From an uncultured Chitinophaga sp. (GTDB taxonomy: Bacteria; Bacteroidota; Bacteroidia; Chitinophagales; Chitinophagaceae), in the NCBI RefSeq assembly GCF_902168175.1, contig NZ_CABHOU010000072.1:1-64000 (forward strand): DNA of 64,000 nt, written 5' to 3'. The stretch's first letter is position 1, and the number at the start of each line of letters is the position of its first letter. This document shows positions 1 through 64,000 of the stretch, one piece after another. The notes beneath the pieces were generated by a model. That model was not told the DNA's origin and did not search any database. It saw nothing but the letters and a program-made list of their open reading frames with translations. Position numbers and translations under genes: made by a program.

Positions 1-385
1 CATTTTTTTCTGAGTTGATCGCATCAAACCCCAGGCTAATACCCAGGAGGGCACCCAGGAAACTGATGAAAATATGGAACGTTGGCAGTGAGCCATCGGA
101 AATGGTAAGCAGCTTCAGATACAGGAACAACCGGTCCGGGTCATTCTCGCTGGCAACTGCGGCCTTCAGGTTAGTGATGGAAATATACATAGCCCCGGCG
201 AAGGTAAGCAGGATTAGTATGGCCATCACCAGGAAGCGCCATGACCGGATATGGTCTGCAATCTCTTTGCGTACCATGATGGCAAGGGGAGATGCCTGTA
301 CATCGCGCTGTGCATTTGTGGTTAGCCCCTTACGCCTTTGTTTTCCTGGAAAAAGTCCGTTGAAATAAACCAGTGGATTTTCCAT
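1..385 (-). CDS. ABC-2 type transporter permease, C-terminus cut by window edge
   Basis: Reading the minus strand from the ATG at 385 gives an open frame to the window edge, beginning MENPLVYFNGLFPGKQRR. A hydrophobic segment (FLVMAILILLTFAGAMYI) follows near residues 50-70 and a second begins near residue 105. This layout (cytoplasmic N-terminus, first membrane segment, long periplasmic loop) fits the membrane subunit of ABC-2 exporters. Its start lies inside the 3' end of the ATPase gene (56 bp overlap), so the two are probably translationally coupled in one operon with the NEW3 protein. The substrate cannot be inferred. Only about 128 residues are visible. Confidence 0.75.
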   Translation of the reverse strand, partial: MENPLVYFNGLFPGKQRRKGLTTNAQRDVQASPLAIMVRKEIADHIRSWRFLVMAILILLTFAGAMYISITNLKAAVASENDPDRLFLYLKLLTISDGSLPTFHIFISFLGALLGISLGFDAINSEKN

Positions 386-1346
386 GTTTTTTATCAGAAT
401 TTATACTGTTTTCAAAATAACGGTGGTAGATATCTTCAAGTCCGTGCGCCTCTTGTTGCACACTCATTACCTCCAGGTTCTCCTGCACGCAGCACCTTAC
501 AAGCGCCGGTGTGACGTTGTGTGTACATGCTACCTCCAGGCCCTGCTCCAGCAGGGTAACGTTGGCAACACCTTCGATAGCGCTGAAGGAACTCATGCCG
601 TTCCATGCGGGAGGAAGCGGTGCCGCGAGTTGAATAGTTACGATGATATTGCCGCCGGGTGAGAGGCTACGCCCCAGCGAGGCTACATCTCCGTTGGCGA
701 GTAGTTTTCCGCCAACGAAAATACCTACCCGGTCGCATACCTGTTGTACCTGGTGCAGGTGGTGAGACGATAGCAGCACGGTAATCCCTTGTTGACGGCT
801 CAGTTCCCGGATCAATGCCAGGAAATCTTTTACACCGGTGGGATCGATGCCCAGCGTAGGTTCATCCAGGATGATGACTTCCGGCTGACGTATCAGTACG
901 TCTGCCAGGCCGAGCCTTTGCTTCATGCCGCGTGAATAGGCTGCCGTCTTTTTGTGCATGGCATCCTGCAGGCCTACGAGTTCCATCATTTCCATGGCGC
1001 GCCCTTTTACCTGCGTTTCGGGTATGCCGCTAAGGCGGGCAATATACACAAGGTTATCCAGCGCGGACATGCTTTCATAAAAACCCACACTGTCTGGCAT
1101 GTATCCCACTCTGCGTTTGACTTCTATGGGACGGGTAGTCGCGTTGATCCCGCACACAGTGGCCGTTCCGGAGGTTGGCTCGGTCAGTCCCAGCATCATC
1201 AGGATCGTGGTTGTTTTACCTGCTCCATTGGGTCCAAGCAGGCCGTAAACTTCCCCCCGGGTTATGCTGAGGTTTAGATTGTCGACGGCCTTCAGTGAAC
1301 CGTAACTTTTTGAAAGTCCCTCCAGTTCAATGATTGCATTTTGCAT
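330..1346 (-). CDS. ABC transporter ATP-binding protein
   Basis: This is the ATPase subunit that would power the adjacent ABC-2 permease at the inner membrane. Starting from MQNAIIELEGLSKSYG, it shows a Walker A (GPNGAGKTTT), the ABC signature region (YSRGMKQRLGLADVL), Walker B (PEVIILDEPTLGIDP) and the switch His (LLSSHHLH). The order and spacing are those of CcmA/NatA-type exporters. The C-terminal third is a family-specific extension. An upstream in-frame start at 1397 would overlap the previous gene; the ATG at 1346 leaves a 10-bp gap after it and begins right at the conserved domain, so I chose it. It sits between the NEW3 gene and the permease in a minus-strand operon. Confidence 0.93.
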   Translation of the reverse strand: MQNAIIELEGLSKSYGSLKAVDNLNLSITRGEVYGLLGPNGAGKTTTILMMLGLTEPTSGTATVCGINATTRPIEVKRRVGYMPDSVGFYESMSALDNLVYIARLSGIPETQVKGRAMEMMELVGLQDAMHKKTAAYSRGMKQRLGLADVLIRQPEVIILDEPTLGIDPTGVKDFLALIRELSRQQGITVLLSSHHLHQVQQVCDRVGIFVGGKLLANGDVASLGRSLSPGGNIIVTIQLAAPLPPAWNGMSSFSAIEGVANVTLLEQGLEVACTHNVTPALVRCCVQENLEVMSVQQEAHGLEDIYHRYFENSINSDKKHGKSTGLFQRTFSRKTKA

Positions 1347-1356
1347 AAATGGTGAC

Positions 1357-2217
1357 TTATCTTCTACCGTATTTTTTAATGAGTGTGTAAATAACACCGA
1401 TAGCAGCGAGGATAACCAGCACGCCTATCCAGCCTGCCAGCCACGAAGTAGTGACCGTCATACGGAATACCGCGCTGCTGTTTACATTACTGTTGCGGGC
1501 CGTAAAAGTGGTAACGTAATCGCCCGCAATTGTTTTGTCGGGCACTTTAACATTCGCCACAATATCCAGCGTTTTTCCAGGTTCCAGCCGGTCCACTTTT
1601 GAGGGTTCAAAAGTGGCGTCCCATTTAGCGGGCGATTGTGCAGAAAGTTCTATAGCGTCCAGTGGCAGCGAGCCAGTGTTACGCACCGTCAGGTGTATTT
1701 TTTTCTGTGATCCTTCAGTAATCTCGTCGCTGAGCAGCCCGGTGGGCGTGGTTAATTCCAGCCCATAAGCGCCTTTAACCACTGCTTCGAGGGTGAGTTC
1801 CAGCGATCCTGCATCGCTGGTGGCTTTTACTGGTACTACATACTTGCCCGGTTTGGTTTCAGGCGCAGGTGTAAGCTCGATAGCTACCTCCTGTGTGCGG
1901 CCAGAGTCGGCCCTGAACGAAGTTACCTGCATCCCATCCACGCGGAATGCCAGGTTCCATCCTGCAGGAGCTCCGGCAGCCAGATTGTAAATAACAGGCC
2001 GGGGCGCACCGTTGTGCAGGGTGGCACTAAACCGGAAGGTTTCTTTGGATGTTGCTTCCAGGTTAATGAATCTTGCCGTAAATGTGGATGGTGTGCTGCG
2101 CACTCGTTCGCCATAGGCAGCATGAAAAAGAAAGAGGAACAGGGTGGCCAGAAATGGCAGGGTAAAATACTGATGCCGGCCTTGCTTTTGCCGGCGGTGG
2201 CAATGTTGCGCTAACAT
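1357..2217 (-). CDS. NEW3-domain (COG1470-like) membrane-anchored protein
   Basis: A 286-residue protein with an N-terminal signal or anchor segment (FLATLFLFLFHAAYG, about 22-36). Two immunoglobulin-like beta domains follow; the second (about 150-255) has the NEW3 look (TVRNTGSLPLDAIELS, DWKA-like KWDATFEP, GDYVTTFTA). A C-terminal membrane helix (about 258-280) ends in KKYGRR. Such proteins are commonly encoded next to ABC-2 exporters in Bacteroidota and Firmicutes. They are inferred to be a cell-surface or periplasmic accessory, with unknown substrate. It is the first gene of the visible minus-strand operon, 10 bp upstream of the ATPase gene. Confidence 0.8.
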   Translation of the reverse strand: MLAQHCHRRQKQGRHQYFTLPFLATLFLFLFHAAYGERVRSTPSTFTARFINLEATSKETFRFSATLHNGAPRPVIYNLAAGAPAGWNLAFRVDGMQVTSFRADSGRTQEVAIELTPAPETKPGKYVVPVKATSDAGSLELTLEAVVKGAYGLELTTPTGLLSDEITEGSQKKIHLTVRNTGSLPLDAIELSAQSPAKWDATFEPSKVDRLEPGKTLDIVANVKVPDKTIAGDYVTTFTARNSNVNSSAVFRMTVTTSWLAGWIGVLVILAAIGVIYTLIKKYGRR

Positions 2218-2443
2218 AAATCAACAAATAGATTTTAAGTATTTATCAATAGAATAAAGCGCCTCGCAAAAAGGCAGTGCTAATTTAAATAGCTCAAAAA
2301 AAAATTCCAAATCACAGAGGGATTTTTTTTAAAAACCTGATTCATATAATGATAACATCATTCGCCGGACAGGTAAAAGTGCGTCATTTTTTCCGGTTAA
2401 GCAGGCTGGCATTTTACTTGAGGGGCACTTATAAAACAGCACA

Positions 2444-2731
2444 ATGAAAACTCGTTTTTACATTCAGCTGAGTATAAAAACAGCAGAGGGGCTGGAAAGT
2501 TATGGCCGGTTTCACATTGGCGACAAACGCGCAGCAGCAGTTAATCTTTTCGGGCAACTCAAAGGCAACTCAGTTATCGGCGACGCAAACTATCTGTTTA
2601 TGGAGCTGATGGAAACGGTGGACGGACTGCCCTTTAACCTGCAGTTGATCAGTTGTACGCTCGACGAAGTAGCGTACAATTGCCGGCTTATCAGCAAGGA
2701 AGTTTTTCAGCTGGCTAACCTGAAATCGTAG
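2444..2731 (+). CDS. Small conserved-looking hypothetical protein
   Basis: A 95-residue cytosolic-looking protein with no signal peptide or membrane helix. It starts MKTRFYIQLSIKTAEG and alternates beta-like and helical stretches, which suggests a small compact alpha/beta domain. I recognise no motif with a function. Codon use resembles the surrounding chromosome and it stands alone between divergent neighbours. It is likely real because it fills its frame cleanly and starts at an ATG after an AT-rich leader. Confidence 0.6.
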   Translation: MKTRFYIQLSIKTAEGLESYGRFHIGDKRAAAVNLFGQLKGNSVIGDANYLFMELMETVDGLPFNLQLISCTLDEVAYNCRLISKEVFQLANLKS

Positions 2732-2963
2732 GGTGTAATGATGCCGGTAGGGCGGCTGCGTGCAATTTTGACGCCGGGAAGCATGGAATAAATGCCAGTT
2801 TTTCGCAAAACTGACAATACTTCATCGCCAGTCGGCATTTGCGTTGATGTCAAGATATTATTTACAAAGTTTACACTTTTATTTACAATCCAAAATCCTC
2901 ATTATGAACGCTATAAGGTAATTTCGCTGGATCAACTTTGATAGATATAAATGTCTATGAAAG

Positions 2964-2993
2964 TTTGACTTAATCACGGCATCTATATATTAT
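2964..2993 (+). promoter_or_regulatory. Possible promoter of the 3014 gene
   Basis: TTTG at 2964-2967 is followed about 18 bases later by TATATTAT, about 20 bp before the ATG at 3014. This resembles the Bacteroidota -33/-7 arrangement (TTTG, about 19 bp, TAnnTTTG), although the -7 box is imperfect. Confidence 0.3.
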
Positions 2994-3013
2994 CTAATTA
3001 ACAAACACAAATT

Positions 3014-3544
3014 ATGAAAAAAGTGATTTATGCACTGATCTTATCCCTGGTTGTGGTAAGCGGACTTGTATTTGCCAATAGCGAAATTAAGAAAGAACCC
3101 TCTAAAAAGGTATCTCCAAAACCGCTTACTGATGCTGAGAAGAGGGAAGCAAGGAAAATATGGGAGGCAACTCCCGAGGGTATAAAGTACAAAAAATGGG
3201 AAGCGTCTCCCGAAGGAAAAAAAGTGTATGCCGGTGCTGCTAAAATAAGGAAGAATATTAGGGATTATACCGGTATGGAAGCTGTTGTAACCTCTCTTTC
3301 TCTTCCGCCAGGCTCATTATTAGGTTTCGGAGTGATGGCCAGCATTAACGGTGACGATTATATTCTTAGGTTTGATAATGACCCTCAGCAGCTACGCAGC
3401 CTGAAGGTTAACGACAAAATAATTATAAAAAGCCATAGCGTATCGCACGCGCCCAAGTATGCATATCCAATAGTATCGGGCGAATATGTGGAACGGGACG
3501 GTAAAATAATTTATAAGCATACTCCCCGCAAAGGTGGTTGCTAA
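3014..3544 (+). CDS. Secreted hypothetical protein with duplicated WEA-PEG motif
   Basis: A 176-residue protein with a clear Sec signal peptide (MKKVIYALILSLVVVSGLVFA, cleavage about residue 21). A lysine-rich linker follows. Then come two tandem copies of a short motif (IWEATPEGIKYKK and KWEASPEGKKVYA, about 49-75) and a C-terminal globular beta-rich part ending in Cys. Location is periplasm or outside the cell. No family recognised; the C-terminal half (VVTSLSLPPGS...DDYILRF) could be a small OB-like fold, but that is a guess. It is single, followed by a decayed gene. Confidence 0.65.
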   Translation: MKKVIYALILSLVVVSGLVFANSEIKKEPSKKVSPKPLTDAEKREARKIWEATPEGIKYKKWEASPEGKKVYAGAAKIRKNIRDYTGMEAVVTSLSLPPGSLLGFGVMASINGDDYILRFDNDPQQLRSLKVNDKIIIKSHSVSHAPKYAYPIVSGEYVERDGKIIYKHTPRKGGC

Positions 3545-3558
3545 GGATTAAATAAATT

Positions 3559-3835
3559 ATGAAATACATTCACTTGTATAGTTGTTGCTGATGCTTGTTT
3601 TTCACGCCTCCTGCGGACAAAAAACCAGACAAACGTACCACAAGATAATATCAGTAAGGGAATTTCAACATAAAGCGGGGGGATGTCCTGGAAGATCGAA
3701 AAGGCAATCTTTGGTTCGCTACCAAAGATTAGGGTGCTTATTTATTACAATGGGAGCTCCTTTCAGCATTTTACAACAAAGGATGGGCTTGCAGTAATAC
3801 AGCATTGCGTATTTATGAAGATAGAGCAATATCAC
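3559..3835 (+). pseudogene. Decayed 5' end of a two-component propeller lipoprotein sensor
   Basis: No frame is open throughout, but reading across three frames recovers an ordered protein. It starts MKYIHLYSCC, continues LMLVFHASCGQ (lipoprotein signal with Cys lipobox) and then VPQDNISKGIS. After that come GDVLEDRKGNLWFATKD and YYNGSSFQHFTTKDGLAV, then NTALRIYEDRA. EDRKGNLWFAT and F-TTKDGL are hallmark repeats of Reg_prop/two-component regulator propellers (ligand-binding sensor domain) of Bacteroidota. At least four frameshifts or stops separate these blocks and the rest of the propeller is gone, so this is a degraded relic. It directly precedes an AraC-type regulator. Confidence 0.75.
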
Positions 3836-3893
3836 CAGGTAACCTTCATTGATACTACCCATGAATTATTTGTACGTTTCTTTATATTTATGA

Positions 3894-4874
3894 ATGTTTT
3901 TCGAATTCGTACCAAACCCTCATTTTGATTTCCTGACGAGTTTTGCTAAAAAATTCAATGTCCCGGTAGAAGGCGACCGTTTGGTCATTCCGCCGGTCAT
4001 GGGAACCGGCAGTATCAGACGGATATTATTGTCGGACGGTTTGAAAATGATCGTGCATAGTTACAGGTTGAACCAGGATTTCATCCTCAACCGGGTCGGC
4101 AATGACGAGCCGAACGACCTGGTAAGTGTCATCTTTCATAGTAACGAGGCACCAGCCAGCGTTAAGACGGGTGAAATAGCCGACCCGCTTTCCCGGAACA
4201 GCGCATTTGCCATTCAGATAGCATCAACAGACCTAAATTCACAAATCCGTTTTCCCGCCAATACAGACATCCGTTTTCTTGTTGTTGGCATTATGAAAAA
4301 TGCCCTGGGGAATTTGCTGGCCATTGATAAACCCAGCAGGGTTGTTCAAACTATACTTAATGCAGATCCCGGATTTCTGTTTTACGAAACCATGAGCGTT
4401 GAAGTACACAAACTGGTGAAGCAGATAACGGATGCGCGGGAAAGCAATACGTTGGCTGATTTTTATTACCGGCTTAAGGTGCAGGAAATGCTTTATCTCG
4501 TATTCGAAAAATTACAGCAGCGAGACATGCAGCACCACAGCACCATCCATAAAGATGATGTGGAAAGGCTTTTTTTGATTAGAACAGCCATCCTGTCCGA
4601 CCTGTCAACTCCACCCAGTTTACCAGACCTGGCAAAGATGGTTAGCCTTGGCGAAACAAAAATGAAAGACTTATTCAGGCAAGTGTTTGGCGACACTATA
4701 TACAATTACTACCAGCATGCCCGGATGGAAGAAGCGGCCTTTCTACTCAAACATGGCGGACTGTCTGTGTCCGAAACCGGCTACCAGCTTGGATTCGCTA
4801 ACCTCAGTCATTTTGGACGTCTTTTCGAAAAATACCATGGCGCCAAGCCCAAAAAATACGCTACCGGCGGATAG
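3894..4874 (+). CDS. AraC family transcriptional regulator
   Basis: A 326-residue regulator. The C-terminal about 100 residues form two helix-turn-helices of the AraC/XylS type: LPDLAKMVSLGETKMKDLF for the first, and the hallmark SVSETGYQLGFANLSHFGR followed by F-KYHGAKPKKY for the second. The N-terminal 220 residues are an uncharacterised sensory domain of the type seen in Bacteroidota PchR/YPO-like regulators. It lies on the same strand 80 bp upstream of the Old Yellow Enzyme/MDR reductase pair and is the plausible local regulator of it, which is inference from position. The effector is unknown. Confidence 0.9.
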   Translation: MFFEFVPNPHFDFLTSFAKKFNVPVEGDRLVIPPVMGTGSIRRILLSDGLKMIVHSYRLNQDFILNRVGNDEPNDLVSVIFHSNEAPASVKTGEIADPLSRNSAFAIQIASTDLNSQIRFPANTDIRFLVVGIMKNALGNLLAIDKPSRVVQTILNADPGFLFYETMSVEVHKLVKQITDARESNTLADFYYRLKVQEMLYLVFEKLQQRDMQHHSTIHKDDVERLFLIRTAILSDLSTPPSLPDLAKMVSLGETKMKDLFRQVFGDTIYNYYQHARMEEAAFLLKHGGLSVSETGYQLGFANLSHFGRLFEKYHGAKPKKYATGG

Positions 4875-4953
4875 GACTATTTTCCAGTCGTAAATGGCTA
4901 TTTTGCCGCTTTTTATTGAAGCAACTTCGTGTTGTCATATAAATGATAACAAC

Positions 4954-6033
4954 ATGAAAAAGCTATTAATGCCTTACGCAAAAGGCGCTGTACAACTCAA
5001 GAATCATCTGGTTATGGCCCCTATGACCAGAAGCCGTGCAATCAATAACATGCCCAACGACCTGATGACCGCGTACTATTTGCAAAGAAGCGGTGCTGGC
5101 CTGATCATCACAGAGGGAACCGCTCCTTCGGCCGATGCACTGGGTTATGCCAGGATCCCGGGCCTTTTCTCGCCGCAACAAACAGCAGCCTGGAAAACCG
5201 TTACAGACGCCGTACACGCCCAGGGAAGTAAAATATTCGTGCAGCTCATGCATACCGGACGTATCGGTCATCCGGCCAACCTTCCGGAAGAGGGCCGACT
5301 GGTGGGGCCTTCTAATATCAAAGCCGAGGGAGAGATCTGGACAGACACCCTGGGTAAACAGCCTTATCCTGAGCCGGCGGCGCTAACAGCAGAAGGAATC
5401 GAAAATGTAGTGGCCGAACATGTTAACGCTGCCCGCAATGCGATAGCGGCGGGCTTCGACGGTGTTGAATTACATGGTGCCAACGGCTACCTGATAGAAC
5501 AATTCCTGAACCCCCAAGTGAATAATCGGACGGACGACTACGGGGGAACCGTATATAACAGAGCAAGGCTGGCTATCCGGATTGTAAAAGAGATGGCCGC
5601 AGCGATTGGGGCGCATAGAGTGGGCATACGTTTGTCGCCGTTTTCGACATTAGGCGATTTGGCTCCTTATTCCGAACAGGAAGTGCATGACACCTACGCT
5701 TTGCTGGCCAGGGAAATGGACAACATGGGCATCGCTTACCTGCACATCGGTGTTTCCGCGATTATCCCGCAACGAACATACGACGCTATTCGCGGAGGTT
5801 TTACAGGCACGATCATCTTATGTAATGGCCTTACACCTGAAACCGGCGAAACAGCCTTAAATGCAGGCTTTGCAGATCTGGTGGCATTTGGGAGGGCGTT
5901 TCTTGCCAACCCTGATCTCGACCTGCGCATTGCGACCGGCGCAGCATTAAACGAAACCGATTACACCACCCTCTATACCCCTGGTTCGTTGGGCTATACG
6001 GACTACCCTCTTTATGAAGAAAGTCACGTTTAA
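4954..6033 (+). CDS. Old Yellow Enzyme family alkene reductase (NemA-like)
   Basis: An FMN-dependent TIM-barrel ene-reductase that uses NAD(P)H to reduce activated C=C bonds or nitro compounds. Seen are the OYE N-terminus (LKNHLVMAPMTRSRA), the substrate/FMN motif in which N-H or H-H is replaced by FVQLMHTGRIGH, and HGANGYLIEQFLNP-NNRTDDYGG. VGIRLSPF and the C-terminal ADLVAFGRAFLANPDL FMN-phosphate loop are also present. Length (359 aa from the ATG at 4954) is normal for the family. An upstream in-frame ATG at 4894 adds 20 non-homologous residues, so I use MKKLLMPYAKG. Its 3' end overlaps the next reductase gene by 20 bp, implying coupled translation. Confidence 0.92.
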   Translation: MKKLLMPYAKGAVQLKNHLVMAPMTRSRAINNMPNDLMTAYYLQRSGAGLIITEGTAPSADALGYARIPGLFSPQQTAAWKTVTDAVHAQGSKIFVQLMHTGRIGHPANLPEEGRLVGPSNIKAEGEIWTDTLGKQPYPEPAALTAEGIENVVAEHVNAARNAIAAGFDGVELHGANGYLIEQFLNPQVNNRTDDYGGTVYNRARLAIRIVKEMAAAIGAHRVGIRLSPFSTLGDLAPYSEQEVHDTYALLAREMDNMGIAYLHIGVSAIIPQRTYDAIRGGFTGTIILCNGLTPETGETALNAGFADLVAFGRAFLANPDLDLRIATGAALNETDYTTLYTPGSLGYTDYPLYEESHV

Positions 6034-6913
6034 CCGCTTCGGTGGTATAGAAGTACTGCAGTTAGTTGATGCTCCCATGCCAACAGGCGATATTATTGTA
6101 CAGGTAAAAGCCGTGTCCATCAATCCCCTCGATTGGAAGTTATGGCAGGGAGAAATGAAGATGATGAGCGGGCGAACATTCCCTAAATCGGTTGGTATCG
6201 ATTTTTCAGGTATTGTTGTGCAAGGCAATGGGAGGTTTAAGCCAGGGGACGAAGTGTTAGGTATCTCATCAATTTTTAAAGGCAGCTCGCTTGCAGAGTA
6301 CCTGGCAGTGAAAGACGTTGACATAGTTCATAAGCCGGCGGCCATTACCTTCGCCGAAGCAGCTGCCATGCCGGTTGTAGGTTTAGCGGCATTACAAATC
6401 TTTGATAAATTGCTTACTATAAAACCCGGTATGCAGATTTTGATAAACGGAGCTGGCGGCGGCATCGGTTTGTTTGCTATTCAACTTGCGAAAAAGGCAG
6501 GTGCCGTTGTTACGGCGGTGGTGGGGCCAGCTGCCATGGAAGTAGCTGCCCGGTTAGGCAGCGATAAAGTCATCAATTATCGGGATGAGCGTATACTAAA
6601 TGGTGGGCAGATATTCGACGCCGTGATCGACCTTTCTGGTAAGATGGACTATCGCCATGCCAAACCGCTGCTGAAGAGAAAAGGGATTTATATAAATACC
6701 TCTCCAGGTCTGATAGAAATGATAGCCTCGTTATTTTCAGGCGGCCGGTATAAATTACTGTTTCTTAAACCCTCAACGGAGTATCTCGAAAAGCTGGTGA
6801 AGCTGAACCTGGAGACCATCATAGGCGGCCGATATAGTTTTGAAAATTTCCGGCAAGCTTTCGAAGAGGTCAAAAAGGGAGGTGTAGTTGGCAAAGCAGT
6901 GATACTGCTATGA
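6014..6913 (+). CDS. Medium-chain (quinone oxidoreductase-like) zinc-free alcohol dehydrogenase
   Basis: A 299-residue MDR-superfamily NAD(P)H-dependent oxidoreductase. The N-terminal GroES-like domain has KAVSINPLDWKLWQGE and FPKSVGIDFSGIV; the Rossmann domain has the nucleotide-binding ILINGAGGGIGLFAIQLAKKAGA. The end (GGVVGKAVILL) is typical of QOR-like members. No structural zinc Cys cluster is visible. It starts inside the OYE gene and probably works on related electrophilic enones or quinones. It is the last gene before the AT-rich island. Confidence 0.9.
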   Translation: MKKVTFNRFGGIEVLQLVDAPMPTGDIIVQVKAVSINPLDWKLWQGEMKMMSGRTFPKSVGIDFSGIVVQGNGRFKPGDEVLGISSIFKGSSLAEYLAVKDVDIVHKPAAITFAEAAAMPVVGLAALQIFDKLLTIKPGMQILINGAGGGIGLFAIQLAKKAGAVVTAVVGPAAMEVAARLGSDKVINYRDERILNGGQIFDAVIDLSGKMDYRHAKPLLKRKGIYINTSPGLIEMIASLFSGGRYKLLFLKPSTEYLEKLVKLNLETIIGGRYSFENFRQAFEEVKKGGVVGKAVILL

Positions 6914-7096
6914 AATCGTCACAATCCATACGGGAACCGGGTCTGGTTTCGTGAATCAGTTTCCGATGTTGCCGGCTGCCGGTTTCCTGCGGGTACACAG
7001 GTCTACGTCGTGGCTGTCGATAAAATTGAATCATTGTATCCAACCAAAGACTGCTGAAATCAGCTTGTCAACTCGTTGATCAGGATGTATAAAACG

Positions 7097-7180
7097 GCAA
7101 AACCCGCTCTTAGAGCGGGTTTTGCTTTGTTGGTGCCCAGCACCGGAATGTTTTCGAACCAGTTTGTACAGATAATCAAT
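7097..7180 (-). repeat. Direct repeat copy 1: broken tRNA 3' end plus terminator
   Basis: About 84 bp nearly identical to 8604-8687. Read on the minus strand it holds a T-arm-like ACTGG-TTCGAA...T-CCGGT with a 5-base insertion in the loop. Then come a 7-base acceptor-like GCTGGGC, a discriminator A and an encoded CCA. A perfect hairpin follows. The acceptor/T-arm part resembles the intact tRNA-Leu at 30084 in the same orientation (GTGCCCAG-AC-GGAAT-CGAACC on the plus strand). No tRNA 5' part is present upstream. I read it as a displaced tRNA 3' fragment of the kind left by integrating elements. Confidence 0.55.
7099..7123 (-). terminator. Rho-independent terminator in repeat copy 1
   Basis: AAAACCCGCTC-TTA-GAGCGGGTTTT forms an 11-bp arm pair around a 3-base loop with flanking A and T runs, so it can work on both strands. 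It lies downstream of the minus-strand gene at 7238 and of the plus-strand gene ending at 6913. Confidence 0.8.
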
Positions 7181-7237
7181 GATTTAAATAGTTTTAGGCT
7201 CATAAAATAACGTATATGGCGCTTTATAAATGCTATA

Positions 7238-8275
7238 TTAATTACTGGTACTTCCAACGTCAATTTTGATTTCTTCAGCCGATGGCACTGATTTGATTTC
7301 TGGAAGCGGGTACTTTAAATTATGCCTTTCCAATCGCTTGCCCACACAATCGTCATATTTCGAAAGCCAGTTGGAAAACAACCTATTAAAAATGATGGCC
7401 ACGTTTGAAAAATCATCGGGAAGCGCAATTTCCTCGCAAACAATAAACAAAACCCCGTTATTCCGCATATAAAATTCTGTATCTTCTGGAATTTCGCAGA
7501 CTAATGGAATCGGACAGGTAATTAATGTTAAATTAGTATCAGAGAATATGAATGGGTTTGAAATTACCTTGCTATGCTTAAATGTGTCTTTAAATTGCGT
7601 TTGAAACCTAAACTGCAAGTCAATCATGTCGTCGTCCTCCATTATGTTATCTGGAAACCACTGGCGTAAATTAAAATCATCGCGGGCAATGAATGTTTTG
7701 GCTCCGTTTACTTCCGAGGCATTCAAGTAATTGGGAGGAAAGGAAGTAGGGAGCTTTAAGAATTCATCCAAATGTATCCCTACAGTGAACCGTGCGTTCG
7801 GAGTTTCAAGGAGATACTGCGGATTCTGTATAAAAGGCTTGTATACGGATGCCATCCCGTCTTCAATATTTTTATCGCACAGTGCGGTATCGTCGGCCCC
7901 TTGTATCGTACAGGTGTTAGAGTTAAGCGAAATCACAGCCTCGTCAATATACGTATCCAGTATCTTTTTTCGTTTTAACTCTCTTGTTAAAATGCTAACT
8001 CTGGTGAGCGCTTCAAGCTCTCCCAGCCCTGATATAGTGAATGAAGCCTCCCGGGTGAGCCGGACATACGCAAAATAGCCTCCAATTAAAAGTGTAACTG
8101 CAAAAAGCAATACCATCCAACGCGCATTTTCGCCGAATATACCGCCAAAAAATCCGCCTACAGCCAAAAGAAAAATTATTTCAAGGATACTAAACACTAC
8201 AATGTGCCTGCGTTCAAATTTATAAGACGAATAGAGAAGAGAAAACAATTTTTGTATTCTATATTGGTGCTCCAT
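7238..8275 (-). CDS. Two-helix membrane protein of unknown function
   Basis: From the ATG at 8275 (MEHQYRIQKLF) this gives 345 residues. A short cytosolic start is followed by two close membrane helices (about 27-46 and 52-70) and a large soluble C-terminal domain of about 270 residues. That domain carries a helical region (LGELEALTRVSILTRELKRKK) and then an alpha/beta part with many aromatic and acidic residues. I recognise no family. An upstream in-frame start (8359) would overlap the preceding gene, so I used 8275, which leaves 10 bp after it. Both genes are AT-rich and lie between the two tRNA-fragment repeats, suggesting one transferred cassette. Confidence 0.6.
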   Translation of the reverse strand: MEHQYRIQKLFSLLYSSYKFERRHIVVFSILEIIFLLAVGGFFGGIFGENARWMVLLFAVTLLIGGYFAYVRLTREASFTISGLGELEALTRVSILTRELKRKKILDTYIDEAVISLNSNTCTIQGADDTALCDKNIEDGMASVYKPFIQNPQYLLETPNARFTVGIHLDEFLKLPTSFPPNYLNASEVNGAKTFIARDDFNLRQWFPDNIMEDDDMIDLQFRFQTQFKDTFKHSKVISNPFIFSDTNLTLITCPIPLVCEIPEDTEFYMRNNGVLFIVCEEIALPDDFSNVAIIFNRLFSNWLSKYDDCVGKRLERHNLKYPLPEIKSVPSAEEIKIDVGSTSN

Positions 8276-8285
8276 TTTATATGTA

Positions 8286-8606
8286 TTATAAGTTTTGCAA
8301 AGGGAAGATAAAGCCACTATACGGACGAAAGCGTAAAATTTCATTACCTTTAAAATCAATCTCGAAAGCGTAGTTGTACAGCATGCCAGGAATTAAATGC
8401 TCCGCAGGGTTTAAAACGAACACTATATAACATGTGGGCGATAACTGCATTGAGCCTTTGGGGATAAGCCTGGTCTTCGCACTCTTCCAATTTTCTCTCC
8501 ATTTGCTTAATACAGCAGCATGGCCTACGGCGTCTTCATTTGAATCTAAGTTCCAGGAAACTAATGAATGGGTGCAAAAATTAGAATAAACACGCTGAAA
8601 TAACAA
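8286..8606 (-). CDS. Hypothetical protein, probably 5'-truncated at the repeat
   Basis: An open frame of 106 codons whose only start (TTG at 8606) lies within the terminator-bearing repeat copy 2, so the gene begins exactly where the repeat ends. The protein has a plausible folded composition (VSWNLDSNEDAVGHAAVL, KTRLIPKGSMQLSP, YNYAFEIDFKGNEILRF) with no signal peptide or known motif. It ends 10 bp before the 7238-8275 gene and shares its base composition. Either a short gene with a TTG start or the C-terminal remnant of a longer one cut by recombination at the repeat. Confidence 0.4.
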   Translation of the reverse strand: MLFQRVYSNFCTHSLVSWNLDSNEDAVGHAAVLSKWRENWKSAKTRLIPKGSMQLSPTCYIVFVLNPAEHLIPGMLYNYAFEIDFKGNEILRFRPYSGFIFPLQNL

Positions 8607-8687
8607 AACCCGCTCTTAGAGCGGGTTTTACTTCGTTGGTGCCCAGTAGCGGAATGTTTTCGAACCAGTTTGTACAGATAATCAGTG
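8604..8687 (-). repeat. Direct repeat copy 2: broken tRNA 3' end plus terminator
   Basis: Matches 7097-7180 with few differences, including the same 5-base insertion in the T-loop-like part (CGGAATGTTTTCGAACC on the plus strand) and the encoded CCA. Shared decay means the copies arose by duplication or by successive integrations at the same site. Together they bracket the 7238 and 8286 genes. Confidence 0.55.
8605..8629 (-). terminator. Rho-independent terminator in repeat copy 2
   Basis: The same 25-base hairpin as at 7099-7123 (CCCGCTC/GAGCGGG flanked by A4 and T4). On the minus strand it ends any transcript coming from the HNH gene side before it reaches the 8606-7238 pair. Confidence 0.75.
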
Positions 8688-8767
8688 ACCTACTCACAAA
8701 CTGATCGTGATTCTGTTGCCAGAAGCATCTCATATTCTTAAACATATAAGGAGCAATTATTTTCGAT

Positions 8768-9583
8768 CTATTTCCCTTCTTTATAAAGGATTGATTGATT
8801 TTTATTATCGAGTATCCAGCTTAAATATCTGTCTAGGCCGGCGTTGGTCATGTTAATAGTATACTCAATGCCCATTATCGCAATAACAAAGTATAAATTA
8901 GTTACTATGCGCTGCTCTCCGACCAAAGTCGGCTCATCAGGTATCAAGAAGTCAAATTCGTTCATTAACTGGTAATGAATCTTTTTTTCTGCATCAAATT
9001 TTATTTTAACCTCGTCATAAATCCTCCGTGTATTATAAGGCCATATTTTGAATTCTCCCTGTCCGTATCTGACGAAATTACGAAGCTGATTAAGTCCTTC
9101 GTTTTTTACAAATTCATCTTGCCAGCCTTCTAGGTTAGACAATCTTAATGCTAATGCTTCAAGCGCTATTTTTCCAATTAATTTAGATAAATTGAGGTTG
9201 TCTTTAGGTGGCTCAGGTATTATTGGGATATATAATTCTTTGTAACTACTAATAGAATCGAATAATTCTTTATTTTCGATAACGACCTCGAGAACACTAC
9301 TGTCATCCGGAAAAATACTCACTTTATCATTCATGTTTCTAAAAAATCCGGGAAGCCCGGGAATTTTCCCTTTTTTATTCTCGATATGATGTCGTCCTCT
9401 CAACGACTGAAAATATGCGAGTTCCAGTACTCGCTTTTCAATCTTGATGGCCAAATAGTTATTGCATGCATCACAAACTACTCCTTTTGGTAACGTATGC
9501 TGTTTGTTCCCAAGGCTTTCAGGCACTATATGCTCAATCGATTTGGACTTTGAACTATCTTCCTTACAAAAAATGCATCTCAT
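8768..9583 (-). CDS. HNH endonuclease (HNH_5-type)
   Basis: A 271-residue protein whose first 50 residues carry a compact HNH nuclease. C3-x2-C6 is followed by SIEHIVPESLGN (catalytic His at 18 of the beta-beta-alpha-metal fold), then GVVCDACNNYLA (C37-x2-C40 and the conserved Asn pair). The remaining about 220 residues are an uncharacterised, mostly helical-beta domain, probably specificity or sensing. Such HNH_5 plus variable-domain proteins often sit in defence islands, and this one is next to other defence-type genes. It is transcribed alone toward the repeat terminator. Substrate unknown. Confidence 0.8.
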   Translation of the reverse strand: MRCIFCKEDSSKSKSIEHIVPESLGNKQHTLPKGVVCDACNNYLAIKIEKRVLELAYFQSLRGRHHIENKKGKIPGLPGFFRNMNDKVSIFPDDSSVLEVVIENKELFDSISSYKELYIPIIPEPPKDNLNLSKLIGKIALEALALRLSNLEGWQDEFVKNEGLNQLRNFVRYGQGEFKIWPYNTRRIYDEVKIKFDAEKKIHYQLMNEFDFLIPDEPTLVGEQRIVTNLYFVIAIMGIEYTINMTNAGLDRYLSWILDNKNQSILYKEGK

Positions 9584-9963
9584 TTTCTTTTTAAATTAAA
9601 TGTTATCCGGCCATCTATGATGCGTTCTCGTTGCAAAAAAATTCGCCTTTGCGTCCGTCAAAGTCCGGATGGGCAAGCAACACGCTCAAAGTCGCTATCA
9701 GTGATGTCGCCAGCCGCTGCGTATGCGTGCTAGCCGCGGAATAACATGGCCGCTAAAGTAAATACTGCTTATCAGCAAAGCGGTAAAGCGGCTTCGAAAA
9801 ATATCCCGGCCATTATTCAAGGATGCGTATCTCTTATAAGTTAGCGATTGATTAAGGTTTTGGCGGCATTGACTTGTTTCCCAGCCCCAATCATGGCCAG
9901 GTCCATTCAACAAAAAATGGCAACCGCATTACCGCCGTGGCAATTTTTAGATGTCTGCTGGAT
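9584..9963 (-). other. 380-bp gap without a convincing gene
   Basis: The stretch is more GC-rich than its neighbours. Short open stretches exist on the minus strand (for example one ending at 9698, and another reading LLAHPDFDGRKGEFF just before a stop near 9618), but none has a credible start or full-length domain. It may be a relic of an older gene. Confidence 0.3.
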
Positions 9964-10257
9964 TTACTTGGTCCAGCCACCAGTTCCACCGCTTTCCGTT
10001 TGATAATGTCCGGTATCAAACCACGGGGCCTGCAGATATATGGTGCGCCCCCAGGTCTTACCAGCGTTAGGGTGATCTGCGGGATATATTCGGTTATAGT
10101 AAGGTGGTGTCCCCTCTATGGGCTCGCCATCTTTGACCCCGTCGATGCCAATCACTTTTGCGTACCTGTCGGATCTCCAGGACTCACGATGCACGTAAAA
10201 ACCTAAACGACACCCGTTATCCACATACATTTCAAAGATGTTTCGGCTTTTTTTCAT
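9964..10257 (-). CDS. Small hypothetical protein
   Basis: 97 residues from the ATG at 10257 (MKKSRNIFEMYVDNGC). The chain is rich in Trp, Tyr, Gly and Pro (GKTWGRTIYLQAPWF) with no signal peptide and no domain that I know. Such compact aromatic-rich proteins in islands can be immunity or anti-toxin proteins, but there is no adjacent toxin to support that. A run of ten G lies about 50 bases upstream on this strand. Confidence 0.45.
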   Translation of the reverse strand: MKKSRNIFEMYVDNGCRLGFYVHRESWRSDRYAKVIGIDGVKDGEPIEGTPPYYNRIYPADHPNAGKTWGRTIYLQAPWFDTGHYQTESGGTGGWTK

Positions 10258-10304
10258 CGGATTTTGTTTTACTTATCTGCAAAATATTACAAAGAAATTT
10301 TTAT

Positions 10305-10314
10305 CCCCCCCCCC
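10305..10314. repeat. Homopolymer C10/G10 tract followed by A7
   Basis: Ten consecutive C on the plus strand (G10 on the minus strand), next to A7 or T7. It lies 48-57 bases upstream of the ATG at 10257, where a promoter spacer could be. Long G tracts slip during replication and can give phase variation. Confidence 0.6.
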
Positions 10315-10419
10315 AAAAAAATGTTCGACCAGGGTTTTGTTAGCCGATTAGTTACGAATCCTATACCAAATTTCTTTGCCATCCGTACCTATAAGCCATT
10401 TAATATCTCTGATATAAAC

Positions 10420-10450
10420 AAAAAAGGACTTCCTGCATAAACGGGAAGTC
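10420..10450 (-). terminator. Terminator downstream of the DUF4238 gene
   Basis: On the minus strand GACTTCCC-loop-GGAAGTCC is followed by TTTTTTG. It lies about 140 bp beyond the stop of the DUF4238 gene and is oriented to end its transcript. Confidence 0.7.
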
Positions 10451-10589
10451 TTAAGAGTTGTGGAAGTAAAGTGTTTGGATCTTGCATTTCATAATTTTAT
10501 AATCTGCATGAAATGGCAGCGATTGACTAATCTACTGATATCTCGCAATGCCCCAGCAGAATCCACAGAATTACTACACATTTAGAGGT

Positions 10590-11639
10590 CTAATTGCCGG
10601 TTTGATTTACCGTAAAAAAACTATTCAACCAATTATCGCCGTCTCGCTTAACATACTTCTGTAACTTCTCAGATAACTTATTTAATAAGGCTTGGTCGGA
10701 AGATATAACCACATTATTAATTAATTGACAAGATCTTGCGTTCACGTACTCCACAGCTTTTGATGAGTTGCTCGAATGCAATATCCGTTTTGAAGTCACT
10801 TTAGCAACATCAACGATTTCCTGTTCTGTCAAATCTATAGCTAAGCAATAAGTACTGGACAGTGGTAAAAATAGAAATCCTTCACCTGTGAGCTTTAGGT
10901 TGTAGAAAGTTTGGTCGTTCAGAAAAACAAAACCCGGATTGTCCGATGTGATGTAGCGTGTTCCATTCTCAGGTGCACGCAATACATGCCATCGCAACTT
11001 GCATAGTGCATTTCTAAACTTAATCCTTCTATTAATGTTTTCGTAAGAGTGGATTAGGCTCTGCAATTGTAATTTTTTTTTCAAATCGGGATCCTCTCTG
11101 TTTTCATCTAACATCTGTTTGGCCACAGCCTTCTTAATTTCTTTATCCATATTTGCAAAGGGTGCTCCAGGATGATCAAGCTCGGTTAGTAATATTTCCA
11201 TTACATTCTCCAAAGTTTCAATTGTGTATGTCTTAGCGTGATAAGGATTTCTCATCTTCAGCTGTACCAAGAAGTCACAGAAAAGATTGGCATCATCAAT
11301 GGAAATTTCTTGCCCAGAGGTTATTAGCGTAAATAATCTGCCATATTCTCTTTCAGTTGATTGCAGAACCTCATTCTCTACAAATAGGCTATCCCACTGG
11401 TTCAATGAAAATGAAGTCATTTGCACATCTTCCGACGGAATTTTGTAATAATAGTCTTCTGTACATATGGTTCTAGGATGGCATTTTTTTGCGAAGGAAC
11501 GAAATCCCTTTCGCTGTATGTTTTCTAAATTTAGATAGTATAATTTGTCTCCAGAACAGAAGTTTTTGAGGTAGCATTTAGGCACATAATGGTGTCGTTT
11601 TGCTTCAGATTTGGTATCTTTAGTACTTTCAAAACTCAT
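10590..11639 (-). CDS. DUF4238 domain-containing protein
   Basis: From the ATG at 11639 (MSFESTKDTKSEAKRHHYVPKCYLKNF) this is 349 residues. The opening RHHYVPKCYLKNFCSG and the later AKKCHPRTICTEDYYY are typical of the DUF4238 family. The middle contains the usual R-Y-TSDNPGFVF stretch (about residues 240-255). The function of DUF4238 is not established; members are frequent on mobile elements and in defence islands and are suspected effectors. The longer in-frame start at 11690 adds a non-homologous tail. It is monocistronic on the minus strand. Confidence 0.82.
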   Translation of the reverse strand: MSFESTKDTKSEAKRHHYVPKCYLKNFCSGDKLYYLNLENIQRKGFRSFAKKCHPRTICTEDYYYKIPSEDVQMTSFSLNQWDSLFVENEVLQSTEREYGRLFTLITSGQEISIDDANLFCDFLVQLKMRNPYHAKTYTIETLENVMEILLTELDHPGAPFANMDKEIKKAVAKQMLDENREDPDLKKKLQLQSLIHSYENINRRIKFRNALCKLRWHVLRAPENGTRYITSDNPGFVFLNDQTFYNLKLTGEGFLFLPLSSTYCLAIDLTEQEIVDVAKVTSKRILHSSNSSKAVEYVNARSCQLINNVVISSDQALLNKLSEKLQKYVKRDGDNWLNSFFTVNQTGN

Positions 11640-11817
11640 ATACTTATTCTTGCTTGGTGAAGATAGGCGGCGAAATAGTAAAATGTGCAAAGGGAGCTTC
11701 CGCCCTGTTTTGCGTATTTTTGAATCTAACCTATTCCTCGACTAGCAGCATTTTTACCCGCTCGAACTTAGACATTTTCAACTTACCGGTAGTCGAGTTA
11801 GATGGAGGAACTGCTTC

Positions 11818-12756
11818 TTATAAGCCCATCAACACTTTAAATTGCGCCAGATCTAATATCTTATCTTGGAAACCGCATTCGTTGAAGGCAGCATGAATAT
11901 TTTTTTCCTCTGTCACTAGTCGCTTATCTAAATTTGTTGGATTATACAAAGCGCCGAATATTATGGATATATCTATCACAGTATTCCATCGCCGATCAGC
12001 AACATCTTTTATGGCCTCAACACTATTCCCCACATTTTCCAATAAGCGCTCATTCATAATTAATGCAGGGCAAAATTTCTTCATGAATTCTATTACTGTA
12101 TTGTAATATTCCTCATTCTTAACTGGTGACTTCCCAGCAATACTATGTGCTCTATCAATAAATCCCTGCGCCACTAGAAACGATAATCTTCCAATTCGTA
12201 AACTCTTAAAATAATCGCTACGAAGTTCCTTTTTATCCTTATAGTATTTCCAATCAGCATCTCCATTGTTTATTGACTTTAAATATCCCTCATAGTTGTC
12301 TCTGATTTCCCTTTTTTCAAATTCAATCTGGCCTCTAACAGTTTGCACATGCCTTGTCATCTCAGCTTGTCCCAGGTCTTCAATATTACCTACTAGCATT
12401 TGAGCCAAATTGATCACTTTAGCATACATTCTAGCATTTTTGTCTCCGACTCCAATAAAAAACCGTTCTAGAATTGCATTAAGCGGTGGTATGAAATCAA
12501 CATGAATATGTGTTGATGAATAGGTCGTAGATAGGTCAACAAGTAGTCTCAGAGCACTCTTGCATTCTATTCTATCGACATCAGATGCATCATCGAAGTG
12601 ACTAATTAACTCCATCGCCGAATTAATAGGAAACAGCAACCTGATATTATCTTGTTTACATTTTTGTTTTATTTTACGGGACAAATGAATCACTTCATCG
12701 TCTGCAAGATTTCTGACTAAATTTCTGTAGATATTGGTATCAAGTATTAGATCCAT
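11818..12756 (-). CDS. Large PIN-domain-like protein
   Basis: A 312-residue protein starting MDLILDTNIYRNLV, the classic first strand of PIN ribonucleases with the metal-binding Asp at 6 and the T-N pair. An acidic residue follows in SAMELISHF. The end has RRWNTVIDISIIFGAL and LVTEEKNIHAAFNECG, like the final PIN acidic positions. It is more than twice the length of VapC toxins, with a helical insertion (about 130-240). Probably a metal-dependent RNase of a toxin or defence type. The small gene just upstream on the same strand (70 bp gap) may be its partner. Confidence 0.65.
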   Translation of the reverse strand: MDLILDTNIYRNLVRNLADDEVIHLSRKIKQKCKQDNIRLLFPINSAMELISHFDDASDVDRIECKSALRLLVDLSTTYSSTHIHVDFIPPLNAILERFFIGVGDKNARMYAKVINLAQMLVGNIEDLGQAEMTRHVQTVRGQIEFEKREIRDNYEGYLKSINNGDADWKYYKDKKELRSDYFKSLRIGRLSFLVAQGFIDRAHSIAGKSPVKNEEYYNTVIEFMKKFCPALIMNERLLENVGNSVEAIKDVADRRWNTVIDISIIFGALYNPTNLDKRLVTEEKNIHAAFNECGFQDKILDLAQFKVLMGL

Positions 12757-12825
12757 TATTAAAATTTCAATAACTGAATAAGGATAATTTTATTTTGGCC
12801 TACTAATCGCAAAACATAGGAATAC

Positions 12826-13056
12826 TCAATGCGCTTCGTCATTCGGATTGATGGCCTTTCCATTAATGAAAGAAATAAATTTATTGTACTCGTTTGCCGC
12901 CTCTTGCCAACGCGTGTAAGCCTGATTGTACTTTGATACTGAATCCATGTCTCCAAATCTAGTGGTAGACACCATATTTCTATCTGTTTCCAACAGTTGC
13001 TTCCAGGCTTTATCAGCATTCATCAATAATTCGTCGTGTTTTTCTTGGTAAGTCAT
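12826..13056 (-). CDS. Small helical protein upstream of the PIN gene
   Basis: 76 residues from the ATG at 13056 (MTYQEKHDELLMNADKAW), predicted almost entirely helical and charged (YNQAYTRWQEAANEYNKFISF), without membrane or DNA-binding motif. Its position, 70 bp upstream of and co-directional with a PIN-domain gene, is that of an antitoxin in two-gene modules. The sequence does not resemble VapB, so partner status is inference. Confidence 0.5.
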   Translation of the reverse strand: MTYQEKHDELLMNADKAWKQLLETDRNMVSTTRFGDMDSVSKYNQAYTRWQEAANEYNKFISFINGKAINPNDEAH

Positions 13057-13271
13057 AATAAAGTGGTGATTAAAAGTGATTTTTTGAATAATTATATAAT
13101 ATAATCCTTTTCAGATTAATTCAGGCAAAAATATTGGCTGCGTACAATGAGCCTATAGGAACGATGAAAGTGAGGCACAGAGCGGAGGCCAAAAATTTCT
13201 TTTCAGCCTCAGCACTGTTCCACAAAACGATTTTTCCGACCAGTTTCAACCCCGGGAATATCGAGTAAGTA

Positions 13272-13298
13272 CAAAAAAGGATCAGAATAATCTGATCC
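13272..13298 (-). terminator. Terminator of the XRE-ImmA operon
   Basis: On the minus strand GGATCAGA-TTAT-TCTGATCC is followed by TTTTTTGT. It lies 11 bp downstream of the stop codon of the gene at 13309. Confidence 0.85.
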
Positions 13299-13308
13299 TT
13301 TCAAAAAC

Positions 13309-14370
13309 TTACTTAACAACCCGAAGGCGACACCCCTCTTGACTAATATAATAGTTATAAAAATCCGATGAATTTAACTGCACTATCTTACATAAATCTT
13401 CATCGGTATAGTTATAATCCGATTTGTAAACCTGAAGGATTTCCTTAATTATACCCACATCCTCCCTGGGTGGGCTTAACTCAGGTGGCTCCTGTAAACG
13501 AAACCCCATTGCCGAAAGTTGCGCCCAGAGATATTTTGCTTGGTTATCGGTTATAATAGCCAGCAGCTTAGCTTTCATCACCAAAGAGGCCATCGATACT
13601 CTCCAGTAAAGCTTTAGGTTCGTAAGCATTTTGAAATCAAGATAAGACACCTGTGCCGTAAATTCCTCAGCTGGAACCAGAAACTCGCTACCAAAAGCAA
13701 AAGCTTCCCTTTCAACATCACGACGTTCGGAAATCGGATTTTTAAAGTGCATAACCAGATGACCAAGCTCGTGCGCTATAGTTAGTCTAAAGCGATCAGT
13801 GGGTAACTTCCTGTTGATGTAGATGACCGGCTGATTTTTTTCAGTGTACATACTTATACCGTCGATCTTTTCGGCTCCAAAATCAAACGGGACTATTATA
13901 ATACCGTTGTCCTCTATAAGCTTCGTAAGATTTTCAATTTTACCTCGTGGCACCTTCCACCTGTCACGAAGTAACCTTGCGGCATCTTCGGGAGTACCGT
14001 GATCTTCAACATTCCAGCTAAATAAATTGGTTTCTGGCAGATCGATACCATCCAGCAACTTCTGCAAACCCAACCTCAACACATTCATTTTTGCTTCGGA
14101 AGTGGATAAGTTTTTCCTGGCCATACTTATTTTCCTTCGATAATAGATGTAGCTGGTGGAATAAACTTTGTCCGCCTGTAAAAAGAAATTAACAGGATAA
14201 TCTAATTTAATGCTAAGGTTTTCTACAATTTCGGATGATGGCTGCATTAGGCCGTTTTCAATTTTCGAAACAGTTCCTTGAGCCACACCCAATAAATTGC
14301 ATAGGTCACTTTGACTAAGCCCCCGAGATTCCCTCGCTAACTTAATCATGTCTGAGTTAATGGCTGACAT
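13309..14370 (-). CDS. XRE-type HTH regulator fused to ImmA/IrrE metallopeptidase
   Basis: A 353-residue protein. Residues 8-60 are an XRE helix-turn-helix (LARESRGLSQSDLCNLLGVAQGTVSKIENG). Residues 150-260 are a COG2856/M78 zinc peptidase with HELGH at 200-204 and a downstream Glu (REAFAFGSEFLVP), the third zinc ligand. In ICEBs1 and Deinococcus, ImmA and IrrE cleave a repressor in response to damage; fused forms regulate prophages, ICEs and toxin or defence operons. It is the second gene of an operon whose first gene (14396-15007) lies 25 bp upstream. The pair is divergent from the putAbiC gene and could control it. Confidence 0.9.
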   Translation of the reverse strand: MSAINSDMIKLARESRGLSQSDLCNLLGVAQGTVSKIENGLMQPSSEIVENLSIKLDYPVNFFLQADKVYSTSYIYYRRKISMARKNLSTSEAKMNVLRLGLQKLLDGIDLPETNLFSWNVEDHGTPEDAARLLRDRWKVPRGKIENLTKLIEDNGIIIVPFDFGAEKIDGISMYTEKNQPVIYINRKLPTDRFRLTIAHELGHLVMHFKNPISERRDVEREAFAFGSEFLVPAEEFTAQVSYLDFKMLTNLKLYWRVSMASLVMKAKLLAIITDNQAKYLWAQLSAMGFRLQEPPELSPPREDVGIIKEILQVYKSDYNYTDEDLCKIVQLNSSDFYNYYISQEGCRLRVVK

Positions 14371-14395
14371 AATTTATTATTTAAATATGAACAGG

Positions 14396-15007
14396 CTACT
14401 TGTTGTCCGTACCAGTCTTCCCGTCCTGTTTCTTCGCTCGTACACGCGGTACACTCTCTGCAGCAGGTACGTTATTGATTTTCGCCACCTCAAATATAGC
14501 TGATTGTTTTACTTCCGTAGTTAAATCTTTGAACCACACAACAGTGTCGCCTTCGCGGCAGACAAGAACAATCTTAATTAACTGCGTCCAGGAAGAATCC
14601 GGCAAGAAACCAGCAACGAGCAAGGTCGGCTCTACACCGAAACCTGCAAAGTCAATTTGCTTATAATATTTTTCTGTTTGTAAAGTCTGCGCGTTTGATC
14701 CCTTCAACTCGTCGTCCAACTTCTTGAACCTGATAAAGACCTCACCGCGTATTAAAATCCCCACTATTCCCTTAAACTCTCCGACAACAACTTCACTGTT
14801 ACCGGCAAATGCCTTCGCCAAACGCAATTTAATAAAATCATTAATCAAGGAGCCACAAGTTCTTGGTTTAAGATCAACTACACCGTATCGCGAACGCTCC
14901 GTGCGAACGTCCAAATATTCTCGAAAAGAACTATTTATAACTTCCGCTATTACAGGGAAGTACTTCCTAACTATTTGTTCAACCTCCTGTTGACTTAAAA
15001 AGGCCAT
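14396..15007 (-). CDS. Hypothetical protein paired with the XRE-ImmA regulator
   Basis: From the ATG at 15007 (MAFLSQQEVEQIVRKYF) this is 203 residues; an upstream in-frame TTG at 15046 is the only other start. The chain is alpha/beta with no membrane helix, and has a lysine-rich tail (RAKKQDGKTGTDNK). The central LAKAFAGNSEVVVGEFKGIVGILIRGEVFIRFKK resembles the N-terminal nuclease-like or carrier domains found next to ImmA-type genes. I cannot name a family. The position suggests it is the substrate or partner of the downstream peptidase, which is inference. Confidence 0.6.
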   Translation of the reverse strand: MAFLSQQEVEQIVRKYFPVIAEVINSSFREYLDVRTERSRYGVVDLKPRTCGSLINDFIKLRLAKAFAGNSEVVVGEFKGIVGILIRGEVFIRFKKLDDELKGSNAQTLQTEKYYKQIDFAGFGVEPTLLVAGFLPDSSWTQLIKIVLVCREGDTVVWFKDLTTEVKQSAIFEVAKINNVPAAESVPRVRAKKQDGKTGTDNK

Positions 15008-15206
15008 ATAACTATTTTTAAGGGTTTGTTGGGCAAGGTTTTCCAAAAGTACTTTTTTTATTCCAAAAAATATTCTTCCAAATGTCTTTTTTTTATTCCT
15101 AAGTTTGTGAGCGAAACCTAAAGGTCAGTTACCAACACTCAATTTGACAGATACTAATTAAATCGCCGACGAACTGTTTATCGTTTTATACCTAATTAAT
15201 TCTCTT

Positions 15207-16400
15207 ATGACAATTCTAATCTTTTTAGTTTGCGGAACCTTACTCGCCCTATCATTAGGGTATCTGGCAAAATTTACAAGAGTTTATGTTAAAAAATACA
15301 TTAAAGATCAGAATGGAGAGGTCGCTAAACTCGGATGGTTCTCAATTTTTCTAATTCTTATAGCCTTAATACTCATCATCTTCTCGTTCTTGGCACCAGT
15401 AACGTTAACGATGAACGCTCTCACCCCTGAACTGAGTTTTAAGGGGAAGGGTGAAATAGGCGACACCATTGGTGGAATCATGAATCCATTTATTGCGTTG
15501 GCGGGGGTGATTGTTACAGGTTTGGCTTTTTACATGCAATATAAAGCTAATGAGTTGCAAAGAGTATTATTTGCGGAAGGTCAAAAAGCTAGTAACGAGC
15601 AGTTCCAAAAGCAACTGAACTACCAACAATTTGAAGCTCAGTTTTATGAGATGCTTAAATTACACAAAGAGAATGTAAATGAGATGGAATTGAATGGAAA
15701 ACAATTGATAGAAGATAGTTGGATTCCTCTTTCTATCACTAAGCGTAAAGTGTTTCAGGAAATGCAAAGGGAGTTTGAAACTTTGTTAGAACTGGCGTCT
15801 ATCAATAGAAATAATAGACTTCAAGATTTGGAAAATCCAAATTTTCGCTCACGCTATTATTCGCTGTCTAGTGAGACATTCAATGAATGTTATAAAATTT
15901 TCTTTTGGGGATTTCATGCTGCTAATAATTACAAGTTGACCGAACATGCGATAGAGGATATCCAGAATATCCAAAAATATCAATATAAGGGAAGTGATGA
16001 TTTTAACGCAATTCGTGCGAACGATCTGAACTTTTCTATTGAGAGTTTTAAAGGGCATTCATGGTTGTTGGGCCACTATTTTAGGCACCTTTATCTATTG
16101 GTGACTTTCGTAGTTGACAGTAAAGTAGTCTCAACACACGATGAGAAAATGCGCTATTTAAAAGTCGTACGAGCGCAACTATCAAATTTTGAGCAGATCA
16201 TGCTTTTTTACAACTGGATTAGTGGCTTTGGCGACGCGTGGGAGGACGATACTCATAAATATTTCACGAAGTACAAAATAATCCATAACCTGCCGCACAC
16301 ATTTCTATTTGAAAATGACTTTATATCGCGAAAAGTTGACTTTCTCAGAGCTAGATATAAGGAAAATGAAAAAGACGAATTATTTGAAATTGACGAATAG
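15207..16400 (+). CDS. Putative phage abortive infection protein (putAbiC-like)
   Basis: A 397-residue protein with three N-terminal membrane helices (about 1-20, 45-70, 87-107). A coiled-coil stretch follows (YKANELQRVLFAEGQKASNEQFQKQ), then a soluble domain with QFEAQFYEMLKLHKENVNEM. HSWLLGHYFRHLYLLVTFV and YLKVVRAQLSNFEQIMLFYNWIS come after that. This order is characteristic of the putative phage abortive infection family (putAbiC). The family is thought to respond to phage at the membrane; the mechanism is unknown. It is the only plus-strand gene at this spot, divergent from the XRE-ImmA operon across a 200-bp AT-rich spacer. Confidence 0.75.
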   Translation: MTILIFLVCGTLLALSLGYLAKFTRVYVKKYIKDQNGEVAKLGWFSIFLILIALILIIFSFLAPVTLTMNALTPELSFKGKGEIGDTIGGIMNPFIALAGVIVTGLAFYMQYKANELQRVLFAEGQKASNEQFQKQLNYQQFEAQFYEMLKLHKENVNEMELNGKQLIEDSWIPLSITKRKVFQEMQREFETLLELASINRNNRLQDLENPNFRSRYYSLSSETFNECYKIFFWGFHAANNYKLTEHAIEDIQNIQKYQYKGSDDFNAIRANDLNFSIESFKGHSWLLGHYFRHLYLLVTFVVDSKVVSTHDEKMRYLKVVRAQLSNFEQIMLFYNWISGFGDAWEDDTHKYFTKYKIIHNLPHTFLFENDFISRKVDFLRARYKENEKDELFEIDE

Positions 16401-16480
16401 ATTTAAGATGTAAACAGAGGCTTTGCTTACTCTATGCCCATTCAGTCGGTAATCAAAGAACTTGTTCTTTAACTATGACA

Positions 16481-16534
16481 CAAAGAAATACTTGCTATCA
16501 TATATTGATTATAAAAAATATATAGCAAAGTAAA
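16481..16534 (+). other. Hairpin-forming AT-rich sequence
   Basis: TACTTGCTAT...ATATAGCAAAGTAAAACAAGTA forms an imperfect inverted repeat with TTGCTAT/ATAGCAA as the core stem. It lies 80 bp after the putAbiC stop and could be a weak terminator or an operator; no T tract is present. Confidence 0.3.
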
Positions 16535-16628
16535 ACAAGTATGGTTCACTCAATATTTTGGAAACTATACTATAATAAAAAATATTTATATTAAATTAGT
16601 TATTATAAATAAAGCAAATCGCCTTCAA

Positions 16629-16855
16629 ATGGTTACAATTGAAGACTTGGAAATCTCAAAAATTAATAGCTGGTTGAGATAAAAAGATGTGGCGCAAAAC
16701 ACTTCCTGATAAGCCCGTCACAAAACGATGTCTAAAATCAAGTGTGCGAATTATTGGGAATTTCAAACGGAACCTTGCTGTAATTAAGATTAGACGGTAC
16801 ATTTATTTGCACCAAATTAGGCGGATTGTTTTGTTTGATAGATTATAGTAGCCAC
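16629..16855 (+). pseudogene. Decayed HTH_17/excisionase-like helix-turn-helix gene
   Basis: The gap before the helicase gene holds a relic visible only across frames. It opens ATG GTT ACA ATT GAA (MVTIEDLE), then SWLR before a stop, then LKSSVR. LLGISNGTL, LRLDGTFICTKLGGLF and IDYSS follow in shifted frames. Joined in order these match the pattern of Bacteroidota HTH_17 proteins (TIEDL...WL-SSDVR-LLGIS-GTL--LR--GT---TKIGG---YDY). These are excisionase-like DNA-binding proteins of mobile elements. Several frameshifts and stops make it non-functional. Confidence 0.65.
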
Positions 16856-16907
16856 CTCAACCGCGGGTTGAATTAGTAAGCAACACGTGAAAACTAAGAT
16901 TTAGAAA

Positions 16908-19826
16908 ATGACGATTTCCCTAAATGAATATATCAGGCTAAGTAAAGCAAACAAAGCGCAACTCCGCGCAATTACAAATACAGAAGGGCCACAACTTATT
17001 ATTGCCGGTCCCGGATCTGGCAAGACGTTCACCTTAGTAGAACGAATAATTTATCTGATTTTGAATGGAATTATACCCGAAAAAATCTTTATTGCCACTT
17101 TCACTGAAAAAGCAGCCAAAGAGCTAATTACGCGGGTATCTAATCGCCTTTTAGAAATTGACCTGAAAGTAAATCTGAATGAAATGTACATTGGCACTCT
17201 TCATTCGATATTTCTAAGAATTTTAGAAGAAAACAGGGAGTTTACACGGTTACGAAGGAATTTTAGATTATTAGACAGCTTCGATCAAAAATATTTCATT
17301 TTTAGAAATATTAACTCTTATCTCAAAGTTGATAGTGCTGAAATTCTTTTGGGTGGTCATAAGGCGAACCGCTGGGATAAAGCTCAAAAGATAATTAATT
17401 ATATCAATAAGATAAGTGATGAATGTTTAGAAATTGAAGCATTAAAAAATGCAAGAGATCAAGGTATACAAGTTCTTGGTAAATTCTACGAGATATATCT
17501 GCAACAACTATCTGATGAGAATGCTTGCGATTTTAGCACTCTCCAGTCAGAGACACTTTTCCTGCTTGAAAATCAGCCGACAGTTTTAAAGAAACTTCAC
17601 CATTCCCTTCAATATTTCATGGTAGATGAATACCAAGATACAAACACCATTCAGGAAAAAATTATCCTCCTTCTATCGAATGTAAATAATAACCTTTGCG
17701 TCGTTGGTGATGACGATCAAGGACTTTATCGTTTCAGAGGTGCCACAATTAGAAATATACTAGAATTCCCGTCAAATTTCAAGTCGCAAATTTGTGAAAA
17801 AGTTATTTTAGACATAAATTATCGCTCACATCCTGACATAATAAATTTATATAATAACTGGATTGCTGAATGTGATTGGAGAGAAGGATCAAAATCATTT
17901 AGATTTGATAAAGTTATTAAACCCCGTGAGGGACTATTTTCAGAAATGCCTGCCGTTGTTAAACTGGGAAGCGAAGGTGACTGGGAGGATTATTTTAATA
18001 ATGTTTATAAGTTTATCGACGCTTTGAAAAAGTCTGGTGGCCTATCTAACTATAACCAAATTGCTTTTTTATTTAAATCAGTAAAAAATGACAACGTAAT
18101 TGCCCTTGCTCAATATCTGGAAGAAAGAGGTATACCAGTTTTCTCTCCGAGGTCTGCGCTTTTTTTTGAACGTACTGAAATACAACTGCTGCTTGGGGCA
18201 ATCATTTTTATCTTTCCAAACCTCTTTGAAGACCTCAAGTGGAATGAAGAAGCGAATCTCTCCATTTGGGACACTTACCTCTCTTACAAAAACCGATTTG
18301 CAAATGAGATTAGAAAAGATTTAAAAAAGCACGAGCCGCTTTTGAAGTACTGCCAAAAAAAGGCCAAAGAACATTTAACTCTTTCCAAGAGCACCAACTA
18401 TGGCTTTTCTGGTCTGCTATATCAACTGCTCGAATTTCCCATGTTCGCTGATAGTCTTCAGACTGGTTTGAGTAATGATAAGACAAGCCTCAGAGCCGCT
18501 TACAATATTGCTATGCTATCAAAATTGTTGTACAAATTCGAGTATTTGTATAACTTAAATACACTGGGACCCGAAAATCTTCAAAAAAGCCTTCAAAATT
18601 TATTTAACCAATTCCTTCGCTTTATTATAGAAGGAGGAATAGAAGAGTATGAAGACTTTGATGAATTTGCTCCTTCTGATTGCGTATCATTCATGACTAT
18701 TCATCAATCAAAAGGATTAGAATTTCCGATAGCAATAGTGGGATCTCTGAATCTCAGCCCGAGGAAACAATACGATAAGACAGATGAAATATTGCAAAAT
18801 GAATTTTACAAGAAGGCCCCGTTTGAACCGCTAGAACGCACAAAGGATTTCGATTTTTATCGTCTTTTTTATACAGCATTCTCCAGACCACAAAACTTGC
18901 TAGTCCTCACAGCGAAAGAGAAGAATGGCCAAGGTAAAAATCCATCCAAATATTTCGAAAAGATATACTCGTCTTTGTCATCATGGAATACTAAGCAATT
19001 TGATGGCTCGAAATTATCATTAGAAACTGTTAAATCTGCAAATATTAGACATGAGTATTCTTTTACCTCTCATATCCTTCTGTTTGAAAATTGCCCACTT
19101 CAATATAAATTTTATAAAGAACTTGAATTTGTGGAAGTAAGAACTGGCGGCGTACTGGGAGGTAGCTTACTTCACCAAACAATCGAAGACATTCATAAGG
19201 CAGTTTTGCGTAATCAAGAAGACACTCTGACAGATGAAAATATAACGGACTGGTATAATAACAACTATATTTTACTATCAAAACAACAGCGATCATATCT
19301 ACAACAAGGGCAGTTAGCTGCACTCTTGCATCAGGTTCTTAGATATAGAGATAGGAATCAACATCAATGGGATAGGATTAAGGAAGCCGAGGTAGACGTG
19401 TCACTAGTAAAGGACAGCTACATAATCAAAGGCACTATAGATCTTATTAAAGGGGACAACAATACGGTAGAGCTAATTGATTTTAAATCGGGGAACAAAC
19501 CTGATGTGAACACTAATGACCCTAAAGACAAGCAGCGGCTAAACCAGTACCAGCGACAATTAGAAGTTTACGCCTACTTAGTCGAAGAAAGAACTGGGTA
19601 TAGGGTTTCGAAAATGCATTTATATTACCCGAAAGAGGATGAAGGAAGCCCTTACATCACTTTTTCTTATGAATCATCGAGAATTAATCAAACAATAGCT
19701 AATTTTGACGGAGTCGTTAATAAAATTGAAAGGAAAGATTTTGACATGGCTAACGTTAGAAAATCAGAGAAGCAATGTGGAGACTGCGATATGAGATATC
19801 ATTGTAATCCTAAACAATACCAGTAA
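16908..19826 (+). CDS. UvrD/Rep-family helicase with C-terminal Cas4/AddB-like Fe-S nuclease
   Basis: A 972-residue superfamily 1A helicase fused to a RecB-family nuclease. Helicase motifs are Q motif (NKAQLRAI), Walker A AGPGSGKT (33-40), motif Ia TFTEKAAKEL and motif II VDEYQDT (239-245). GDDDQGLYRFRGA (267-279), motif IV region DINYRSHPDI and motif V TIHQSKGLEF then VI FYTAFSRPQNLLVL complete the set. The C-terminal nuclease has IKGTIDLI and VELIDFKSG (D and D-x-K), QLEVYAYL, and an iron-sulfur set: one Cys in LFENCPLQYKF plus C957-x2-C960-x5-C966. This combination resembles AddB/Cas4 end-processing nucleases. It is the first gene of a three-gene operon, 8 bp before the methyltransferase gene. 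Very AT-rich. Confidence 0.9.
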   Translation: MTISLNEYIRLSKANKAQLRAITNTEGPQLIIAGPGSGKTFTLVERIIYLILNGIIPEKIFIATFTEKAAKELITRVSNRLLEIDLKVNLNEMYIGTLHSIFLRILEENREFTRLRRNFRLLDSFDQKYFIFRNINSYLKVDSAEILLGGHKANRWDKAQKIINYINKISDECLEIEALKNARDQGIQVLGKFYEIYLQQLSDENACDFSTLQSETLFLLENQPTVLKKLHHSLQYFMVDEYQDTNTIQEKIILLLSNVNNNLCVVGDDDQGLYRFRGATIRNILEFPSNFKSQICEKVILDINYRSHPDIINLYNNWIAECDWREGSKSFRFDKVIKPREGLFSEMPAVVKLGSEGDWEDYFNNVYKFIDALKKSGGLSNYNQIAFLFKSVKNDNVIALAQYLEERGIPVFSPRSALFFERTEIQLLLGAIIFIFPNLFEDLKWNEEANLSIWDTYLSYKNRFANEIRKDLKKHEPLLKYCQKKAKEHLTLSKSTNYGFSGLLYQLLEFPMFADSLQTGLSNDKTSLRAAYNIAMLSKLLYKFEYLYNLNTLGPENLQKSLQNLFNQFLRFIIEGGIEEYEDFDEFAPSDCVSFMTIHQSKGLEFPIAIVGSLNLSPRKQYDKTDEILQNEFYKKAPFEPLERTKDFDFYRLFYTAFSRPQNLLVLTAKEKNGQGKNPSKYFEKIYSSLSSWNTKQFDGSKLSLETVKSANIRHEYSFTSHILLFENCPLQYKFYKELEFVEVRTGGVLGGSLLHQTIEDIHKAVLRNQEDTLTDENITDWYNNNYILLSKQQRSYLQQGQLAALLHQVLRYRDRNQHQWDRIKEAEVDVSLVKDSYIIKGTIDLIKGDNNTVELIDFKSGNKPDVNTNDPKDKQRLNQYQRQLEVYAYLVEERTGYRVSKMHLYYPKEDEGSPYITFSYESSRINQTIANFDGVVNKIERKDFDMANVRKSEKQCGDCDMRYHCNPKQYQ

Positions 19827-19834
19827 AATTAAAT

Positions 19835-21805
19835 ATGGCAAAGCAAGAATCGCTAGGCTTGAAAGTCGAGCAAAAAGTAGAGTCTATAGAAGAATATAAG
19901 TTCGAGCCCATCAAAGGTTATCCAATGCTACATTGGAAAGGTAAAAGGCCATTTACTTCAACTCAATATTATCCAGCACAACTAAAAGAACAACATGGGC
20001 AAGAGCTCGATGGATGGATAAACAAGATTTTCTGGGGCGACAATCTTCAGGTAATGAGTCATCTTTTAAAGATGTACAGGGGGCAGGTAGATTTAATATA
20101 TATCGACCCTCCCTTTGATAGTAAGGCCGACTATAAGAAGAATATAACACTCAAAGGAAAAAATATAAGTAATGATCACTCCACCTTTGAAGAAAAGCAA
20201 TATACTGATATATGGTCAAACGATGACTATCTGCAGTTTATGTATGAAAGGATCATTCTTTTGAGAGAATTACTTTCGGAAAAAGGCTCTCTTTTTCTAC
20301 ACTGTGATTGGCATAAAAGCCATCTTCTAAGAATGATATTAGAAGAGGTTTTTGGCGCCTCAAATTTCGTAAATGAAATTATTTGGAAAAGAAAATCAGC
20401 GACATCTTATGCAGGTAAACAACTCGGGATTGCAAATGACACTATTTTCTGGATGGTAAAATCTAATAATTATACATACAACCCAATTTATTCTCTTGAT
20501 GATGAAACTACGAAAAAATACATAAAAGAACGATACACTTTAAAAACACCAGCAGGTAGAGTATATAAGTTAGATAATTTAGGGAACCCAGAATATCGTC
20601 CAAATTTGATATATGAATACAAGGGCTGCAAGCCACCGCCAAATGGCTGGGCTGTTTCACTAGAACGAATGAAAAAAATGGACGCGGAAGAGCGTCTAGA
20701 ATTTCCCAAGAAAGAAGGTGGAAGGCTGCAAAGAAGGCAGTACTTGGATGAATATCGGGGTCAAATAATTCAAAATATTTGGGCAGATATTTTTCAAGTA
20801 AATTCCCAAGCCAAAGAAAGAACGGATTATCCAACCCAGAAACCTGAAACATTATTAGAAAGAATTATAAAAATAAGTTCCAATCCTGGAGATCTGGTTC
20901 TTGACTGTTTTATGGGATCAGGAACAACACAAGTTTCTGCTCTGAAAATGGGACGAAGATTCCTTGGAGCTGATATAAATTTGGCATCTATTCAAACGAC
21001 ATCCAAAAGGTTAATTAATACTTCAAAAGACATAAATGAAAAGGCGCCCGAGATAATGTTCGAGTCAGAAAATTCGGAAGGAGAAGGCTTGATGAAAGTT
21101 GATAAATTTTACACTGGATTTCAGGTATACAATGTAAATCATTATGATGTATTTAGAAATCCTTTACAAGCTAAAGAGCTTCTTATTAAAGCGCTTGAAA
21201 TTCAACCTCTTCCCAACAACGCCTTGTATGACGGGGAAAAAGACGGCAGAATGGTAAAAATAATGCCGATTAATCGGATAGCAACCCGTGCTGATTTAAA
21301 TGAATTAATAACTGGATTTGATTATAAGGTTTTTGAAAAGAGGAATGAAGTAAGTCCTGGGAAGGCAGTCGAGCATTTGCAGTTAGTTTGCATGGGACAT
21401 GAGCCAGACCTGGCCGCCATTCTTCAAAAACAAATGCCATACAAATTGGATATAGAAGTAGTTGATATACTCAGAGATAAATCCAATCTTGAGTTTAAAA
21501 GAGACTCTGAAGCAGACTTCAAAATAAAAGATGGGGATCTTATAATTGAACAGTTCTATCCAATGAACTTGCTTCAAAAACTTTCACTCATGAAAGAAAA
21601 TGTAGAAGATTGGAAAGAACTAACTGAATCGGTAATGATTGATTTCAACTACGACGGAGCTATTTTTGAACCACAGGAAGTAGATGTTCCTCCAAAGGAT
21701 GAAGTAGTAAAGGGAGTTTACAAAATCCCCGAAAACGCTGGAACTATAAGAGTCAAAATAACAGATTTGCTGAGTGAGTCTCTTGAAATTGACGTTAATA
21801 TATAG
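19835..21805 (+). CDS. Type III-like site-specific DNA adenine methyltransferase (Mod)
   Basis: A 656-residue beta-class N6-adenine methyltransferase. Catalytic motif IV is IDPPF (91-94 for DPPF) and comes before the SAM-binding motif DCFMGSGTT (359-365), which is the order of type III Mod subunits. The target-recognition region lies between (about 180-320). TDYPTQKPETLLERII precedes motif I as usual. The C-terminal about 270 residues are an extra domain, probably for contact with Res. It would methylate one strand of an asymmetric site to protect host DNA. It lies 8 bp after the helicase-nuclease and 132 bp before the Res gene. Its recognition sequence cannot be read from here. Confidence 0.9.
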   Translation: MAKQESLGLKVEQKVESIEEYKFEPIKGYPMLHWKGKRPFTSTQYYPAQLKEQHGQELDGWINKIFWGDNLQVMSHLLKMYRGQVDLIYIDPPFDSKADYKKNITLKGKNISNDHSTFEEKQYTDIWSNDDYLQFMYERIILLRELLSEKGSLFLHCDWHKSHLLRMILEEVFGASNFVNEIIWKRKSATSYAGKQLGIANDTIFWMVKSNNYTYNPIYSLDDETTKKYIKERYTLKTPAGRVYKLDNLGNPEYRPNLIYEYKGCKPPPNGWAVSLERMKKMDAEERLEFPKKEGGRLQRRQYLDEYRGQIIQNIWADIFQVNSQAKERTDYPTQKPETLLERIIKISSNPGDLVLDCFMGSGTTQVSALKMGRRFLGADINLASIQTTSKRLINTSKDINEKAPEIMFESENSEGEGLMKVDKFYTGFQVYNVNHYDVFRNPLQAKELLIKALEIQPLPNNALYDGEKDGRMVKIMPINRIATRADLNELITGFDYKVFEKRNEVSPGKAVEHLQLVCMGHEPDLAAILQKQMPYKLDIEVVDILRDKSNLEFKRDSEADFKIKDGDLIIEQFYPMNLLQKLSLMKENVEDWKELTESVMIDFNYDGAIFEPQEVDVPPKDEVVKGVYKIPENAGTIRVKITDLLSESLEIDVNI

Positions 21806-21856
21806 CAATTACTATTTAACAACAAATAGAATTGTACTTATATTTTAGGACGATGA

Positions 21857-21886
21857 CGATTTGCCCACGCTATGCAGGCAAAATCG
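21857..21886 (+). promoter_or_regulatory. Inverted repeat in the Mod-Res spacer
   Basis: CGATTTGCC and GGCAAAATCG pair around an 11-base loop with one bulged base, in the 132-bp gap between Mod and Res. It could be an attenuator, a processing site, or an operator that limits Res expression. A 10-codon frame (MRNLIYTIND) also ends 4 bases before the Res start. Confidence 0.35.
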
Positions 21887-21937
21887 AAATAACTATAAAA
21901 TATGAGAAATCTTATCTACACAATCAATGATTGATAA

Positions 21938-24574
21938 ATGGCTCAAAAGAACAAGAACGATATAGAATTCCCCTTCTATGTATACCTGAAAGTATTTTAC
22001 GATCAGGAACGGAAAAAAATTCTTTCATCCTATAACACCCTTACTAGAAAATTTTTAAGCTTCAATGACCCCGAGTCTTCGACAGCGTTTCTTAGAAAGC
22101 CGCAATTTGAAGCACTGGAAATTTATATATTTCTTAAAGAATTTTGTGAAAACAAACATTTGCATACCGTATTTGAAGAATGGTACTATAAAACTGGCAA
22201 ATTTGAAAATAGATCAGACGCTGGCATCACAAGATTCGGACAAACAACACTTTTTGGTCCTCTAGAAACTAAAGACTCTGATGAAAAGAGAGCCTTCAAA
22301 GCCGTATTCGAACAAATAAAAATGTTCGAACAAATTTATCCCAATTTTATCTTTGCACTTACCATGGGGCTAGGTAAAACTGTACTAATGGCAACTTCGA
22401 TTTTTTATGAGTTCTTGTTAGCTAATAAGTACCCGAAATCCGAAAGATATTGTCATAATGCCCTAGTGTTCGCTCCCGACAAAACAGTACTTCAGTCACT
22501 TAAAGAGATCCAAACATTTGATAAATCGAAAGTCGTACCACCTGAATATATTAATTGGCTTGAAACGAATCTTAAGTTTTATTTCCTTGATGAAAGCGGG
22601 GACGCGCTCAATGCAATAGAGCAATCCAAATTCAACATTATCATCTCAAATTCCCAGAAGATTATACTTAAAAAGCAACATAAGGAGAAGACGGCCTCGG
22701 AGGAACTGTTTGAAGATCATTCTAAGTCCTATAAGGCAAAAAGCCTCAATAAGGATTTTGAAGATTTGTATGGCTTTGATATTGATACGGATCAGGATCT
22801 GATAACGAATCAACGTTTCGCCAAGCTTACACGAATGAGGCAGTTGGGAATTTATGTTGACGAAGCTCATCATGTATTTGGCAATCAGTTGGCGATGGAT
22901 TTTGGCTTAAAAAAATCTTCAACGAGCTTGAGAGTTACAATCAATGAGTTAGCTGAGAATCTAAAGGAGGCAGGAACTTTTGTTGTAGGCTGCTACAACT
23001 ATACCGGTACGCCTTACGTAGGTAGCAGATTACTACCTGAAGTAGTGTATGCATATGGACTAAAAGATGCTATAGACAATAAGTATTTAAAGAAAGTTAG
23101 TATAAGCGGATTTACAAATATAAAGGATCAAACTAACGCCTTTGTACGTACTGCGATTAGCGAATTTTGGAATACTTTCGACGGTTATAAATATGAGGGA
23201 TGCTTGCCCAAAATGGTTTTCTTTGCATCTACAATTGATGAGTTAGAAAAAGAGCTTCGTCCTGCTGTTGAAGACATATTAAGTGAACTACGTATACCTA
23301 CTAATAAGATACTTGTTAATGTGGGTGATCCAAAGCTGACATCAAATGATGAACTCAGAGAATTCAAAAACTTAGATAGTCCAATTTCCGAAAAGCAGTT
23401 TATCCTACTAGTTAATAAAGGCAAAGAAGGGTGGAATTGCCGTTCTCTTTTCGGTGTTGCACTTCATCGTCAACCCAAATCAAAAATCTTTGTTCTGCAA
23501 GCAACGATGCGCTGTTTACGGCAGATCGGTGACGAGCAGGAAACCGGACTTGTTTTTCTTTCTGATGAAAATGTTAAAATCTTAAACGATGAACTGGAGG
23601 AAAATTTCAAGTTATCAGTCGATGATCTTAATAACGCTGGAGCTATATCTCAGTTAGTAGAGGTTAGGCTTGTACCACCTCCTGTTAAAGTGAAGCTCAA
23701 GAAGATAACCAAATTACATCAACTCTTGCCTAAAAAATTGACAGAACAAATAAATCTTCAGTTAAAAGACATTGACACTGACAAATACAAGATTATCAGA
23801 TCGGAAAGAAAGATAACAGATCTTTCCAAAAAGATCGGACATGAAAAGGACTTCTCTCATATTAAAGAACGGAGAGATTACTCAATTTTAACTCTCGTCG
23901 CTGAAATTTCAAGATATTTAAATGAATCCCCAGTTCGAATTAAATCTATTCTTCAAACTACTGTTGAAGGTATTGACGTATTGCTAGACACTGTAAATTC
24001 ATACAATGAAATTCTCTACGACTGGGTTGTTCCCAAATTATTTACTGAGCTTTATACTATTAAAGAGTTTACGGACACAGAAGAAATTGAAATAGAACTA
24101 GTAAAGAAGCCTAAAGAAGGAGATTGTTATAGAGTAAATACGAAGAACAAGGAACTAATTGCCAGTGTCTACTCAGAGACGTTTCTAAAATATAAGGGTA
24201 AATCTTTCCATCTTGACAATTATTGCTTTGACAGCATACCCGAAAGTAAAATGTTCGAGACGTTGCTCGAAGACGAAAGAATAGAAAAGGTGTGGTTCAC
24301 AGGGATGCTTACTCATGGGCAATCCGATTTCGTTATCAATTATATCGATCCAGAATCTCATACAGTTAGAGGGTATTACCCTGATTTCCTGTTAAAGTTA
24401 AAGGCTTCTAACGGAATTGATGAGTATGTTATTCTTGAAGTGAAAGGGGATAATAAGATTGATGATGCAATTGTCAAGGCGAAATCGGAGTATGCTAGCC
24501 AAATAGCTGGAGCGAGTGGAATGTCTTACAAGTTAATAAAAGGTAGTGATGCATTGGCAGGTTTAAGTATTTGA
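21938..24574 (+). CDS. Type III-like restriction subunit: SF2 helicase with C-terminal PD-(D/E)xK nuclease (Res)
   Basis: An 878-residue DEAD/DEAH-type translocase. Walker A is MGLGKT (143-148), motif II VDEAHH (307-312), motif III YTGTPYV, and the second RecA domain includes NKGKEGWNCRSLFGVAL and QATMRCLRQIG. Near the C-terminus YYPDFLL (Asp 816) and VILEVKG (Glu 834, Lys 836) form the PD-ExK endonuclease seen in type III Res. With the upstream Mod it would give ATP-dependent restriction of unmodified DNA. The helicase-nuclease in front is not part of classical type III systems. The start at 21938 overlaps nothing and follows TGATAA directly. Confidence 0.9.
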   Translation: MAQKNKNDIEFPFYVYLKVFYDQERKKILSSYNTLTRKFLSFNDPESSTAFLRKPQFEALEIYIFLKEFCENKHLHTVFEEWYYKTGKFENRSDAGITRFGQTTLFGPLETKDSDEKRAFKAVFEQIKMFEQIYPNFIFALTMGLGKTVLMATSIFYEFLLANKYPKSERYCHNALVFAPDKTVLQSLKEIQTFDKSKVVPPEYINWLETNLKFYFLDESGDALNAIEQSKFNIIISNSQKIILKKQHKEKTASEELFEDHSKSYKAKSLNKDFEDLYGFDIDTDQDLITNQRFAKLTRMRQLGIYVDEAHHVFGNQLAMDFGLKKSSTSLRVTINELAENLKEAGTFVVGCYNYTGTPYVGSRLLPEVVYAYGLKDAIDNKYLKKVSISGFTNIKDQTNAFVRTAISEFWNTFDGYKYEGCLPKMVFFASTIDELEKELRPAVEDILSELRIPTNKILVNVGDPKLTSNDELREFKNLDSPISEKQFILLVNKGKEGWNCRSLFGVALHRQPKSKIFVLQATMRCLRQIGDEQETGLVFLSDENVKILNDELEENFKLSVDDLNNAGAISQLVEVRLVPPPVKVKLKKITKLHQLLPKKLTEQINLQLKDIDTDKYKIIRSERKITDLSKKIGHEKDFSHIKERRDYSILTLVAEISRYLNESPVRIKSILQTTVEGIDVLLDTVNSYNEILYDWVVPKLFTELYTIKEFTDTEEIEIELVKKPKEGDCYRVNTKNKELIASVYSETFLKYKGKSFHLDNYCFDSIPESKMFETLLEDERIEKVWFTGMLTHGQSDFVINYIDPESHTVRGYYPDFLLKLKASNGIDEYVILEVKGDNKIDDAIVKAKSEYASQIAGASGMSYKLIKGSDALAGLSI

Positions 24575-24853
24575 AAAACTTATTAATTGATGAATTGACC
24601 AAAGGCTTTATGAATCTCAAATATTAGGGCCGCTTACTAGATTGGAAAAACTTATTTTCCGCGTTGACGATGACGGTTTATGTCAGATTTTATTGATCCT
24701 CTCGGGGTAATATAATGCCAGATGATAAAATCACCACTTAAGGAAGATTAACCTAATGATGAATCACAACTTTATTTTTATTAAGGATGAAAAGGTTCCA
24801 ATAAAAAACAAACATCATTTATCGAAAAACAGTCAATTGATTGACAATAAGGA

Positions 24854-26305
24854 TTATGCAGCTAGGGGTGACTCCCATAGCTGCATTTCTCCTCCCTGGT
24901 TGTAGCGCCCCATCTGAACTACTTTTCCTGGCTCCGGCAACGTGACTACCGAATCCACATCGTGCTGGAATGTGTTGTCACCGCGGAATTTTCCTGCTTT
25001 TGTAGACTGAAAAATAAAAATGAATGCTTTGCCCTGGTTATTCTCCCTCAATAATCGCAAATCGGCTGGCGAAAACCCTAAACTATTAACACTATCCAGG
25101 ACAACAAAATCATACCCATCAATGGTTGAAGGCAAATCATCCGCAATATAAAGGCGAGGGTGCTTTACCCGCAAAAATTTATCTTGAAGCGTTTTGCCAA
25201 ATTTCTCCTCCTTCGCCACGAAAAGAACACACCCATGATTGTGTGCGAGATAACCGGCAAATTCGCAGGCGAATGTCGATTTTCCATATTTAGGTAAGGC
25301 GGAAATCATCATGCTAAAATTTGGTGAAGGATCGCCTATCAAGTCACGGTACTTACCTGTAAATCCCAACGTTTCAAAGTGGACACCAGAAAAATCCATG
25401 CTACTCATAATTGGCGAAGTAGTAGCCGGCATTTCACAGTTACATCCGTCAAGCACTCCCTGTAAACCATTTAGCTCGGCATCATCAATATTAAGTACGT
25501 TCTTCGAACCGGCAGCAAGGTATCGGCGCAGGTTCTTCTGAATTTGATGAATGTTACTGTAGTATGGGGACTTATCAGTAATAATACCGCGCTCTATTGA
25601 TTTGTCTATCGCGGCAAGCAAGCTCTTTGCTTTTTCATGCACACCTGTTTTTCCGTGCAGTCCGATGTATCTCTTTATCAACTGCACCTCTGGCATTATA
25701 TCTTCTTGTCCCACACTGGCCTGTAAATTTTTTAGCATGTCATCGCTAATAACGATCGTACCGCTATCGGGCATGGTATTCACGGCCTTTATAAGCGTGT
25801 CTTGGATATAAAGAATCTGCGCTGCATACGGAGAGGTTTTACGAATCTTCTTTTCCAGCATGGCTTTTTGTAAAGCATTGAGAAATCGCAATACCTGGTC
25901 GCGCTCCTTATCCGTATTATGGAGTTTCAAGAAGCGTTTTATAAATTGGAGTTCCGGTCGAATAATTTCAACCGGAGCCGGCGTTACGGGCTTCGGCGTG
26001 TTTGCGTACTGACTTAACCTAACAGGGCCATTCGGCTTATTAGCCTTGGCGGCTGCTTTTCGTGTGCGCATTGGTGCGGATGCTTCAACTCCAGGCGGCT
26101 GCTTATCAAGTAACAAGGCCGCCAGTGCCAGGAAGTACAGACGCACAGTTTCGGCAATTTCTGGTTCCTCATCATAATCTCGCCAGTCTGTTCCGCCAGA
26201 CGTTAGTTCTTTTACGTACTCATGTCCTTCCTGAATGTTTTTAGGCATTTCGGAAAAGTTAAGGCCGGCGGCTACTTCAAAATAGTTTTCGGGAGTAATA
26301 TTCAT
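24854..26305 (-). CDS. RecA-like P-loop ATPase of mobile-element type, with internal repeat
   Basis: A 483-residue protein. The C-terminal about 160 residues are a RecA/DnaB-like ATPase: Walker A SALPKYGKST (335-344), Walker B YDFVVLDSVNSLG, then FIFIFQSTKAGKFRG as a sensor/motif 3 region. The N-terminal part holds two copies of a 58-residue helical repeat at 118-175 (ELQFIKRFLKLHN...YAAQILYIQDTLIKAV) and 206-263 (EVQLIKRYIGLHG...YYSNIHQIQKNLRRYL). Proteins like this pair with strawberry-notch helicases on Bacteroidota mobile elements. It is 11 bp downstream of the truncated helicase gene, so the two form one operon. Base composition is less AT-rich than the restriction operon. Confidence 0.75.
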   Translation of the reverse strand: MNITPENYFEVAAGLNFSEMPKNIQEGHEYVKELTSGGTDWRDYDEEPEIAETVRLYFLALAALLLDKQPPGVEASAPMRTRKAAAKANKPNGPVRLSQYANTPKPVTPAPVEIIRPELQFIKRFLKLHNTDKERDQVLRFLNALQKAMLEKKIRKTSPYAAQILYIQDTLIKAVNTMPDSGTIVISDDMLKNLQASVGQEDIMPEVQLIKRYIGLHGKTGVHEKAKSLLAAIDKSIERGIITDKSPYYSNIHQIQKNLRRYLAAGSKNVLNIDDAELNGLQGVLDGCNCEMPATTSPIMSSMDFSGVHFETLGFTGKYRDLIGDPSPNFSMMISALPKYGKSTFACEFAGYLAHNHGCVLFVAKEEKFGKTLQDKFLRVKHPRLYIADDLPSTIDGYDFVVLDSVNSLGFSPADLRLLRENNQGKAFIFIFQSTKAGKFRGDNTFQHDVDSVVTLPEPGKVVQMGRYNQGGEMQLWESPLAA

Positions 26306-26316
26306 AGGAGTATTTT

Positions 26317-28599
26317 TTAGGCTGCGAAGCGGAACCGAAGTTTAAGCGCCTTGGCCTTCATTACTAGGCGACGGCGGCGGTCAAAGTCAACTATACGGGC
26401 CGAGGTTTCAGGAGCCGGGTTTTCGGGAGGTGGCAGCATAATGGCTTTTCGGGATGCGGCGACCCGTTTAGACCGATCAACCTGGCGGAATTGTTCCGCT
26501 GTAACCACTACAGATAAATTATGGTTACGTTCCAGCACGGTTACGAAATTTGAAATATCGTCCGCCCGCACATCTGCCACCATCTTGTCGGCCGTCTTCT
26601 GGAAGTTATTGCCAACTACCAGTGCCAGCAAGTCTTTGTCCAGGTAAACGGCACCGCCTTTACTTCGGCTGTCGGGTAAAATAATTTTAAATGAATTCTT
26701 TCCCCGGAAAATTGACAAATCACCGTCTGCCGTAAACCCTTTATTAGGCTGTAACGACTTAATAAAAGGTAACGCGGAGGCTATAGGGATCGTGACCGAT
26801 CCATCGACCTCCTTAGACATATTCCATTCCTCTGGTAATAAAATGCCTTTTTTTATCTGCTGATCTACAGTGGTATAACTTACCAGCTTTCCAGGAAAAT
26901 CTGCAAATGCCTGTAGAATGTTTCCCGTCACGATATACCGGGTACTCCGATCCACGTTTTTAGCCTTTACAGCAGCTTCCCATTCGGTCAAGACATCATT
27001 AATCGTAAGTTCAGGCATGCCGGTACTTTGTCCCAACGTCGCTAATAAATCAGCAGACATTGAAGCTGGAACGACCAAATATTTGCGTCCATTTGCGAGT
27101 GCAAATCGCAACTTCACCTGCGACGGAGCAAATGGGTTTGACTTCCTGTTATCAATCTGAAGCCCGATAAAAACGGCGGTTACACTTTCATGTCCACCAG
27201 CAAATGTCGTAATAGGGTACCGCAATAAACGCCCCGGATAGAAGAAGCGGAATAACTGTAATAGATAACGCTTATTGTTTTCGGCCTTTTCTTTTATCGT
27301 AACATCTTTTTTATTACGGGCGGTTTCTAACTCGCTTTTTCGCATTTTATACGCAGCTTGCCATTCATCCAAATCGGCTTCCAACTTCTTCATTTTCTTT
27401 TCCCGGCCAATGCTTTCGATCAGAATTTCGTAATGCGAACGCGTTTCATCAAGTTCTTGGGATAGTCGCGCCTGGTGATGGCCCTCAAAATCGTGGATAA
27501 TGTTCGCGGTATAAACATCAGGAGTAACACCGGCTAACGATTCGTTTAGAAGTTGGTGGAGCTGCTCGCGTGTGAAAGGCTTTCGCAGCACGTTTGCGGT
27601 AACAGTTTCTAGCACACTATCGGTACCAAAGGCACTGTCGTTCCCTGTCCCCATCTTAACAACCTGCGTTCCGGTGGTTTCCGCTTCGAGGTTCATAGCT
27701 TCCACTTCTAAGTCATATTCGCCAACCTGGCGTAGATAATCAACTTTCTCTACGTAGCGTTGAGCCATTTCATTATAAAACTCCTCCTGCATATGGGTAG
27801 ATAACACGGCAACGCGGCCCGATACTCGATGGGCGGCATCTTCTCCAGTGGAAGCCTCACTATTTCCGGCCTCAAGAAGATGCAGTGGATCACCCAGCAG
27901 CACGTTGACCTCGCGATTGTCTGCTAGGTACTCCACGACAAGTTTATCGCCATATTTATTCAGGAAATCCGGCACATCAAGTATAGCGCTTGACTGCTTT
28001 TGATTAGAAGTGGTATTAGCGTCAAGCGACTTTAGTTTTTTCTGCAACATCATCATGAGGCGAACCTCAGCTGGGATAGCGCTCGTGATGTAATCATAAA
28101 TTGGCTTATAGATTTGGCCAGTTCTGTTGATTCGGCCCCGTTTCTGCACCTCGGTATTGATGTCCAGTTCGGCCTGCAGTACAATCATCACACGTTGACG
28201 CACCTTCTCGCGAGGTACTTTTCCTGTCGGTATGGCATGGGCAGAAGCTCCAGTGCTGCCGGACTGGTTAATCATCAATACATCTACCTCATCATTGTTA
28301 AAACGCCGGAAAGCGTCATTCGGATTCAACTTTTTGCGCCCGACAACAAGGCCCATGTTTGTTTCCAGGTTTAGCTGAACTTCATACTTTCGCCCTGTGA
28401 CCTCCGCGACCCGGTAGCCAGCGTCCTGTAATATTTTGATGATAACATCGATAGGCGAAATGGTAATTCCCGTCGATATATTTACGATACTGGAAGTGAT
28501 GCGGTGGTATTCTTCCGTAGCTTCCGGCCCCAATTCCGCCAGCTGGAAAGTCCCTTGCGTAAAGCAACGGGCCGCTTTTCTATACCCTAGGGTAAGCAC
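26317..28599 (-). CDS. Strawberry-notch-type helicase C-terminal part, N-terminus missing
   Basis: About 740 residues matching the C-terminal half of SBNO-like helicases. Seen are VLMINQSGSTGASAHA and ELDINTEVQKRGRINRTGQ (helicase motif VI with the arginine finger), followed by the long helical SBNO region and a coiled coil. The first helicase domain with Walker A is absent. The frame begins at a GTG that lies in the antisense of the serine recombinase N-terminus (residues LTLGYRKAARCFTQ are antisense of it). So a recombination or deletion near 28555-28570 removed the 5' half. It is probably non-functional as a helicase. Confidence 0.7.
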   Translation of the reverse strand: MLTLGYRKAARCFTQGTFQLAELGPEATEEYHRITSSIVNISTGITISPIDVIIKILQDAGYRVAEVTGRKYEVQLNLETNMGLVVGRKKLNPNDAFRRFNNDEVDVLMINQSGSTGASAHAIPTGKVPREKVRQRVMIVLQAELDINTEVQKRGRINRTGQIYKPIYDYITSAIPAEVRLMMMLQKKLKSLDANTTSNQKQSSAILDVPDFLNKYGDKLVVEYLADNREVNVLLGDPLHLLEAGNSEASTGEDAAHRVSGRVAVLSTHMQEEFYNEMAQRYVEKVDYLRQVGEYDLEVEAMNLEAETTGTQVVKMGTGNDSAFGTDSVLETVTANVLRKPFTREQLHQLLNESLAGVTPDVYTANIIHDFEGHHQARLSQELDETRSHYEILIESIGREKKMKKLEADLDEWQAAYKMRKSELETARNKKDVTIKEKAENNKRYLLQLFRFFYPGRLLRYPITTFAGGHESVTAVFIGLQIDNRKSNPFAPSQVKLRFALANGRKYLVVPASMSADLLATLGQSTGMPELTINDVLTEWEAAVKAKNVDRSTRYIVTGNILQAFADFPGKLVSYTTVDQQIKKGILLPEEWNMSKEVDGSVTIPIASALPFIKSLQPNKGFTADGDLSIFRGKNSFKIILPDSRSKGGAVYLDKDLLALVVGNNFQKTADKMVADVRADDISNFVTVLERNHNLSVVVTAEQFRQVDRSKRVAASRKAIMLPPPENPAPETSARIVDFDRRRRLVMKAKALKLRFRFAA

Positions 28600-30211
28600 A
28601 GATGATCAGGCAGACGGATATAGTCCAGCTCACCAGGAGGATGCTTTACAGCGTCATTGTGTAAAAGAAAATATAATCGTTAAGGGCGTTTTTCATGAAG
28701 ATTATTCAGCTAAAACATTTGAACGACCAGAGTTTAATAGGATGCTCTCAATCATTAAGAAACAGCGTAATACTGTTGATTTATTTTTGATTACAAAATG
28801 GGACAGGTTCTCCAGAAACTTTGCAGAAGCATACCGAATGATAGGAGTACTCAAAAAGCTGGGAGTAGAGGTACAGGCGATTGAGCAGCCGTTGGATATG
28901 GAAATACCCGAAAGCAAAATTATGTTGGCAATCTACCTTACCGCACCTGAGGTGGAAAATGACCGTCGCGCACTTAATACCCTCCATGGCATGAGGCGAG
29001 CCAAGAAAGAGGGGCGATATCTTGGGATTGCCCCTCGCGGCTATTCCAATGGACGTGACGCGGAAAACAAACCAATTTTGGTTCCTAATAAAGACATGGC
29101 AACGGTAAAATGGTGTTTTGAAGAAATGTCCAGGGAGATTTTTGATATTCAGACGTTGTGGCGAATGGCGCGCCAGAAGGGTCTAAAAGTTCAAAAAAGT
29201 CAATTTTGGAGCATGTTACGCAATCCCGTGTACTGTGGTAAGGTTTTTATAGCCGCCTACAAAAATGAACCAGCGCATTGTGTTGCGGGAATTCACCCGC
29301 CTATTATAAGCGAGCATCTTTTCAACGAAGTTCAGGATGTGCTAAGGGGTAGGCGCCGGAAAGTTAGAATTGATGCGAAACACCATATTACTGAGAATCT
29401 TCCTCTACGCGGATTTCTAATTTGCAAAAATTGCGGTCAGCCTCTTACCGGAAGCGGATCAAAGGGAAATGGCGGAGTATACTATTATTATCATTGTATG
29501 ACCGCTAGAAAATGTAACGAGCGGTTCCGTGCCTCCGAGGCGAATGAGGCTTTCATTAGGGTGCTACAGACGATCGCGGTAAATGGGGATGTTTTGTGCG
29601 CCTACGCGGCAAAAGTTCACAAAGCCCTGGAAAAAGGGCAGACCAGCGATAAAAGTGAAATAGTCACAATCGATGATGCAATCTCCAAAATAGGCAATCG
29701 GCTCCAAAATGCCCGAACATTATTGCTGGATGGGGAATTGTCAATGACTGACTATAATGAAATTAAGACAAACCTTTTGGGGGAGCAGCAGGCACTTACT
29801 GCTCGTAAGCATAACCTTCAGCAAAAGCCCAAAATAACAGAAGATTATATGAAAGCGGGGGGCGATATCCTGGCGAACATAGCGACCCGCTTCGCCGCAG
29901 CAAATTCGGAGGGTAAAAAAAAGATCATTGGTTCGATCTTTCCGGGAAAGTTGATTTTCCAGGAAAATAAAGTTCGAACCACGGAGCCGAATGTGATACT
30001 AGAGCTGATAGGCAGGATGGGAAAGGATTTGGACGGGTCTAAAAAGGAAAAGGTTGGAGAAATCTCCAACCTTTCCGCTAGTGTGCCCAGAACAGGAATC
30101 GAACCTGCACACCCTTTCGAATACAAGATTTTGAGTCTAGCGCGTCTACCAATTCCGCCATCTGGGCAATGCCTTTCGCATTGTGGGATGCAAATGTATG
30201 TAATCAAATAA
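28499..30211 (+). CDS. Large serine recombinase with chimeric N-terminus and tRNA-antisense tail
   Basis: Site-specific recombinase, 570 residues from the ATG at 28499. The resolvase domain begins AAFLYPRVSTDDQADGYS (nucleophile Ser in RVST), with KWDRFSRN. A recombinase domain (GIAPRGYSNG...MLRNPVYCGKVF) and a zinc ribbon follow (CKNCGQPL and the CMTARKCNERF pair), then a coiled coil (about 29680-29830). Two oddities: the about 20 residues before KQRAAFLY are antisense of the helicase gene and no start lies closer, so the real start was lost. And the last 43 residues (from VPRTGIEPAHPFEY on) are the antisense of tRNA-Leu. Probably the integrase of the island. Confidence 0.8.
   Translation: MRWYSSVASGPNSASWKVPCVKQRAAFLYPRVSTDDQADGYSPAHQEDALQRHCVKENIIVKGVFHEDYSAKTFERPEFNRMLSIIKKQRNTVDLFLITKWDRFSRNFAEAYRMIGVLKKLGVEVQAIEQPLDMEIPESKIMLAIYLTAPEVENDRRALNTLHGMRRAKKEGRYLGIAPRGYSNGRDAENKPILVPNKDMATVKWCFEEMSREIFDIQTLWRMARQKGLKVQKSQFWSMLRNPVYCGKVFIAAYKNEPAHCVAGIHPPIISEHLFNEVQDVLRGRRRKVRIDAKHHITENLPLRGFLICKNCGQPLTGSGSKGNGGVYYYYHCMTARKCNERFRASEANEAFIRVLQTIAVNGDVLCAYAAKVHKALEKGQTSDKSEIVTIDDAISKIGNRLQNARTLLLDGELSMTDYNEIKTNLLGEQQALTARKHNLQQKPKITEDYMKAGGDILANIATRFAAANSEGKKKIIGSIFPGKLIFQENKVRTTEPNVILELIGRMGKDLDGSKKEKVGEISNLSASVPRTGIEPAHPFEYKILSLARLPIPPSGQCLSHCGMQMYVIK
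30052..30071 (-). terminator. Terminator of tRNA-Leu
   Basis: GGTTGGAGA-AA-TCTCCAACC, 9-bp arms; on the minus strand it is followed by TTTTCCTTTTT. It lies 12 bp beyond the tRNA 3' end and inside the 3' coding end of the recombinase. Confidence 0.8.
30084..30167 (-). tRNA. tRNA-Leu (anticodon CAA)
   Basis: On the minus strand the 84-base sequence folds into GCCCAGA...TCTGGGC acceptor. The D-loop is GGCGGAATTGGTAGACGC, the anticodon loop CTCAAAA (anticodon CAA), the long class II variable arm CTTGTATTCGAAAGG, and the T arm GCAGG-TTCGATT-CCTGT. The discriminator is A; the next bases are CAC, so CCA is not fully encoded. It is the right-hand boundary of the AT-rich island. Confidence 0.95.
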
Positions 30212-30221
30212 TATTTTGCAA
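30191..30221 (-). promoter_or_regulatory. Promoter of tRNA-Leu
   Basis: Minus strand: TTG, 20 bases, TACATTTG. The latter is an exact match to the Bacteroidota -7 box TAnnTTTG, and it sits 24 bases upstream of the mature tRNA 5' end. Confidence 0.7.
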
Positions 30222-30520
30222 GAAATTTTTGAAATCCCCGGCAGCAAGGCGAAACCGGTAGGTTTTAGCTGTGAATGTTCTTCGTAACTGATCGGCAATG
30301 TCGCCGGTTTAAGGTTTTTTGGATCGTCCGTAGACTGCCCGGAACTAAGGTATAAACCGCTTGCAGAAACTGTGGGCGCGGAAGGGATTGTTTACGCGAT
30401 AGTTCACCGCCTGGTTTTATACGGTGAATTAAGAGTATTAACAACATATTCCTTGTTCGCACAACATTTTCGACAGGAATAGGGCTTTCCATTAATTAGG
30501 GCTAATTTTGCGGGATAAAT
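30222..30520 (+). promoter_or_regulatory. Non-coding gap with promoter of the radical SAM gene
   Basis: No gene is supported here. TAATTTTG at 30503-30510 fits the -7 box TAnnTTTG and lies 11 bp before the ATG at 30521, which would give a very short leader. The -33 box is weak. An open stretch on the minus strand (30265-30492) has no protein character. Confidence 0.4.
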
Positions 30521-32725
30521 ATGAACGATTTGAGTGCGTCTGTTTTCATGATTACTCCGCCCTTCACGCAGCTGAACACGCCTTACCCGGCTACAGCGTA
30601 CCTGAAAGGCTTCCTGAATACCAAAAATATCTCTTCCTTCCAGGCAGACCTCGGTATTGAGGTAACGCTGGCCCTTTTTTCAAAAAAGGGCCTTGAAACC
30701 CTGTTTGCCCGCATCGGCAACAGGGAAGGCCTGTCCGACAACGCTGCCCGCATCCTGGCGCTCCAGGATGATTATATACACTCGGTAGATGATGTAGTGC
30801 TGTTTCTGCAGGGGAAGAACCCTACGCTGGCGCACCGTATCTGTAAACGCGATTTTCTGCCGGAAGCCTCGCGCTTTGCGCAGCTGGAAGACCTGGACTG
30901 GGCTTTTGGCTCGATGGGTACACAGGATAAAGGTAAACACCTGGCTACAATGTACCTCGAGGACCTGTCTGACCTCATCATGGAGTGTGTGGACGAACAC
31001 TTCGGTTTTAGTCGTTATGCCGAAAAACTGGCGCGTTCAGCCAATAGTTTCGACGAGTTATACGGGGCACTGCAAAAGGAATATACTTTCATCGACGAAC
31101 TGCTCATCCAGTTATTAAAAGATAGAATGGAAATGGTGCAACCCGATATGGTGGCTATCTCCGTGCCTTTCCCGGGCAACCTGTATACCAGCTTGCGTTG
31201 CGGGCAATGGGTGAAAAAACATTATCCAAACACGAAGGTGGTTATGGGTGGAGGTTTCGCCAATACGGAACTGCGGTCGTTATCGGACCCACGGGTATTC
31301 GAGTTCTACGATTTCATTACACTGGATGATGGCGAAGCGCCGATCGAAAACCTGCTGAAATACATACAGGGACAAATTGGGCAGGACCAGCTGAAGCGCA
31401 CCTTCACACTGGTAGACGGCCAGGTGACTTACTTTAACAATAAATCATGCGCCGATTATAAACAGGGCCAGGTAGGTACGCCCGATTACAGCGACCTGCT
31501 GCTGGATAAATACATCTCCGCGATAGAAGTCGTAAACCCCATGCACCGCATGTGGAGCGATGGCCGATGGAATAAACTGACCATGGCCCACGGCTGCTAC
31601 TGGGGCAAGTGTACTTTTTGCGATATCTCACTCGATTACATTCGCCTGTATGAGCCCATAGCGGCTTCGCTGCTTTGCGACCGCATGGAGGAAATTATCG
31701 CACAAACAGGGCAGAATGGTTTCCACTTCGTGGATGAAGCCGCACCGCCCGCATTGATGCGTGCTTTGGCCTTGGAGATCATCCGCCGTAAACTGAATGT
31801 AAGCTGGTGGACGAACGTTCGTTTCGAAAAAAGCTTCACCCGCGACCTCTGCCTTTTGCTGAAAACGTCGGGCTGCATTGCGGTATCGGGCGGACTGGAA
31901 GTAGCGTCGGACAGGTTGCTGGAACTGATACAAAAAGGGATCACTGTTGCGCAGGTTGCACAAGTGAACCGTAACTTTACAGAAGCCGGTATTATGGTGC
32001 ATGCCTATCTTATGTACGGCTTTCCCACCCAAACAGCGCAGGAAACAATTGATTCCATGGAGATGGTCAGGCAGATGTTTAAAACAGGCATCCTGCAGTC
32101 CGCTTTCTGGCATCTTTTTACCATGACAGCACACAGCCCTGTGGGTATGGACCCTGCGAAATACAAGGTGAAGAAGGAATCGGAAGTGATAGGCACTTTT
32201 GCCAATAACGACATCGTACATATCGATGAAGAAGGTGGTGATCACGAAACGTTTGGTTTCGGGTTGAAGAAGTCGCTGTTCAACTACATGCACGGCCTTT
32301 GCCTGGACGATCCTTTACAGAAGTGGTTTGAGTTTAAAGTGCCCAAAACGCGCGTGGCGCCCGACCATATTGAAAAGTGTTTAACGGAAGATATGTACGC
32401 TTCCTCCAAACCTACCAGTAAAGTGGTGTGGCTGGGCAAAAAACCTTTAGTGGAAACGATCACCAAGTCGAAAAAAGGCAATACCTGGGAAGTAACCTCT
32501 CTTACATTCCAGGACCGTAAAACAAAGGCCAGCATTAGCGTTAACCAGCCCGAAGGTTTGTGGCTGGCAGACATGCTGGAGAAATTATCAGTCAGTAACC
32601 CTAAAACCTACACGCTGCAGGAAGTAATGGACAGTTACGCCGCCGCAGGCTTCGACGATTTCGAACTGTTCTGGGACAACAAACCGGTGAACACCCTGCA
32701 CAAGTTTGGCTTATTAAAGTTGTAA
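30521..32725 (+). CDS. B12-binding domain radical SAM protein
   Basis: A 734-residue enzyme. The N-terminal half contains a cobalamin-binding-like Rossmann region (about 205-285: PDMVAISVPFPGN, TKVVMGGGFANTE, FITLDDGEAPIENLL). A radical SAM barrel follows with the cluster motif C359-x4-C364-x2-C367 (GCYWGKCTFCD). FHFVDEAAPPALMRAL, ISGGLE-like AVSGGLEVASDRLLELI and HAYLMYGFPTQTAQET are later barrel strands. The substrate is unknown; relatives act in methylation or C-C chemistry on secondary metabolites. It is followed after 6 bp by a 167-residue hypothetical gene, so they form an operon. Codon use is that of the host chromosome. Confidence 0.88.
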   Translation: MNDLSASVFMITPPFTQLNTPYPATAYLKGFLNTKNISSFQADLGIEVTLALFSKKGLETLFARIGNREGLSDNAARILALQDDYIHSVDDVVLFLQGKNPTLAHRICKRDFLPEASRFAQLEDLDWAFGSMGTQDKGKHLATMYLEDLSDLIMECVDEHFGFSRYAEKLARSANSFDELYGALQKEYTFIDELLIQLLKDRMEMVQPDMVAISVPFPGNLYTSLRCGQWVKKHYPNTKVVMGGGFANTELRSLSDPRVFEFYDFITLDDGEAPIENLLKYIQGQIGQDQLKRTFTLVDGQVTYFNNKSCADYKQGQVGTPDYSDLLLDKYISAIEVVNPMHRMWSDGRWNKLTMAHGCYWGKCTFCDISLDYIRLYEPIAASLLCDRMEEIIAQTGQNGFHFVDEAAPPALMRALALEIIRRKLNVSWWTNVRFEKSFTRDLCLLLKTSGCIAVSGGLEVASDRLLELIQKGITVAQVAQVNRNFTEAGIMVHAYLMYGFPTQTAQETIDSMEMVRQMFKTGILQSAFWHLFTMTAHSPVGMDPAKYKVKKESEVIGTFANNDIVHIDEEGGDHETFGFGLKKSLFNYMHGLCLDDPLQKWFEFKVPKTRVAPDHIEKCLTEDMYASSKPTSKVVWLGKKPLVETITKSKKGNTWEVTSLTFQDRKTKASISVNQPEGLWLADMLEKLSVSNPKTYTLQEVMDSYAAAGFDDFELFWDNKPVNTLHKFGLLKL

Positions 32726-32731
32726 CTCTTT

Positions 32732-33235
32732 ATGAAGATCAGTAAGTACGTACAGGAAGGTAAATCCGAAAACTACCAGGCTGCCGAAGACAGAGGTCTT
32801 TTAAAAGCAGGGGAGGCTGCCGCTATTTTATCCAGGCAGTTCAACACGAAAATCTATGCAAAAGAGATAGAAGTGTTCGCGAAAGAATGGCACCATGCAG
32901 GCGTGTTCAAAAGCGGTAACTCACTGAAAGGCCGCAGGGTATATTTTTTTGCTAAAGATCAACTGGAAAAACTATCGCTCGACGCTATTCTCGCCAACCG
33001 TAAAAAGGAGATGCAGCCAGCAGAAAATAAAACAGTGCAGGGCTGGTACATTCAGTTCTTCAAAATGACCGACCCCGTTACCCGCCGCCGTTACTCAAAA
33101 CCTTTTGTGGGGATTTACAAGGGTTCCGCTGCTAAAAAGCCAAAGGGCTTCAGGCCGTTGAACGACGAAGCATTTGAGGTAGCACAGAAACAGAGGGGCA
33201 AGGCTTTACAGCCAGGCGAGCAGCCCAAGTTCTGA
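32732..33235 (+). CDS. Hypothetical protein co-transcribed with the radical SAM gene
   Basis: A 167-residue basic cytosolic protein, starting MKISKYVQEGKSENYQ. The N-terminal part (about 20-85) looks like a small winged-helix-type fold (AGEAAAILSRQFNTKIYAKEIEVFAKEWHHAG); the rest is a Lys/Arg-rich beta segment. No family recognised. The 6-bp gap to the radical SAM gene implies a functional link or simple co-expression. Confidence 0.6.
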   Translation: MKISKYVQEGKSENYQAAEDRGLLKAGEAAAILSRQFNTKIYAKEIEVFAKEWHHAGVFKSGNSLKGRRVYFFAKDQLEKLSLDAILANRKKEMQPAENKTVQGWYIQFFKMTDPVTRRRYSKPFVGIYKGSAAKKPKGFRPLNDEAFEVAQKQRGKALQPGEQPKF

Positions 33236-33267
33236 GAAAGCATTATATTTAGCTAACGCTATCTGAT

Positions 33268-34707
33268 ATGTTCAAATCCTTTTTGTCGTTGCTCCTTTGT
33301 CTGTTGGTGTCGGCTGTATATGCACAGTCGCCCAAACCGTTTACCCCACAACAGTTGAAACAAGACCTGCAGGTGCTGAAAGACAGCCTGGAGGTCGTAC
33401 ATCCCGCGCTATACCGCTACTTTAAAAAGCCTGTTATCGATGCTGCCTTCCGGGACACGGAGCGCAGGCTGAACAAACCGATGGACGCTGCGCAGTTTTA
33501 TACGCTGGTAGCGCCGTTAGCCACCATGGCTGGTGATATTCATACCAGCATCGAACTGCCGGACGACTACCATAGCTGGGTGGCTGCCAATAAAAAGCTG
33601 TTTCCTTTCGATGTGCGTATTATCGGCCAGGATGTATTTATTGCCAGTAATAACAGCGACGATAGTACGATCAGCGTGGGGAGTAAGATCATAAAAATCA
33701 ATGATCAACCGGTAGCAAAACTGCTGCATAAATTAGGTAGTACTTTTTCGGGTGAAGGCGCCAATCAAACGCTTAAGATCAGAAGAGTGGAGCAGCGTTT
33801 CGCATTCCAGTATTACTTTGTTTACGGTGATTGTAAAAAGTTTAAAATCGAATATGTTGATGGAGATGCCAGGCATCTGAAAACTGTTGCCCCGCAACCT
33901 TATTCCGTCTTCAATGCCAGAAGGGCCAATACACGTAAAACATGTCCGCTGCTGAAGCCTTTATTCCCGCAGCCACCTTATCTTTCCTTATCCCTTGAAA
34001 AAGAAAAAAGCACTGCCGTATTAACCGTAAAATGGTTACAAAACGATGTGCTGGCCAGTAGTGGAGAAGCCTTTAAACCTTTCATCGATAGTGCGTTCGC
34101 GGCGATAAATAAGGAAGGTATTCAACACCTGATTATCGACATCCGCAATAATGATGGCGGAGAAAGTGCAAACGCCAGTTACCTGTATAGTTATCTGAGC
34201 GATAAGCCCTTTCGTTTTTTGTACGCCATGGAAGCAACCAGGACAACTTATGAGGCGGATATTTCCACTGGCATTCGGTATACAAAAGGCATTACTGTAG
34301 ATACGGCTACGAATGTTGGTACTTTCTTCGGCCTTAATACGCAATCTTTGCCAGGCAACCGTTTCGCCGGTGCAGTGTATGTATTGACGGATGGGTTAAC
34401 GGTATCGGCCGCCGCGCAGTTTGTAACGCTGGTGAAACTCAACAAACGGGGAGTATTGATAGGCGAAGAACTGCCCGGCGCTTTGAACGGCGGATCAGGC
34501 AGGGGATATGCTTATTTTTACCTGCCTAATACGAACCTGCTCAGCATGATATCCCGTTATCGATTGTACATGACGGAACCCTCCAAACCGCATAGAGACG
34601 ACTGCGTACAACCGGATTATATACCTATGAAAACGATTGCAGAACTACTTATGGGCGTTGATAAAGACCTTCAAACGGCTCATGATCTCATCCAAAAGGC
34701 ACTTTAG
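33268..34707 (+). CDS. S41 family peptidase (tail-specific protease-like)
   Basis: A 479-residue exported protein. The signal peptide is MFKSFLSLLLCLLVSAVYAQ, followed by an N-terminal helical domain and a PDZ-like part (VGSKIIKINDQPVAKLL, about 130-150). The S41 core has LIIDIRNNDGGESANA and AVYVLTDGLTVSAAAQF, where the Ser in TVSAAA is the likely nucleophile; the catalytic Lys falls in NKRGVLIGEE. Such proteases are periplasmic or surface-bound. A possible -7 box TATATTTA sits about 20 bp before the start. Confidence 0.88.
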   Translation: MFKSFLSLLLCLLVSAVYAQSPKPFTPQQLKQDLQVLKDSLEVVHPALYRYFKKPVIDAAFRDTERRLNKPMDAAQFYTLVAPLATMAGDIHTSIELPDDYHSWVAANKKLFPFDVRIIGQDVFIASNNSDDSTISVGSKIIKINDQPVAKLLHKLGSTFSGEGANQTLKIRRVEQRFAFQYYFVYGDCKKFKIEYVDGDARHLKTVAPQPYSVFNARRANTRKTCPLLKPLFPQPPYLSLSLEKEKSTAVLTVKWLQNDVLASSGEAFKPFIDSAFAAINKEGIQHLIIDIRNNDGGESANASYLYSYLSDKPFRFLYAMEATRTTYEADISTGIRYTKGITVDTATNVGTFFGLNTQSLPGNRFAGAVYVLTDGLTVSAAAQFVTLVKLNKRGVLIGEELPGALNGGSGRGYAYFYLPNTNLLSMISRYRLYMTEPSKPHRDDCVQPDYIPMKTIAELLMGVDKDLQTAHDLIQKAL

Positions 34708-34883
34708 GCTGATTTTTATGAAAAAGGAAGAGATTAGCAACTTGCTAAAACGCCGCAACTGTTTAGCCCCGGCCGATACTGCATTTTCTTGTCATCCCCA
34801 GTAGAAAAACGGTTTAGCACCTGATCAGGAAGTCATAAATTAATCACAAAATATGACCATTCATCAGGAAAAATACCCTTTAA

Positions 34884-36737
34884 ATGAAGAGTATGTCTAT
34901 TTTGCTGTCTATGGTACTAAGATCGAAAAGTAATTTCTTTGGCCGGTCGATGATCGGCTTATTATGTGCATGCGGAGCCGGCCTGGCTATTCCACAGCAG
35001 GCAATGGCCCAGGCTAAACAGCTGCCGCTGCAGGATTTTTCTTCTTTTAAAGATGTAGGCAAAAGCTGGCAGATAGTGGGCGATGTGAACACAGAGCAGG
35101 GGAAAGCCAATGCCTTTAAAACAGCCGGTGGTACAGGCATCCTGGTTAACTTACCTGGTAAAAAAGTACACGGGCAGGACCTGTTCTCCAACTTCGAGCA
35201 TGGTGATCTGGACCTTGAACTGGATTACATGATGGCGGAAGGTGCCAACTCCGGCATTTACCTCCAGGGCCGTTACGAACTGCAGCTGCTGGACAGCTGG
35301 GGCGTAACTTCTCCCAAACCTGGCGATAACGGCGGTATTTACGAACGCTGGGACGACAGCAAACCAGAAGGCAAAAAAGGCTACCAGGGTTATGCACCGC
35401 GCCAGAACGTTAGTAAAGCACCAGGCCTGTGGCAACACCTGAAAGTATCTTTCCAGGCGCCCCGCTTCGACGTGGCCGGTAAAAAAATTGAAAACGCTAA
35501 AATGCTCCGCGTAGAACTGAACGGGGTATTAATACATGAGAATATAGAGCTGATGGGCGCCACCCGCGGCGCTATTGGCGGTAACGAAGTGGCTTCCGGC
35601 CCTTTACGTATCCAGGGCGACCATGGTGCTGTGGCGTTTAAAAATATCAGCCTGAAACAGTTTGATAAACAACGTCCGGAATTAACTGGCCTGGAGTTTA
35701 AAGCCTATAAAGGCCGTTACAACAGGGATAACGACTATACAAAACTGAAACCGGAAGCTGCCGGTACGGTTAAAACACTGACCGCCAACGCATCTCATCT
35801 TTCCCAGGAATATACACTGGTATACAAAGGCACGTTGAATGTAAAAGAAGCGGGTGAGTATACAATTGAAACCAACGCACAGGGTGGTCAGGGCATTATT
35901 ACGTTAGATGGCAAACCTGTAAGCAACAGGGGCAGAGTTACACTGCCGGCCGGTAACGTTCCGGTAGGCTTGATTTACTCCCGCTCCGGCGACTGGGGTA
36001 ATCCGACACTGGGCCTTAACATTACCGGGCCTGGTATACGCACGTTCTATGTAGGCGATGTAATTACGCCCGACGATACGGACCCGATCATTGTAGATGC
36101 ATCGGCTAACACCATCCTGCGTAGCTTCAGCGATGTGCCGGGTTATGGTAAAGTAACACATGCAGTGTCTGTAGGCAGTCCCTTACAGGTGCATTACACT
36201 TACGACCTCGATCACGGTATGGTAGTACAGGTTTGGAGGGGTAGCTTCCTGGAAACCACGCCTATGTGGCACGACAGGGGGAATGGTACTTCCCGTCCGC
36301 AGGGCGCGTTACAACGCCTGGGTAAACCCTTCTTCACACTGGGTAAACTGGCGAACGAGCAGGCTACATGGGTGGCAGATTCTACCGGCAGCGGTTACCG
36401 CCCTAAAGGTTATGTGCTGGACGAGCAGGACAGACCAACATTTAACTACTTCATATTCGGTGCTACCGTTAGCGATAAAGTACGTGTAACTGAAAATGGT
36501 CATGGCATCAGCCGCGAGATCAGCGTAAGCAACGATCCTGGTGGACTGTACGCCAAACTGGCCGAAGGTGCGCAGATTGAATCAATAGGAAAGGACCTGT
36601 ACCTCGTAGATGGTAAGGCGTACTTCCTGCAACTGCAGGAAACAAGTGGCGCTAAACCCATTGTACGCGATGCAGCCGGCGTTAAGGAACTGATTGTACC
36701 TGTACGCGGTAAACTGAGCTATTCCATCCTTTTCTAA
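34884..36737 (+). CDS. DUF1080 (3-keto-disaccharide hydrolase-like) protein with PA14-like domain
   Basis: A 617-residue secreted protein; signal segment MIGLLCACGAGLAIPQQAMAQ within the first 43 residues. Residues 50-255 are the DUF1080 jelly-roll (DLDLELDYMMAEGANSGIYLQGRYELQLLDSWG, GPLRIQGDHGAVAFKNISL). Residues 270-390 are PA14-like (YKGTLNVKEAGEYTIETNAQGGQGIITLDGKP). The C-terminal about 220 residues match those of Bacteroidota and Planctomycetes DUF1080 relatives. DUF1080 members include enzymes cleaving 3-keto-glycosides. It is 19 bp upstream of a cytochrome-propeller gene and the two form an operon, likely for extracellular sugar oxidation or cleavage. Confidence 0.85.
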   Translation: MKSMSILLSMVLRSKSNFFGRSMIGLLCACGAGLAIPQQAMAQAKQLPLQDFSSFKDVGKSWQIVGDVNTEQGKANAFKTAGGTGILVNLPGKKVHGQDLFSNFEHGDLDLELDYMMAEGANSGIYLQGRYELQLLDSWGVTSPKPGDNGGIYERWDDSKPEGKKGYQGYAPRQNVSKAPGLWQHLKVSFQAPRFDVAGKKIENAKMLRVELNGVLIHENIELMGATRGAIGGNEVASGPLRIQGDHGAVAFKNISLKQFDKQRPELTGLEFKAYKGRYNRDNDYTKLKPEAAGTVKTLTANASHLSQEYTLVYKGTLNVKEAGEYTIETNAQGGQGIITLDGKPVSNRGRVTLPAGNVPVGLIYSRSGDWGNPTLGLNITGPGIRTFYVGDVITPDDTDPIIVDASANTILRSFSDVPGYGKVTHAVSVGSPLQVHYTYDLDHGMVVQVWRGSFLETTPMWHDRGNGTSRPQGALQRLGKPFFTLGKLANEQATWVADSTGSGYRPKGYVLDEQDRPTFNYFIFGATVSDKVRVTENGHGISREISVSNDPGGLYAKLAEGAQIESIGKDLYLVDGKAYFLQLQETSGAKPIVRDAAGVKELIVPVRGKLSYSILF

Positions 36738-36756
36738 CTTTTAGACGACAACATTC

Positions 36757-38712
36757 ATGAAAAATATATTCAGGAAAGCAGCGTGTTACTTATTACCGTT
36801 GGCTGCCACTATCACACAACTTCCGGCATTTGCGCAGGAAACGCCCAAAGAGGAAGACTATTTCAGGATAATGAAACTGAGTGCGCCGGAAGGTACATTG
36901 CTGGAAGTAGGCGGTTTAACCGTACTGCCAAACGGCGACCTGGGCGTATCTACCCGCCGCGGTGATGTATTCATCGTGGAAAACCCGACCAGCAACCGTC
37001 CGTTCTTCCGTAAGTTCGCAAGCGGCCTGCACGAAATTCTGGGCCTGGCCTGGAAAGATGGTGCCCTGTACTGCGCACAACGCGGCGAGTTAACTAAACT
37101 CGTGGACACTAACATGGACGGTAAAGCTGACGTGTACGAAACGGTATATGCATGGCCTTTGTCTGGTCACTACCACGAATATAGCTTCGGCCCTAAACTG
37201 GCGCCTGATGGTTCATTTTTCGTGAGCGGTAACGTAGCTTTCGGTAACGAAGAATGGTGGCGTGGTGAAAGCCGCGTTCCCTGGCGTGGCTGGATGATGC
37301 ATATCTCTGCCGATGGCAGCAGCATGGAGCCCTGGGCTACCGGTATGCGTTCTCCCTGCGGATTGGGTATGATCAATGGTGAACTTTTTTACTCTGAGAA
37401 CCAGGGTGATTATATGGGCTCCGGCGGTGTATGGCATGTAAAGAAAGGTTCGTTCGTAGGTCACCCTGCGGGTCTTAAATGGACTGGCCTGCCTAATTCC
37501 CCTTTGAAACTCACAGCCGAGCAGTTTAATGCACAGGTTGACGAGCGTAAAGTGAAAAATGAGCAGGGGCGTTATATTAAACCAGAGAACGTGATTGACG
37601 AGAAATTCCAGATCATGTTCGAACTGAAAAAAACAATTCCTGAGCTGCGTACTCCTGCGGTATGGCTGCCTCACGGTGTATTGGGTATCTCTAACTCAGA
37701 AATCCTGGCTATTCCGGAAGGTAACTTTGGTCCGTTCGGCGGCCAGGTACTGGTAGGCGACCAGGGTCAGAGTAAGATCATGCGTGTGGTTATGGAACAG
37801 GTGAAAGGTGAATACCAGGGCGTAGCGTTCGACTTCCGCCAGGGTTTCCAGTCGGGTGTATTACGTATGGCATGGGCGCCTGATGGCTCCCTGTTTGTAG
37901 GTGAAACTAACCGTGGCTGGGGTTCTGCAGGTGATGCCAACGAAGGTTTGCAGCGCCTGGCCTGGAACAACCGTATTCCTTTCGAAATGAAAACGATCAA
38001 GGCGATGCCTGATGGTTTTGAAATAGAGTTCACTTTACCGGTTGATAAAAAATCGGCAGAAGATCTGGCTTCTTACGAAGTAGAAAGCTTTATCTACAAA
38101 TATCACCCTGTATACGGCAGCCCTACGGTTAACAACCAGAAGTGCGAAGTGAAAGGTGTGAAAGTGTCGGAAGATGGTCTTAAAGCCCGTATCATCGTAG
38201 ATAACCTGCGTCAGTATTACATCCACAACGTAACGCTGAATGGTGTACGTGCTGCGGACATGTATTATTCACTGGTACACCCAACTGGTTATTACACACT
38301 GAATAACATTCCTGATGGCGCTAAACTGGCCATGACTGGTGTAAGCACCCGCAACTCTGAGAAAGAAGCTGCGGCTAAAGCCAAAGCAGAAGCGGCGAAA
38401 GTTAAAGCCACCAAACCTGCTACTGCTAAACCTGATGTTGCCGCTGCACCAAAAGTGTACACTTACGAAGAGGTGAAACCTTTGCTGGCCAAATATACCT
38501 GCGCTGCCTGCCATAATGCAGACAAAAAGCAGGTTGGACCGGCTTTCAAAGAGATCGCTAAACGCCGTTACTCTAACGACAATATCGTAAAACTCATCTG
38601 GAACCCTAAACCTGAAAACTGGACTGGCTACGCAACTGAAATGCCGCCAATGCCACAGGTGCCAAGGGCCGATGCGTTGAAGATCGCGAGCTACATCAAC
38701 TCCCTGAGATAG
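36757..38712 (+). CDS. Beta-propeller dehydrogenase-like protein with C-terminal cytochrome c
   Basis: A 651-residue exported protein; signal peptide ends at QLPAFAQ (about 27). Residues 40-420 form a soluble glucose/sorbosone dehydrogenase-type propeller (VLPNGDLGVSTRRGDVFIVEN, LGLAWKDGALYCAQRGELTKLVD, GDQGQSKIMRV). An Ala/Lys-rich linker (about 535-565) leads to a class I cytochrome c with CAACH (582-586) and a Met ligand in TEMPPMP (629 or 632). It would accept electrons from sugar oxidation in the periplasm. Second gene of the DUF1080 operon; a strong terminator follows. Confidence 0.87.
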   Translation: MKNIFRKAACYLLPLAATITQLPAFAQETPKEEDYFRIMKLSAPEGTLLEVGGLTVLPNGDLGVSTRRGDVFIVENPTSNRPFFRKFASGLHEILGLAWKDGALYCAQRGELTKLVDTNMDGKADVYETVYAWPLSGHYHEYSFGPKLAPDGSFFVSGNVAFGNEEWWRGESRVPWRGWMMHISADGSSMEPWATGMRSPCGLGMINGELFYSENQGDYMGSGGVWHVKKGSFVGHPAGLKWTGLPNSPLKLTAEQFNAQVDERKVKNEQGRYIKPENVIDEKFQIMFELKKTIPELRTPAVWLPHGVLGISNSEILAIPEGNFGPFGGQVLVGDQGQSKIMRVVMEQVKGEYQGVAFDFRQGFQSGVLRMAWAPDGSLFVGETNRGWGSAGDANEGLQRLAWNNRIPFEMKTIKAMPDGFEIEFTLPVDKKSAEDLASYEVESFIYKYHPVYGSPTVNNQKCEVKGVKVSEDGLKARIIVDNLRQYYIHNVTLNGVRAADMYYSLVHPTGYYTLNNIPDGAKLAMTGVSTRNSEKEAAAKAKAEAAKVKATKPATAKPDVAAAPKVYTYEEVKPLLAKYTCAACHNADKKQVGPAFKEIAKRRYSNDNIVKLIWNPKPENWTGYATEMPPMPQVPRADALKIASYINSLR

Positions 38713-38733
38713 TAACTTCAACTGTCATAAATT

Positions 38734-38766
38734 AAAAAGCCCCGTGCAATTCGCACGGGGCTTTTT
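38734..38766. terminator. Bidirectional terminator
   Basis: AAAAA-GCCCCGTGC-AATTC-GCACGGGGC-TTTTT, between the converging cytochrome gene (+) and SMP-30-like gene (-). Confidence 0.92.
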
Positions 38767-38780
38767 ATTCGATAACTATT

Positions 38781-39596
38781 TTACTTCAGCCTGTAAGCGG
38801 CTACTGTTTTAGCATTAAACGTAGGTACATATACGATCTTCTTCTTCGGATCATAACCAATGTCGGCGGCGTTTATTTTCTCTGCTGATGTGTTCAACAG
38901 CGTTTCTACCTTACCGTTCGCATGCACGTAAAAAATATAACCACTCCAGGAGGTTACCAGGTAATCGCCCTTGCCTACAGGTTCGATACCATCGCCGCCT
39001 TGCGGTAATTCCGCAATGTTGCTGATCTTTTTTTCCTTGTCGGCTTTCACAAATGATTTGCCTGCGGCGATAATGAGGTCTTGTGCTACGGCTTTCAGTC
39101 CGTTCAGGCCTTTAAAACCCTCCAGGTACGAGGTAGGTTTGTCGTTCACAATGCGCCATACGATACCCGTGTGGGAGTCCGACACATATACAACACCATT
39201 GGCATCGATGGTGAGGTCGTTCAGGCCTTTAGCGCCATCCCAGGCGATCTTTTTCTCGATCACCCCTTTTTTGAGGTCGATAACGGCCACGTCCTGTACA
39301 TCGGCAACATATAAACGGTTGCCGTAAATGCCCATACCTTTGGGGGAATGGAGGCCTGTTATAAACGCAGAGTCGTAACCGCTGCCATCTGGTCTTAATT
39401 TAGCCACGCCGCCCTTACCGTCCATATCCCAGGGAGCGCCATCGATCAGGGTAATATAAAGTGTGCCTTTGCCATCGTCCAGCACCGATTCGGGGACGGC
39501 TACAACGGGTTTTGTTTCCCATAATTTCTCAAGGCTGTGTTGAGCCTGGGCTTTCAATGCGAAGCCGCAGAGGCACAACAGGAGTGTCTTTTTCAT
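38781..39596 (-). CDS. SMP-30/gluconolactonase-like beta-propeller protein
   Basis: From the ATG at 39596 (MKKTLLLCLCGFALKAQAQ, Sec signal) this is 271 residues. Propeller blades are visible: PESVLDDGKGTLYITLID, GGVAKLRPDG, LHSPKGMGIYGNRLYVADV, GLNDLTIDANGVVYVSDSHTG and GDGIEPVGKGDYLVTSWSG. This is the SMP-30/LRE (NHL-like) six-blade type. A periplasmic role as lactonase or sugar-lactone binding protein is possible given the converging sugar-oxidation operon, but that is inferred. A frame extending upstream to 39848 would run through the signal peptide and is rejected. Confidence 0.82.
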   Translation of the reverse strand: MKKTLLLCLCGFALKAQAQHSLEKLWETKPVVAVPESVLDDGKGTLYITLIDGAPWDMDGKGGVAKLRPDGSGYDSAFITGLHSPKGMGIYGNRLYVADVQDVAVIDLKKGVIEKKIAWDGAKGLNDLTIDANGVVYVSDSHTGIVWRIVNDKPTSYLEGFKGLNGLKAVAQDLIIAAGKSFVKADKEKKISNIAELPQGGDGIEPVGKGDYLVTSWSGYIFYVHANGKVETLLNTSAEKINAADIGYDPKKKIVYVPTFNAKTVAAYRLK

Positions 39597-39771
39597 AACT
39601 AATAATTGAGGTTCGGCGGCAAGATACATTATAGGGGCCTGGAGCACAAGCCGTTCATGTAAAACGTTCATCCCTGGGAATTGCAAATATGGGAGGCAGA
39701 ACTTATATTGAGTGCGCTGCGTAGAAACGCATGTCCTGAATTTTTGATCAGCCTGATTTAAACAACAGCTT

Positions 39772-41049
39772 ATGAGCCCGGCCGTTAACTTGCGACCATG
39801 GAGCCTTACCGAGAAATTTGCCCTTCGCTTTTTTGCGGTATTATTCATCTTTTACGTATTCCCGTTTCCTTTAGACCTGGCAGGTTACCCGGAAATGTGG
39901 TGGAACCAGTTGCTACAAATAATAGTTCCCTGGATCGGCACCCATGTGCTGCATTTAAAGGAGCCGATCACGATATTTCCGAATGGAAGCGGCGATACTA
40001 CGTATAACTACGTACTGCTACTCACACAATTCGTATGTTCCTTTATCGCCGCTGTTATTTGGTCGCTGATGGACGGTAAACGCCGCCGTTACGATCACTT
40101 ACATTACTGGCTGCGGGTGCTGGTGCGTTATTTCCTGATGTACAATATGTTTGTGTATGGCTTTGCAAAAGTGTTCCATTTACAGATGGGCACCCCCATG
40201 CTTAGCACCTTAATTACACCGCTGGGCGATAAGTCGCCTATGGGACTTGCCTGGGCATATATGGGTTTTTCGTCCGGTTTCAGCGCCATTACAGGCTGGG
40301 CGGAGGTGATAGCAGGCTTGCTGTTAATATTCCGCCGTACCGTAACGATTGGGGCCATTGTGAACATCGTGGTTACGATCAATATCGTAGCCATCAACTT
40401 TTGTTTCGATGTGCCGGTGAAGCTGTTCTCCTCCATGTTGTTGCTGATGTCTGTGTTCCTGCTGGCACCGGATGTAAAGCGTTTAACGGGGTTGTTCCTG
40501 TTCAATAAAGCCGTATCTCCCAAACTTTACCCCAACTACCATGGCCGAAAGCGCTGGTTAAGGATATTGCTACTGGTGTTAAAATTTCTGATCGTCGCTT
40601 ACTTCCTGTACGTAAACGTTGCAAATTCGTTACATGGCGTTAAACTGTACGGCGACGAACGGCCGTTACCGACGTTATACGGCATTTATGACGCGCATCT
40701 TATTGTGCGTAACAACGACACGCTTCCGCCATTGCGTACGGATTATACACGCTGGAATACGCTGGTGATACAGTATCCGAATGCTGCAGTAGTAAAGCTT
40801 ACCAACGACAGTACAAAGTACTTCGCCTTTGAGGTGGATACAGTCAGGAAAACCGCCCGAGTTTATAGTTATGAGGAAAACGCACACCGGTCGACTTTAA
40901 ACTACCATGTAAAAGGAGATACACTTGAATTGAGCGGAAAGTACTTTAATGACTCAGTATTGTTTAGTTTTACAAAAAGGGATTTGAAAACCATTCGCCT
41001 GCTGAACCGTGGATTTCACTGGATCAACGAACATCCGTACCACCGGTAG
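39772..41049 (+). CDS. DoxX-like membrane protein
   Basis: A 425-residue integral membrane protein. About six or seven hydrophobic helices lie in the first 290 residues (FALRFFAVLFIFYVFPFPL, LLLTQFVCSFIAAVIW, YFLMYNMFVYGFAKVF, ITGWAEVIAGLLLIF and others). FVYGFAKVFHLQM and GWAEVIAGLLL are the DoxX-type helices. The C-terminal about 110 residues form a soluble domain on one side. Its function is not defined in this family; some DoxX proteins join redox complexes. It is 18 bp upstream of the FAD oxidoreductase gene. Confidence 0.75.
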   Translation: MSPAVNLRPWSLTEKFALRFFAVLFIFYVFPFPLDLAGYPEMWWNQLLQIIVPWIGTHVLHLKEPITIFPNGSGDTTYNYVLLLTQFVCSFIAAVIWSLMDGKRRRYDHLHYWLRVLVRYFLMYNMFVYGFAKVFHLQMGTPMLSTLITPLGDKSPMGLAWAYMGFSSGFSAITGWAEVIAGLLLIFRRTVTIGAIVNIVVTINIVAINFCFDVPVKLFSSMLLLMSVFLLAPDVKRLTGLFLFNKAVSPKLYPNYHGRKRWLRILLLVLKFLIVAYFLYVNVANSLHGVKLYGDERPLPTLYGIYDAHLIVRNNDTLPPLRTDYTRWNTLVIQYPNAAVVKLTNDSTKYFAFEVDTVRKTARVYSYEENAHRSTLNYHVKGDTLELSGKYFNDSVLFSFTKRDLKTIRLLNRGFHWINEHPYHR

Positions 41050-41067
41050 GCCTCATCAACATACAAT

Positions 41068-42501
41068 ATGCGTACAACCGAATATGATGCAGTGGTAGTA
41101 GGGGCGGGGCCTAATGGTCTGGCTGCCGCTATAGTGCTGCAACAGCAGGGCTTGAAGGTATTGTTGCTGGAGGCGAAAGATACGGTTGGTGGCGGTATGC
41201 GCAGTGCGGAATTAACACTTCCTGGTTTTGTACACGACATTTGTTCGGCCGTTCACCCGTTGGCGTTAGGTTCACCATTTTTCAGACAGGTAAACCTGGC
41301 GCAGTACGGACTTGAATTTATTGATCCTCCCGTACTCGCGGCCCATCCGCTCGACGATGGAACGGCAGGTGCGCTTTACCGTTCAATAGATGAAACCGCG
41401 GCAGGTTTGGGGGCAGATGAGGCCGCGTATAAAGATTTGTTCGGCGCAATGTATGAATACTGGCCGCTGATCATTAAAGATGTGTTAGGGCCGTTCCCAA
41501 TACCGTCGCACCCGGTTCAGATGGCCAGGTTTGGGCTAACTGCTTTGCGTAGTGCAGAAGCGGTGGTGAAACGTTTTAAAACAACGCAGGCAAGGGCTTT
41601 ATGGGCGGGTATTACCGCGCATTCCATGTTGCCATTGTCCGCTGCCACTACGGCTGCTGTTGGCTGTGTATTAAGCCTGGCAGGTCATCACTACGGCTGG
41701 CCTATACCAAAGGGCGGCTCACAAAGCATTGCCGATGCACTGGCTGCCTGTTTCCTGGCATTGGGCGGTAAAATAGAAACAGGTGTGCAGGTGAAAAACC
41801 TGGATCAGTTGCCGTCGTCCAAAACCGTGCTGTTCGATCTTTCACCGAAACAAATAGTAGCAATCGCAGGGCACAAGTTCTCGTCTTTTTATAAAAGTCA
41901 GCTTGACCGTTTCCAGTATGGAATGGGCGTGTTTAAGATAGACTGGGCACTGGATGGGCCCATACCATTTACCGCAGACGCCTGTCGTAAAGCCGGTACA
42001 GTACACCTGGGCAACACTTTCGAGGAAGTAGCCGCCTCGGAATACGCCATATCAAAAGGTCATCACCCGGAAAAACCTTTTGTACTGCTGGCACAACAAA
42101 GTTTATTTGATACCGGACGTGTACCGGAGGGCAAACAGGCAGTTTGGGCTTATTGCCATGTGCCGAATGGCTCGGAGAAGGATATGACGAACGCTATTGA
42201 AGCGCAGGTGGAACGTTTTGCTCCGGGCTTTCGCGACCGGATTTTGCATAAGCATGTGATGAATGCCGCGCAAATGCAGGCCTATAATCCTAACTACATC
42301 GGAGGCGATATTAACGGCGGCCGGCTGGATATTACACAGTTGTTTACCCGCCCGGCCTTGCGGATGTCTCCCTACCGTACCTCTGCTAAAGGAATATATA
42401 TTTGTTCCGCGTCAACGCCTCCCGGTGGCGGGGTACACGGGCTTTGCGGGTATCATGCCGCGAAGCGGGCGCTTAAAGATGTTTTTCATATCTCAATATA
42501 A
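41068..42501 (+). CDS. CrtI/phytoene-dehydrogenase-like FAD oxidoreductase
   Basis: A 477-residue protein. The N-terminal FAD-binding motif is DAVVVGAGPNGLAAAIVLQQQGLKVLLLEA with VGGGMRS; the C-terminal motif is SASTPPGGGVHGLCGYHAA, which closes the FAD site as in the phytoene desaturase/amine oxidase family. YGWPIPKGGSQSIADALAA is also typical. The substrate is probably a lipid or isoprenoid, not necessarily a carotenoid, since no other crt genes lie here. It is the second gene after the DoxX protein and may be co-transcribed with it. Confidence 0.87.
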   Translation: MRTTEYDAVVVGAGPNGLAAAIVLQQQGLKVLLLEAKDTVGGGMRSAELTLPGFVHDICSAVHPLALGSPFFRQVNLAQYGLEFIDPPVLAAHPLDDGTAGALYRSIDETAAGLGADEAAYKDLFGAMYEYWPLIIKDVLGPFPIPSHPVQMARFGLTALRSAEAVVKRFKTTQARALWAGITAHSMLPLSAATTAAVGCVLSLAGHHYGWPIPKGGSQSIADALAACFLALGGKIETGVQVKNLDQLPSSKTVLFDLSPKQIVAIAGHKFSSFYKSQLDRFQYGMGVFKIDWALDGPIPFTADACRKAGTVHLGNTFEEVAASEYAISKGHHPEKPFVLLAQQSLFDTGRVPEGKQAVWAYCHVPNGSEKDMTNAIEAQVERFAPGFRDRILHKHVMNAAQMQAYNPNYIGGDINGGRLDITQLFTRPALRMSPYRTSAKGIYICSASTPPGGGVHGLCGYHAAKRALKDVFHISI

Positions 42502-42519
42502 AATTGTATCACACACGTC

Positions 42520-43557
42520 ATGATGAAATGTAGCCTGTTTTTAGGTTGGATGCTGATGCTCGGCATGGCCAGCCAGTTGTATGCGCAAAAAACCTTTACC
42601 AACCCGTTATTGAAGTCGGGTGCCGATCCTTATTCGTATTACAAGGACGGCTATTATTATTACACCCATACGACCGGCAATCGTATCGACATCTGGAAAA
42701 CGAAAGATCTGTCGCAATTAGCGACTGCAGAGCGTAAAACGGTTTATACACCACCGCCGGATAAGGAGTATTCGAAGGAGTTGTGGGCACCGGAAATATT
42801 GTTCCTGCAAGGCAAATGGTATGTATACTTCGCGGCCGACAATGGTAATAACGACAACCATCGTATGTACGTTATCGAAAATGCTTCCGCAGATCCGTTT
42901 AAGGGCGAGTGGACGTTCAAAGGCAAGGTGGCTGATCCTACTAATAAATGGGCTATTGATGCGGATGTATTTACCTGGAAGAACGAATTGTACATGATTT
43001 GGTCGGGCTGGGAAGGAGATAAGAACCACCAGCAGAACATTTACCTGGCTAAAATGAGCAATCCCTGGACCATCACCGGCCAGCGGGTAAAGATTGCTGA
43101 ACCAACCTACGACTGGGAGAAACATGGCGACCTGGGTAAGAATTCCAACCCCTCGCATGTAAACGTAAACGAAGGCCCGCAGGCACTTATGAACGGCAAA
43201 AAGTTGTTCGTGGTATTTTCTGCCAGCGGCTGCTGGACCGACTTCTACGCACTGGGGGTATTAAGCTTTAACGGTAAAGACATTATGAATCCAGCTAACT
43301 GGAAGAAATCGCCCAAACCGTTTTTTGCCCAGAGCAAGGAAAACGGCGTGTACGCCCCCGGTCACAATTCCTTTTTCAAATCGCCGGACGGCAAACAGGA
43401 CTGGATCTTATATCACGCCAACGACGAACCAGGGCAGGGTTGTGGCGGCAAACGCTCGCCTCGTATGCAGCCTTTTACCTGGGATAAAAAGGGCTTCCCC
43501 GTATTCGGAATACCCGTGAAACGCGATCAGCCACTGGCCATACCATCTGGTAATTAG
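42520..43557 (+). CDS. Glycoside hydrolase family 43 protein
   Basis: A 345-residue secreted five-bladed propeller; signal peptide MMKCSLFLGWMLMLGMASQLYAQ. GH43 signature: NPLLKSGADPYSYYKDGYYYY (general base Asp), WAPEILFLQGKWYVYF, KWAIDADVFTWKNELYMIWSG (pKa-modulating Asp) and HVNVNEGPQALMNGKKL (acid Glu). Likely an arabinofuranosidase or xylosidase working in the periplasm or outside on plant polysaccharides; exact specificity unknown. It lies 18 bp behind the FAD enzyme on the same strand. Confidence 0.9.
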   Translation: MMKCSLFLGWMLMLGMASQLYAQKTFTNPLLKSGADPYSYYKDGYYYYTHTTGNRIDIWKTKDLSQLATAERKTVYTPPPDKEYSKELWAPEILFLQGKWYVYFAADNGNNDNHRMYVIENASADPFKGEWTFKGKVADPTNKWAIDADVFTWKNELYMIWSGWEGDKNHQQNIYLAKMSNPWTITGQRVKIAEPTYDWEKHGDLGKNSNPSHVNVNEGPQALMNGKKLFVVFSASGCWTDFYALGVLSFNGKDIMNPANWKKSPKPFFAQSKENGVYAPGHNSFFKSPDGKQDWILYHANDEPGQGCGGKRSPRMQPFTWDKKGFPVFGIPVKRDQPLAIPSGN

Positions 43558-43674
43558 TTACACGATTGTTTAGACAACTAAACTGATTATATGGTCATTG
43601 CGGGAGGCCGGGACCTGGAGTACTTTTGAGGGGAGCCGCGCAAGCGGTTTGATTAAACCCTTCAAAAACGCCAT

Positions 43675-44463
43675 ATGTCAGGTATCCGCTCAAAAACAAT
43701 CCTGTTTGTAACAGGCGCCTTCGTTAGTCACTATTGCTGGAACGATTGGGCTGCTTTTTTCGAAAGTAACGGCTATAAAACGGTATTGCCTTCTTGGCCC
43801 GCCAAAGAAGGGGAGCCGGCAGCTTTGCGTGCCAGTCAGCCCAACAAAGCTATTGCAGAACTGCGGTTGGCACAGGTGATAGACCACTATGCCAATATCG
43901 CCCGCAACCTGCCGGAGAAGCCGATCATCATCGGTCATTCGCTGGGAGGACTCATTACACAGGTATTGGTAAACAGGGGATTAAGTGCGGGCGCTATCGC
44001 CATTCATTCGGTGCCGCCACAGGGCATATTGCCGTATGAACTGAACTTCCTGAAGTCGAACACCAAAGCACTGGGATACTTTACGTCTATCGATGAGGCT
44101 TACCTGCGCAGTTTTCCAAGCTTCCAGTTTGCCTTCACGAACGGCATGCCACTCGCGGAACAGCAGGCAGCTTACGATGCGCTTTGCATCCCGGAATCTA
44201 AACGGGTAGTGCGCGACGGGCTTACCAGTGCCGCAGCGGTGGATTTCTCGAAGCCGCACCCGCCTTTACTGTTCCTGGCTGGTACAGAAGATCATTGTAT
44301 ACCGCCAACTTTGAATGAAAGAACATTTAAGAAATATAAAAAGAACGATACGCCGGGTTCAGTTACAGAATTTGTGCTGAAGCAGCGCAACCACTTCGTA
44401 CTCGGGTTGCCCACATGGAAGGAAGACGCCGGGTATGTACTGGATTGGATAAAGAAACACTAG
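43675..44463 (+). CDS. Alpha/beta hydrolase
   Basis: A 262-residue cytosolic alpha/beta-hydrolase fold protein. It has SKTILFVTGAFVSHYCWNDW as strand and oxyanion loop, and the nucleophile elbow GHSLGG (IIIGHSLGGLITQVLV). An Asp appears in LFLAGTEDHCIPP and the catalytic His in LKQRNHFVLGLP. The substrate is unknown. It is separate from the GH43 gene by 118 bp, and a terminator follows. Confidence 0.9.
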   Translation: MSGIRSKTILFVTGAFVSHYCWNDWAAFFESNGYKTVLPSWPAKEGEPAALRASQPNKAIAELRLAQVIDHYANIARNLPEKPIIIGHSLGGLITQVLVNRGLSAGAIAIHSVPPQGILPYELNFLKSNTKALGYFTSIDEAYLRSFPSFQFAFTNGMPLAEQQAAYDALCIPESKRVVRDGLTSAAAVDFSKPHPPLLFLAGTEDHCIPPTLNERTFKKYKKNDTPGSVTEFVLKQRNHFVLGLPTWKEDAGYVLDWIKKH

Positions 44464-44484
44464 GAGAGGATTATTGGTAGGAAC

Positions 44485-44515
44485 AAAAAAGCCCGGAGTA
44501 TCGCTCCGGGCTTTT
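44485..44515. terminator. Bidirectional terminator
   Basis: AAAAAA-GCCCGGAG-TATCG-CTCCGGGC-TTTT between the converging hydrolase gene and the DUF2157 operon. Confidence 0.9.
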
Positions 44516-44529
44516 AGCTTTTTTTAGAT

Positions 44530-45726
44530 TTAAAAATCCCCCGAAGCGCCACCGCCAATACCGGAGCCGCCACCATAACCTTTAGTAGTTTCCACCTGTT
44601 GCTGTTGCCCCATTGTTTGCGTGATCACCAGCGATTCCAGGTGTAGTTTTTCGATCGCACCTTTCTCATCATCATCTTCATTCGTAAAGCCATGTTTTGG
44701 GACTTTCAGGTAACGGATGACTGACCAGGCTATCGTGATCATAATAATGCCTGCCAGCACCATAGCGCCCTCGAGCGGCATAATACTGTGGTAATAACGT
44801 ACGGTGAAAGTAGCCGCTGCCAAGAGCAGCAAACCAGTACCCAATAGTATACGATCTTTTTTACGCAGTCCGAAATAGATGTAAAGGAGAGGGAGGGCGA
44901 TAGTGGTAGTCCAGAACAACCATGCCAGTGCCAATGGCTTTGCTGGCGGGGGAACCGGAGTACCTTCCGGATAGGAATCATCTATATACGGGCCTGCCGG
45001 ATCGTACTCGTTATTCAATTCATTTACCACGAAGTAATTCATGCTCATATAAAGCGTAAGCAGTGCGCATATCTCAAGAAAGGTAAGGCAGTATTTGTAG
45101 TGCCTGGCGATCGTTTTGCGGGCCAGGGCTTTTATGCCAAAGTAAGCCCCGATTGAAAGCAGCATGATAACAAAGGGCAGAAAGGCACGTGCGCCAGAAT
45201 TGTCAAGGTTTACGAAAATAACCATCATCAAAGAACCGTACGCGATAATAGCCATCGGAACATCCGCGAAGCGCAGTGTAAAGTAGGCGGAGACTACGAA
45301 CAGGAAAGCGTACAGACTAGTGCCCGTATCCACTAAATCCATCATAAAATAGAATGTACAAAGTGCAGCACCGCACATCCACATTGAAGCCGTATCTACC
45401 CCCGACTTGTAATGTTTTTTACCGTGAATCATCATTTCACAGGCGGCATAGGCTACAACCGCAATGAATACCGAAAATCCCCGTATCCCGCGTTCGCTGT
45501 CGACCGCTCCCATCAGCAATAATAAACCAAGGCCGAAGATGGCTATGATCAGTGTAAGGATGAACAGGCCGATGCGGATAAATATGTTGGGGGAGTAGAA
45601 ATACTCCGGGTACGATGTGTTAATGTCCTTATACGCTGTTTCGGTAATGAGGCCTTGGCGGTAAGCTGATTGCACCTCCTCCCGGATTTCCTGTTTATCT
45701 AATTCACCTGAGTTATACGCGATCAT
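44530..45726 (-). CDS. Polytopic membrane protein with glycine-rich tail
   Basis: A 398-residue protein with about ten membrane helices (residues 48-360) after a 45-residue helical cytosolic start that mentions QSAYRQGLITETAY. The C-terminus is KGYGGGSGIGGGASGDF. Function unknown. Its start overlaps the end of the DUF2157 gene by 14 bp, so the two are one translationally coupled unit and may form a membrane complex. Confidence 0.7.
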   Translation of the reverse strand: MIAYNSGELDKQEIREEVQSAYRQGLITETAYKDINTSYPEYFYSPNIFIRIGLFILTLIIAIFGLGLLLLMGAVDSERGIRGFSVFIAVVAYAACEMMIHGKKHYKSGVDTASMWMCGAALCTFYFMMDLVDTGTSLYAFLFVVSAYFTLRFADVPMAIIAYGSLMMVIFVNLDNSGARAFLPFVIMLLSIGAYFGIKALARKTIARHYKYCLTFLEICALLTLYMSMNYFVVNELNNEYDPAGPYIDDSYPEGTPVPPPAKPLALAWLFWTTTIALPLLYIYFGLRKKDRILLGTGLLLLAAATFTVRYYHSIMPLEGAMVLAGIIMITIAWSVIRYLKVPKHGFTNEDDDEKGAIEKLHLESLVITQTMGQQQQVETTKGYGGGSGIGGGASGDF

Positions 45727-46696
45727 GTGCTTTCAGTTTTTTGTGTTCTCTCATCAATAATACGATCAGCGCGATGGCGGAGCCTATGAAATAAATACAT
45801 ACCAGCATCAGCAGACCTTCGTCGAGGAAGCTGGAGTGCCAGGCGAGTTGTATGATGGCGGCTGATAAGGAGAAGTAGGAATAGAGGACGGAAATCAGGA
45901 TAAAATAAAAGGAATGTTCTTTCCTGGCCTGTATGATAAAAAAGACGGTAAGCGCCGCGATGGGTAAGAACCATATTACATTATCGAACACGATCTGCGC
46001 AGCGATCAATGCGATATACATGATGTGTACACCGAAGTTGCTGAAGGTAAAGGCAAAGTGTTTTTTAAAGTCCTTCATGCGGCTCAGGTAGGCGGCACCT
46101 ACTAATATAGCACCCAGTATGATACCGGTAAATATGAGCCGTTCGTCGCCAAAGTCGTTCGCCGCCAGTATGTTCAGAGGTGTAACCGTTACGCCCATCC
46201 ATGCAGCCAGGTTGGTAATGGCAAGGCTTAATACACCGATGTGGTCGAAGTAGTAAGCCGAAAAGAACAATACCAGCATCGGTATGAAGGTGGCTGCACT
46301 CAGGTTGTAGCCGAATACAGTGTATTGCGCCTGTAAGTAAGTGATGAACGAAACGAAGGTGAGGCAACCCAACAGCAGTATGTAATCGAAAAAGGAGTTG
46401 GGCGGCAACACTTTATGCCGCGAAAATGACAGTTTGTGTTTGAAACAGTAAAAGTAACATCCGCCACTCACCGCAGCTATCACCAGTAAAATAGCCTGGT
46501 GCCCGATCGTATCGATGTTTTTATAGATAAGGGTGCCGAGGCCGCCGCTGAAAAGTAATACACCGAGGTATAACAGCGTTTTAAGCTCCCAGTGCAGCGA
46601 AAAAAGTTTACCCGATTCCGCGGTTTTTACCCGTTCCAGCGACTCCAGGGATAGTTTGCCCTCCCCGTGGAGTTTTTCAAACAGTTTAATATTCAT
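45713..46696 (-). CDS. DUF2157 domain membrane protein
   Basis: A 327-residue protein. The N-terminus (FEKLHGEGKLSLESLERV) is the short cytosolic start characteristic of DUF2157, followed by nine or so hydrophobic helices (LKTLLYLGVLLFSGGLGTLIY, ILLVIAAVSGGCYF, YILLLGCLTFVSFI and others). Function not established for the family. First gene of the two-gene minus-strand operon. Confidence 0.78.
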   Translation of the reverse strand: MNIKLFEKLHGEGKLSLESLERVKTAESGKLFSLHWELKTLLYLGVLLFSGGLGTLIYKNIDTIGHQAILLVIAAVSGGCYFYCFKHKLSFSRHKVLPPNSFFDYILLLGCLTFVSFITYLQAQYTVFGYNLSAATFIPMLVLFFSAYYFDHIGVLSLAITNLAAWMGVTVTPLNILAANDFGDERLIFTGIILGAILVGAAYLSRMKDFKKHFAFTFSNFGVHIMYIALIAAQIVFDNVIWFLPIAALTVFFIIQARKEHSFYFILISVLYSYFSLSAAIIQLAWHSSFLDEGLLMLVCIYFIGSAIALIVLLMREHKKLKAHDRV

Positions 46697-46733
46697 AAGG
46701 GGAAATATAGAACAATATTTTACTTTAACAAAA

Positions 46734-47654
46734 CTACAGAGGTTCGTTAGTAGCGGCGAATACGGTTAGCTGGCGGTGCAGGATGTCGGCGTTTACGCGG
46801 TACACTTTCCCCAGGTATTCCCCATCCAGCTGAAAATGGGCTTTCTTTTTTGTTTGTATAGTTACCTGTTGCGCGGATATGATCTCCGTTTTAGCGGGAT
46901 CAAATGGCTTATGGCGGAACAGCATTTTAAGCAGTTCGAGTACAGAGATCTTTTTCACCAGCACTACTTCGAAGATGCCGTCGCTGAGGTCGCCGTCGGG
47001 ATTAATGAACGCCCCGGTGCCGTACTGCCGTGCATTGCCGAACACGACCATAAAAGCCTGTCTTTCCAGCTTTTCTTTACCATTATCGATCACAATATCC
47101 AGCAACTGCTGGTAGTACAACGCCCTGAGCATCACCCGGGCATAACCTATTTGGCCGCGTATACCCGACTTCTCGAAGTATTTCACCACCAGGGCATTAA
47201 GGCCAATATCACCCAAATGTATGCAGTACTGGTCCTTATCTACCCTCACCACGTCTATCTTTTGGGTAATTCTTTTCACAATTACCTCCAGCGCTTCGGG
47301 AAAGGTGAGGGGGAGCGATAGCTCGCGGGCCATCCCATTAGAAGATCCTGCGGGCAGTATACCCAGTGGGATATCGGTACCTATCAGCAGGGAGGCCACA
47401 CTGCGAACTGTTCCATCGCCACCCACGGCCACCACGCCATTGGGCTGCATGTCCAGGATCGTTTGCTGCAGGGATAATCCACGTTTGCGCGCAGTATGTA
47501 AATTGAAGAAATGTATCTCATAAGGCTTATTAATGAAGAAATTATGGATCAGATTTTGATGATCTTCATTTTTCTTACGGCCCGATTTGGGATTAATAAC
47601 GAATAATAGCTTTAACTTTTCTGAAGTTTCCACAGCTGGCTTTTGTTTATGCAA
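46734..47654 (-). CDS. Diacylglycerol kinase-family lipid kinase (DagK/YegS/LCB5-like)
   Basis: A 306-residue cytosolic lipid kinase. Seen are LLFVINPKSGRKKNED (nucleotide-binding start), NGVVAVGGDGTVRSVAS (the GGDGT motif), GILPAGSSNGMARELSLP, and GTGAFINPDGDLSDGIFEVVLV near the C-terminus. The family phosphorylates diacylglycerol, ceramide or related lipids with ATP. No ATG is available: the start is TTG at 47654 or GTG at 47633. It is head-to-head with the APP1 phosphatase gene. Confidence 0.9.
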   Translation of the reverse strand: MHKQKPAVETSEKLKLLFVINPKSGRKKNEDHQNLIHNFFINKPYEIHFFNLHTARKRGLSLQQTILDMQPNGVVAVGGDGTVRSVASLLIGTDIPLGILPAGSSNGMARELSLPLTFPEALEVIVKRITQKIDVVRVDKDQYCIHLGDIGLNALVVKYFEKSGIRGQIGYARVMLRALYYQQLLDIVIDNGKEKLERQAFMVVFGNARQYGTGAFINPDGDLSDGIFEVVLVKKISVLELLKMLFRHKPFDPAKTEIISAQQVTIQTKKKAHFQLDGEYLGKVYRVNADILHRQLTVFAATNEPL

Positions 47655-48725
47655 ATAAATAACGAATCAGATAATATCAAATATAAAGCCGCAAAAAAAT
47701 CTTTTAAAGATCGGTTGCTGGGGGCGTTCAGGCTCACCAACCATACCACCGTGCGGGTATATCGTGGTTACGGCCGCGACGGACAAATACAGTTGTTTGG
47801 CCATGTGCTTGATTTTAGTCCGGTTCCTCCTAAGCGATACTCGCGTAATATTATACGCAACTTTGTAGGACTGCTGCGCCTGTTCATGGTCAAAGCCAAA
47901 CCCAACGCACTTGTACAACTGGTGTGGCAAAACAAAATTATTAAGGCGGTAACCGCGGCAGATGGGTTCTTCCATTTCCAATGGAAGCCTGAGGCGCCAA
48001 CAGATGCTGGCTGGCACGAAGTACGGGTTGATCATATTGCGGCCAATGGCAGCACGGTACTGGCCTCGGCAGTGGGTAGCATCTTTATTCCACATCGCAC
48101 CCAATACGGCTGTATTTCCGATATCGACGATACATTCCTTATTTCCCATTCGCGCCGGCTTGGCAAACGGCTTTTTGTGCTGTTTACCCATAATGCCCGT
48201 ACGCGCAAACCTTTCGCAGGTGTGGTAGAACATTACCGTATGCTCAGTTATGCCGGCAGCCATGAACATACGCCCAACCCGTTTTTTTATGTGAGCAGCA
48301 GCGAGTGGAACCTGTTTAATTATATTGCCGAATTCACCCGCACGCATAAACTGCCGCACGGGGTTTACCTGCTCAGCCAGATGAAACACTGGTACCAGTT
48401 GTTAAAAACCGGGCAAAATAAACACGGCACCAAGTTTACCCGTATCAGCCGTATCCTGGAAAGCTACCCCGATATGCGTTTCGTGCTGCTGGGCGACGAT
48501 ACACAGGAAGACCCCAATATTTATAATGCGATCGCTAAACACTTCGGCAAACAGATTATCTGCGTATACCTGCGCAATGTGCGTAAGCAAAGCCGCCGGT
48601 ATGTTGGGGATGTAGTGAAGGAGATTGAGTCGCGCGGCATTCATTGCTGTTATTTCCAACACAGCGAAGAGGCGATTGCACATTCCAATAAAATTGGTCT
48701 TACCGAAAAAAAAGTAGACGTTTAA
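47649..48725 (+). CDS. APP1-like phosphatidate phosphatase (DUF2183)
   Basis: 358 residues from the ATG at 47649. The N-terminal region (about 35-140) is a beta-rich domain; the C-terminal HAD-like catalytic domain has GCISDIDDTFLISHS (D-x-D-x-T), then NPFFYVSSSEWNLFNYIAEF and VLLGDDTQEDPNIY. This matches DUF2183/APP1, the Mg-dependent phosphatidate phosphatase of yeast. It would convert phosphatidate to diacylglycerol, the reverse of a diacylglycerol kinase. An in-frame TTG 6 bp upstream is less likely. Its 3' end overlaps the converging gene at 48722 by 4 bp. Confidence 0.87.
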   Translation: MQINNESDNIKYKAAKKSFKDRLLGAFRLTNHTTVRVYRGYGRDGQIQLFGHVLDFSPVPPKRYSRNIIRNFVGLLRLFMVKAKPNALVQLVWQNKIIKAVTAADGFFHFQWKPEAPTDAGWHEVRVDHIAANGSTVLASAVGSIFIPHRTQYGCISDIDDTFLISHSRRLGKRLFVLFTHNARTRKPFAGVVEHYRMLSYAGSHEHTPNPFFYVSSSEWNLFNYIAEFTRTHKLPHGVYLLSQMKHWYQLLKTGQNKHGTKFTRISRILESYPDMRFVLLGDDTQEDPNIYNAIAKHFGKQIICVYLRNVRKQSRRYVGDVVKEIESRGIHCCYFQHSEEAIAHSNKIGLTEKKVDV

Positions 48726-49654
48726 AAAGGCAGGTAGATAAATTTTGTGCGTGGATGTTGATCGGTGATCATTAACACGCCGTTTTTATATTGCAATATC
48801 CCTTCCCAGTTTTCGCAGTCGAACGTGAGTACAGGCATCGGTTTGATGTTAACTTGTTTATCTTTTACTTCCAGTTTGATCACTCTTGTTACACATTCTT
48901 TTGCCCAGTTGGCGTACTGCCCGTTAGATTTCTTAATCTTTTCTGTTGGCTCATATTCTTCAAACTCGCCATGGTAGCTGTAATTAATACCGTATATCTC
49001 CCCGTTTTTTTCGTGGATGTCCGTAATGCGGAAGTCGATGGGCTGAACGGCTATTTCCTCCAGTTTTGTAAGGGACGTATCTATCAGCCAGCCTTTGCTG
49101 TGGCCGGGGAAGTTATTGAACTCGAACAGTGTTAACAGTCTATTTTGTTCGGCGAGATAAGTAATGCTCTCATGTCCGGCTTCATCCAGTGGCGCGCCAT
49201 GATCTTTTACTGCTTTAGGCAGTCGTACAACCCGGCTGGTGTCCATTACAATCCGCTTATCGCTGAGTGTGCCCCTTACCAGGAAATCGTAAGGATTGGA
49301 AATGCCGGTTTCGATCGTATAAAAAATCATGTTGCCCACCACAACCGCTGCCTCAAAGCCCTGGTAGCCGTCGATTTTAGCGATAATAGCGTATAGGTTA
49401 ATAAATTCGAAGGCGTATAAAGTATCGTTGGGTTTCGTGCCGTTCAGCACCGCATCGATATAGGTGGTGTCGAGCGAATAGATATATCGTGCGGGGTATT
49501 GTGGTGTGAGTATGATCCGTGATTTCCATTGGGCCAGGCTGGAGTATTCATTATTACGGTGTGCCACCGAAGCCGGTAAAGGTATCTCGGTATAAGTTAG
49601 TTGGCCATGCAGCGCCGTTGTTATCAGCAGGAAAATCAGCAACAGGTATCTCAT
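48722..49654 (-). CDS. Secreted hypothetical protein, propeller-like
   Basis: A 310-residue protein with signal peptide MRYLLLIFLLITTALHGQ, then a series of short beta strands (IILTPQYPARYIYSLDTTYI, FEAAVVVGNMIFYTIETG, SITYLAEQNRLLTLFEFN, WEGILQYKNGVLMITD). The repeats suggest a five- or six-bladed propeller. No family name can be given; the pattern resembles secreted esterase-like phytase/propeller proteins. It stands alone on the minus strand, 18 bp past the two-component genes. Confidence 0.65.
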   Translation of the reverse strand: MRYLLLIFLLITTALHGQLTYTEIPLPASVAHRNNEYSSLAQWKSRIILTPQYPARYIYSLDTTYIDAVLNGTKPNDTLYAFEFINLYAIIAKIDGYQGFEAAVVVGNMIFYTIETGISNPYDFLVRGTLSDKRIVMDTSRVVRLPKAVKDHGAPLDEAGHESITYLAEQNRLLTLFEFNNFPGHSKGWLIDTSLTKLEEIAVQPIDFRITDIHEKNGEIYGINYSYHGEFEEYEPTEKIKKSNGQYANWAKECVTRVIKLEVKDKQVNIKPMPVLTFDCENWEGILQYKNGVLMITDQHPRTKFIYLPF

Positions 49655-49672
49655 CCTCCCAAAAATAATAAA

Positions 49673-50374
49673 TTAACGGTTTTTCCAATCGTCGATAACA
49701 GAAGCATAACTATCGCTGATGGGTAACTCAGTTCCCGTATCGAGCATGGCTTTGCGGTTTAATACCGATACCACGCGGTTTAAGGGAACAATATAACTGC
49801 GGTGGATGCGGCGGAATTGTTCACCGGGCAGCTTGTCCAGCACAGCTTTTAAGGTCATGAGCGTCATGATAGGTTTGCCCGTAGCGAGATGTATGCGGAT
49901 GTAATCTTCAAGTCCCTCGATGTAAGCGATGTTCCGGAGGTCGATTTTCACCATCTTGTATTCTGAGCGGACGAAGAGGCTTTCTTCCTGGCCGGCATGC
50001 GTGCCGTTTTTGTATTCGTGGTAGGTAACAGCGCGTTTCACCGCTTTGGAAAAACGGTCGTAGTCTACAGGTTTCAACAGGTAGTCCATTGCTTCCAGCT
50101 CAAAACCTTCTACGGCAAACTTTTTATAGGCCGTAATAAAGATAACAGTTGGTTTTTCTTCCAGCGAACGTACGAGGTCCATGCCATTAATATCAGGCAT
50201 GTTGATGTCTACGAACAGCAGGTCTACCGGGTTATGGCGCAGGAACTCCGCACCGGAAACAGCGTCTTCGAATGTTTGCAGTAACCGCAGTGAAGGCGAA
50301 CGGGAAATATATTCCCGGATCAGGGCCAGCGATAGCGGCTCGTCATCTATAGCTACACATTTTAATTGCGTCAT
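49673..50374 (-). CDS. LytTR family response regulator
   Basis: A 233-residue regulator. The receiver domain has Asp10/Asp11, the phosphoacceptor Asp56 in LLFVDINMP, Thr in VIFITAY and Lys in YLLKPVDYDRF. The LytTR DNA-binding domain spans about 130-230 (VKIDLRNIAYIEGLEDYIRIHL, FRRIHRSYIVPLNRV). It directly follows the histidine kinase gene with a 1-bp gap, so they form a two-component system. The target genes are unknown. Confidence 0.95.
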   Translation of the reverse strand: MTQLKCVAIDDEPLSLALIREYISRSPSLRLLQTFEDAVSGAEFLRHNPVDLLFVDINMPDINGMDLVRSLEEKPTVIFITAYKKFAVEGFELEAMDYLLKPVDYDRFSKAVKRAVTYHEYKNGTHAGQEESLFVRSEYKMVKIDLRNIAYIEGLEDYIRIHLATGKPIMTLMTLKAVLDKLPGEQFRRIHRSYIVPLNRVVSVLNRKAMLDTGTELPISDSYASVIDDWKNR

Positions 50375-50375
50375 G

Positions 50376-51506
50376 TTATACCTTTAGCGTGAGGTCTACG
50401 GTGTATACTTCGTCTTCTTCCTTGATATTCAGCAAATAACGGTTGGGATACAAATGTTCCAGCCGCTGCTTCGTGTTGGTAATACCAATGCCCTTACGTT
50501 GTTGCTCCGCCGCCGCCCTGAATACCCGGTTGCGGCTAAAGAAGGTAACGGTATGTGCTTCTGCAAATATACGTATCGTAATATTCGTGGCTTCGTGGTT
50601 GCTAATGCCGTATTTGAAAACGTTTTCGATAAAGGTCATCAGTATCAGCGGTGCAATTTCTTTATGCTCCAGGTTGCCTGTAACCGAAAAATCCAGTTGC
50701 ACTTTACCACCCAGGCGCAGGCGTTGTAAAGTAATATAGTCCTTTATACAGGCCACCTCTTCCTCCAGCGATACATAGTCCTCCGTAGCATCGTCCGTTA
50801 CGTACCGCATGATGTTGCTTAGTTTCATAATACTATCGGCGGTGTTCTCGCTTTTCGTAATGGCCAGCGAATAAATGTTGTTGAGGGTATTAAAAAGAAA
50901 ATGCGGATTGATCTGTGCTTTCAGGAAGGAGAGTTCTGCATTCGCCTTATCCGCCTCTGCCCGGGTAATCCGTTGCTCCGTCATCCGCCACTGTTTGCTC
51001 ATTTCAATCGCAATGGCGAGGGCCACCAGCATCAGGAACAGGAAAATACTGACCACATCTGTACGCGGCCCACGCGGCTGAAAACCCGGATTGCCGCCTG
51101 GCTGTGGAAGTCGCTCGCCCTGGCGGAACTGTCCCGGTCCGGAGGGCCGGGGGGCCGGATGGTTACCTGGAGCAGACATTTGCTGCCTGAATTCAGTACG
51201 GTTGTTGTTCGGCCGGCGCTGGAGCTGGTCGAATGGCTTTATATAATATACCAACGCAAACAACACCACCAGCGATCCGAAATAAGCCATAAACTTCTTC
51301 CGGAGGAAAAGCCGGGGGATCAGCAAAAAGATGTTGAGATAAAACAGGGAGATAAATACCAGGAAAAACTTCCAGTATTTCCAGTCGTGAAGTAAGTCCC
51401 AGGCGAGAGTGCTGTTTGAACTGGGCGAAAAAAGCAGCGGGAGGCTCATAAAGATCAGCCAGCCGGCAATATGAATGATAAAAGAGGACGCTTTAATACG
51501 GAACAT
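50376..51506 (-). CDS. LytS-type sensor histidine kinase
   Basis: From the ATG at 51506 (an in-frame TTG lies 6 bp upstream) this is 376 residues. Four membrane segments are followed by the HisKA_7TM-like dimer helix and the phosphoacceptor in QINPHFLFNTLNNIYSLA (His about 202). An HATPase domain follows (MTFIENVFKYGI, GIGITNTKQRLEHLYP). An unusual Pro/Gly/Arg/Gln-rich loop (about 100-150) lies between membrane segments three and four, on the outside if four helices are right. The partner is the LytTR regulator just downstream. Confidence 0.93.
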   Translation of the reverse strand: MFRIKASSFIIHIAGWLIFMSLPLLFSPSSNSTLAWDLLHDWKYWKFFLVFISLFYLNIFLLIPRLFLRKKFMAYFGSLVVLFALVYYIKPFDQLQRRPNNNRTEFRQQMSAPGNHPAPRPSGPGQFRQGERLPQPGGNPGFQPRGPRTDVVSIFLFLMLVALAIAIEMSKQWRMTEQRITRAEADKANAELSFLKAQINPHFLFNTLNNIYSLAITKSENTADSIMKLSNIMRYVTDDATEDYVSLEEEVACIKDYITLQRLRLGGKVQLDFSVTGNLEHKEIAPLILMTFIENVFKYGISNHEATNITIRIFAEAHTVTFFSRNRVFRAAAEQQRKGIGITNTKQRLEHLYPNRYLLNIKEEDEVYTVDLTLKV

Positions 51507-51726
51507 ACACAAAGTAATGGCTATAAACCCTTAAAGGCACTTAAGTATCGGTGACCGGGTCCGATTTGCCGACCAAAAACAAGTGCCTCGTTACACTATT
51601 ACCGGAAGATACGAAGTATACTAAAACTTACTGCGATTACTCTTCAGTGGCCCTTTCGGGTGAACGAATAAAAAAATTTCTTTACATGGAAAATATTTAC
51701 ATTGCGGGTAAGAACAACCTGCAACT

Positions 51727-52251
51727 TTGACGAAGGAACCGGTACATATTAGTGAAGATCAACTTGTAGCGCAGCTTATCGCGGGCGATACCAGCGCCCG
51801 TCAGCACGTGTACGATAAATACTCCCCAGCTCTATACGGTGTTATCCTACAGGTAATTCCGGAGGAGGAAAGGGCGAGTGAAGTGTTGGTGAAATTATTT
51901 GTCCACGTATTTAAAAATACTCAGATGTTTAGAACATCCGGCCATTTTACATTATTTGGCTGGTTGATGAAAATAACCCGGGAATTTGTAACGCAAGCCG
52001 TACCACCAGCGATCAGTTCAACGTCAGTGAATGCAATAAACCCTATACTAAGACCAAAGGATCATTCGTTAATGCAGTTTACCAGAAATCTGCAACCGGA
52101 CGCCCGTCGTATATTTGAATTATGTTACTATAAGGGGCTGTCACATTCCGCAGCTGCCAGCGTAACAGGGCTTACTGAAACGGAGGTTTCGAGAATTTTG
52201 AATACGGCAATGGTGGAACTAAGAAAATTCATGAAGAGTAATTGGAAATAA
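51727..52251 (+). CDS. ECF-type RNA polymerase sigma factor
   Basis: 174 residues. Region 2 (about 13-75) has VAQLIAGDTSARQHVYDKYSPALYGVI and SEVLVKLFVHVFKN; region 4 (about 115-170) has ARRIFELCYYKGLSHSAAASVTGLTETEVSRILNTAMVELR. The two match sigma-70 regions 2 and 4. The only good start is TTG at 51727; an in-frame stop (TAA at 51709-51711) lies just before it. The membrane-bound 154-residue protein that overlaps its 3' end is probably its anti-sigma factor. Confidence 0.82.
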   Translation: MTKEPVHISEDQLVAQLIAGDTSARQHVYDKYSPALYGVILQVIPEEERASEVLVKLFVHVFKNTQMFRTSGHFTLFGWLMKITREFVTQAVPPAISSTSVNAINPILRPKDHSLMQFTRNLQPDARRIFELCYYKGLSHSAAASVTGLTETEVSRILNTAMVELRKFMKSNWK

Positions 52252-52706
52252 AGGAATACATAGAGAGTGGGATCATCGAAAGTTACCTGCTGGGGTTGGC
52301 TTCTCATGAAGAAGAAGTAGAATTGCAGCAATTGAGGAGGGTATTCCCCGAACTTAATTCGGAAATAGCGATGACGGAACGCAGGCTTGAAAAAATGGCC
52401 TTCGACGATGCTGTTATGCCTCCCGCCGAGGTGTGGAGCAAAATCACCCACCGTATTCGCTGGGAAGAAGAAAACCGCAGCAAAACCGAAGAGGAGCGCG
52501 CCAATTACACCTTCATCAACATGCAACCGCGCGACGATCATATGATCACGGTGCATAAAAACTGGAAATACGCCTTCATCGTTATTTTCATCCTCTCTAA
52601 AATTTTCCTGATCGGGGCTATTATCCTGGGGCTCAAATACTACCGCGAGATACGCGATCACCGCGCCCAACAGCCTGTACCATCACAGGTTGAGCGAACG
52701 AAATAG
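52242..52706 (+). CDS. Membrane anti-sigma factor
   Basis: A 154-residue protein, starting at TTG 52242, which overlaps the sigma gene stop by 10 bp. The N-terminus (YIESGIIESYLLGLASHEEEVELQQLRRVFPELNSEI) matches the cytosolic anti-sigma domain of RskA-type proteins. A single membrane helix at about 108-127 (YAFIVIFILSKIFLIGAIILGL) follows, and a short basic tail. It would hold the ECF sigma factor at the membrane until a signal arrives. Confidence 0.8.
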   Translation: MEIKEYIESGIIESYLLGLASHEEEVELQQLRRVFPELNSEIAMTERRLEKMAFDDAVMPPAEVWSKITHRIRWEEENRSKTEEERANYTFINMQPRDDHMITVHKNWKYAFIVIFILSKIFLIGAIILGLKYYREIRDHRAQQPVPSQVERTK

Positions 52707-52827
52707 CCTTTTATTACATCATCAGCAGATACATTGTTGGGCCGCCGTTGTGTCACTCATTTCAGCGGCAGTAACAGTATTGGGAGACGTGTAGTTTTTA
52801 CACCGCCACCTCTCTGCCCAGGCATAC

Positions 52828-52871
52828 CCCTTTCAATACCCTTTGAAAGCCCTTTCAATGCCCTTTGATTA
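52828..52871. repeat. Two 22-bp direct repeats
   Basis: CCCTTTCAATACCCTTTGAAAG followed at once by CCCTTTCAATGCCCTTTGATTA. The first copy also contains an inverted pair CTTTCAA/TTTGAAAG. It is between the converging anti-sigma and TPR genes, with unknown role. Confidence 0.6.
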
Positions 52872-52896
52872 ATAGGGGACCAACGCTTCACCAATA

Positions 52897-54636
52897 CTAG
52901 AATGCCGACCGCCCGGTATTAATATCCGCCCTCACAAATGCCTTTTCGTACATCTTCTTTACCTTTTCGGCTTCACCCGTTTTCTTTTGCGCTTTCAGGC
53001 TGGCGTATAAGCCAGCTAACGACCACCCGTTGGAAGGATAGTTGTGCAGGTCTTCGCGGTAGTACCGTTCCGCTACGGCGGGCTGACCAGCATCGTTCAG
53101 CACCTGGCCAAGTACCTGGCGAACAGGGTGGTGCCAGTCGGCCGGTTCGTTGTAGTTCAGGGCATCTTCGAGTACGATGGCTTCCTTAAGCAGGGAAACG
53201 GCCTGGTCGGTTTGTTTGAGTTGCTCTGCAATGGCAGCGCTTAACACCTTGCCGGCAATTGCCATCAGGCTTTGCGGAGTGTTCAGGAAACCGGCGGAAA
53301 TATTTTTAAGGGTGGTATCGCTCTCTAATTGTTGCAGGGCGGCGAGGGAACGTTTGGCTTCCGGCAGGTTGCCCGTCTTGGCAAACGCAACACCGCGCGC
53401 ATAGTTCCACATGGCTGTTACGTATACCAGGTTATTTTCCGGGGCAGGGGTATTTATCAGTTCATTCCACTGGCCGAAACGTACCTGGGCGAACAGCGGG
53501 GTGGCATAAAAGTGTTGTAATCCAAACCCGAACGGACTTAACAATAAATCTGCAGGTACTTTTTCGCGCAACTCAAACGCCGTTTTGATGGCGGTAGCAC
53601 TGCGCCCTTCGAGGGTAGCGCATGCCCAGAGGAAATGATAATTATGAGGGTGATAGATAAGGGCGTAGAGTCCTTGTGAATTGCAGGCGGTGAGATAGGC
53701 CTGGTCGGCCTTAATCGACACCTCGTTCATATCGGAGCCTTTATCGTAATGCCCGGTCCTGATGTAAATATGTGAAGGCATGTGCAGCAGGTGCCCTGCG
53801 CCCGGCATCAGTTTTTGCAGCTTTTCGGCTGCGGCCAAACCACGTTCTGGTTTTTGGGAAGCTTCTACAGCATGAATGTAAAAGTGGTTGGCACCGGGGT
53901 GATCGGGCAATGTGGCCAGTACTTTTTCCAGCGGAAGTACGATATCCGGTGTCCATTCGTGTTCACTGCCATCCTTGGCCCAGTAATTCCAGGGGTGCTG
54001 GTCCATCACAGCTTCTGCATACAGGGAGGCGATATCGGGGTCGTTAGGGAACCGGGCATAGGCCTGTTTCATACCAGCGGTATATGCGGCGTCCAGTGCG
54101 GCGCGGTCCGTTGGGGCGGGGTCGCTGTAGCGCCGGGCGATAGCCTGTATCAGCGCTTTTTCTTTTGGACTGGCGGTAGAGGATTTATCTATGGCCTGCT
54201 GTACGGCGCTCATCACTTTTTTTACATCGGCCGCATCCATGGGGGCATTGATGTTGGGCCCCAGCGTAAGTGCCTGTCCCCAATAACCCATTGCACAGCC
54301 CGGATCTAAACGGTTTACTTCGGTAAAGGCGCGGTATGCTTCCATGTGATTAAATCCATAGTAGAGGCGCAAGCCCTGGTCGAAGAAGTATTGAGCATCT
54401 TTGTTGTTGGTGCTTACCGAAAAATGATAGTTACCCAGCCCGTCTAACCTCGGCGCAAACGGTTTGGTGCTGTCCATTTCCAGCATAGGCAGTTTACCGG
54501 CAGGCATACATCGCAGGAAGGTCCTGGGTAAACCGGCTTCCATAGTTGGAACAGCAATGAGTTTGTTCCTTTTAACGACGATAACCGTGAGCATGAAACC
54601 TAATAAAAAAACAGGAAGCAGCAGTAGCTTTTTCAT
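52897..54636 (-). CDS. TPR-repeat secreted protein
   Basis: A 579-residue protein with signal or anchor MKKLLLLPVFLLGFMLTVIVV. TPR-like helical pairs run through the chain (YFDQGLRLYYGFNHMEAYRAFTEVNRLDPGCAMGYWGQALTLGP, NHFYIHAVEASQKPERGLAAAEKLQKLMP, GWSLAGLYASLKAQKKTGEAEKVKKMYEKAF). The HLLHMPSHIYIRTGHY segment is common in a Bacteroidota family of tetratricopeptide proteins. No enzymatic motif. A lone gene on the minus strand. Confidence 0.82.
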   Translation of the reverse strand: MKKLLLLPVFLLGFMLTVIVVKRNKLIAVPTMEAGLPRTFLRCMPAGKLPMLEMDSTKPFAPRLDGLGNYHFSVSTNNKDAQYFFDQGLRLYYGFNHMEAYRAFTEVNRLDPGCAMGYWGQALTLGPNINAPMDAADVKKVMSAVQQAIDKSSTASPKEKALIQAIARRYSDPAPTDRAALDAAYTAGMKQAYARFPNDPDIASLYAEAVMDQHPWNYWAKDGSEHEWTPDIVLPLEKVLATLPDHPGANHFYIHAVEASQKPERGLAAAEKLQKLMPGAGHLLHMPSHIYIRTGHYDKGSDMNEVSIKADQAYLTACNSQGLYALIYHPHNYHFLWACATLEGRSATAIKTAFELREKVPADLLLSPFGFGLQHFYATPLFAQVRFGQWNELINTPAPENNLVYVTAMWNYARGVAFAKTGNLPEAKRSLAALQQLESDTTLKNISAGFLNTPQSLMAIAGKVLSAAIAEQLKQTDQAVSLLKEAIVLEDALNYNEPADWHHPVRQVLGQVLNDAGQPAVAERYYREDLHNYPSNGWSLAGLYASLKAQKKTGEAEKVKKMYEKAFVRADINTGRSAF

Positions 54637-54778
54637 ATGCAGATTTTTGGGAGTACAACAATAAAAGGCAAGGGCCGGAGAACAGGGAATGTTCAGGGGA
54701 TCGTAACAATATGCAAAAATAAGGTTTAGCCCGGTTAGCAGGGCAGATAGTTGTGTAAATAAACGGTAATAACCAGTG

Positions 54779-55009
54779 TTACAGCCATTTTTCTATGCCG
54801 GCTGCAATTTTCTGCAATAGGGGAACGTCGGGATGTTTATACTCCGGTGGCACAATCACGCGTAAGTTGTTTTCTTCATCGGGCTCAAAAGTTATTCTCA
54901 CCTCATCAACATACACATAAAAATGCGCGGTATAACCTACGAGAGCGGGTTGTACTTCGTACTGGCGTTCATTCCCTTTATGATCAATTGTAATAAAAAA
55001 TGCGTCCAT
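54779..55009 (-). CDS. Small hypothetical protein
   Basis: 76 residues from the ATG at 55009 (MDAFFITIDHKGNERQYEVQP); a TTG 9 bp upstream is less likely. Mostly beta-strand, cytosolic, ending in a helix (PLLQKIAAGIEKWL). No family known. It lies 14 bp after the DinB-like gene on the same strand, probably co-transcribed. Confidence 0.6.
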   Translation of the reverse strand: MDAFFITIDHKGNERQYEVQPALVGYTAHFYVYVDEVRITFEPDEENNLRVIVPPEYKHPDVPLLQKIAAGIEKWL

Positions 55010-55023
55010 GGCAGGCAAATATA

Positions 55024-55491
55024 CTATGCCGTGGCGTATTTATGCAATAGCACAATTTGCCCCATGTGGTAGGCAGCATGTTCCACAATGCCCTGGATAT
55101 AGTAATAGGAGGTATGCTGGGTATTGGGTACCAGTCCGTAGAGCTTTTCCTCAGGGTACACGCGCACGGTTTCGGTCATTAACTGAACGGAGTGTTCCAG
55201 GCGTTTAAGCGTATTTTGCCAGTTCTCGTCATTTGTATTTTCGGGCAGGTAAAAATCGGGTAAATCACCTTCCTGGTCGGGATCTTCGCCGCGCAGTTTA
55301 CGCATTACGTTCTGATGCCAGAAGATAAGGTGATTTACAATTTCCCAAATATTATTTGAACCATTAAACCTTCGCTGGGCCTGTTCGGGCGTAATGTCTG
55401 CCAGGTGTTCGAGCAGCGTTACATCCAGCCAGGGCTGACCGCTGTATAAATGTTCGAGGGCTTCAGATAGTACTATGTTGTGTGATGACAT
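55024..55491 (-). CDS. DinB-like four-helix metal-binding protein
   Basis: 155 residues from the ATG at 55491 (MSSHNIVLSEALEHLYSG). The DinB/DUF664 pattern: an opening helix, WEIVNHLIFWHQNVM with the first metal His, a central helix LKRLEHSVQLMTETVR, and HTSYYYIQGIVEHAAYHMGQIVLL with the second and third His. The family binds a divalent metal and has thiol-transferase-like members. The in-frame start at 55536 adds 15 non-homologous residues. Confidence 0.85.
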   Translation of the reverse strand: MSSHNIVLSEALEHLYSGQPWLDVTLLEHLADITPEQAQRRFNGSNNIWEIVNHLIFWHQNVMRKLRGEDPDQEGDLPDFYLPENTNDENWQNTLKRLEHSVQLMTETVRVYPEEKLYGLVPNTQHTSYYYIQGIVEHAAYHMGQIVLLHKYATA

Positions 55492-55577
55492 ACAAAGTTT
55501 TTTTATGTAGGGGTGATTATTCCGGGAAATCAACAATTAAGCCATAATCCCGTATTTTTAGAAAAATTAAACACGTT

Positions 55578-57215
55578 ATGGACCATCAGCAACTGGAAAT
55601 TAACAAAAACGAAGATAACATGCGTTTATTGGTGAGCACCATGAAACAGCGCTTCGCCGTAATTGAGCAGGGAGGTGGGAAAAAGAACCTCGAAAAAGTG
55701 AAACAACGCGGCAAATTGAATGCCCGCGAACGCATTAAGTACCTTATCGACAAAGAAAGCCAGTTTACTGAGATAGGCGCCTTTGCGGCTTACGAGCTTT
55801 ATGCTGAACATGGTGGCTGTCCCGCAGCTGGTACGGTAGCCGGATTAGGTTACATTGCCGGCCGCCAGTGTATGATCATTGCCAACGATATGACCGTTAA
55901 AGCCGGTGCCTGGTTTCCTTTAACCGGAAAAAAGAACCTGCGCCTGCAGGAAATAGCCATGGAAAATAAACTGCCGGTAATTTACCTCGTGGATAGCGCA
56001 GGTGTGTACCTGCCTATGCAGGACGAAATATTCCCTGATAAAGAACACTTCGGCCGCATCTTCCGTAACAACGCCCGTATGAGCGCTATGGGCATCACGC
56101 AAATTGCGGCGGTAATGGGCAGTTGCGTGGCAGGGGGCGCTTATCTCCCCATCATGAGTGATGAAGTGCTGATGGTAGAAGGCAACGGATCAATCTTCCT
56201 GGCTGGCCCATATCTTGTAAAAGCGGCTATTGGTGAAGATATAGATGCGGAAACACTGGGCGGAGCCGTTACTCATACAGAAATTTCGGGCATTGCCGAT
56301 TACCGTTTTAAAACGGATGAAGAATGCCTCGATCACATCAAAAAAATAGTAGGCAAACTTGGCAAGCCGGAAGACGCCGGTTTTGACCGCATAGCACCCG
56401 CACCGCCAGCAAAATCGCCAGAGGATATTTATGGCATTGTACCTGTTGATGGTAGTAAACCATATGATATGGTGGAAGTCATCCAGAGACTGGTCGATAA
56501 CTCTGAATTCGATCAATACAAAGAAGATTACGGAAAAAGTATTTTATGTGGTTATGCCCGTATCGAAGGCTGGGCTGTGGGCATTGTGGCCAATCAACGT
56601 AAAATAGTAAAGAACAAAAAAGGGGAGATGCAAATGGGCGGTGTGATTTACAACGACAGTGCCGATAAGGCCGCCCGCTTTATCATGAACTGCAATCAGA
56701 AAAAAATTCCGCTGGTATTTTTGCAGGATGTAACGGGCTTTATGGTAGGTAGCCGCAGCGAACATGCGGGTATCATTAAGGATGGCGCCAAACTCGTTAA
56801 TGCAGTGGCTAATTCGGTAGTGCCGAAAATTACTGTAATCGTTGGTAATTCTTATGGGGCGGGCAACTACGCAATGTGTGGTAAGGCATACGACCCTCGT
56901 TTTATTTACGCATGGCCTAATGCAAAAATTGCGGTAATGGGAGGGGAGCAGGCAGCGAAAACACTGTTGCAGATACAGGTGGCGTCATTGAAAGCGAAGA
57001 ACGAGATCATTACGCCGGAAGATGAGGCCAAACTGCTGAAAGACATTACAGATAAATATAACACTCAGACCACCCCTTATTATGCAGCAGCCAGGTTATG
57101 GGTAGATGCGATCATTGATCCGGGCGACACCCGTAAGATCATTGCCGAATCTTTAAAAGCGGCTAACCAGGCACCTGTGGAAGAGCCTTTCCGTACGGGC
57201 GTAATTCAGGTATAA
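55578..57215 (+). CDS. Acyl-CoA carboxylase, carboxyltransferase beta subunit
   Basis: A 545-residue biotin-dependent carboxyltransferase. Seen are KQRGKLNARERIKYLID, the acyl-CoA oxyanion region GGCPAAGTVAGLGYIAG, GSCVAGGAYLPIMSDE, LGGAVTHTEISGIADYRF, the second crotonase-like half QDVTGFMVGSRSEHAGIIKDGAK, SYGAGNYAMCGKAYDPRF and the end WPNAKIAVMGGEQAA. It matches methylcrotonyl- or propionyl-CoA carboxylase beta subunits in length. It would transfer CO2 from carboxybiotin to a branched or propionyl CoA. The alpha subunit is not in this window. Confidence 0.93.
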   Translation: MDHQQLEINKNEDNMRLLVSTMKQRFAVIEQGGGKKNLEKVKQRGKLNARERIKYLIDKESQFTEIGAFAAYELYAEHGGCPAAGTVAGLGYIAGRQCMIIANDMTVKAGAWFPLTGKKNLRLQEIAMENKLPVIYLVDSAGVYLPMQDEIFPDKEHFGRIFRNNARMSAMGITQIAAVMGSCVAGGAYLPIMSDEVLMVEGNGSIFLAGPYLVKAAIGEDIDAETLGGAVTHTEISGIADYRFKTDEECLDHIKKIVGKLGKPEDAGFDRIAPAPPAKSPEDIYGIVPVDGSKPYDMVEVIQRLVDNSEFDQYKEDYGKSILCGYARIEGWAVGIVANQRKIVKNKKGEMQMGGVIYNDSADKAARFIMNCNQKKIPLVFLQDVTGFMVGSRSEHAGIIKDGAKLVNAVANSVVPKITVIVGNSYGAGNYAMCGKAYDPRFIYAWPNAKIAVMGGEQAAKTLLQIQVASLKAKNEIITPEDEAKLLKDITDKYNTQTTPYYAAARLWVDAIIDPGDTRKIIAESLKAANQAPVEEPFRTGVIQV

Positions 57216-57235
57216 GGTTCTTAACGCTTTTCTAT

Positions 57236-57243
57236 TATTTTTG
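57236..57243 (+). promoter_or_regulatory. Likely -7 promoter box of rnhA
   Basis: TATTTTTG fits TAnnTTTG and lies 20 bp upstream of the TTG start of the RNase HI gene, which suggests a short leader. Confidence 0.45.
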
Positions 57244-57262
57244 CCCGCTTAACTCAGGAAAT

Positions 57263-57733
57263 TTGGCAAACCAGCAATTAGTAATTTATACAGATGGCTC
57301 CTCCAGGGGCAATCCCGGACCAGGCGGATATGGCGTAGTGATGTTGTGGGGCTCCGTCAGAAAGGAAATGTCGCAGGGATACCGCAAAACGACCAACAAC
57401 CGTATGGAATTGCTGGCCGTTATCGTGGCGCTGGAAGCGTTGAAGAAAGACGGCCAGGACATTGTGATTTATACCGACAGTCAGTACGTGGTGAACTCGG
57501 TAGAAAAGGGCTGGATATGGAACTGGGTGAAAATTGGCTTTAAGGATAAAAAGAATAAAGACTTGTGGCAGCGCTATATTCCTTTACACCGCAAGCACAA
57601 AATCCGTTTTGTTTGGGTGAAAGGACATGCTACCAATGCAGAAAACAATCGCTGCGATATACTGGCCACTGAAGCAGCCGACAGTGGTAATCACCTGATA
57701 GATGCCGGCTACGAAAGTGGCGAGGGCAATTAA
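57263..57733 (+). CDS. rnhA: Ribonuclease HI
   Basis: A 156-residue RNase H that degrades RNA in RNA-DNA hybrids. Catalytic acids: Asp in VIYTDGSSRGNPGPGGYG, Glu in NNRMELLAVIVAL, Asp in IVIYTDSQYVVN, and the final Asp in NNRCDILATEAA; His in WVKGHATNAENN. The start is TTG at 57263, since no ATG precedes the conserved first strand. Followed after 8 bp by the LD-carboxypeptidase gene, so co-transcribed. Confidence 0.93.
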   Translation: MANQQLVIYTDGSSRGNPGPGGYGVVMLWGSVRKEMSQGYRKTTNNRMELLAVIVALEALKKDGQDIVIYTDSQYVVNSVEKGWIWNWVKIGFKDKKNKDLWQRYIPLHRKHKIRFVWVKGHATNAENNRCDILATEAADSGNHLIDAGYESGEGN

Positions 57734-57741
57734 CTGACAAT

Positions 57742-58773
57742 ATGGACCGTAAGCACTTTCTATCATCTCTTATCACCGCAGGCGCCGCTATGCCAGCCCT
57801 GGGCGCAGTGAGCCGGTTAACGGAAGAAGATACAGCCACACCTTCTATACCGCGCTATTTGAAACAAGGCAGTGTAATAGGTATTACTTCGCCCGCAGGG
57901 TATATTACCCGCGAAGAAATAATGCCGTCAGTGAAGTTGATGGAAAGATGGGGCTTTAAAGTGCGCATTGGCGATACGATCGGTAAAAGAGATTTCACTT
58001 TTGGCGGCACCGACGATGAGCGTACCCGCGATATGCAGCAAATGCTCGACGATCCGGAGGTGGCTGCGATCATGTGTGCCCGTGGTGGTTATGGCTGCGC
58101 GCGTATCATTGACCGTCTTAATTTCCATAAGTTTAAATCACATCCCAAATGGGTGATCGGCTTCTCCGACATTACTGCCCTGCATAGCCACATCTACAGG
58201 CAGTTCGGTATTGCCAGTATCCATTCAAAAATGTGCAACAGTTTTCCCACCGATTTTGAAGCAGCCGATGGCATGATGCAGGAAACGATCCTCTCTATCC
58301 GCAATGCGTTGCTGGGAAACAAAATGCAATATATTACGCCGTCCGACCCGAAGAACCGCACAGGTTCCGGGCAGGGAATACTTGTAGGCGGCAACCTGTC
58401 CATGCTCGTGAGCGTGGCTGGTACTCCTTCCGAAATGAATACCAAAGGCAAAATCCTTTTCCTGGAAGAAGTAGGCGAATATCTCTACAGTCTCGACCGC
58501 ATGATGGGAAATCTCCAGCGTTCAGGTAAACTCAGTCAGCTCGAAGGACTTGTTATCGGTGGTTTTAACCGGACGAAACCTGATGATCCGGGCGAGGAGT
58601 TTGGCCGTACGCTGTACGATATTGTGTACGAAAAGGTAAAGGACTACAGGTATCCCGTATGCTTCAACTTCCCCGTTGGGCACCAGCGAAACAACTACGC
58701 GCTGAAATGCGGCGTACTGCATAAGTTGGAGGTCAATGCCGGTACGGTGAAACTCGAAGAAATCAGAAAGTAA
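57742..58773 (+). CDS. S66 family LD-carboxypeptidase
   Basis: A 343-residue muropeptide LD-carboxypeptidase-like protein. The start MDRKHFLSSLITAGAAMPALGA is a signal segment. The S66 core has GSVIGITSPAGYI, MCARGGYGCARIID, the nucleophile Ser in VIGFSDITALHSH, FLEEVGEYLYSLDRM (Glu) and PVGHQRNNYAL (His). It removes the terminal D-Ala from tetrapeptide stems during peptidoglycan recycling. The stop lies 1 bp before the end of the converging M28 gene. Confidence 0.92.
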   Translation: MDRKHFLSSLITAGAAMPALGAVSRLTEEDTATPSIPRYLKQGSVIGITSPAGYITREEIMPSVKLMERWGFKVRIGDTIGKRDFTFGGTDDERTRDMQQMLDDPEVAAIMCARGGYGCARIIDRLNFHKFKSHPKWVIGFSDITALHSHIYRQFGIASIHSKMCNSFPTDFEAADGMMQETILSIRNALLGNKMQYITPSDPKNRTGSGQGILVGGNLSMLVSVAGTPSEMNTKGKILFLEEVGEYLYSLDRMMGNLQRSGKLSQLEGLVIGGFNRTKPDDPGEEFGRTLYDIVYEKVKDYRYPVCFNFPVGHQRNNYALKCGVLHKLEVNAGTVKLEEIRK

Positions 58774-58774
58774 T

Positions 58775-60349
58775 TTACATTCCTCCCAAAGCCGGTCTGG
58801 CTTGCTCCTTACGCGGCAGTTGCTGATCGCGTTGCGCGGTATTGTAAACAAATGCCGCCACTATTACAGCGGCCTGTTTCAGGTCGTCGGCAGCCAGGTG
58901 ATCATAAGTATCCATATTGCTGTGGTGCGTACGCGTATTGTATTCCACCGGGTCTTGTATAAACTGGAAGCCAGGCAGACCTACGCCGTCAAAGGCCTGG
59001 TGGTCGGTGCCGCCAGTGTTGCGTAATGTTACCGTATTAGCGCCCAGGTCTTTAAATGGTTCGAGCCATGCGGTGAACAGTGGCTCGCAGGCTTTGTTGC
59101 CCTGCAAATAAATGCCACGTATTTTACCCGTTCCATTATCAAGATTAAAGTAACCGGAAAACTTTTCGTGGGCCGGTGTGGCAGTTGACGTAACCGGATT
59201 GCCGAATGTCTTTTTCACGTAGGCCCGTGATCCCAGCAATCCCTGTTCTTCGCCGCTCCACAAAGCAATACGGATGGTGCGGCGTGGTTTAACACCAATA
59301 GCTTTCAGTATACGAACGGCTTCCATCATTACAGCGCAGCCGGCGGCATTGTCTGTAGCGCCGGTAGCGCCCTGCCAGCTGTCGAGGTGGCCGCCTAACA
59401 TAACGATTTCATCTTTCAGTTTTGGATCGGTGCCGGGTATTTCAGCCAGTACGTTATAGCCCTGGGTATCGGCGGTCTGGAACTTCACCGCTACATCAAG
59501 GTCTACTTTTACCGGAATGCCTGCCTTTAACATTCTAACGATCGGCATATAGTCTTCGAGGGTAAGCGAAATATCCGTGAAGTTAGGCGGATCGGTGGCG
59601 CGATAAAGGCCGCCGCCCTGAACGAATATAGTTCCATCGTGGTTGCGGGTGCCGGTGCTTAAAACAGCGATAGCGCCTTCTGCTTCGGCCATTTTACGCA
59701 ATTCATTTAAAAACGGTACCTGTCCGCGTGCCTGGTTACGCGCCTGTTCCATACGCCGGCGTTGTGCAGCGGTATCTGGTGGCGTGGTGTTAGCTGCCAC
59801 CGGTTCCTGCATTTGCAGCAGTTGTTCATCCGTAAAACGTACTGCATCGGCTTTAAAACTCTGGGTATATACATCGTTACGGTCCGTAATGAGGACTTTT
59901 CCTTTTAGTTTGCCTTTCAGTGAAGCTGTATAGGTCGAATCGCTGTCTGTAAGCAATAATACTTCGGCCGATCTGGGGCCGCTGGTACCTGCCGTCCAGG
60001 CCTTCGGGAAAGCGATGAGCGGGCGGTAGTATGGGGCGGTGAGAGCGAGGTAAGACTTCTGCAAATCCCATCCTTTACCGAATTCGCCCCAGGCCTCCTG
60101 TTTTGCATTTACCAGGCCCCAGTCTTTCAGTTGTTTAACCGCATAACCGGCGGCACGTTTGTAACCGGTACTGGCAGTAAGTCTTGGGCCGCTAACATCG
60201 GTTAGCTGAAATGCGATGTTCATGACCTGCGAGCGTTCGAGGCCTTCCTCGCGTATCCGGGTCATTACCCGGGCGTCTGGTTTTTCCTGTGCGGGTGCTG
60301 TGAATGGGAGTACAAACAGCATAAGGGTAATTGGGTATTTTAATAGCAT
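58775..60349 (-). CDS. M28 family metallopeptidase (PA-domain aminopeptidase)
   Basis: A 524-residue secreted zinc peptidase; signal MLLKYPITLMLFVLPFTAPAQ. A PA-like insert lies at about 150-250, then the M28 core: GGHLDSWQGATGATDNAAG (metal His and bridging Asp), WSGEEQGLLGS (catalytic and metal Glu), IRGIYLQGNKACEP, and the last His in THHSNMDTYDHL. Likely an exported aminopeptidase of broad specificity. A single gene whose 5' side faces a repeat-rich gap. Confidence 0.92.
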   Translation of the reverse strand: MLLKYPITLMLFVLPFTAPAQEKPDARVMTRIREEGLERSQVMNIAFQLTDVSGPRLTASTGYKRAAGYAVKQLKDWGLVNAKQEAWGEFGKGWDLQKSYLALTAPYYRPLIAFPKAWTAGTSGPRSAEVLLLTDSDSTYTASLKGKLKGKVLITDRNDVYTQSFKADAVRFTDEQLLQMQEPVAANTTPPDTAAQRRRMEQARNQARGQVPFLNELRKMAEAEGAIAVLSTGTRNHDGTIFVQGGGLYRATDPPNFTDISLTLEDYMPIVRMLKAGIPVKVDLDVAVKFQTADTQGYNVLAEIPGTDPKLKDEIVMLGGHLDSWQGATGATDNAAGCAVMMEAVRILKAIGVKPRRTIRIALWSGEEQGLLGSRAYVKKTFGNPVTSTATPAHEKFSGYFNLDNGTGKIRGIYLQGNKACEPLFTAWLEPFKDLGANTVTLRNTGGTDHQAFDGVGLPGFQFIQDPVEYNTRTHHSNMDTYDHLAADDLKQAAVIVAAFVYNTAQRDQQLPRKEQARPALGGM

Positions 60350-60983
60350 AAGGGGAGTTTGATAGTAGTAATATAAAGATAATTTCCGGTAATAACTGCT
60401 ACTGACGTGGGTTTGCAGTTAACGTTCACTACTGTATAGCCGGATTTGATATAGGATGGCAGGTAGATGGAAGGAGGATGACAGGTAGATGGAACCAGAA
60501 ACGATACAGAAACGATACAGAAACGATATAGCGGAGATATAGAAACGATATAGCGGCGATATACAACATTCACATCGTGGCCGTATACGAGGTTGATCTT
60601 TAATTACTTATGAGCGTATAAAATGAAGTTTGATATAGCGGGGATATACAACTTCGTGTAGTTGGTTGATTATCAATGAACTATTTTTTCATTATGTTAA
60701 ATAGGATGGTGTGTATACCGCATGGCGTAGGAGAGCTGCTGCGGAGGAGATCGACCTTTAAGTTTTTAGATCGGTGTATACATCGCCGCAGTACAAGAGC
60801 TAAACATTGCCCAATGTTGTTACTGCAGTTGAAGAGTGTGACACAACGGCGGCTTAATAGTAATACCAATGCCGGTTTCCCAAAAAAAGTTATTCAGTAA
60901 TACTACGCAGCACGATAAATCATAATTTCCGCTGAAACGTGTTTCGCCACTTCGCCCTTACTTTGTATCATCAAAATTAGGAT
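60350..60983 (+). other. 634-bp gap without genes, containing an 11-bp tandem array
   Basis: Nothing here codes convincingly in either strand; short open stretches are compositional. It contains the 60496-60561 array, a pair of 22-bp-spaced CAGGTAGATGG words at about 60470 and 60492, and one more array-like unit at 60636-60646. The rest is AT-rich leader of the glycosyltransferase gene. TTACTTTGTAT about 20 bp before its ATG is a possible -7 box. Confidence 0.5.
60496..60561. repeat. Six 11-bp tandem units
   Basis: Three CAGAAACGATA, then TAGCGGAGATA, TAGAAACGATA and TAGCGGCGATA, all exactly 11 bp and in phase. Every unit ends in GATA. The word TAGCGGSGATATACAAC occurs at the array end (60551-60567) and again at 60636-60652. 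Confidence 0.85.
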
Positions 60984-62321
60984 ATGCCTGCAACACCCCA
61001 AGCCCCCAAAATTCTCTTCGCCAATGTGCCTTTCGATGGGCATTTCAGCCCGCTTACGGGACTGGCCATGCACCTGGTAAATAAAGGATATGATGTTCGC
61101 TGGTACAGCGGCCTTTGCCACGAACGAAAGATTGCCGAAATGGGTATTCCCATGTACCCGTTCAAACGTGCGCTGGAACTGAATCAGCACAATACGGACG
61201 AACTGTTCCCGGAACGGAAAAAGATCAAAGGAAAAATGGCGAAACTGAAATTCGACATTAACCGTTTTATTGACCGTGCGCCTGAGTATTACGAAGACAT
61301 CCGCGAGATACACGGTACGTTTTCGTTCGACATATTGATTTGCGACGTGGTATTTACGGGTGCGGCACTGATTAAAGAACTGATGGACGTGCCTGTACTA
61401 GCAATAGGCGTGGTGCCTTTAAGTGAATCGTCGCGCGACCTGCCGCCTTCGGGAATGGCCATGTTACCGGCGAAGAACAGAATGGAGCGTTTGAAACATG
61501 CGGTGTTGCGGTATGTGTCCAGGCGGTTTATTTTTAACGATGGACTTAAACGGCTGAACAGTATTTACGCGCACTATCAACTACCGCCATACAAAGGAGT
61601 GTTGCTCGATGTAATGTGTAAAAAGGCCGACCTGTTGCTGCAAAGCGGCACGCCGGGGTTCGAGTATAAAAGAAGCGATTTGGGTAACAATGTCCGTTTT
61701 ATTGGGCCCCTGCTGCCTTACTGCTCCAAAGCGCCCAGACCTTTCACCGCGCAGGGCCGCCTGATGTTGTACGATAAAGTGATACTGGTAACACAGGGCA
61801 CTGTGGAAAAAGACCCGGAGAAACTGCTGGTCCCCACGCTGGAGGCTTTTAAAGATACTGCCTACATGGTGGTGGCCACTACCGGAGGTTTTAATACCGA
61901 AGAACTGCGTAAACGCTTTCCCCAAAAGAACATCCTGATCGAAGACTTTATCGATTTTGACCAGATTATGCCGCTGGCGCATGTGTATGTAACCAATGGC
62001 GGTTACGGAGGGGTCATGCTTTCTGTTAAACACAGGCTGCCTATGGTGGTAGCGGGTGAGCATGAAGGTAAAAACGAGATTAACGCCAGGGTAGGGTATT
62101 TCGGTTTGGGCGTTAACCTGCGCACCGAAGCGCCCGACCCGCAACAGGTACGCGCGGCGGTAGAAAATGTGTTGCAGGATACCAGCTACCGCAACAGCGT
62201 GGCGGTACTGGCTAAAGAGTTCCTGGGGTACGAACCGGCAAAAGCGACCGAACGGTATGTGAAGGCTTTACTGCATATGCGCCGCCGTGACCAGGAGATA
62301 AGGCGGCTACTGGTAAAATAA
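60984..62321 (+). CDS. GT1-family glycosyltransferase (MGT/UGT-like)
   Basis: A 445-residue UDP-sugar-type transferase. The N-terminal acceptor domain begins KILFANVPFDGHFSPLTGLAMHL, the usual G-H-P position being G-H-S/P. The C-terminal donor domain has VILVTQGTVEKDPEKLL, IEDFIDFDQIMPLAHVYVTNGGYGGVMLSVKHRLPMVV and GLGVNL. The donor motif is divergent but clear (HVYVTNGGYGG in place of HCGWNS). The acceptor is unknown; possibilities are macrolides, flavonoids or lipids. A terminator follows. Confidence 0.87.
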   Translation: MPATPQAPKILFANVPFDGHFSPLTGLAMHLVNKGYDVRWYSGLCHERKIAEMGIPMYPFKRALELNQHNTDELFPERKKIKGKMAKLKFDINRFIDRAPEYYEDIREIHGTFSFDILICDVVFTGAALIKELMDVPVLAIGVVPLSESSRDLPPSGMAMLPAKNRMERLKHAVLRYVSRRFIFNDGLKRLNSIYAHYQLPPYKGVLLDVMCKKADLLLQSGTPGFEYKRSDLGNNVRFIGPLLPYCSKAPRPFTAQGRLMLYDKVILVTQGTVEKDPEKLLVPTLEAFKDTAYMVVATTGGFNTEELRKRFPQKNILIEDFIDFDQIMPLAHVYVTNGGYGGVMLSVKHRLPMVVAGEHEGKNEINARVGYFGLGVNLRTEAPDPQQVRAAVENVLQDTSYRNSVAVLAKEFLGYEPAKATERYVKALLHMRRRDQEIRRLLVK

Positions 62322-62344
62322 ACAGGGCTTATCGCGTCCATATT

Positions 62345-62372
62345 GCCGGGAAATGTAGTTCCCGGCATTTTT
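62345..62372 (+). terminator. Terminator of the glycosyltransferase gene
   Basis: GCCGGGAA-ATGTAG-TTCCCGGC followed by ATTTTT, 24 bp after the stop codon. Confidence 0.85.
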
Positions 62373-62529
62373 AAGCACAGGAGTGATCGTTTCGTCGGTA
62401 AATCCCGGCAACGTACCATGAACTTTCCTTGTTACAGGCGTTTGGTGTTTTTATTTTAAAAATATTGATATATATTGGTTCGTTACCAAGATCTATAGTA
62501 AAATTAATACCCAGCACGTCACAACATTT

Positions 62530-63273
62530 ATGAATCGCTTTACCTGCTTATCCTGCATTGTTTTTTGTTTAACAGCTTTTTCCAGGGTGGCGTCCGCACA
62601 GGACCAGCCGGTGGATACGAGCGTCCGTGAATCTGCCATCCGCAATGCGGAAGCATACTATCACCAGGTGATCGCTTCGCAGTCGCGCCTCTATAACGGC
62701 AGCGAGTACGTGCCTTACGCTTTCAAGCTCGACGATGGCAGCCATTATTTCCTTTCCGATACGCTGGAGGTGGGCTCTGTGGTGTATGATGGGCTCCGTT
62801 TCGATAACGTGGCCATGATGTACGACCAGGTAAAAGACCAGCTGGTAGTGCAGGAGGCGGGCAACTTCTTCAAAATTTACCTGGTAAATGAAAAGGTATC
62901 TGAGTTTTCTTTGCTGGGTCATACTTTCGTACGCATCGTGCCCGATAGTCTGAATGCCCGGGTAATCAGCACCGGCTTTTTTGACCGCCGTTACCAGGGA
63001 AAAAGCGGGGTATATGTAAAAACGAGTAAAATGATACAGGAAGCCACCACCAACGAGGGTATCAAGCGTACTATTAATAGTGTAATACGTTATTACGTGC
63101 TGATGGCCGGGAAGTTCCATCCGGTAAAAAAGGAAAAATCGGTGCTGGCCCTGCTGGGCGATAAAAAGAAAGAAGTTCGCCAGTACCTCCGTAAAAATAA
63201 GATCAAGTATAAAAAAGACCGTGCAACTGCCATTGCCAGTACTATCGCTTACTATGACCAACTGATCAAGTAA
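62530..63273 (+). CDS. Secreted hypothetical protein upstream of a TonB receptor
   Basis: A 247-residue protein, signal peptide MNRFTCLSCIVFCLTAFSRVASAQ. Its body has FKLDDGSHYFLSDTLEVGSVVYDGLRF and KDQLVVQEAGNFFKIYLVNEKVSEF, then a basic C-terminal helix pair (KKKEVRQYLRKNKIKYKKDRATAIASTIAYYDQLI). It may be an envelope accessory protein. It is 4 bp before the TonB-dependent receptor gene, so the two are co-expressed. Confidence 0.75.
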   Translation: MNRFTCLSCIVFCLTAFSRVASAQDQPVDTSVRESAIRNAEAYYHQVIASQSRLYNGSEYVPYAFKLDDGSHYFLSDTLEVGSVVYDGLRFDNVAMMYDQVKDQLVVQEAGNFFKIYLVNEKVSEFSLLGHTFVRIVPDSLNARVISTGFFDRRYQGKSGVYVKTSKMIQEATTNEGIKRTINSVIRYYVLMAGKFHPVKKEKSVLALLGDKKKEVRQYLRKNKIKYKKDRATAIASTIAYYDQLIK

Positions 63274-63277
63274 AATC

Positions 63278-64000
63278 ATGCTATTACGCCTTCAACTTCT
63301 TTTTATTTCCCTGTTGCTGTGCCTGGGCGCTCACGCGCAAACGCCAACGGAGAAACTGATTACAGCAGACTTTTCTGATCTGCCTGTAGAACGTTTTCTG
63401 CAATCGCTGGAAGCCCGCTCCGGGTACAAGTTTTATTACGATACCGCTCATTTCGACAGTTTGCGTATTACACTCAGTGTAAAAGAAGCACCGCTGTCGC
63501 AGGTATTACAGCGGGGTCTTAGCGGCTCACAGCTTAATTACGCGATCGACGGCAACCGTGTTTACATTACCAAAGAACGCAGCATACGACTGGTACTCCC
63601 TGAAGAATATTTCGTTCGCAGGGCGGAAGATCCCGCTCAGCCTAAAAAAACGGACGAAGTGATCGACTACCAGCAAACGACCAAAACAGTACAGGAGGCT
63701 ACGCTGGAAAATAAACTTTATACCATCGGTGTGGTGGGTGGCAGTAAAGATGCTACCGTGAACCTGGCCGGTTACATCCGCAATACACAAACCGGCGAAC
63801 CCGTAATAGGGGTGTCGGTTTATGTTGATAAGCCTAAACGGGTAGGCGTGGCAACCGACCAATACGGTTATTACTCCATTAACCTGCCCCGTGGCCGTCA
63901 TGTGCTGCATATTCAAAGCATTGGTATGCGTGATACCCGCAGGCAGATTTTATTGAACGACCATGGTAAACTGAACATAGAAGTGCAGGAGCAGGTGATT
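63278..64000 (+). CDS. TonB-dependent receptor N-terminus (STN plus carboxypeptidase-regulatory domain), cut by window edge
   Basis: Open from the ATG at 63278 to the window end (241 codons). It has a signal peptide (MLLRLQLLFISLLLCLGAHAQ), then an STN/secretin-N-like domain (LPVERFLQSLEARSGYKFYYD...ITLSVKEAPLSQVLQRGL). A CarboxypepD_reg-like domain follows (NLAGYIRNTQTGEPVIGVSVYVD...GVATDQYGYYSINLPRGRHVL). This N-terminal order marks Bacteroidota TonB-dependent receptors of the SusC-like or signalling type. The beta-barrel lies outside the window. The preceding 247-residue gene is part of the same operon. Confidence 0.85.
   Translation, partial: MLLRLQLLFISLLLCLGAHAQTPTEKLITADFSDLPVERFLQSLEARSGYKFYYDTAHFDSLRITLSVKEAPLSQVLQRGLSGSQLNYAIDGNRVYITKERSIRLVLPEEYFVRRAEDPAQPKKTDEVIDYQQTTKTVQEATLENKLYTIGVVGGSKDATVNLAGYIRNTQTGEPVIGVSVYVDKPKRVGVATDQYGYYSINLPRGRHVLHIQSIGMRDTRRQILLNDHGKLNIEVQEQVI

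Follow-up and report, generated by a model that had tools for sequence, protein, structure and literature searches.

A UvrD-like helicase fused to a Cas4/AddB-like nuclease, a type III methyltransferase (Mod) and a divergent type III-like restriction subunit (Res) form a conserved, widespread and horizontally mobile operon, one copy of which lies in the window, the 64,000-nucleotide stretch of DNA from an uncultured Chitinophaga sp. that was analyzed here. We lean, with somewhat better than even confidence, toward reading the three genes as a mobile type III-like restriction unit that brings its own end-processing helicase-nuclease, an enzyme that would degrade DNA after Res has cut it. The features of the window copy are as follows.

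16908..19826, + strand: UvrD-like SF1 helicase fused to a Cas4/AddB-like nuclease, 972 aa
16950..18917, + strand: SF1 helicase part (residues 15-670), Pfam UvrD-helicase and UvrD_C, conserved motifs
19068..19805, + strand: PD-(D/E)XK nuclease part (residues 721-966), with C729, C957, C960, C966 and D845, D858, K860
19835..21805, + strand: Mod, beta-class DNA methyltransferase, EcoP15I Mod-like, 656 aa
20360..20809, + strand: Mod target-recognition region (TRD, residues 176-325), hypervariable among homologues
21806..21937, + strand: Mod-Res spacer, 132 nt, predicted strong hairpin, single copy in the genome
21938..24574, + strand: Res, divergent type III-like SF2 helicase with a C-terminal PD-(D/E)XK nuclease, 878 aa
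22361..22381, + strand: Res Walker A (TMGLGKT), tested residues in 87 of 88 aligned rows, the remaining row being gapped
24227..24541, + strand: Res nuclease part (residues 764-868), FDS-x2-E769 ... PD816F ... E834-V-K836

The three open reading frames share one strand and, as the first-pass annotation had it, the helicase-nuclease gene ends 8 bp upstream of Mod, the gap being exactly the 8 nt at 19827-19834. The Mod-Res gap is 132 nt in the window locus, with a predicted RNA fold of z = -4.38; it shrinks to just 26 bp in a same-genus relative, and in two further relatives the spacer is replaced by an open reading frame (97 aa in L023; also L039). The G+C content of the operon block is 34-37%, compared with 46-51% in the part of the window beyond 26 kb, and Pfam and PADLOC scans of the window neighbors place further defense-like genes next to the operon.

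Several of these surroundings merit description. On the minus strand at 13309-15046 are found an RmrA-like gene (13309-14370, encoding a protein with an HTH and an IrrE-like peptidase, PADLOC RmrA match 8e-61) and, directly upstream of it, a gene for a 216-aa protein without a Pfam family; this looks like a toxin-antitoxin-type defense pair, presumably the one named RosmerTA. Upstream of the operon a plus-strand gene at 15207-16400 encodes a protein with a putAbiC domain (3.1e-18) and hydrophobic segments at its N terminus, a candidate for another defense gene. An 85-nt direct repeat (94%) at 7098-7182 and 8604-8688, its copies ∼1.4 kb apart and carrying a 25-nt palindrome close to one end, sits at the margin of the low-G+C island. 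The stretch from the island to a tRNA-Leu (30083-30167, minus strand) holds, at 24854-28599 on the minus strand, a gene with a Strawberry-notch-type helicase domain and one for a 483-aa protein without a Pfam family, and a 30-nt repeat (80%) occurs at 28530 and at the tRNA-Leu (30149).

The fusion of a UvrD helicase to a Cas4/AddB-like nuclease, proposed earlier from the letters of the window, is borne out by Pfam, with UvrD-helicase at residues 15-292 (2.8e-68), UvrD_C extending to residue 670 (7.9e-17), UvrD_N also seen and PDDEXK_1 (PF12705, 3.1e-20) at residues 721-966 of the same open reading frame as PF00580; the NCBIfam cas4 model aligns to residues 807-968 (3.9e-12) at 46.4 bits, under its curated cut-off of 65. 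The C957-x2-C960-x5-C966 cluster is present as described and the set is completed by a fourth cysteine, C729, that the first-pass annotation had missed. All four cysteines are invariant in the nine rows of a first alignment (the window and 8 plasmid copies) and in 72/72 rows of a larger one that includes the window and is made up of homologues passing score and length limits, and the helicase residues of Walker A, DEYQ and motif VI are kept in nearly all of these 72 rows; catalytic residues hardly vary in either nuclease or either motor of the operon. The top Foldseek matches of the predicted structure are AddA entries 4ceh (4.0e-29) and 4cej (5.6e-29). Alignments to AddA and to several RecB chains take in both helicase and nuclease (model residues 5-919 and 15-935) at high rmsd, and that to AdnB takes in the helicase part. 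Judged from the model, then, the fusion resembles the end-resecting helicase-nucleases AddA and RecB. In the PADLOC scan, models of GajB match the helicase part as well.

Mod gives a Pfam match to N6_N4_Mtase of 5.1e-50, has the motif order of the beta class (motif IV, DPPF, before FMGSG) and, as an alignment profile, matches 6k0w (3.2e-33) and the Mod chain of 4zcf (9.5e-33). Identity among homologues falls to 15-32% per 25-residue bin over residues 176-325 and is 57-87% in the bins outside this region, the exceptions being residues 1-25 (37%), 401-425 (7%) and 651-656 (28%), so that the beta order and variable recognition region of an EcoP15I-type Mod are both in evidence. At one locus (L070, 7991-12655) the Mod and Res profiles both match a single 1554-aa open frame; the two genes are either naturally fused there or joined by an error of assembly.

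Res likewise has the SF2 ATPase and C-terminal PD-(D/E)XK nuclease of an EcoP15I-type Res and is homologous to it, and it belongs to a divergent type III branch that PF19778 (RE_endonuc) does not recognize. The window protein matches ResIII (5.3e-5) and, C-terminally, Tn7_TnsA-like_N (1.1e-7); among the Res proteins scanned ResIII is found in 44/44 and the TnsA-like nuclease in 43/44. E769 and D816 are present in all 88 rows of the Res alignment, and E834 and K836 in 87 of them, the one other row being gapped. Comparison by hhalign of these 88 sequences with 19 canonical Res gave a probability of 92.6 and an E value of 4.5e-7 over 353 columns, an aligned part that takes in motor domain 2 as well as the nuclease at 17% identity, and the best Foldseek match of the Res model is EcoP15I Res (4zcf_C, 1.2e-11, 553 columns). 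The earlier label "type III Mod and Res" stands as far as the likeness to EcoP15I is concerned and requires the qualifier that Res forms a branch outside PF19778, a family with 0 matches in the window genome and present in 31/395 genomes of the class. PADLOC REase_III matches weakly in 37/44 of the Res proteins scanned, and the window Res is without a PADLOC-DB 2.0.0 match at E 0.001 (0.002 in another scan). Since the window protein is missed by both PADLOC-DB 2.0.0 and PF19778, current annotation may undercount the family.

In order to establish how widely the arrangement is conserved, Res was used as the bait for a neighborhood search. A scan with the Res alignment, one genome per species, gave 215 relatives, the best 80 of which define the loci considered here. 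Going by the titles of their records, these 80 loci span 13 phyla (Bacteroidota, Pseudomonadota, Bacillota, Spirochaetes, Acidobacteria, Chloroflexota, Cyanobacteria, Desulfobacterota, Poribacteria, Kapaibacteria, Fibrobacteres, Myxococcota and Verrucomicrobia). Profile searches of their open reading frames found Mod in 78/80 and, in 68/80, the UvrD fusion upstream in the order UvrD-Mod-Res on the same strand; both intergenic gaps are at most 100 bp, as short gaps or overlaps, in 55/80. The 12 loci without an adjacent UvrD fusion include five at contig ends (L022, L058, L064, L089 and L101) and one (L024) whose contig does carry the fusion, 8.5 kb upstream of Mod and separated from it by other open reading frames. 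For three more (L044, L056, L065) the fusion turns up elsewhere in the genome, complete or cut, on different short contigs, and the genomes of L043, L045 and L063 gave no UvrD fusion past E 1e-40, save a 36%-identical 771-aa frame in that of L045.

Res was also found in 27 plasmid records, in 14 with 80% or more of its length matched and in 13 as partial matches. The eight plasmid records inspected first (from Tunicatimonas, Spirosoma, Phaeobacter, Nitrosomonas, Blastomonas, Vibrio, Enterococcus and Yoonia) all carry UvrD fusion, Mod and Res in that order, with two genes between UvrD and Mod on the Spirosoma plasmid, and the 15 best plasmid UvrD fusions include all 14 near-full-length Res records, the exception being a cyanobacterial plasmid from Annamia. 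The trio is present as well at one end of a phage record, Acutalibacteraceae phage NatCom_11578 (L158, 6460-14613), where a 246-aa protein without a Pfam family is listed between the UvrD fusion and Mod. The one record inspected among the 13 with partial Res matches, an Enterococcus plasmid (L159, 9253-10926), holds a truncated piece of Res close to IS1216, with UvrD and Mod both absent. Closer to the window, a same-genus relative is the only other carrier of the trio among 99 genomes searched (59 of the same genus), and in a set of 395 genomes from the class just two, G000 and G087, have the UvrD fusion (E <= 1e-60), the same two that have full-length close Res relatives; a search of the 395 at E 0.001 listed eight, the best beyond these two being G099 (2e-41, 31% over part of the length). 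Distant UvrD fusions on Priestia and Peribacillus plasmids adjoin other Mod/Res pairs, which means that Mod/Res of more than one branch have had the helicase-nuclease as a partner.

As a control, 19 of the 35 PF19778 matches listed in 31 genomes were considered, each with ∼18.5 kb of surrounding sequence. A UvrD-Cas4-like fusion was found in 0/19 of these canonical loci, all from the class of the window, whereas the 80 Res loci come from many phyla; the only UvrD-profile match was a weak one of 82 bits. Taken with the neighborhood counts, this places the arrangement far beyond chance. A helicase-nuclease that did not co-occur with Mod/Res elsewhere had been set beforehand as the result that would speak against the proposed unit, and the 68/80 loci (best 80 of 215), together with the joint inheritance described below, run the other way.

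The extent to which the genes are inherited together was gauged by Mantel correlation of pairwise distances over 70 loci having all three genes (window, plasmid and genome copies, with score and length limits applied). For UvrD and Res r = 0.976, and for the Mod core r = 0.818 with UvrD and 0.838 with Res, each reached in 0/2000 permutations, in a set whose pairs are not independent and which keeps the near-duplicates L017/L077, L016/L021 and L093/L096. The Mod recognition region (window residues 176-325) versus Res gave r = 0.041, a value reached in 276/2000 permutations. Res is at least 80% identical in 203 pairs, of which 201 have UvrD at least 75% identical and 200 have TRDs less than 50% identical. 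One such pair, L040/L041, combines Res and UvrD that are 99% identical with a recognition region of 29%; the two come from metagenome-assembled genomes titled Desulfobulbaceae and Kapaibacterium, different phyla, and their near-identity reflects either recent transfer or contamination or a binning error. The reverse pattern is seen for L097 versus L017 (Res 76%, recognition region 89%). Because the TRD is uncoupled from Res and near-identical systems differ in it, the recognition region must be exchanged between systems, as expected for a restriction specificity, and such systems provide a natural series for reading the rules that connect TRD to site. Since UvrD stays with Res as the TRD is swapped, the sequence comparison argues that UvrD is not the target reader and belongs with Res on the effector side, by linkage as distinct from contact.

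Some copies carry additional genes. OLD-type ATPase-TOPRIM genes lie inside the operon in L026, L034 and L088, an MkoA-like SF1 helicase in L055, CHAT and HNH genes in L075 and a PLD gene in L026, effectors nested as if the operon were a cassette. Beside the trio at 19 loci, mainly Proteobacteria by title (L059, L061, L066, L067, L069-L071, L073, L074, L076, L079, L080, L083-L085, L087, L092, L094 and L097), is a Tiamat-like gene forming one blastp cluster, upstream and on the opposite strand in 19/20 copies at a median distance of 286 bp. The member scanned, that of L059, matches PADLOC TmtA with Sacsin-type and NOV_C domains. Distances for this gene follow those of Res (r = 0.84, 15 of the 19 loci), and from the sequences it appears to be co-inherited with Res. 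The window copy is without nested effectors and without the Tiamat-like gene.

A mechanism can be put together from these observations. By homology, Mod would methylate a target set by the exchangeable recognition region, probably on adenine, and so mark host DNA, and Mod and Res would bind unmodified incoming DNA. Res, as expected from its homology with EcoP15I, would then move or slide using ATP and cut by means of its C-terminal nuclease. UvrD-Cas4 would load on the cut ends, unwind in the 3'-5' direction and degrade the DNA, a step that we infer from the fold, the intact nuclease and motor and the linkage to Res. Such a private AddAB/RecBCD-like resector would turn a single cut into irreversible destruction of phage or plasmid DNA, with no repair or ligation, even where the invader blocks host RecBCD/AddAB. 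A possible selective reason for owning a resector is that phages block RecBCD, as illustrated in PMC12407980 by phage proteins that bind DNA ends and so deny RecBCD access.

The main rival, less probable in our estimation and still to be taken seriously, makes UvrD-Cas4 a core subunit of the restriction complex that would be recruited by Mod-Res at a recognized unmodified site and would make or license the cut, Res acting mainly as a translocase. That both nucleases are intact, that gaps are short or genes overlap on both sides in the 55 loci noted above, and that UvrD correlates with Res more strongly than the Mod core does are all consistent with such a complex, yet the last comparison is not clean, as TRD exchange lowers the Mod core correlation. 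Moreover, Res keeps its own complete nuclease, and the fusion can stand well away from Mod, as in L024, or not be found, as in the three genomes mentioned. It is improbable that the helicase-nuclease serves instead to protect the host, by repairing or resecting breaks that Res makes at transiently unmethylated sites, or to aid establishment of the element. RecB/AddA-like proteins are indeed repair enzymes, the system is often on plasmids, and accessible passages of PMC5704561 suggest that UvrD-Cas4 is partly redundant with RecB, but the host already has other UvrD/RecB-type genes, with frames of 806 and 1060 aa. In addition, self-cutting is rare under the type III pattern of methylation. Finally, the window is a defense island, with its putAbiC and RmrA-like genes, and at some loci the operon encloses unrelated effectors, as if independent defense genes had merely clustered; the fixed order and strand, the control loci and the UvrD-Res correlation make this reading very unlikely.

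Returning to the unit with its own resector, the usual picture of restriction is that of a cut after which exonucleases of the host degrade the DNA, and if the proposal is true the private enzyme would explain how restriction works when phages block RecBCD/AddAB. More tentatively, and with less than even confidence, we suggest that these operons constitute a distinct restriction class in which a swappable Mod TRD for recognition, a TnsA-like Res for cutting and UvrD-Cas4 for resection co-evolve as a single unit and free restriction from any need of host RecBCD/AddAB, the operon doubling as a cassette that captures effectors (OLD-TOPRIM, CHAT, SF1 helicase, PLD), joined mainly in Proteobacteria by a divergent Tiamat-like ATPase.

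Canonical type III systems such as EcoP15I and EcoPI share with the window locus a beta-class Mod with a variable region and a Res with SF2 motor and C-terminal PD-(D/E)XK nuclease; they differ in that the window Res is without PF19778, the low identity given above applying to the aligned part, and in that a third gene is present. Type III enzymes read an asymmetric site, use two head-to-head sites and cut 25-27 bp away. Their complex is given as Mod2-Res1 in the accessible part of PMC4005696. AddAB, AdnAB and RecBCD likewise join an SF1 helicase to a C-terminal RecB-family nuclease in one chain. The four-cysteine nuclease is found in AddB and Cas4 too. The window protein differs from these complexes in being a single subunit within a restriction rather than a repair operon, the window operon (UvrD-Mod-Res only) having no second helicase-nuclease subunit. 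Gabija (GajA OLD nuclease plus GajB) also employs a UvrD-like helicase with a separate nuclease in defense. GajB is not known to carry a Cas4-like nuclease, no GajA (OLD ATPase-TOPRIM) is found among the window neighbors scanned, and the window Mod/Res would, unlike Gabija, give self/non-self marking.

The closest relation is to the UvrD-Cas4 fusions of Hudaiberdiev et al. 2017 (PMC5704561), the only paper using that term in the open-access collection searched. The accessible portions of that work report the helicase domain as a single clade, give a commonest neighborhood that includes type III Mod and Res, and propose an ancillary unwinding and cleavage role. The window locus fits this description in its pfam12705 Cas4-like nuclease fused to a UvrD SF1 helicase and in the adjacent Mod/Res; WYL regulators are mentioned near some of the published loci, and in our set a WYL gene precedes Mod in L063. 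The first-pass suggestion that the arrangement was new does not hold, for it has been known since 2017, and the suggestion that it was unnamed does, the open-access literature searched yielding neither a system name nor a functional test of UvrD-Cas4/Mod/Res. What the present analysis adds to the published neighborhood is the quantified linkage, the swapping of TRDs, the divergent Res branch and the cargo of defense genes nested in some copies.
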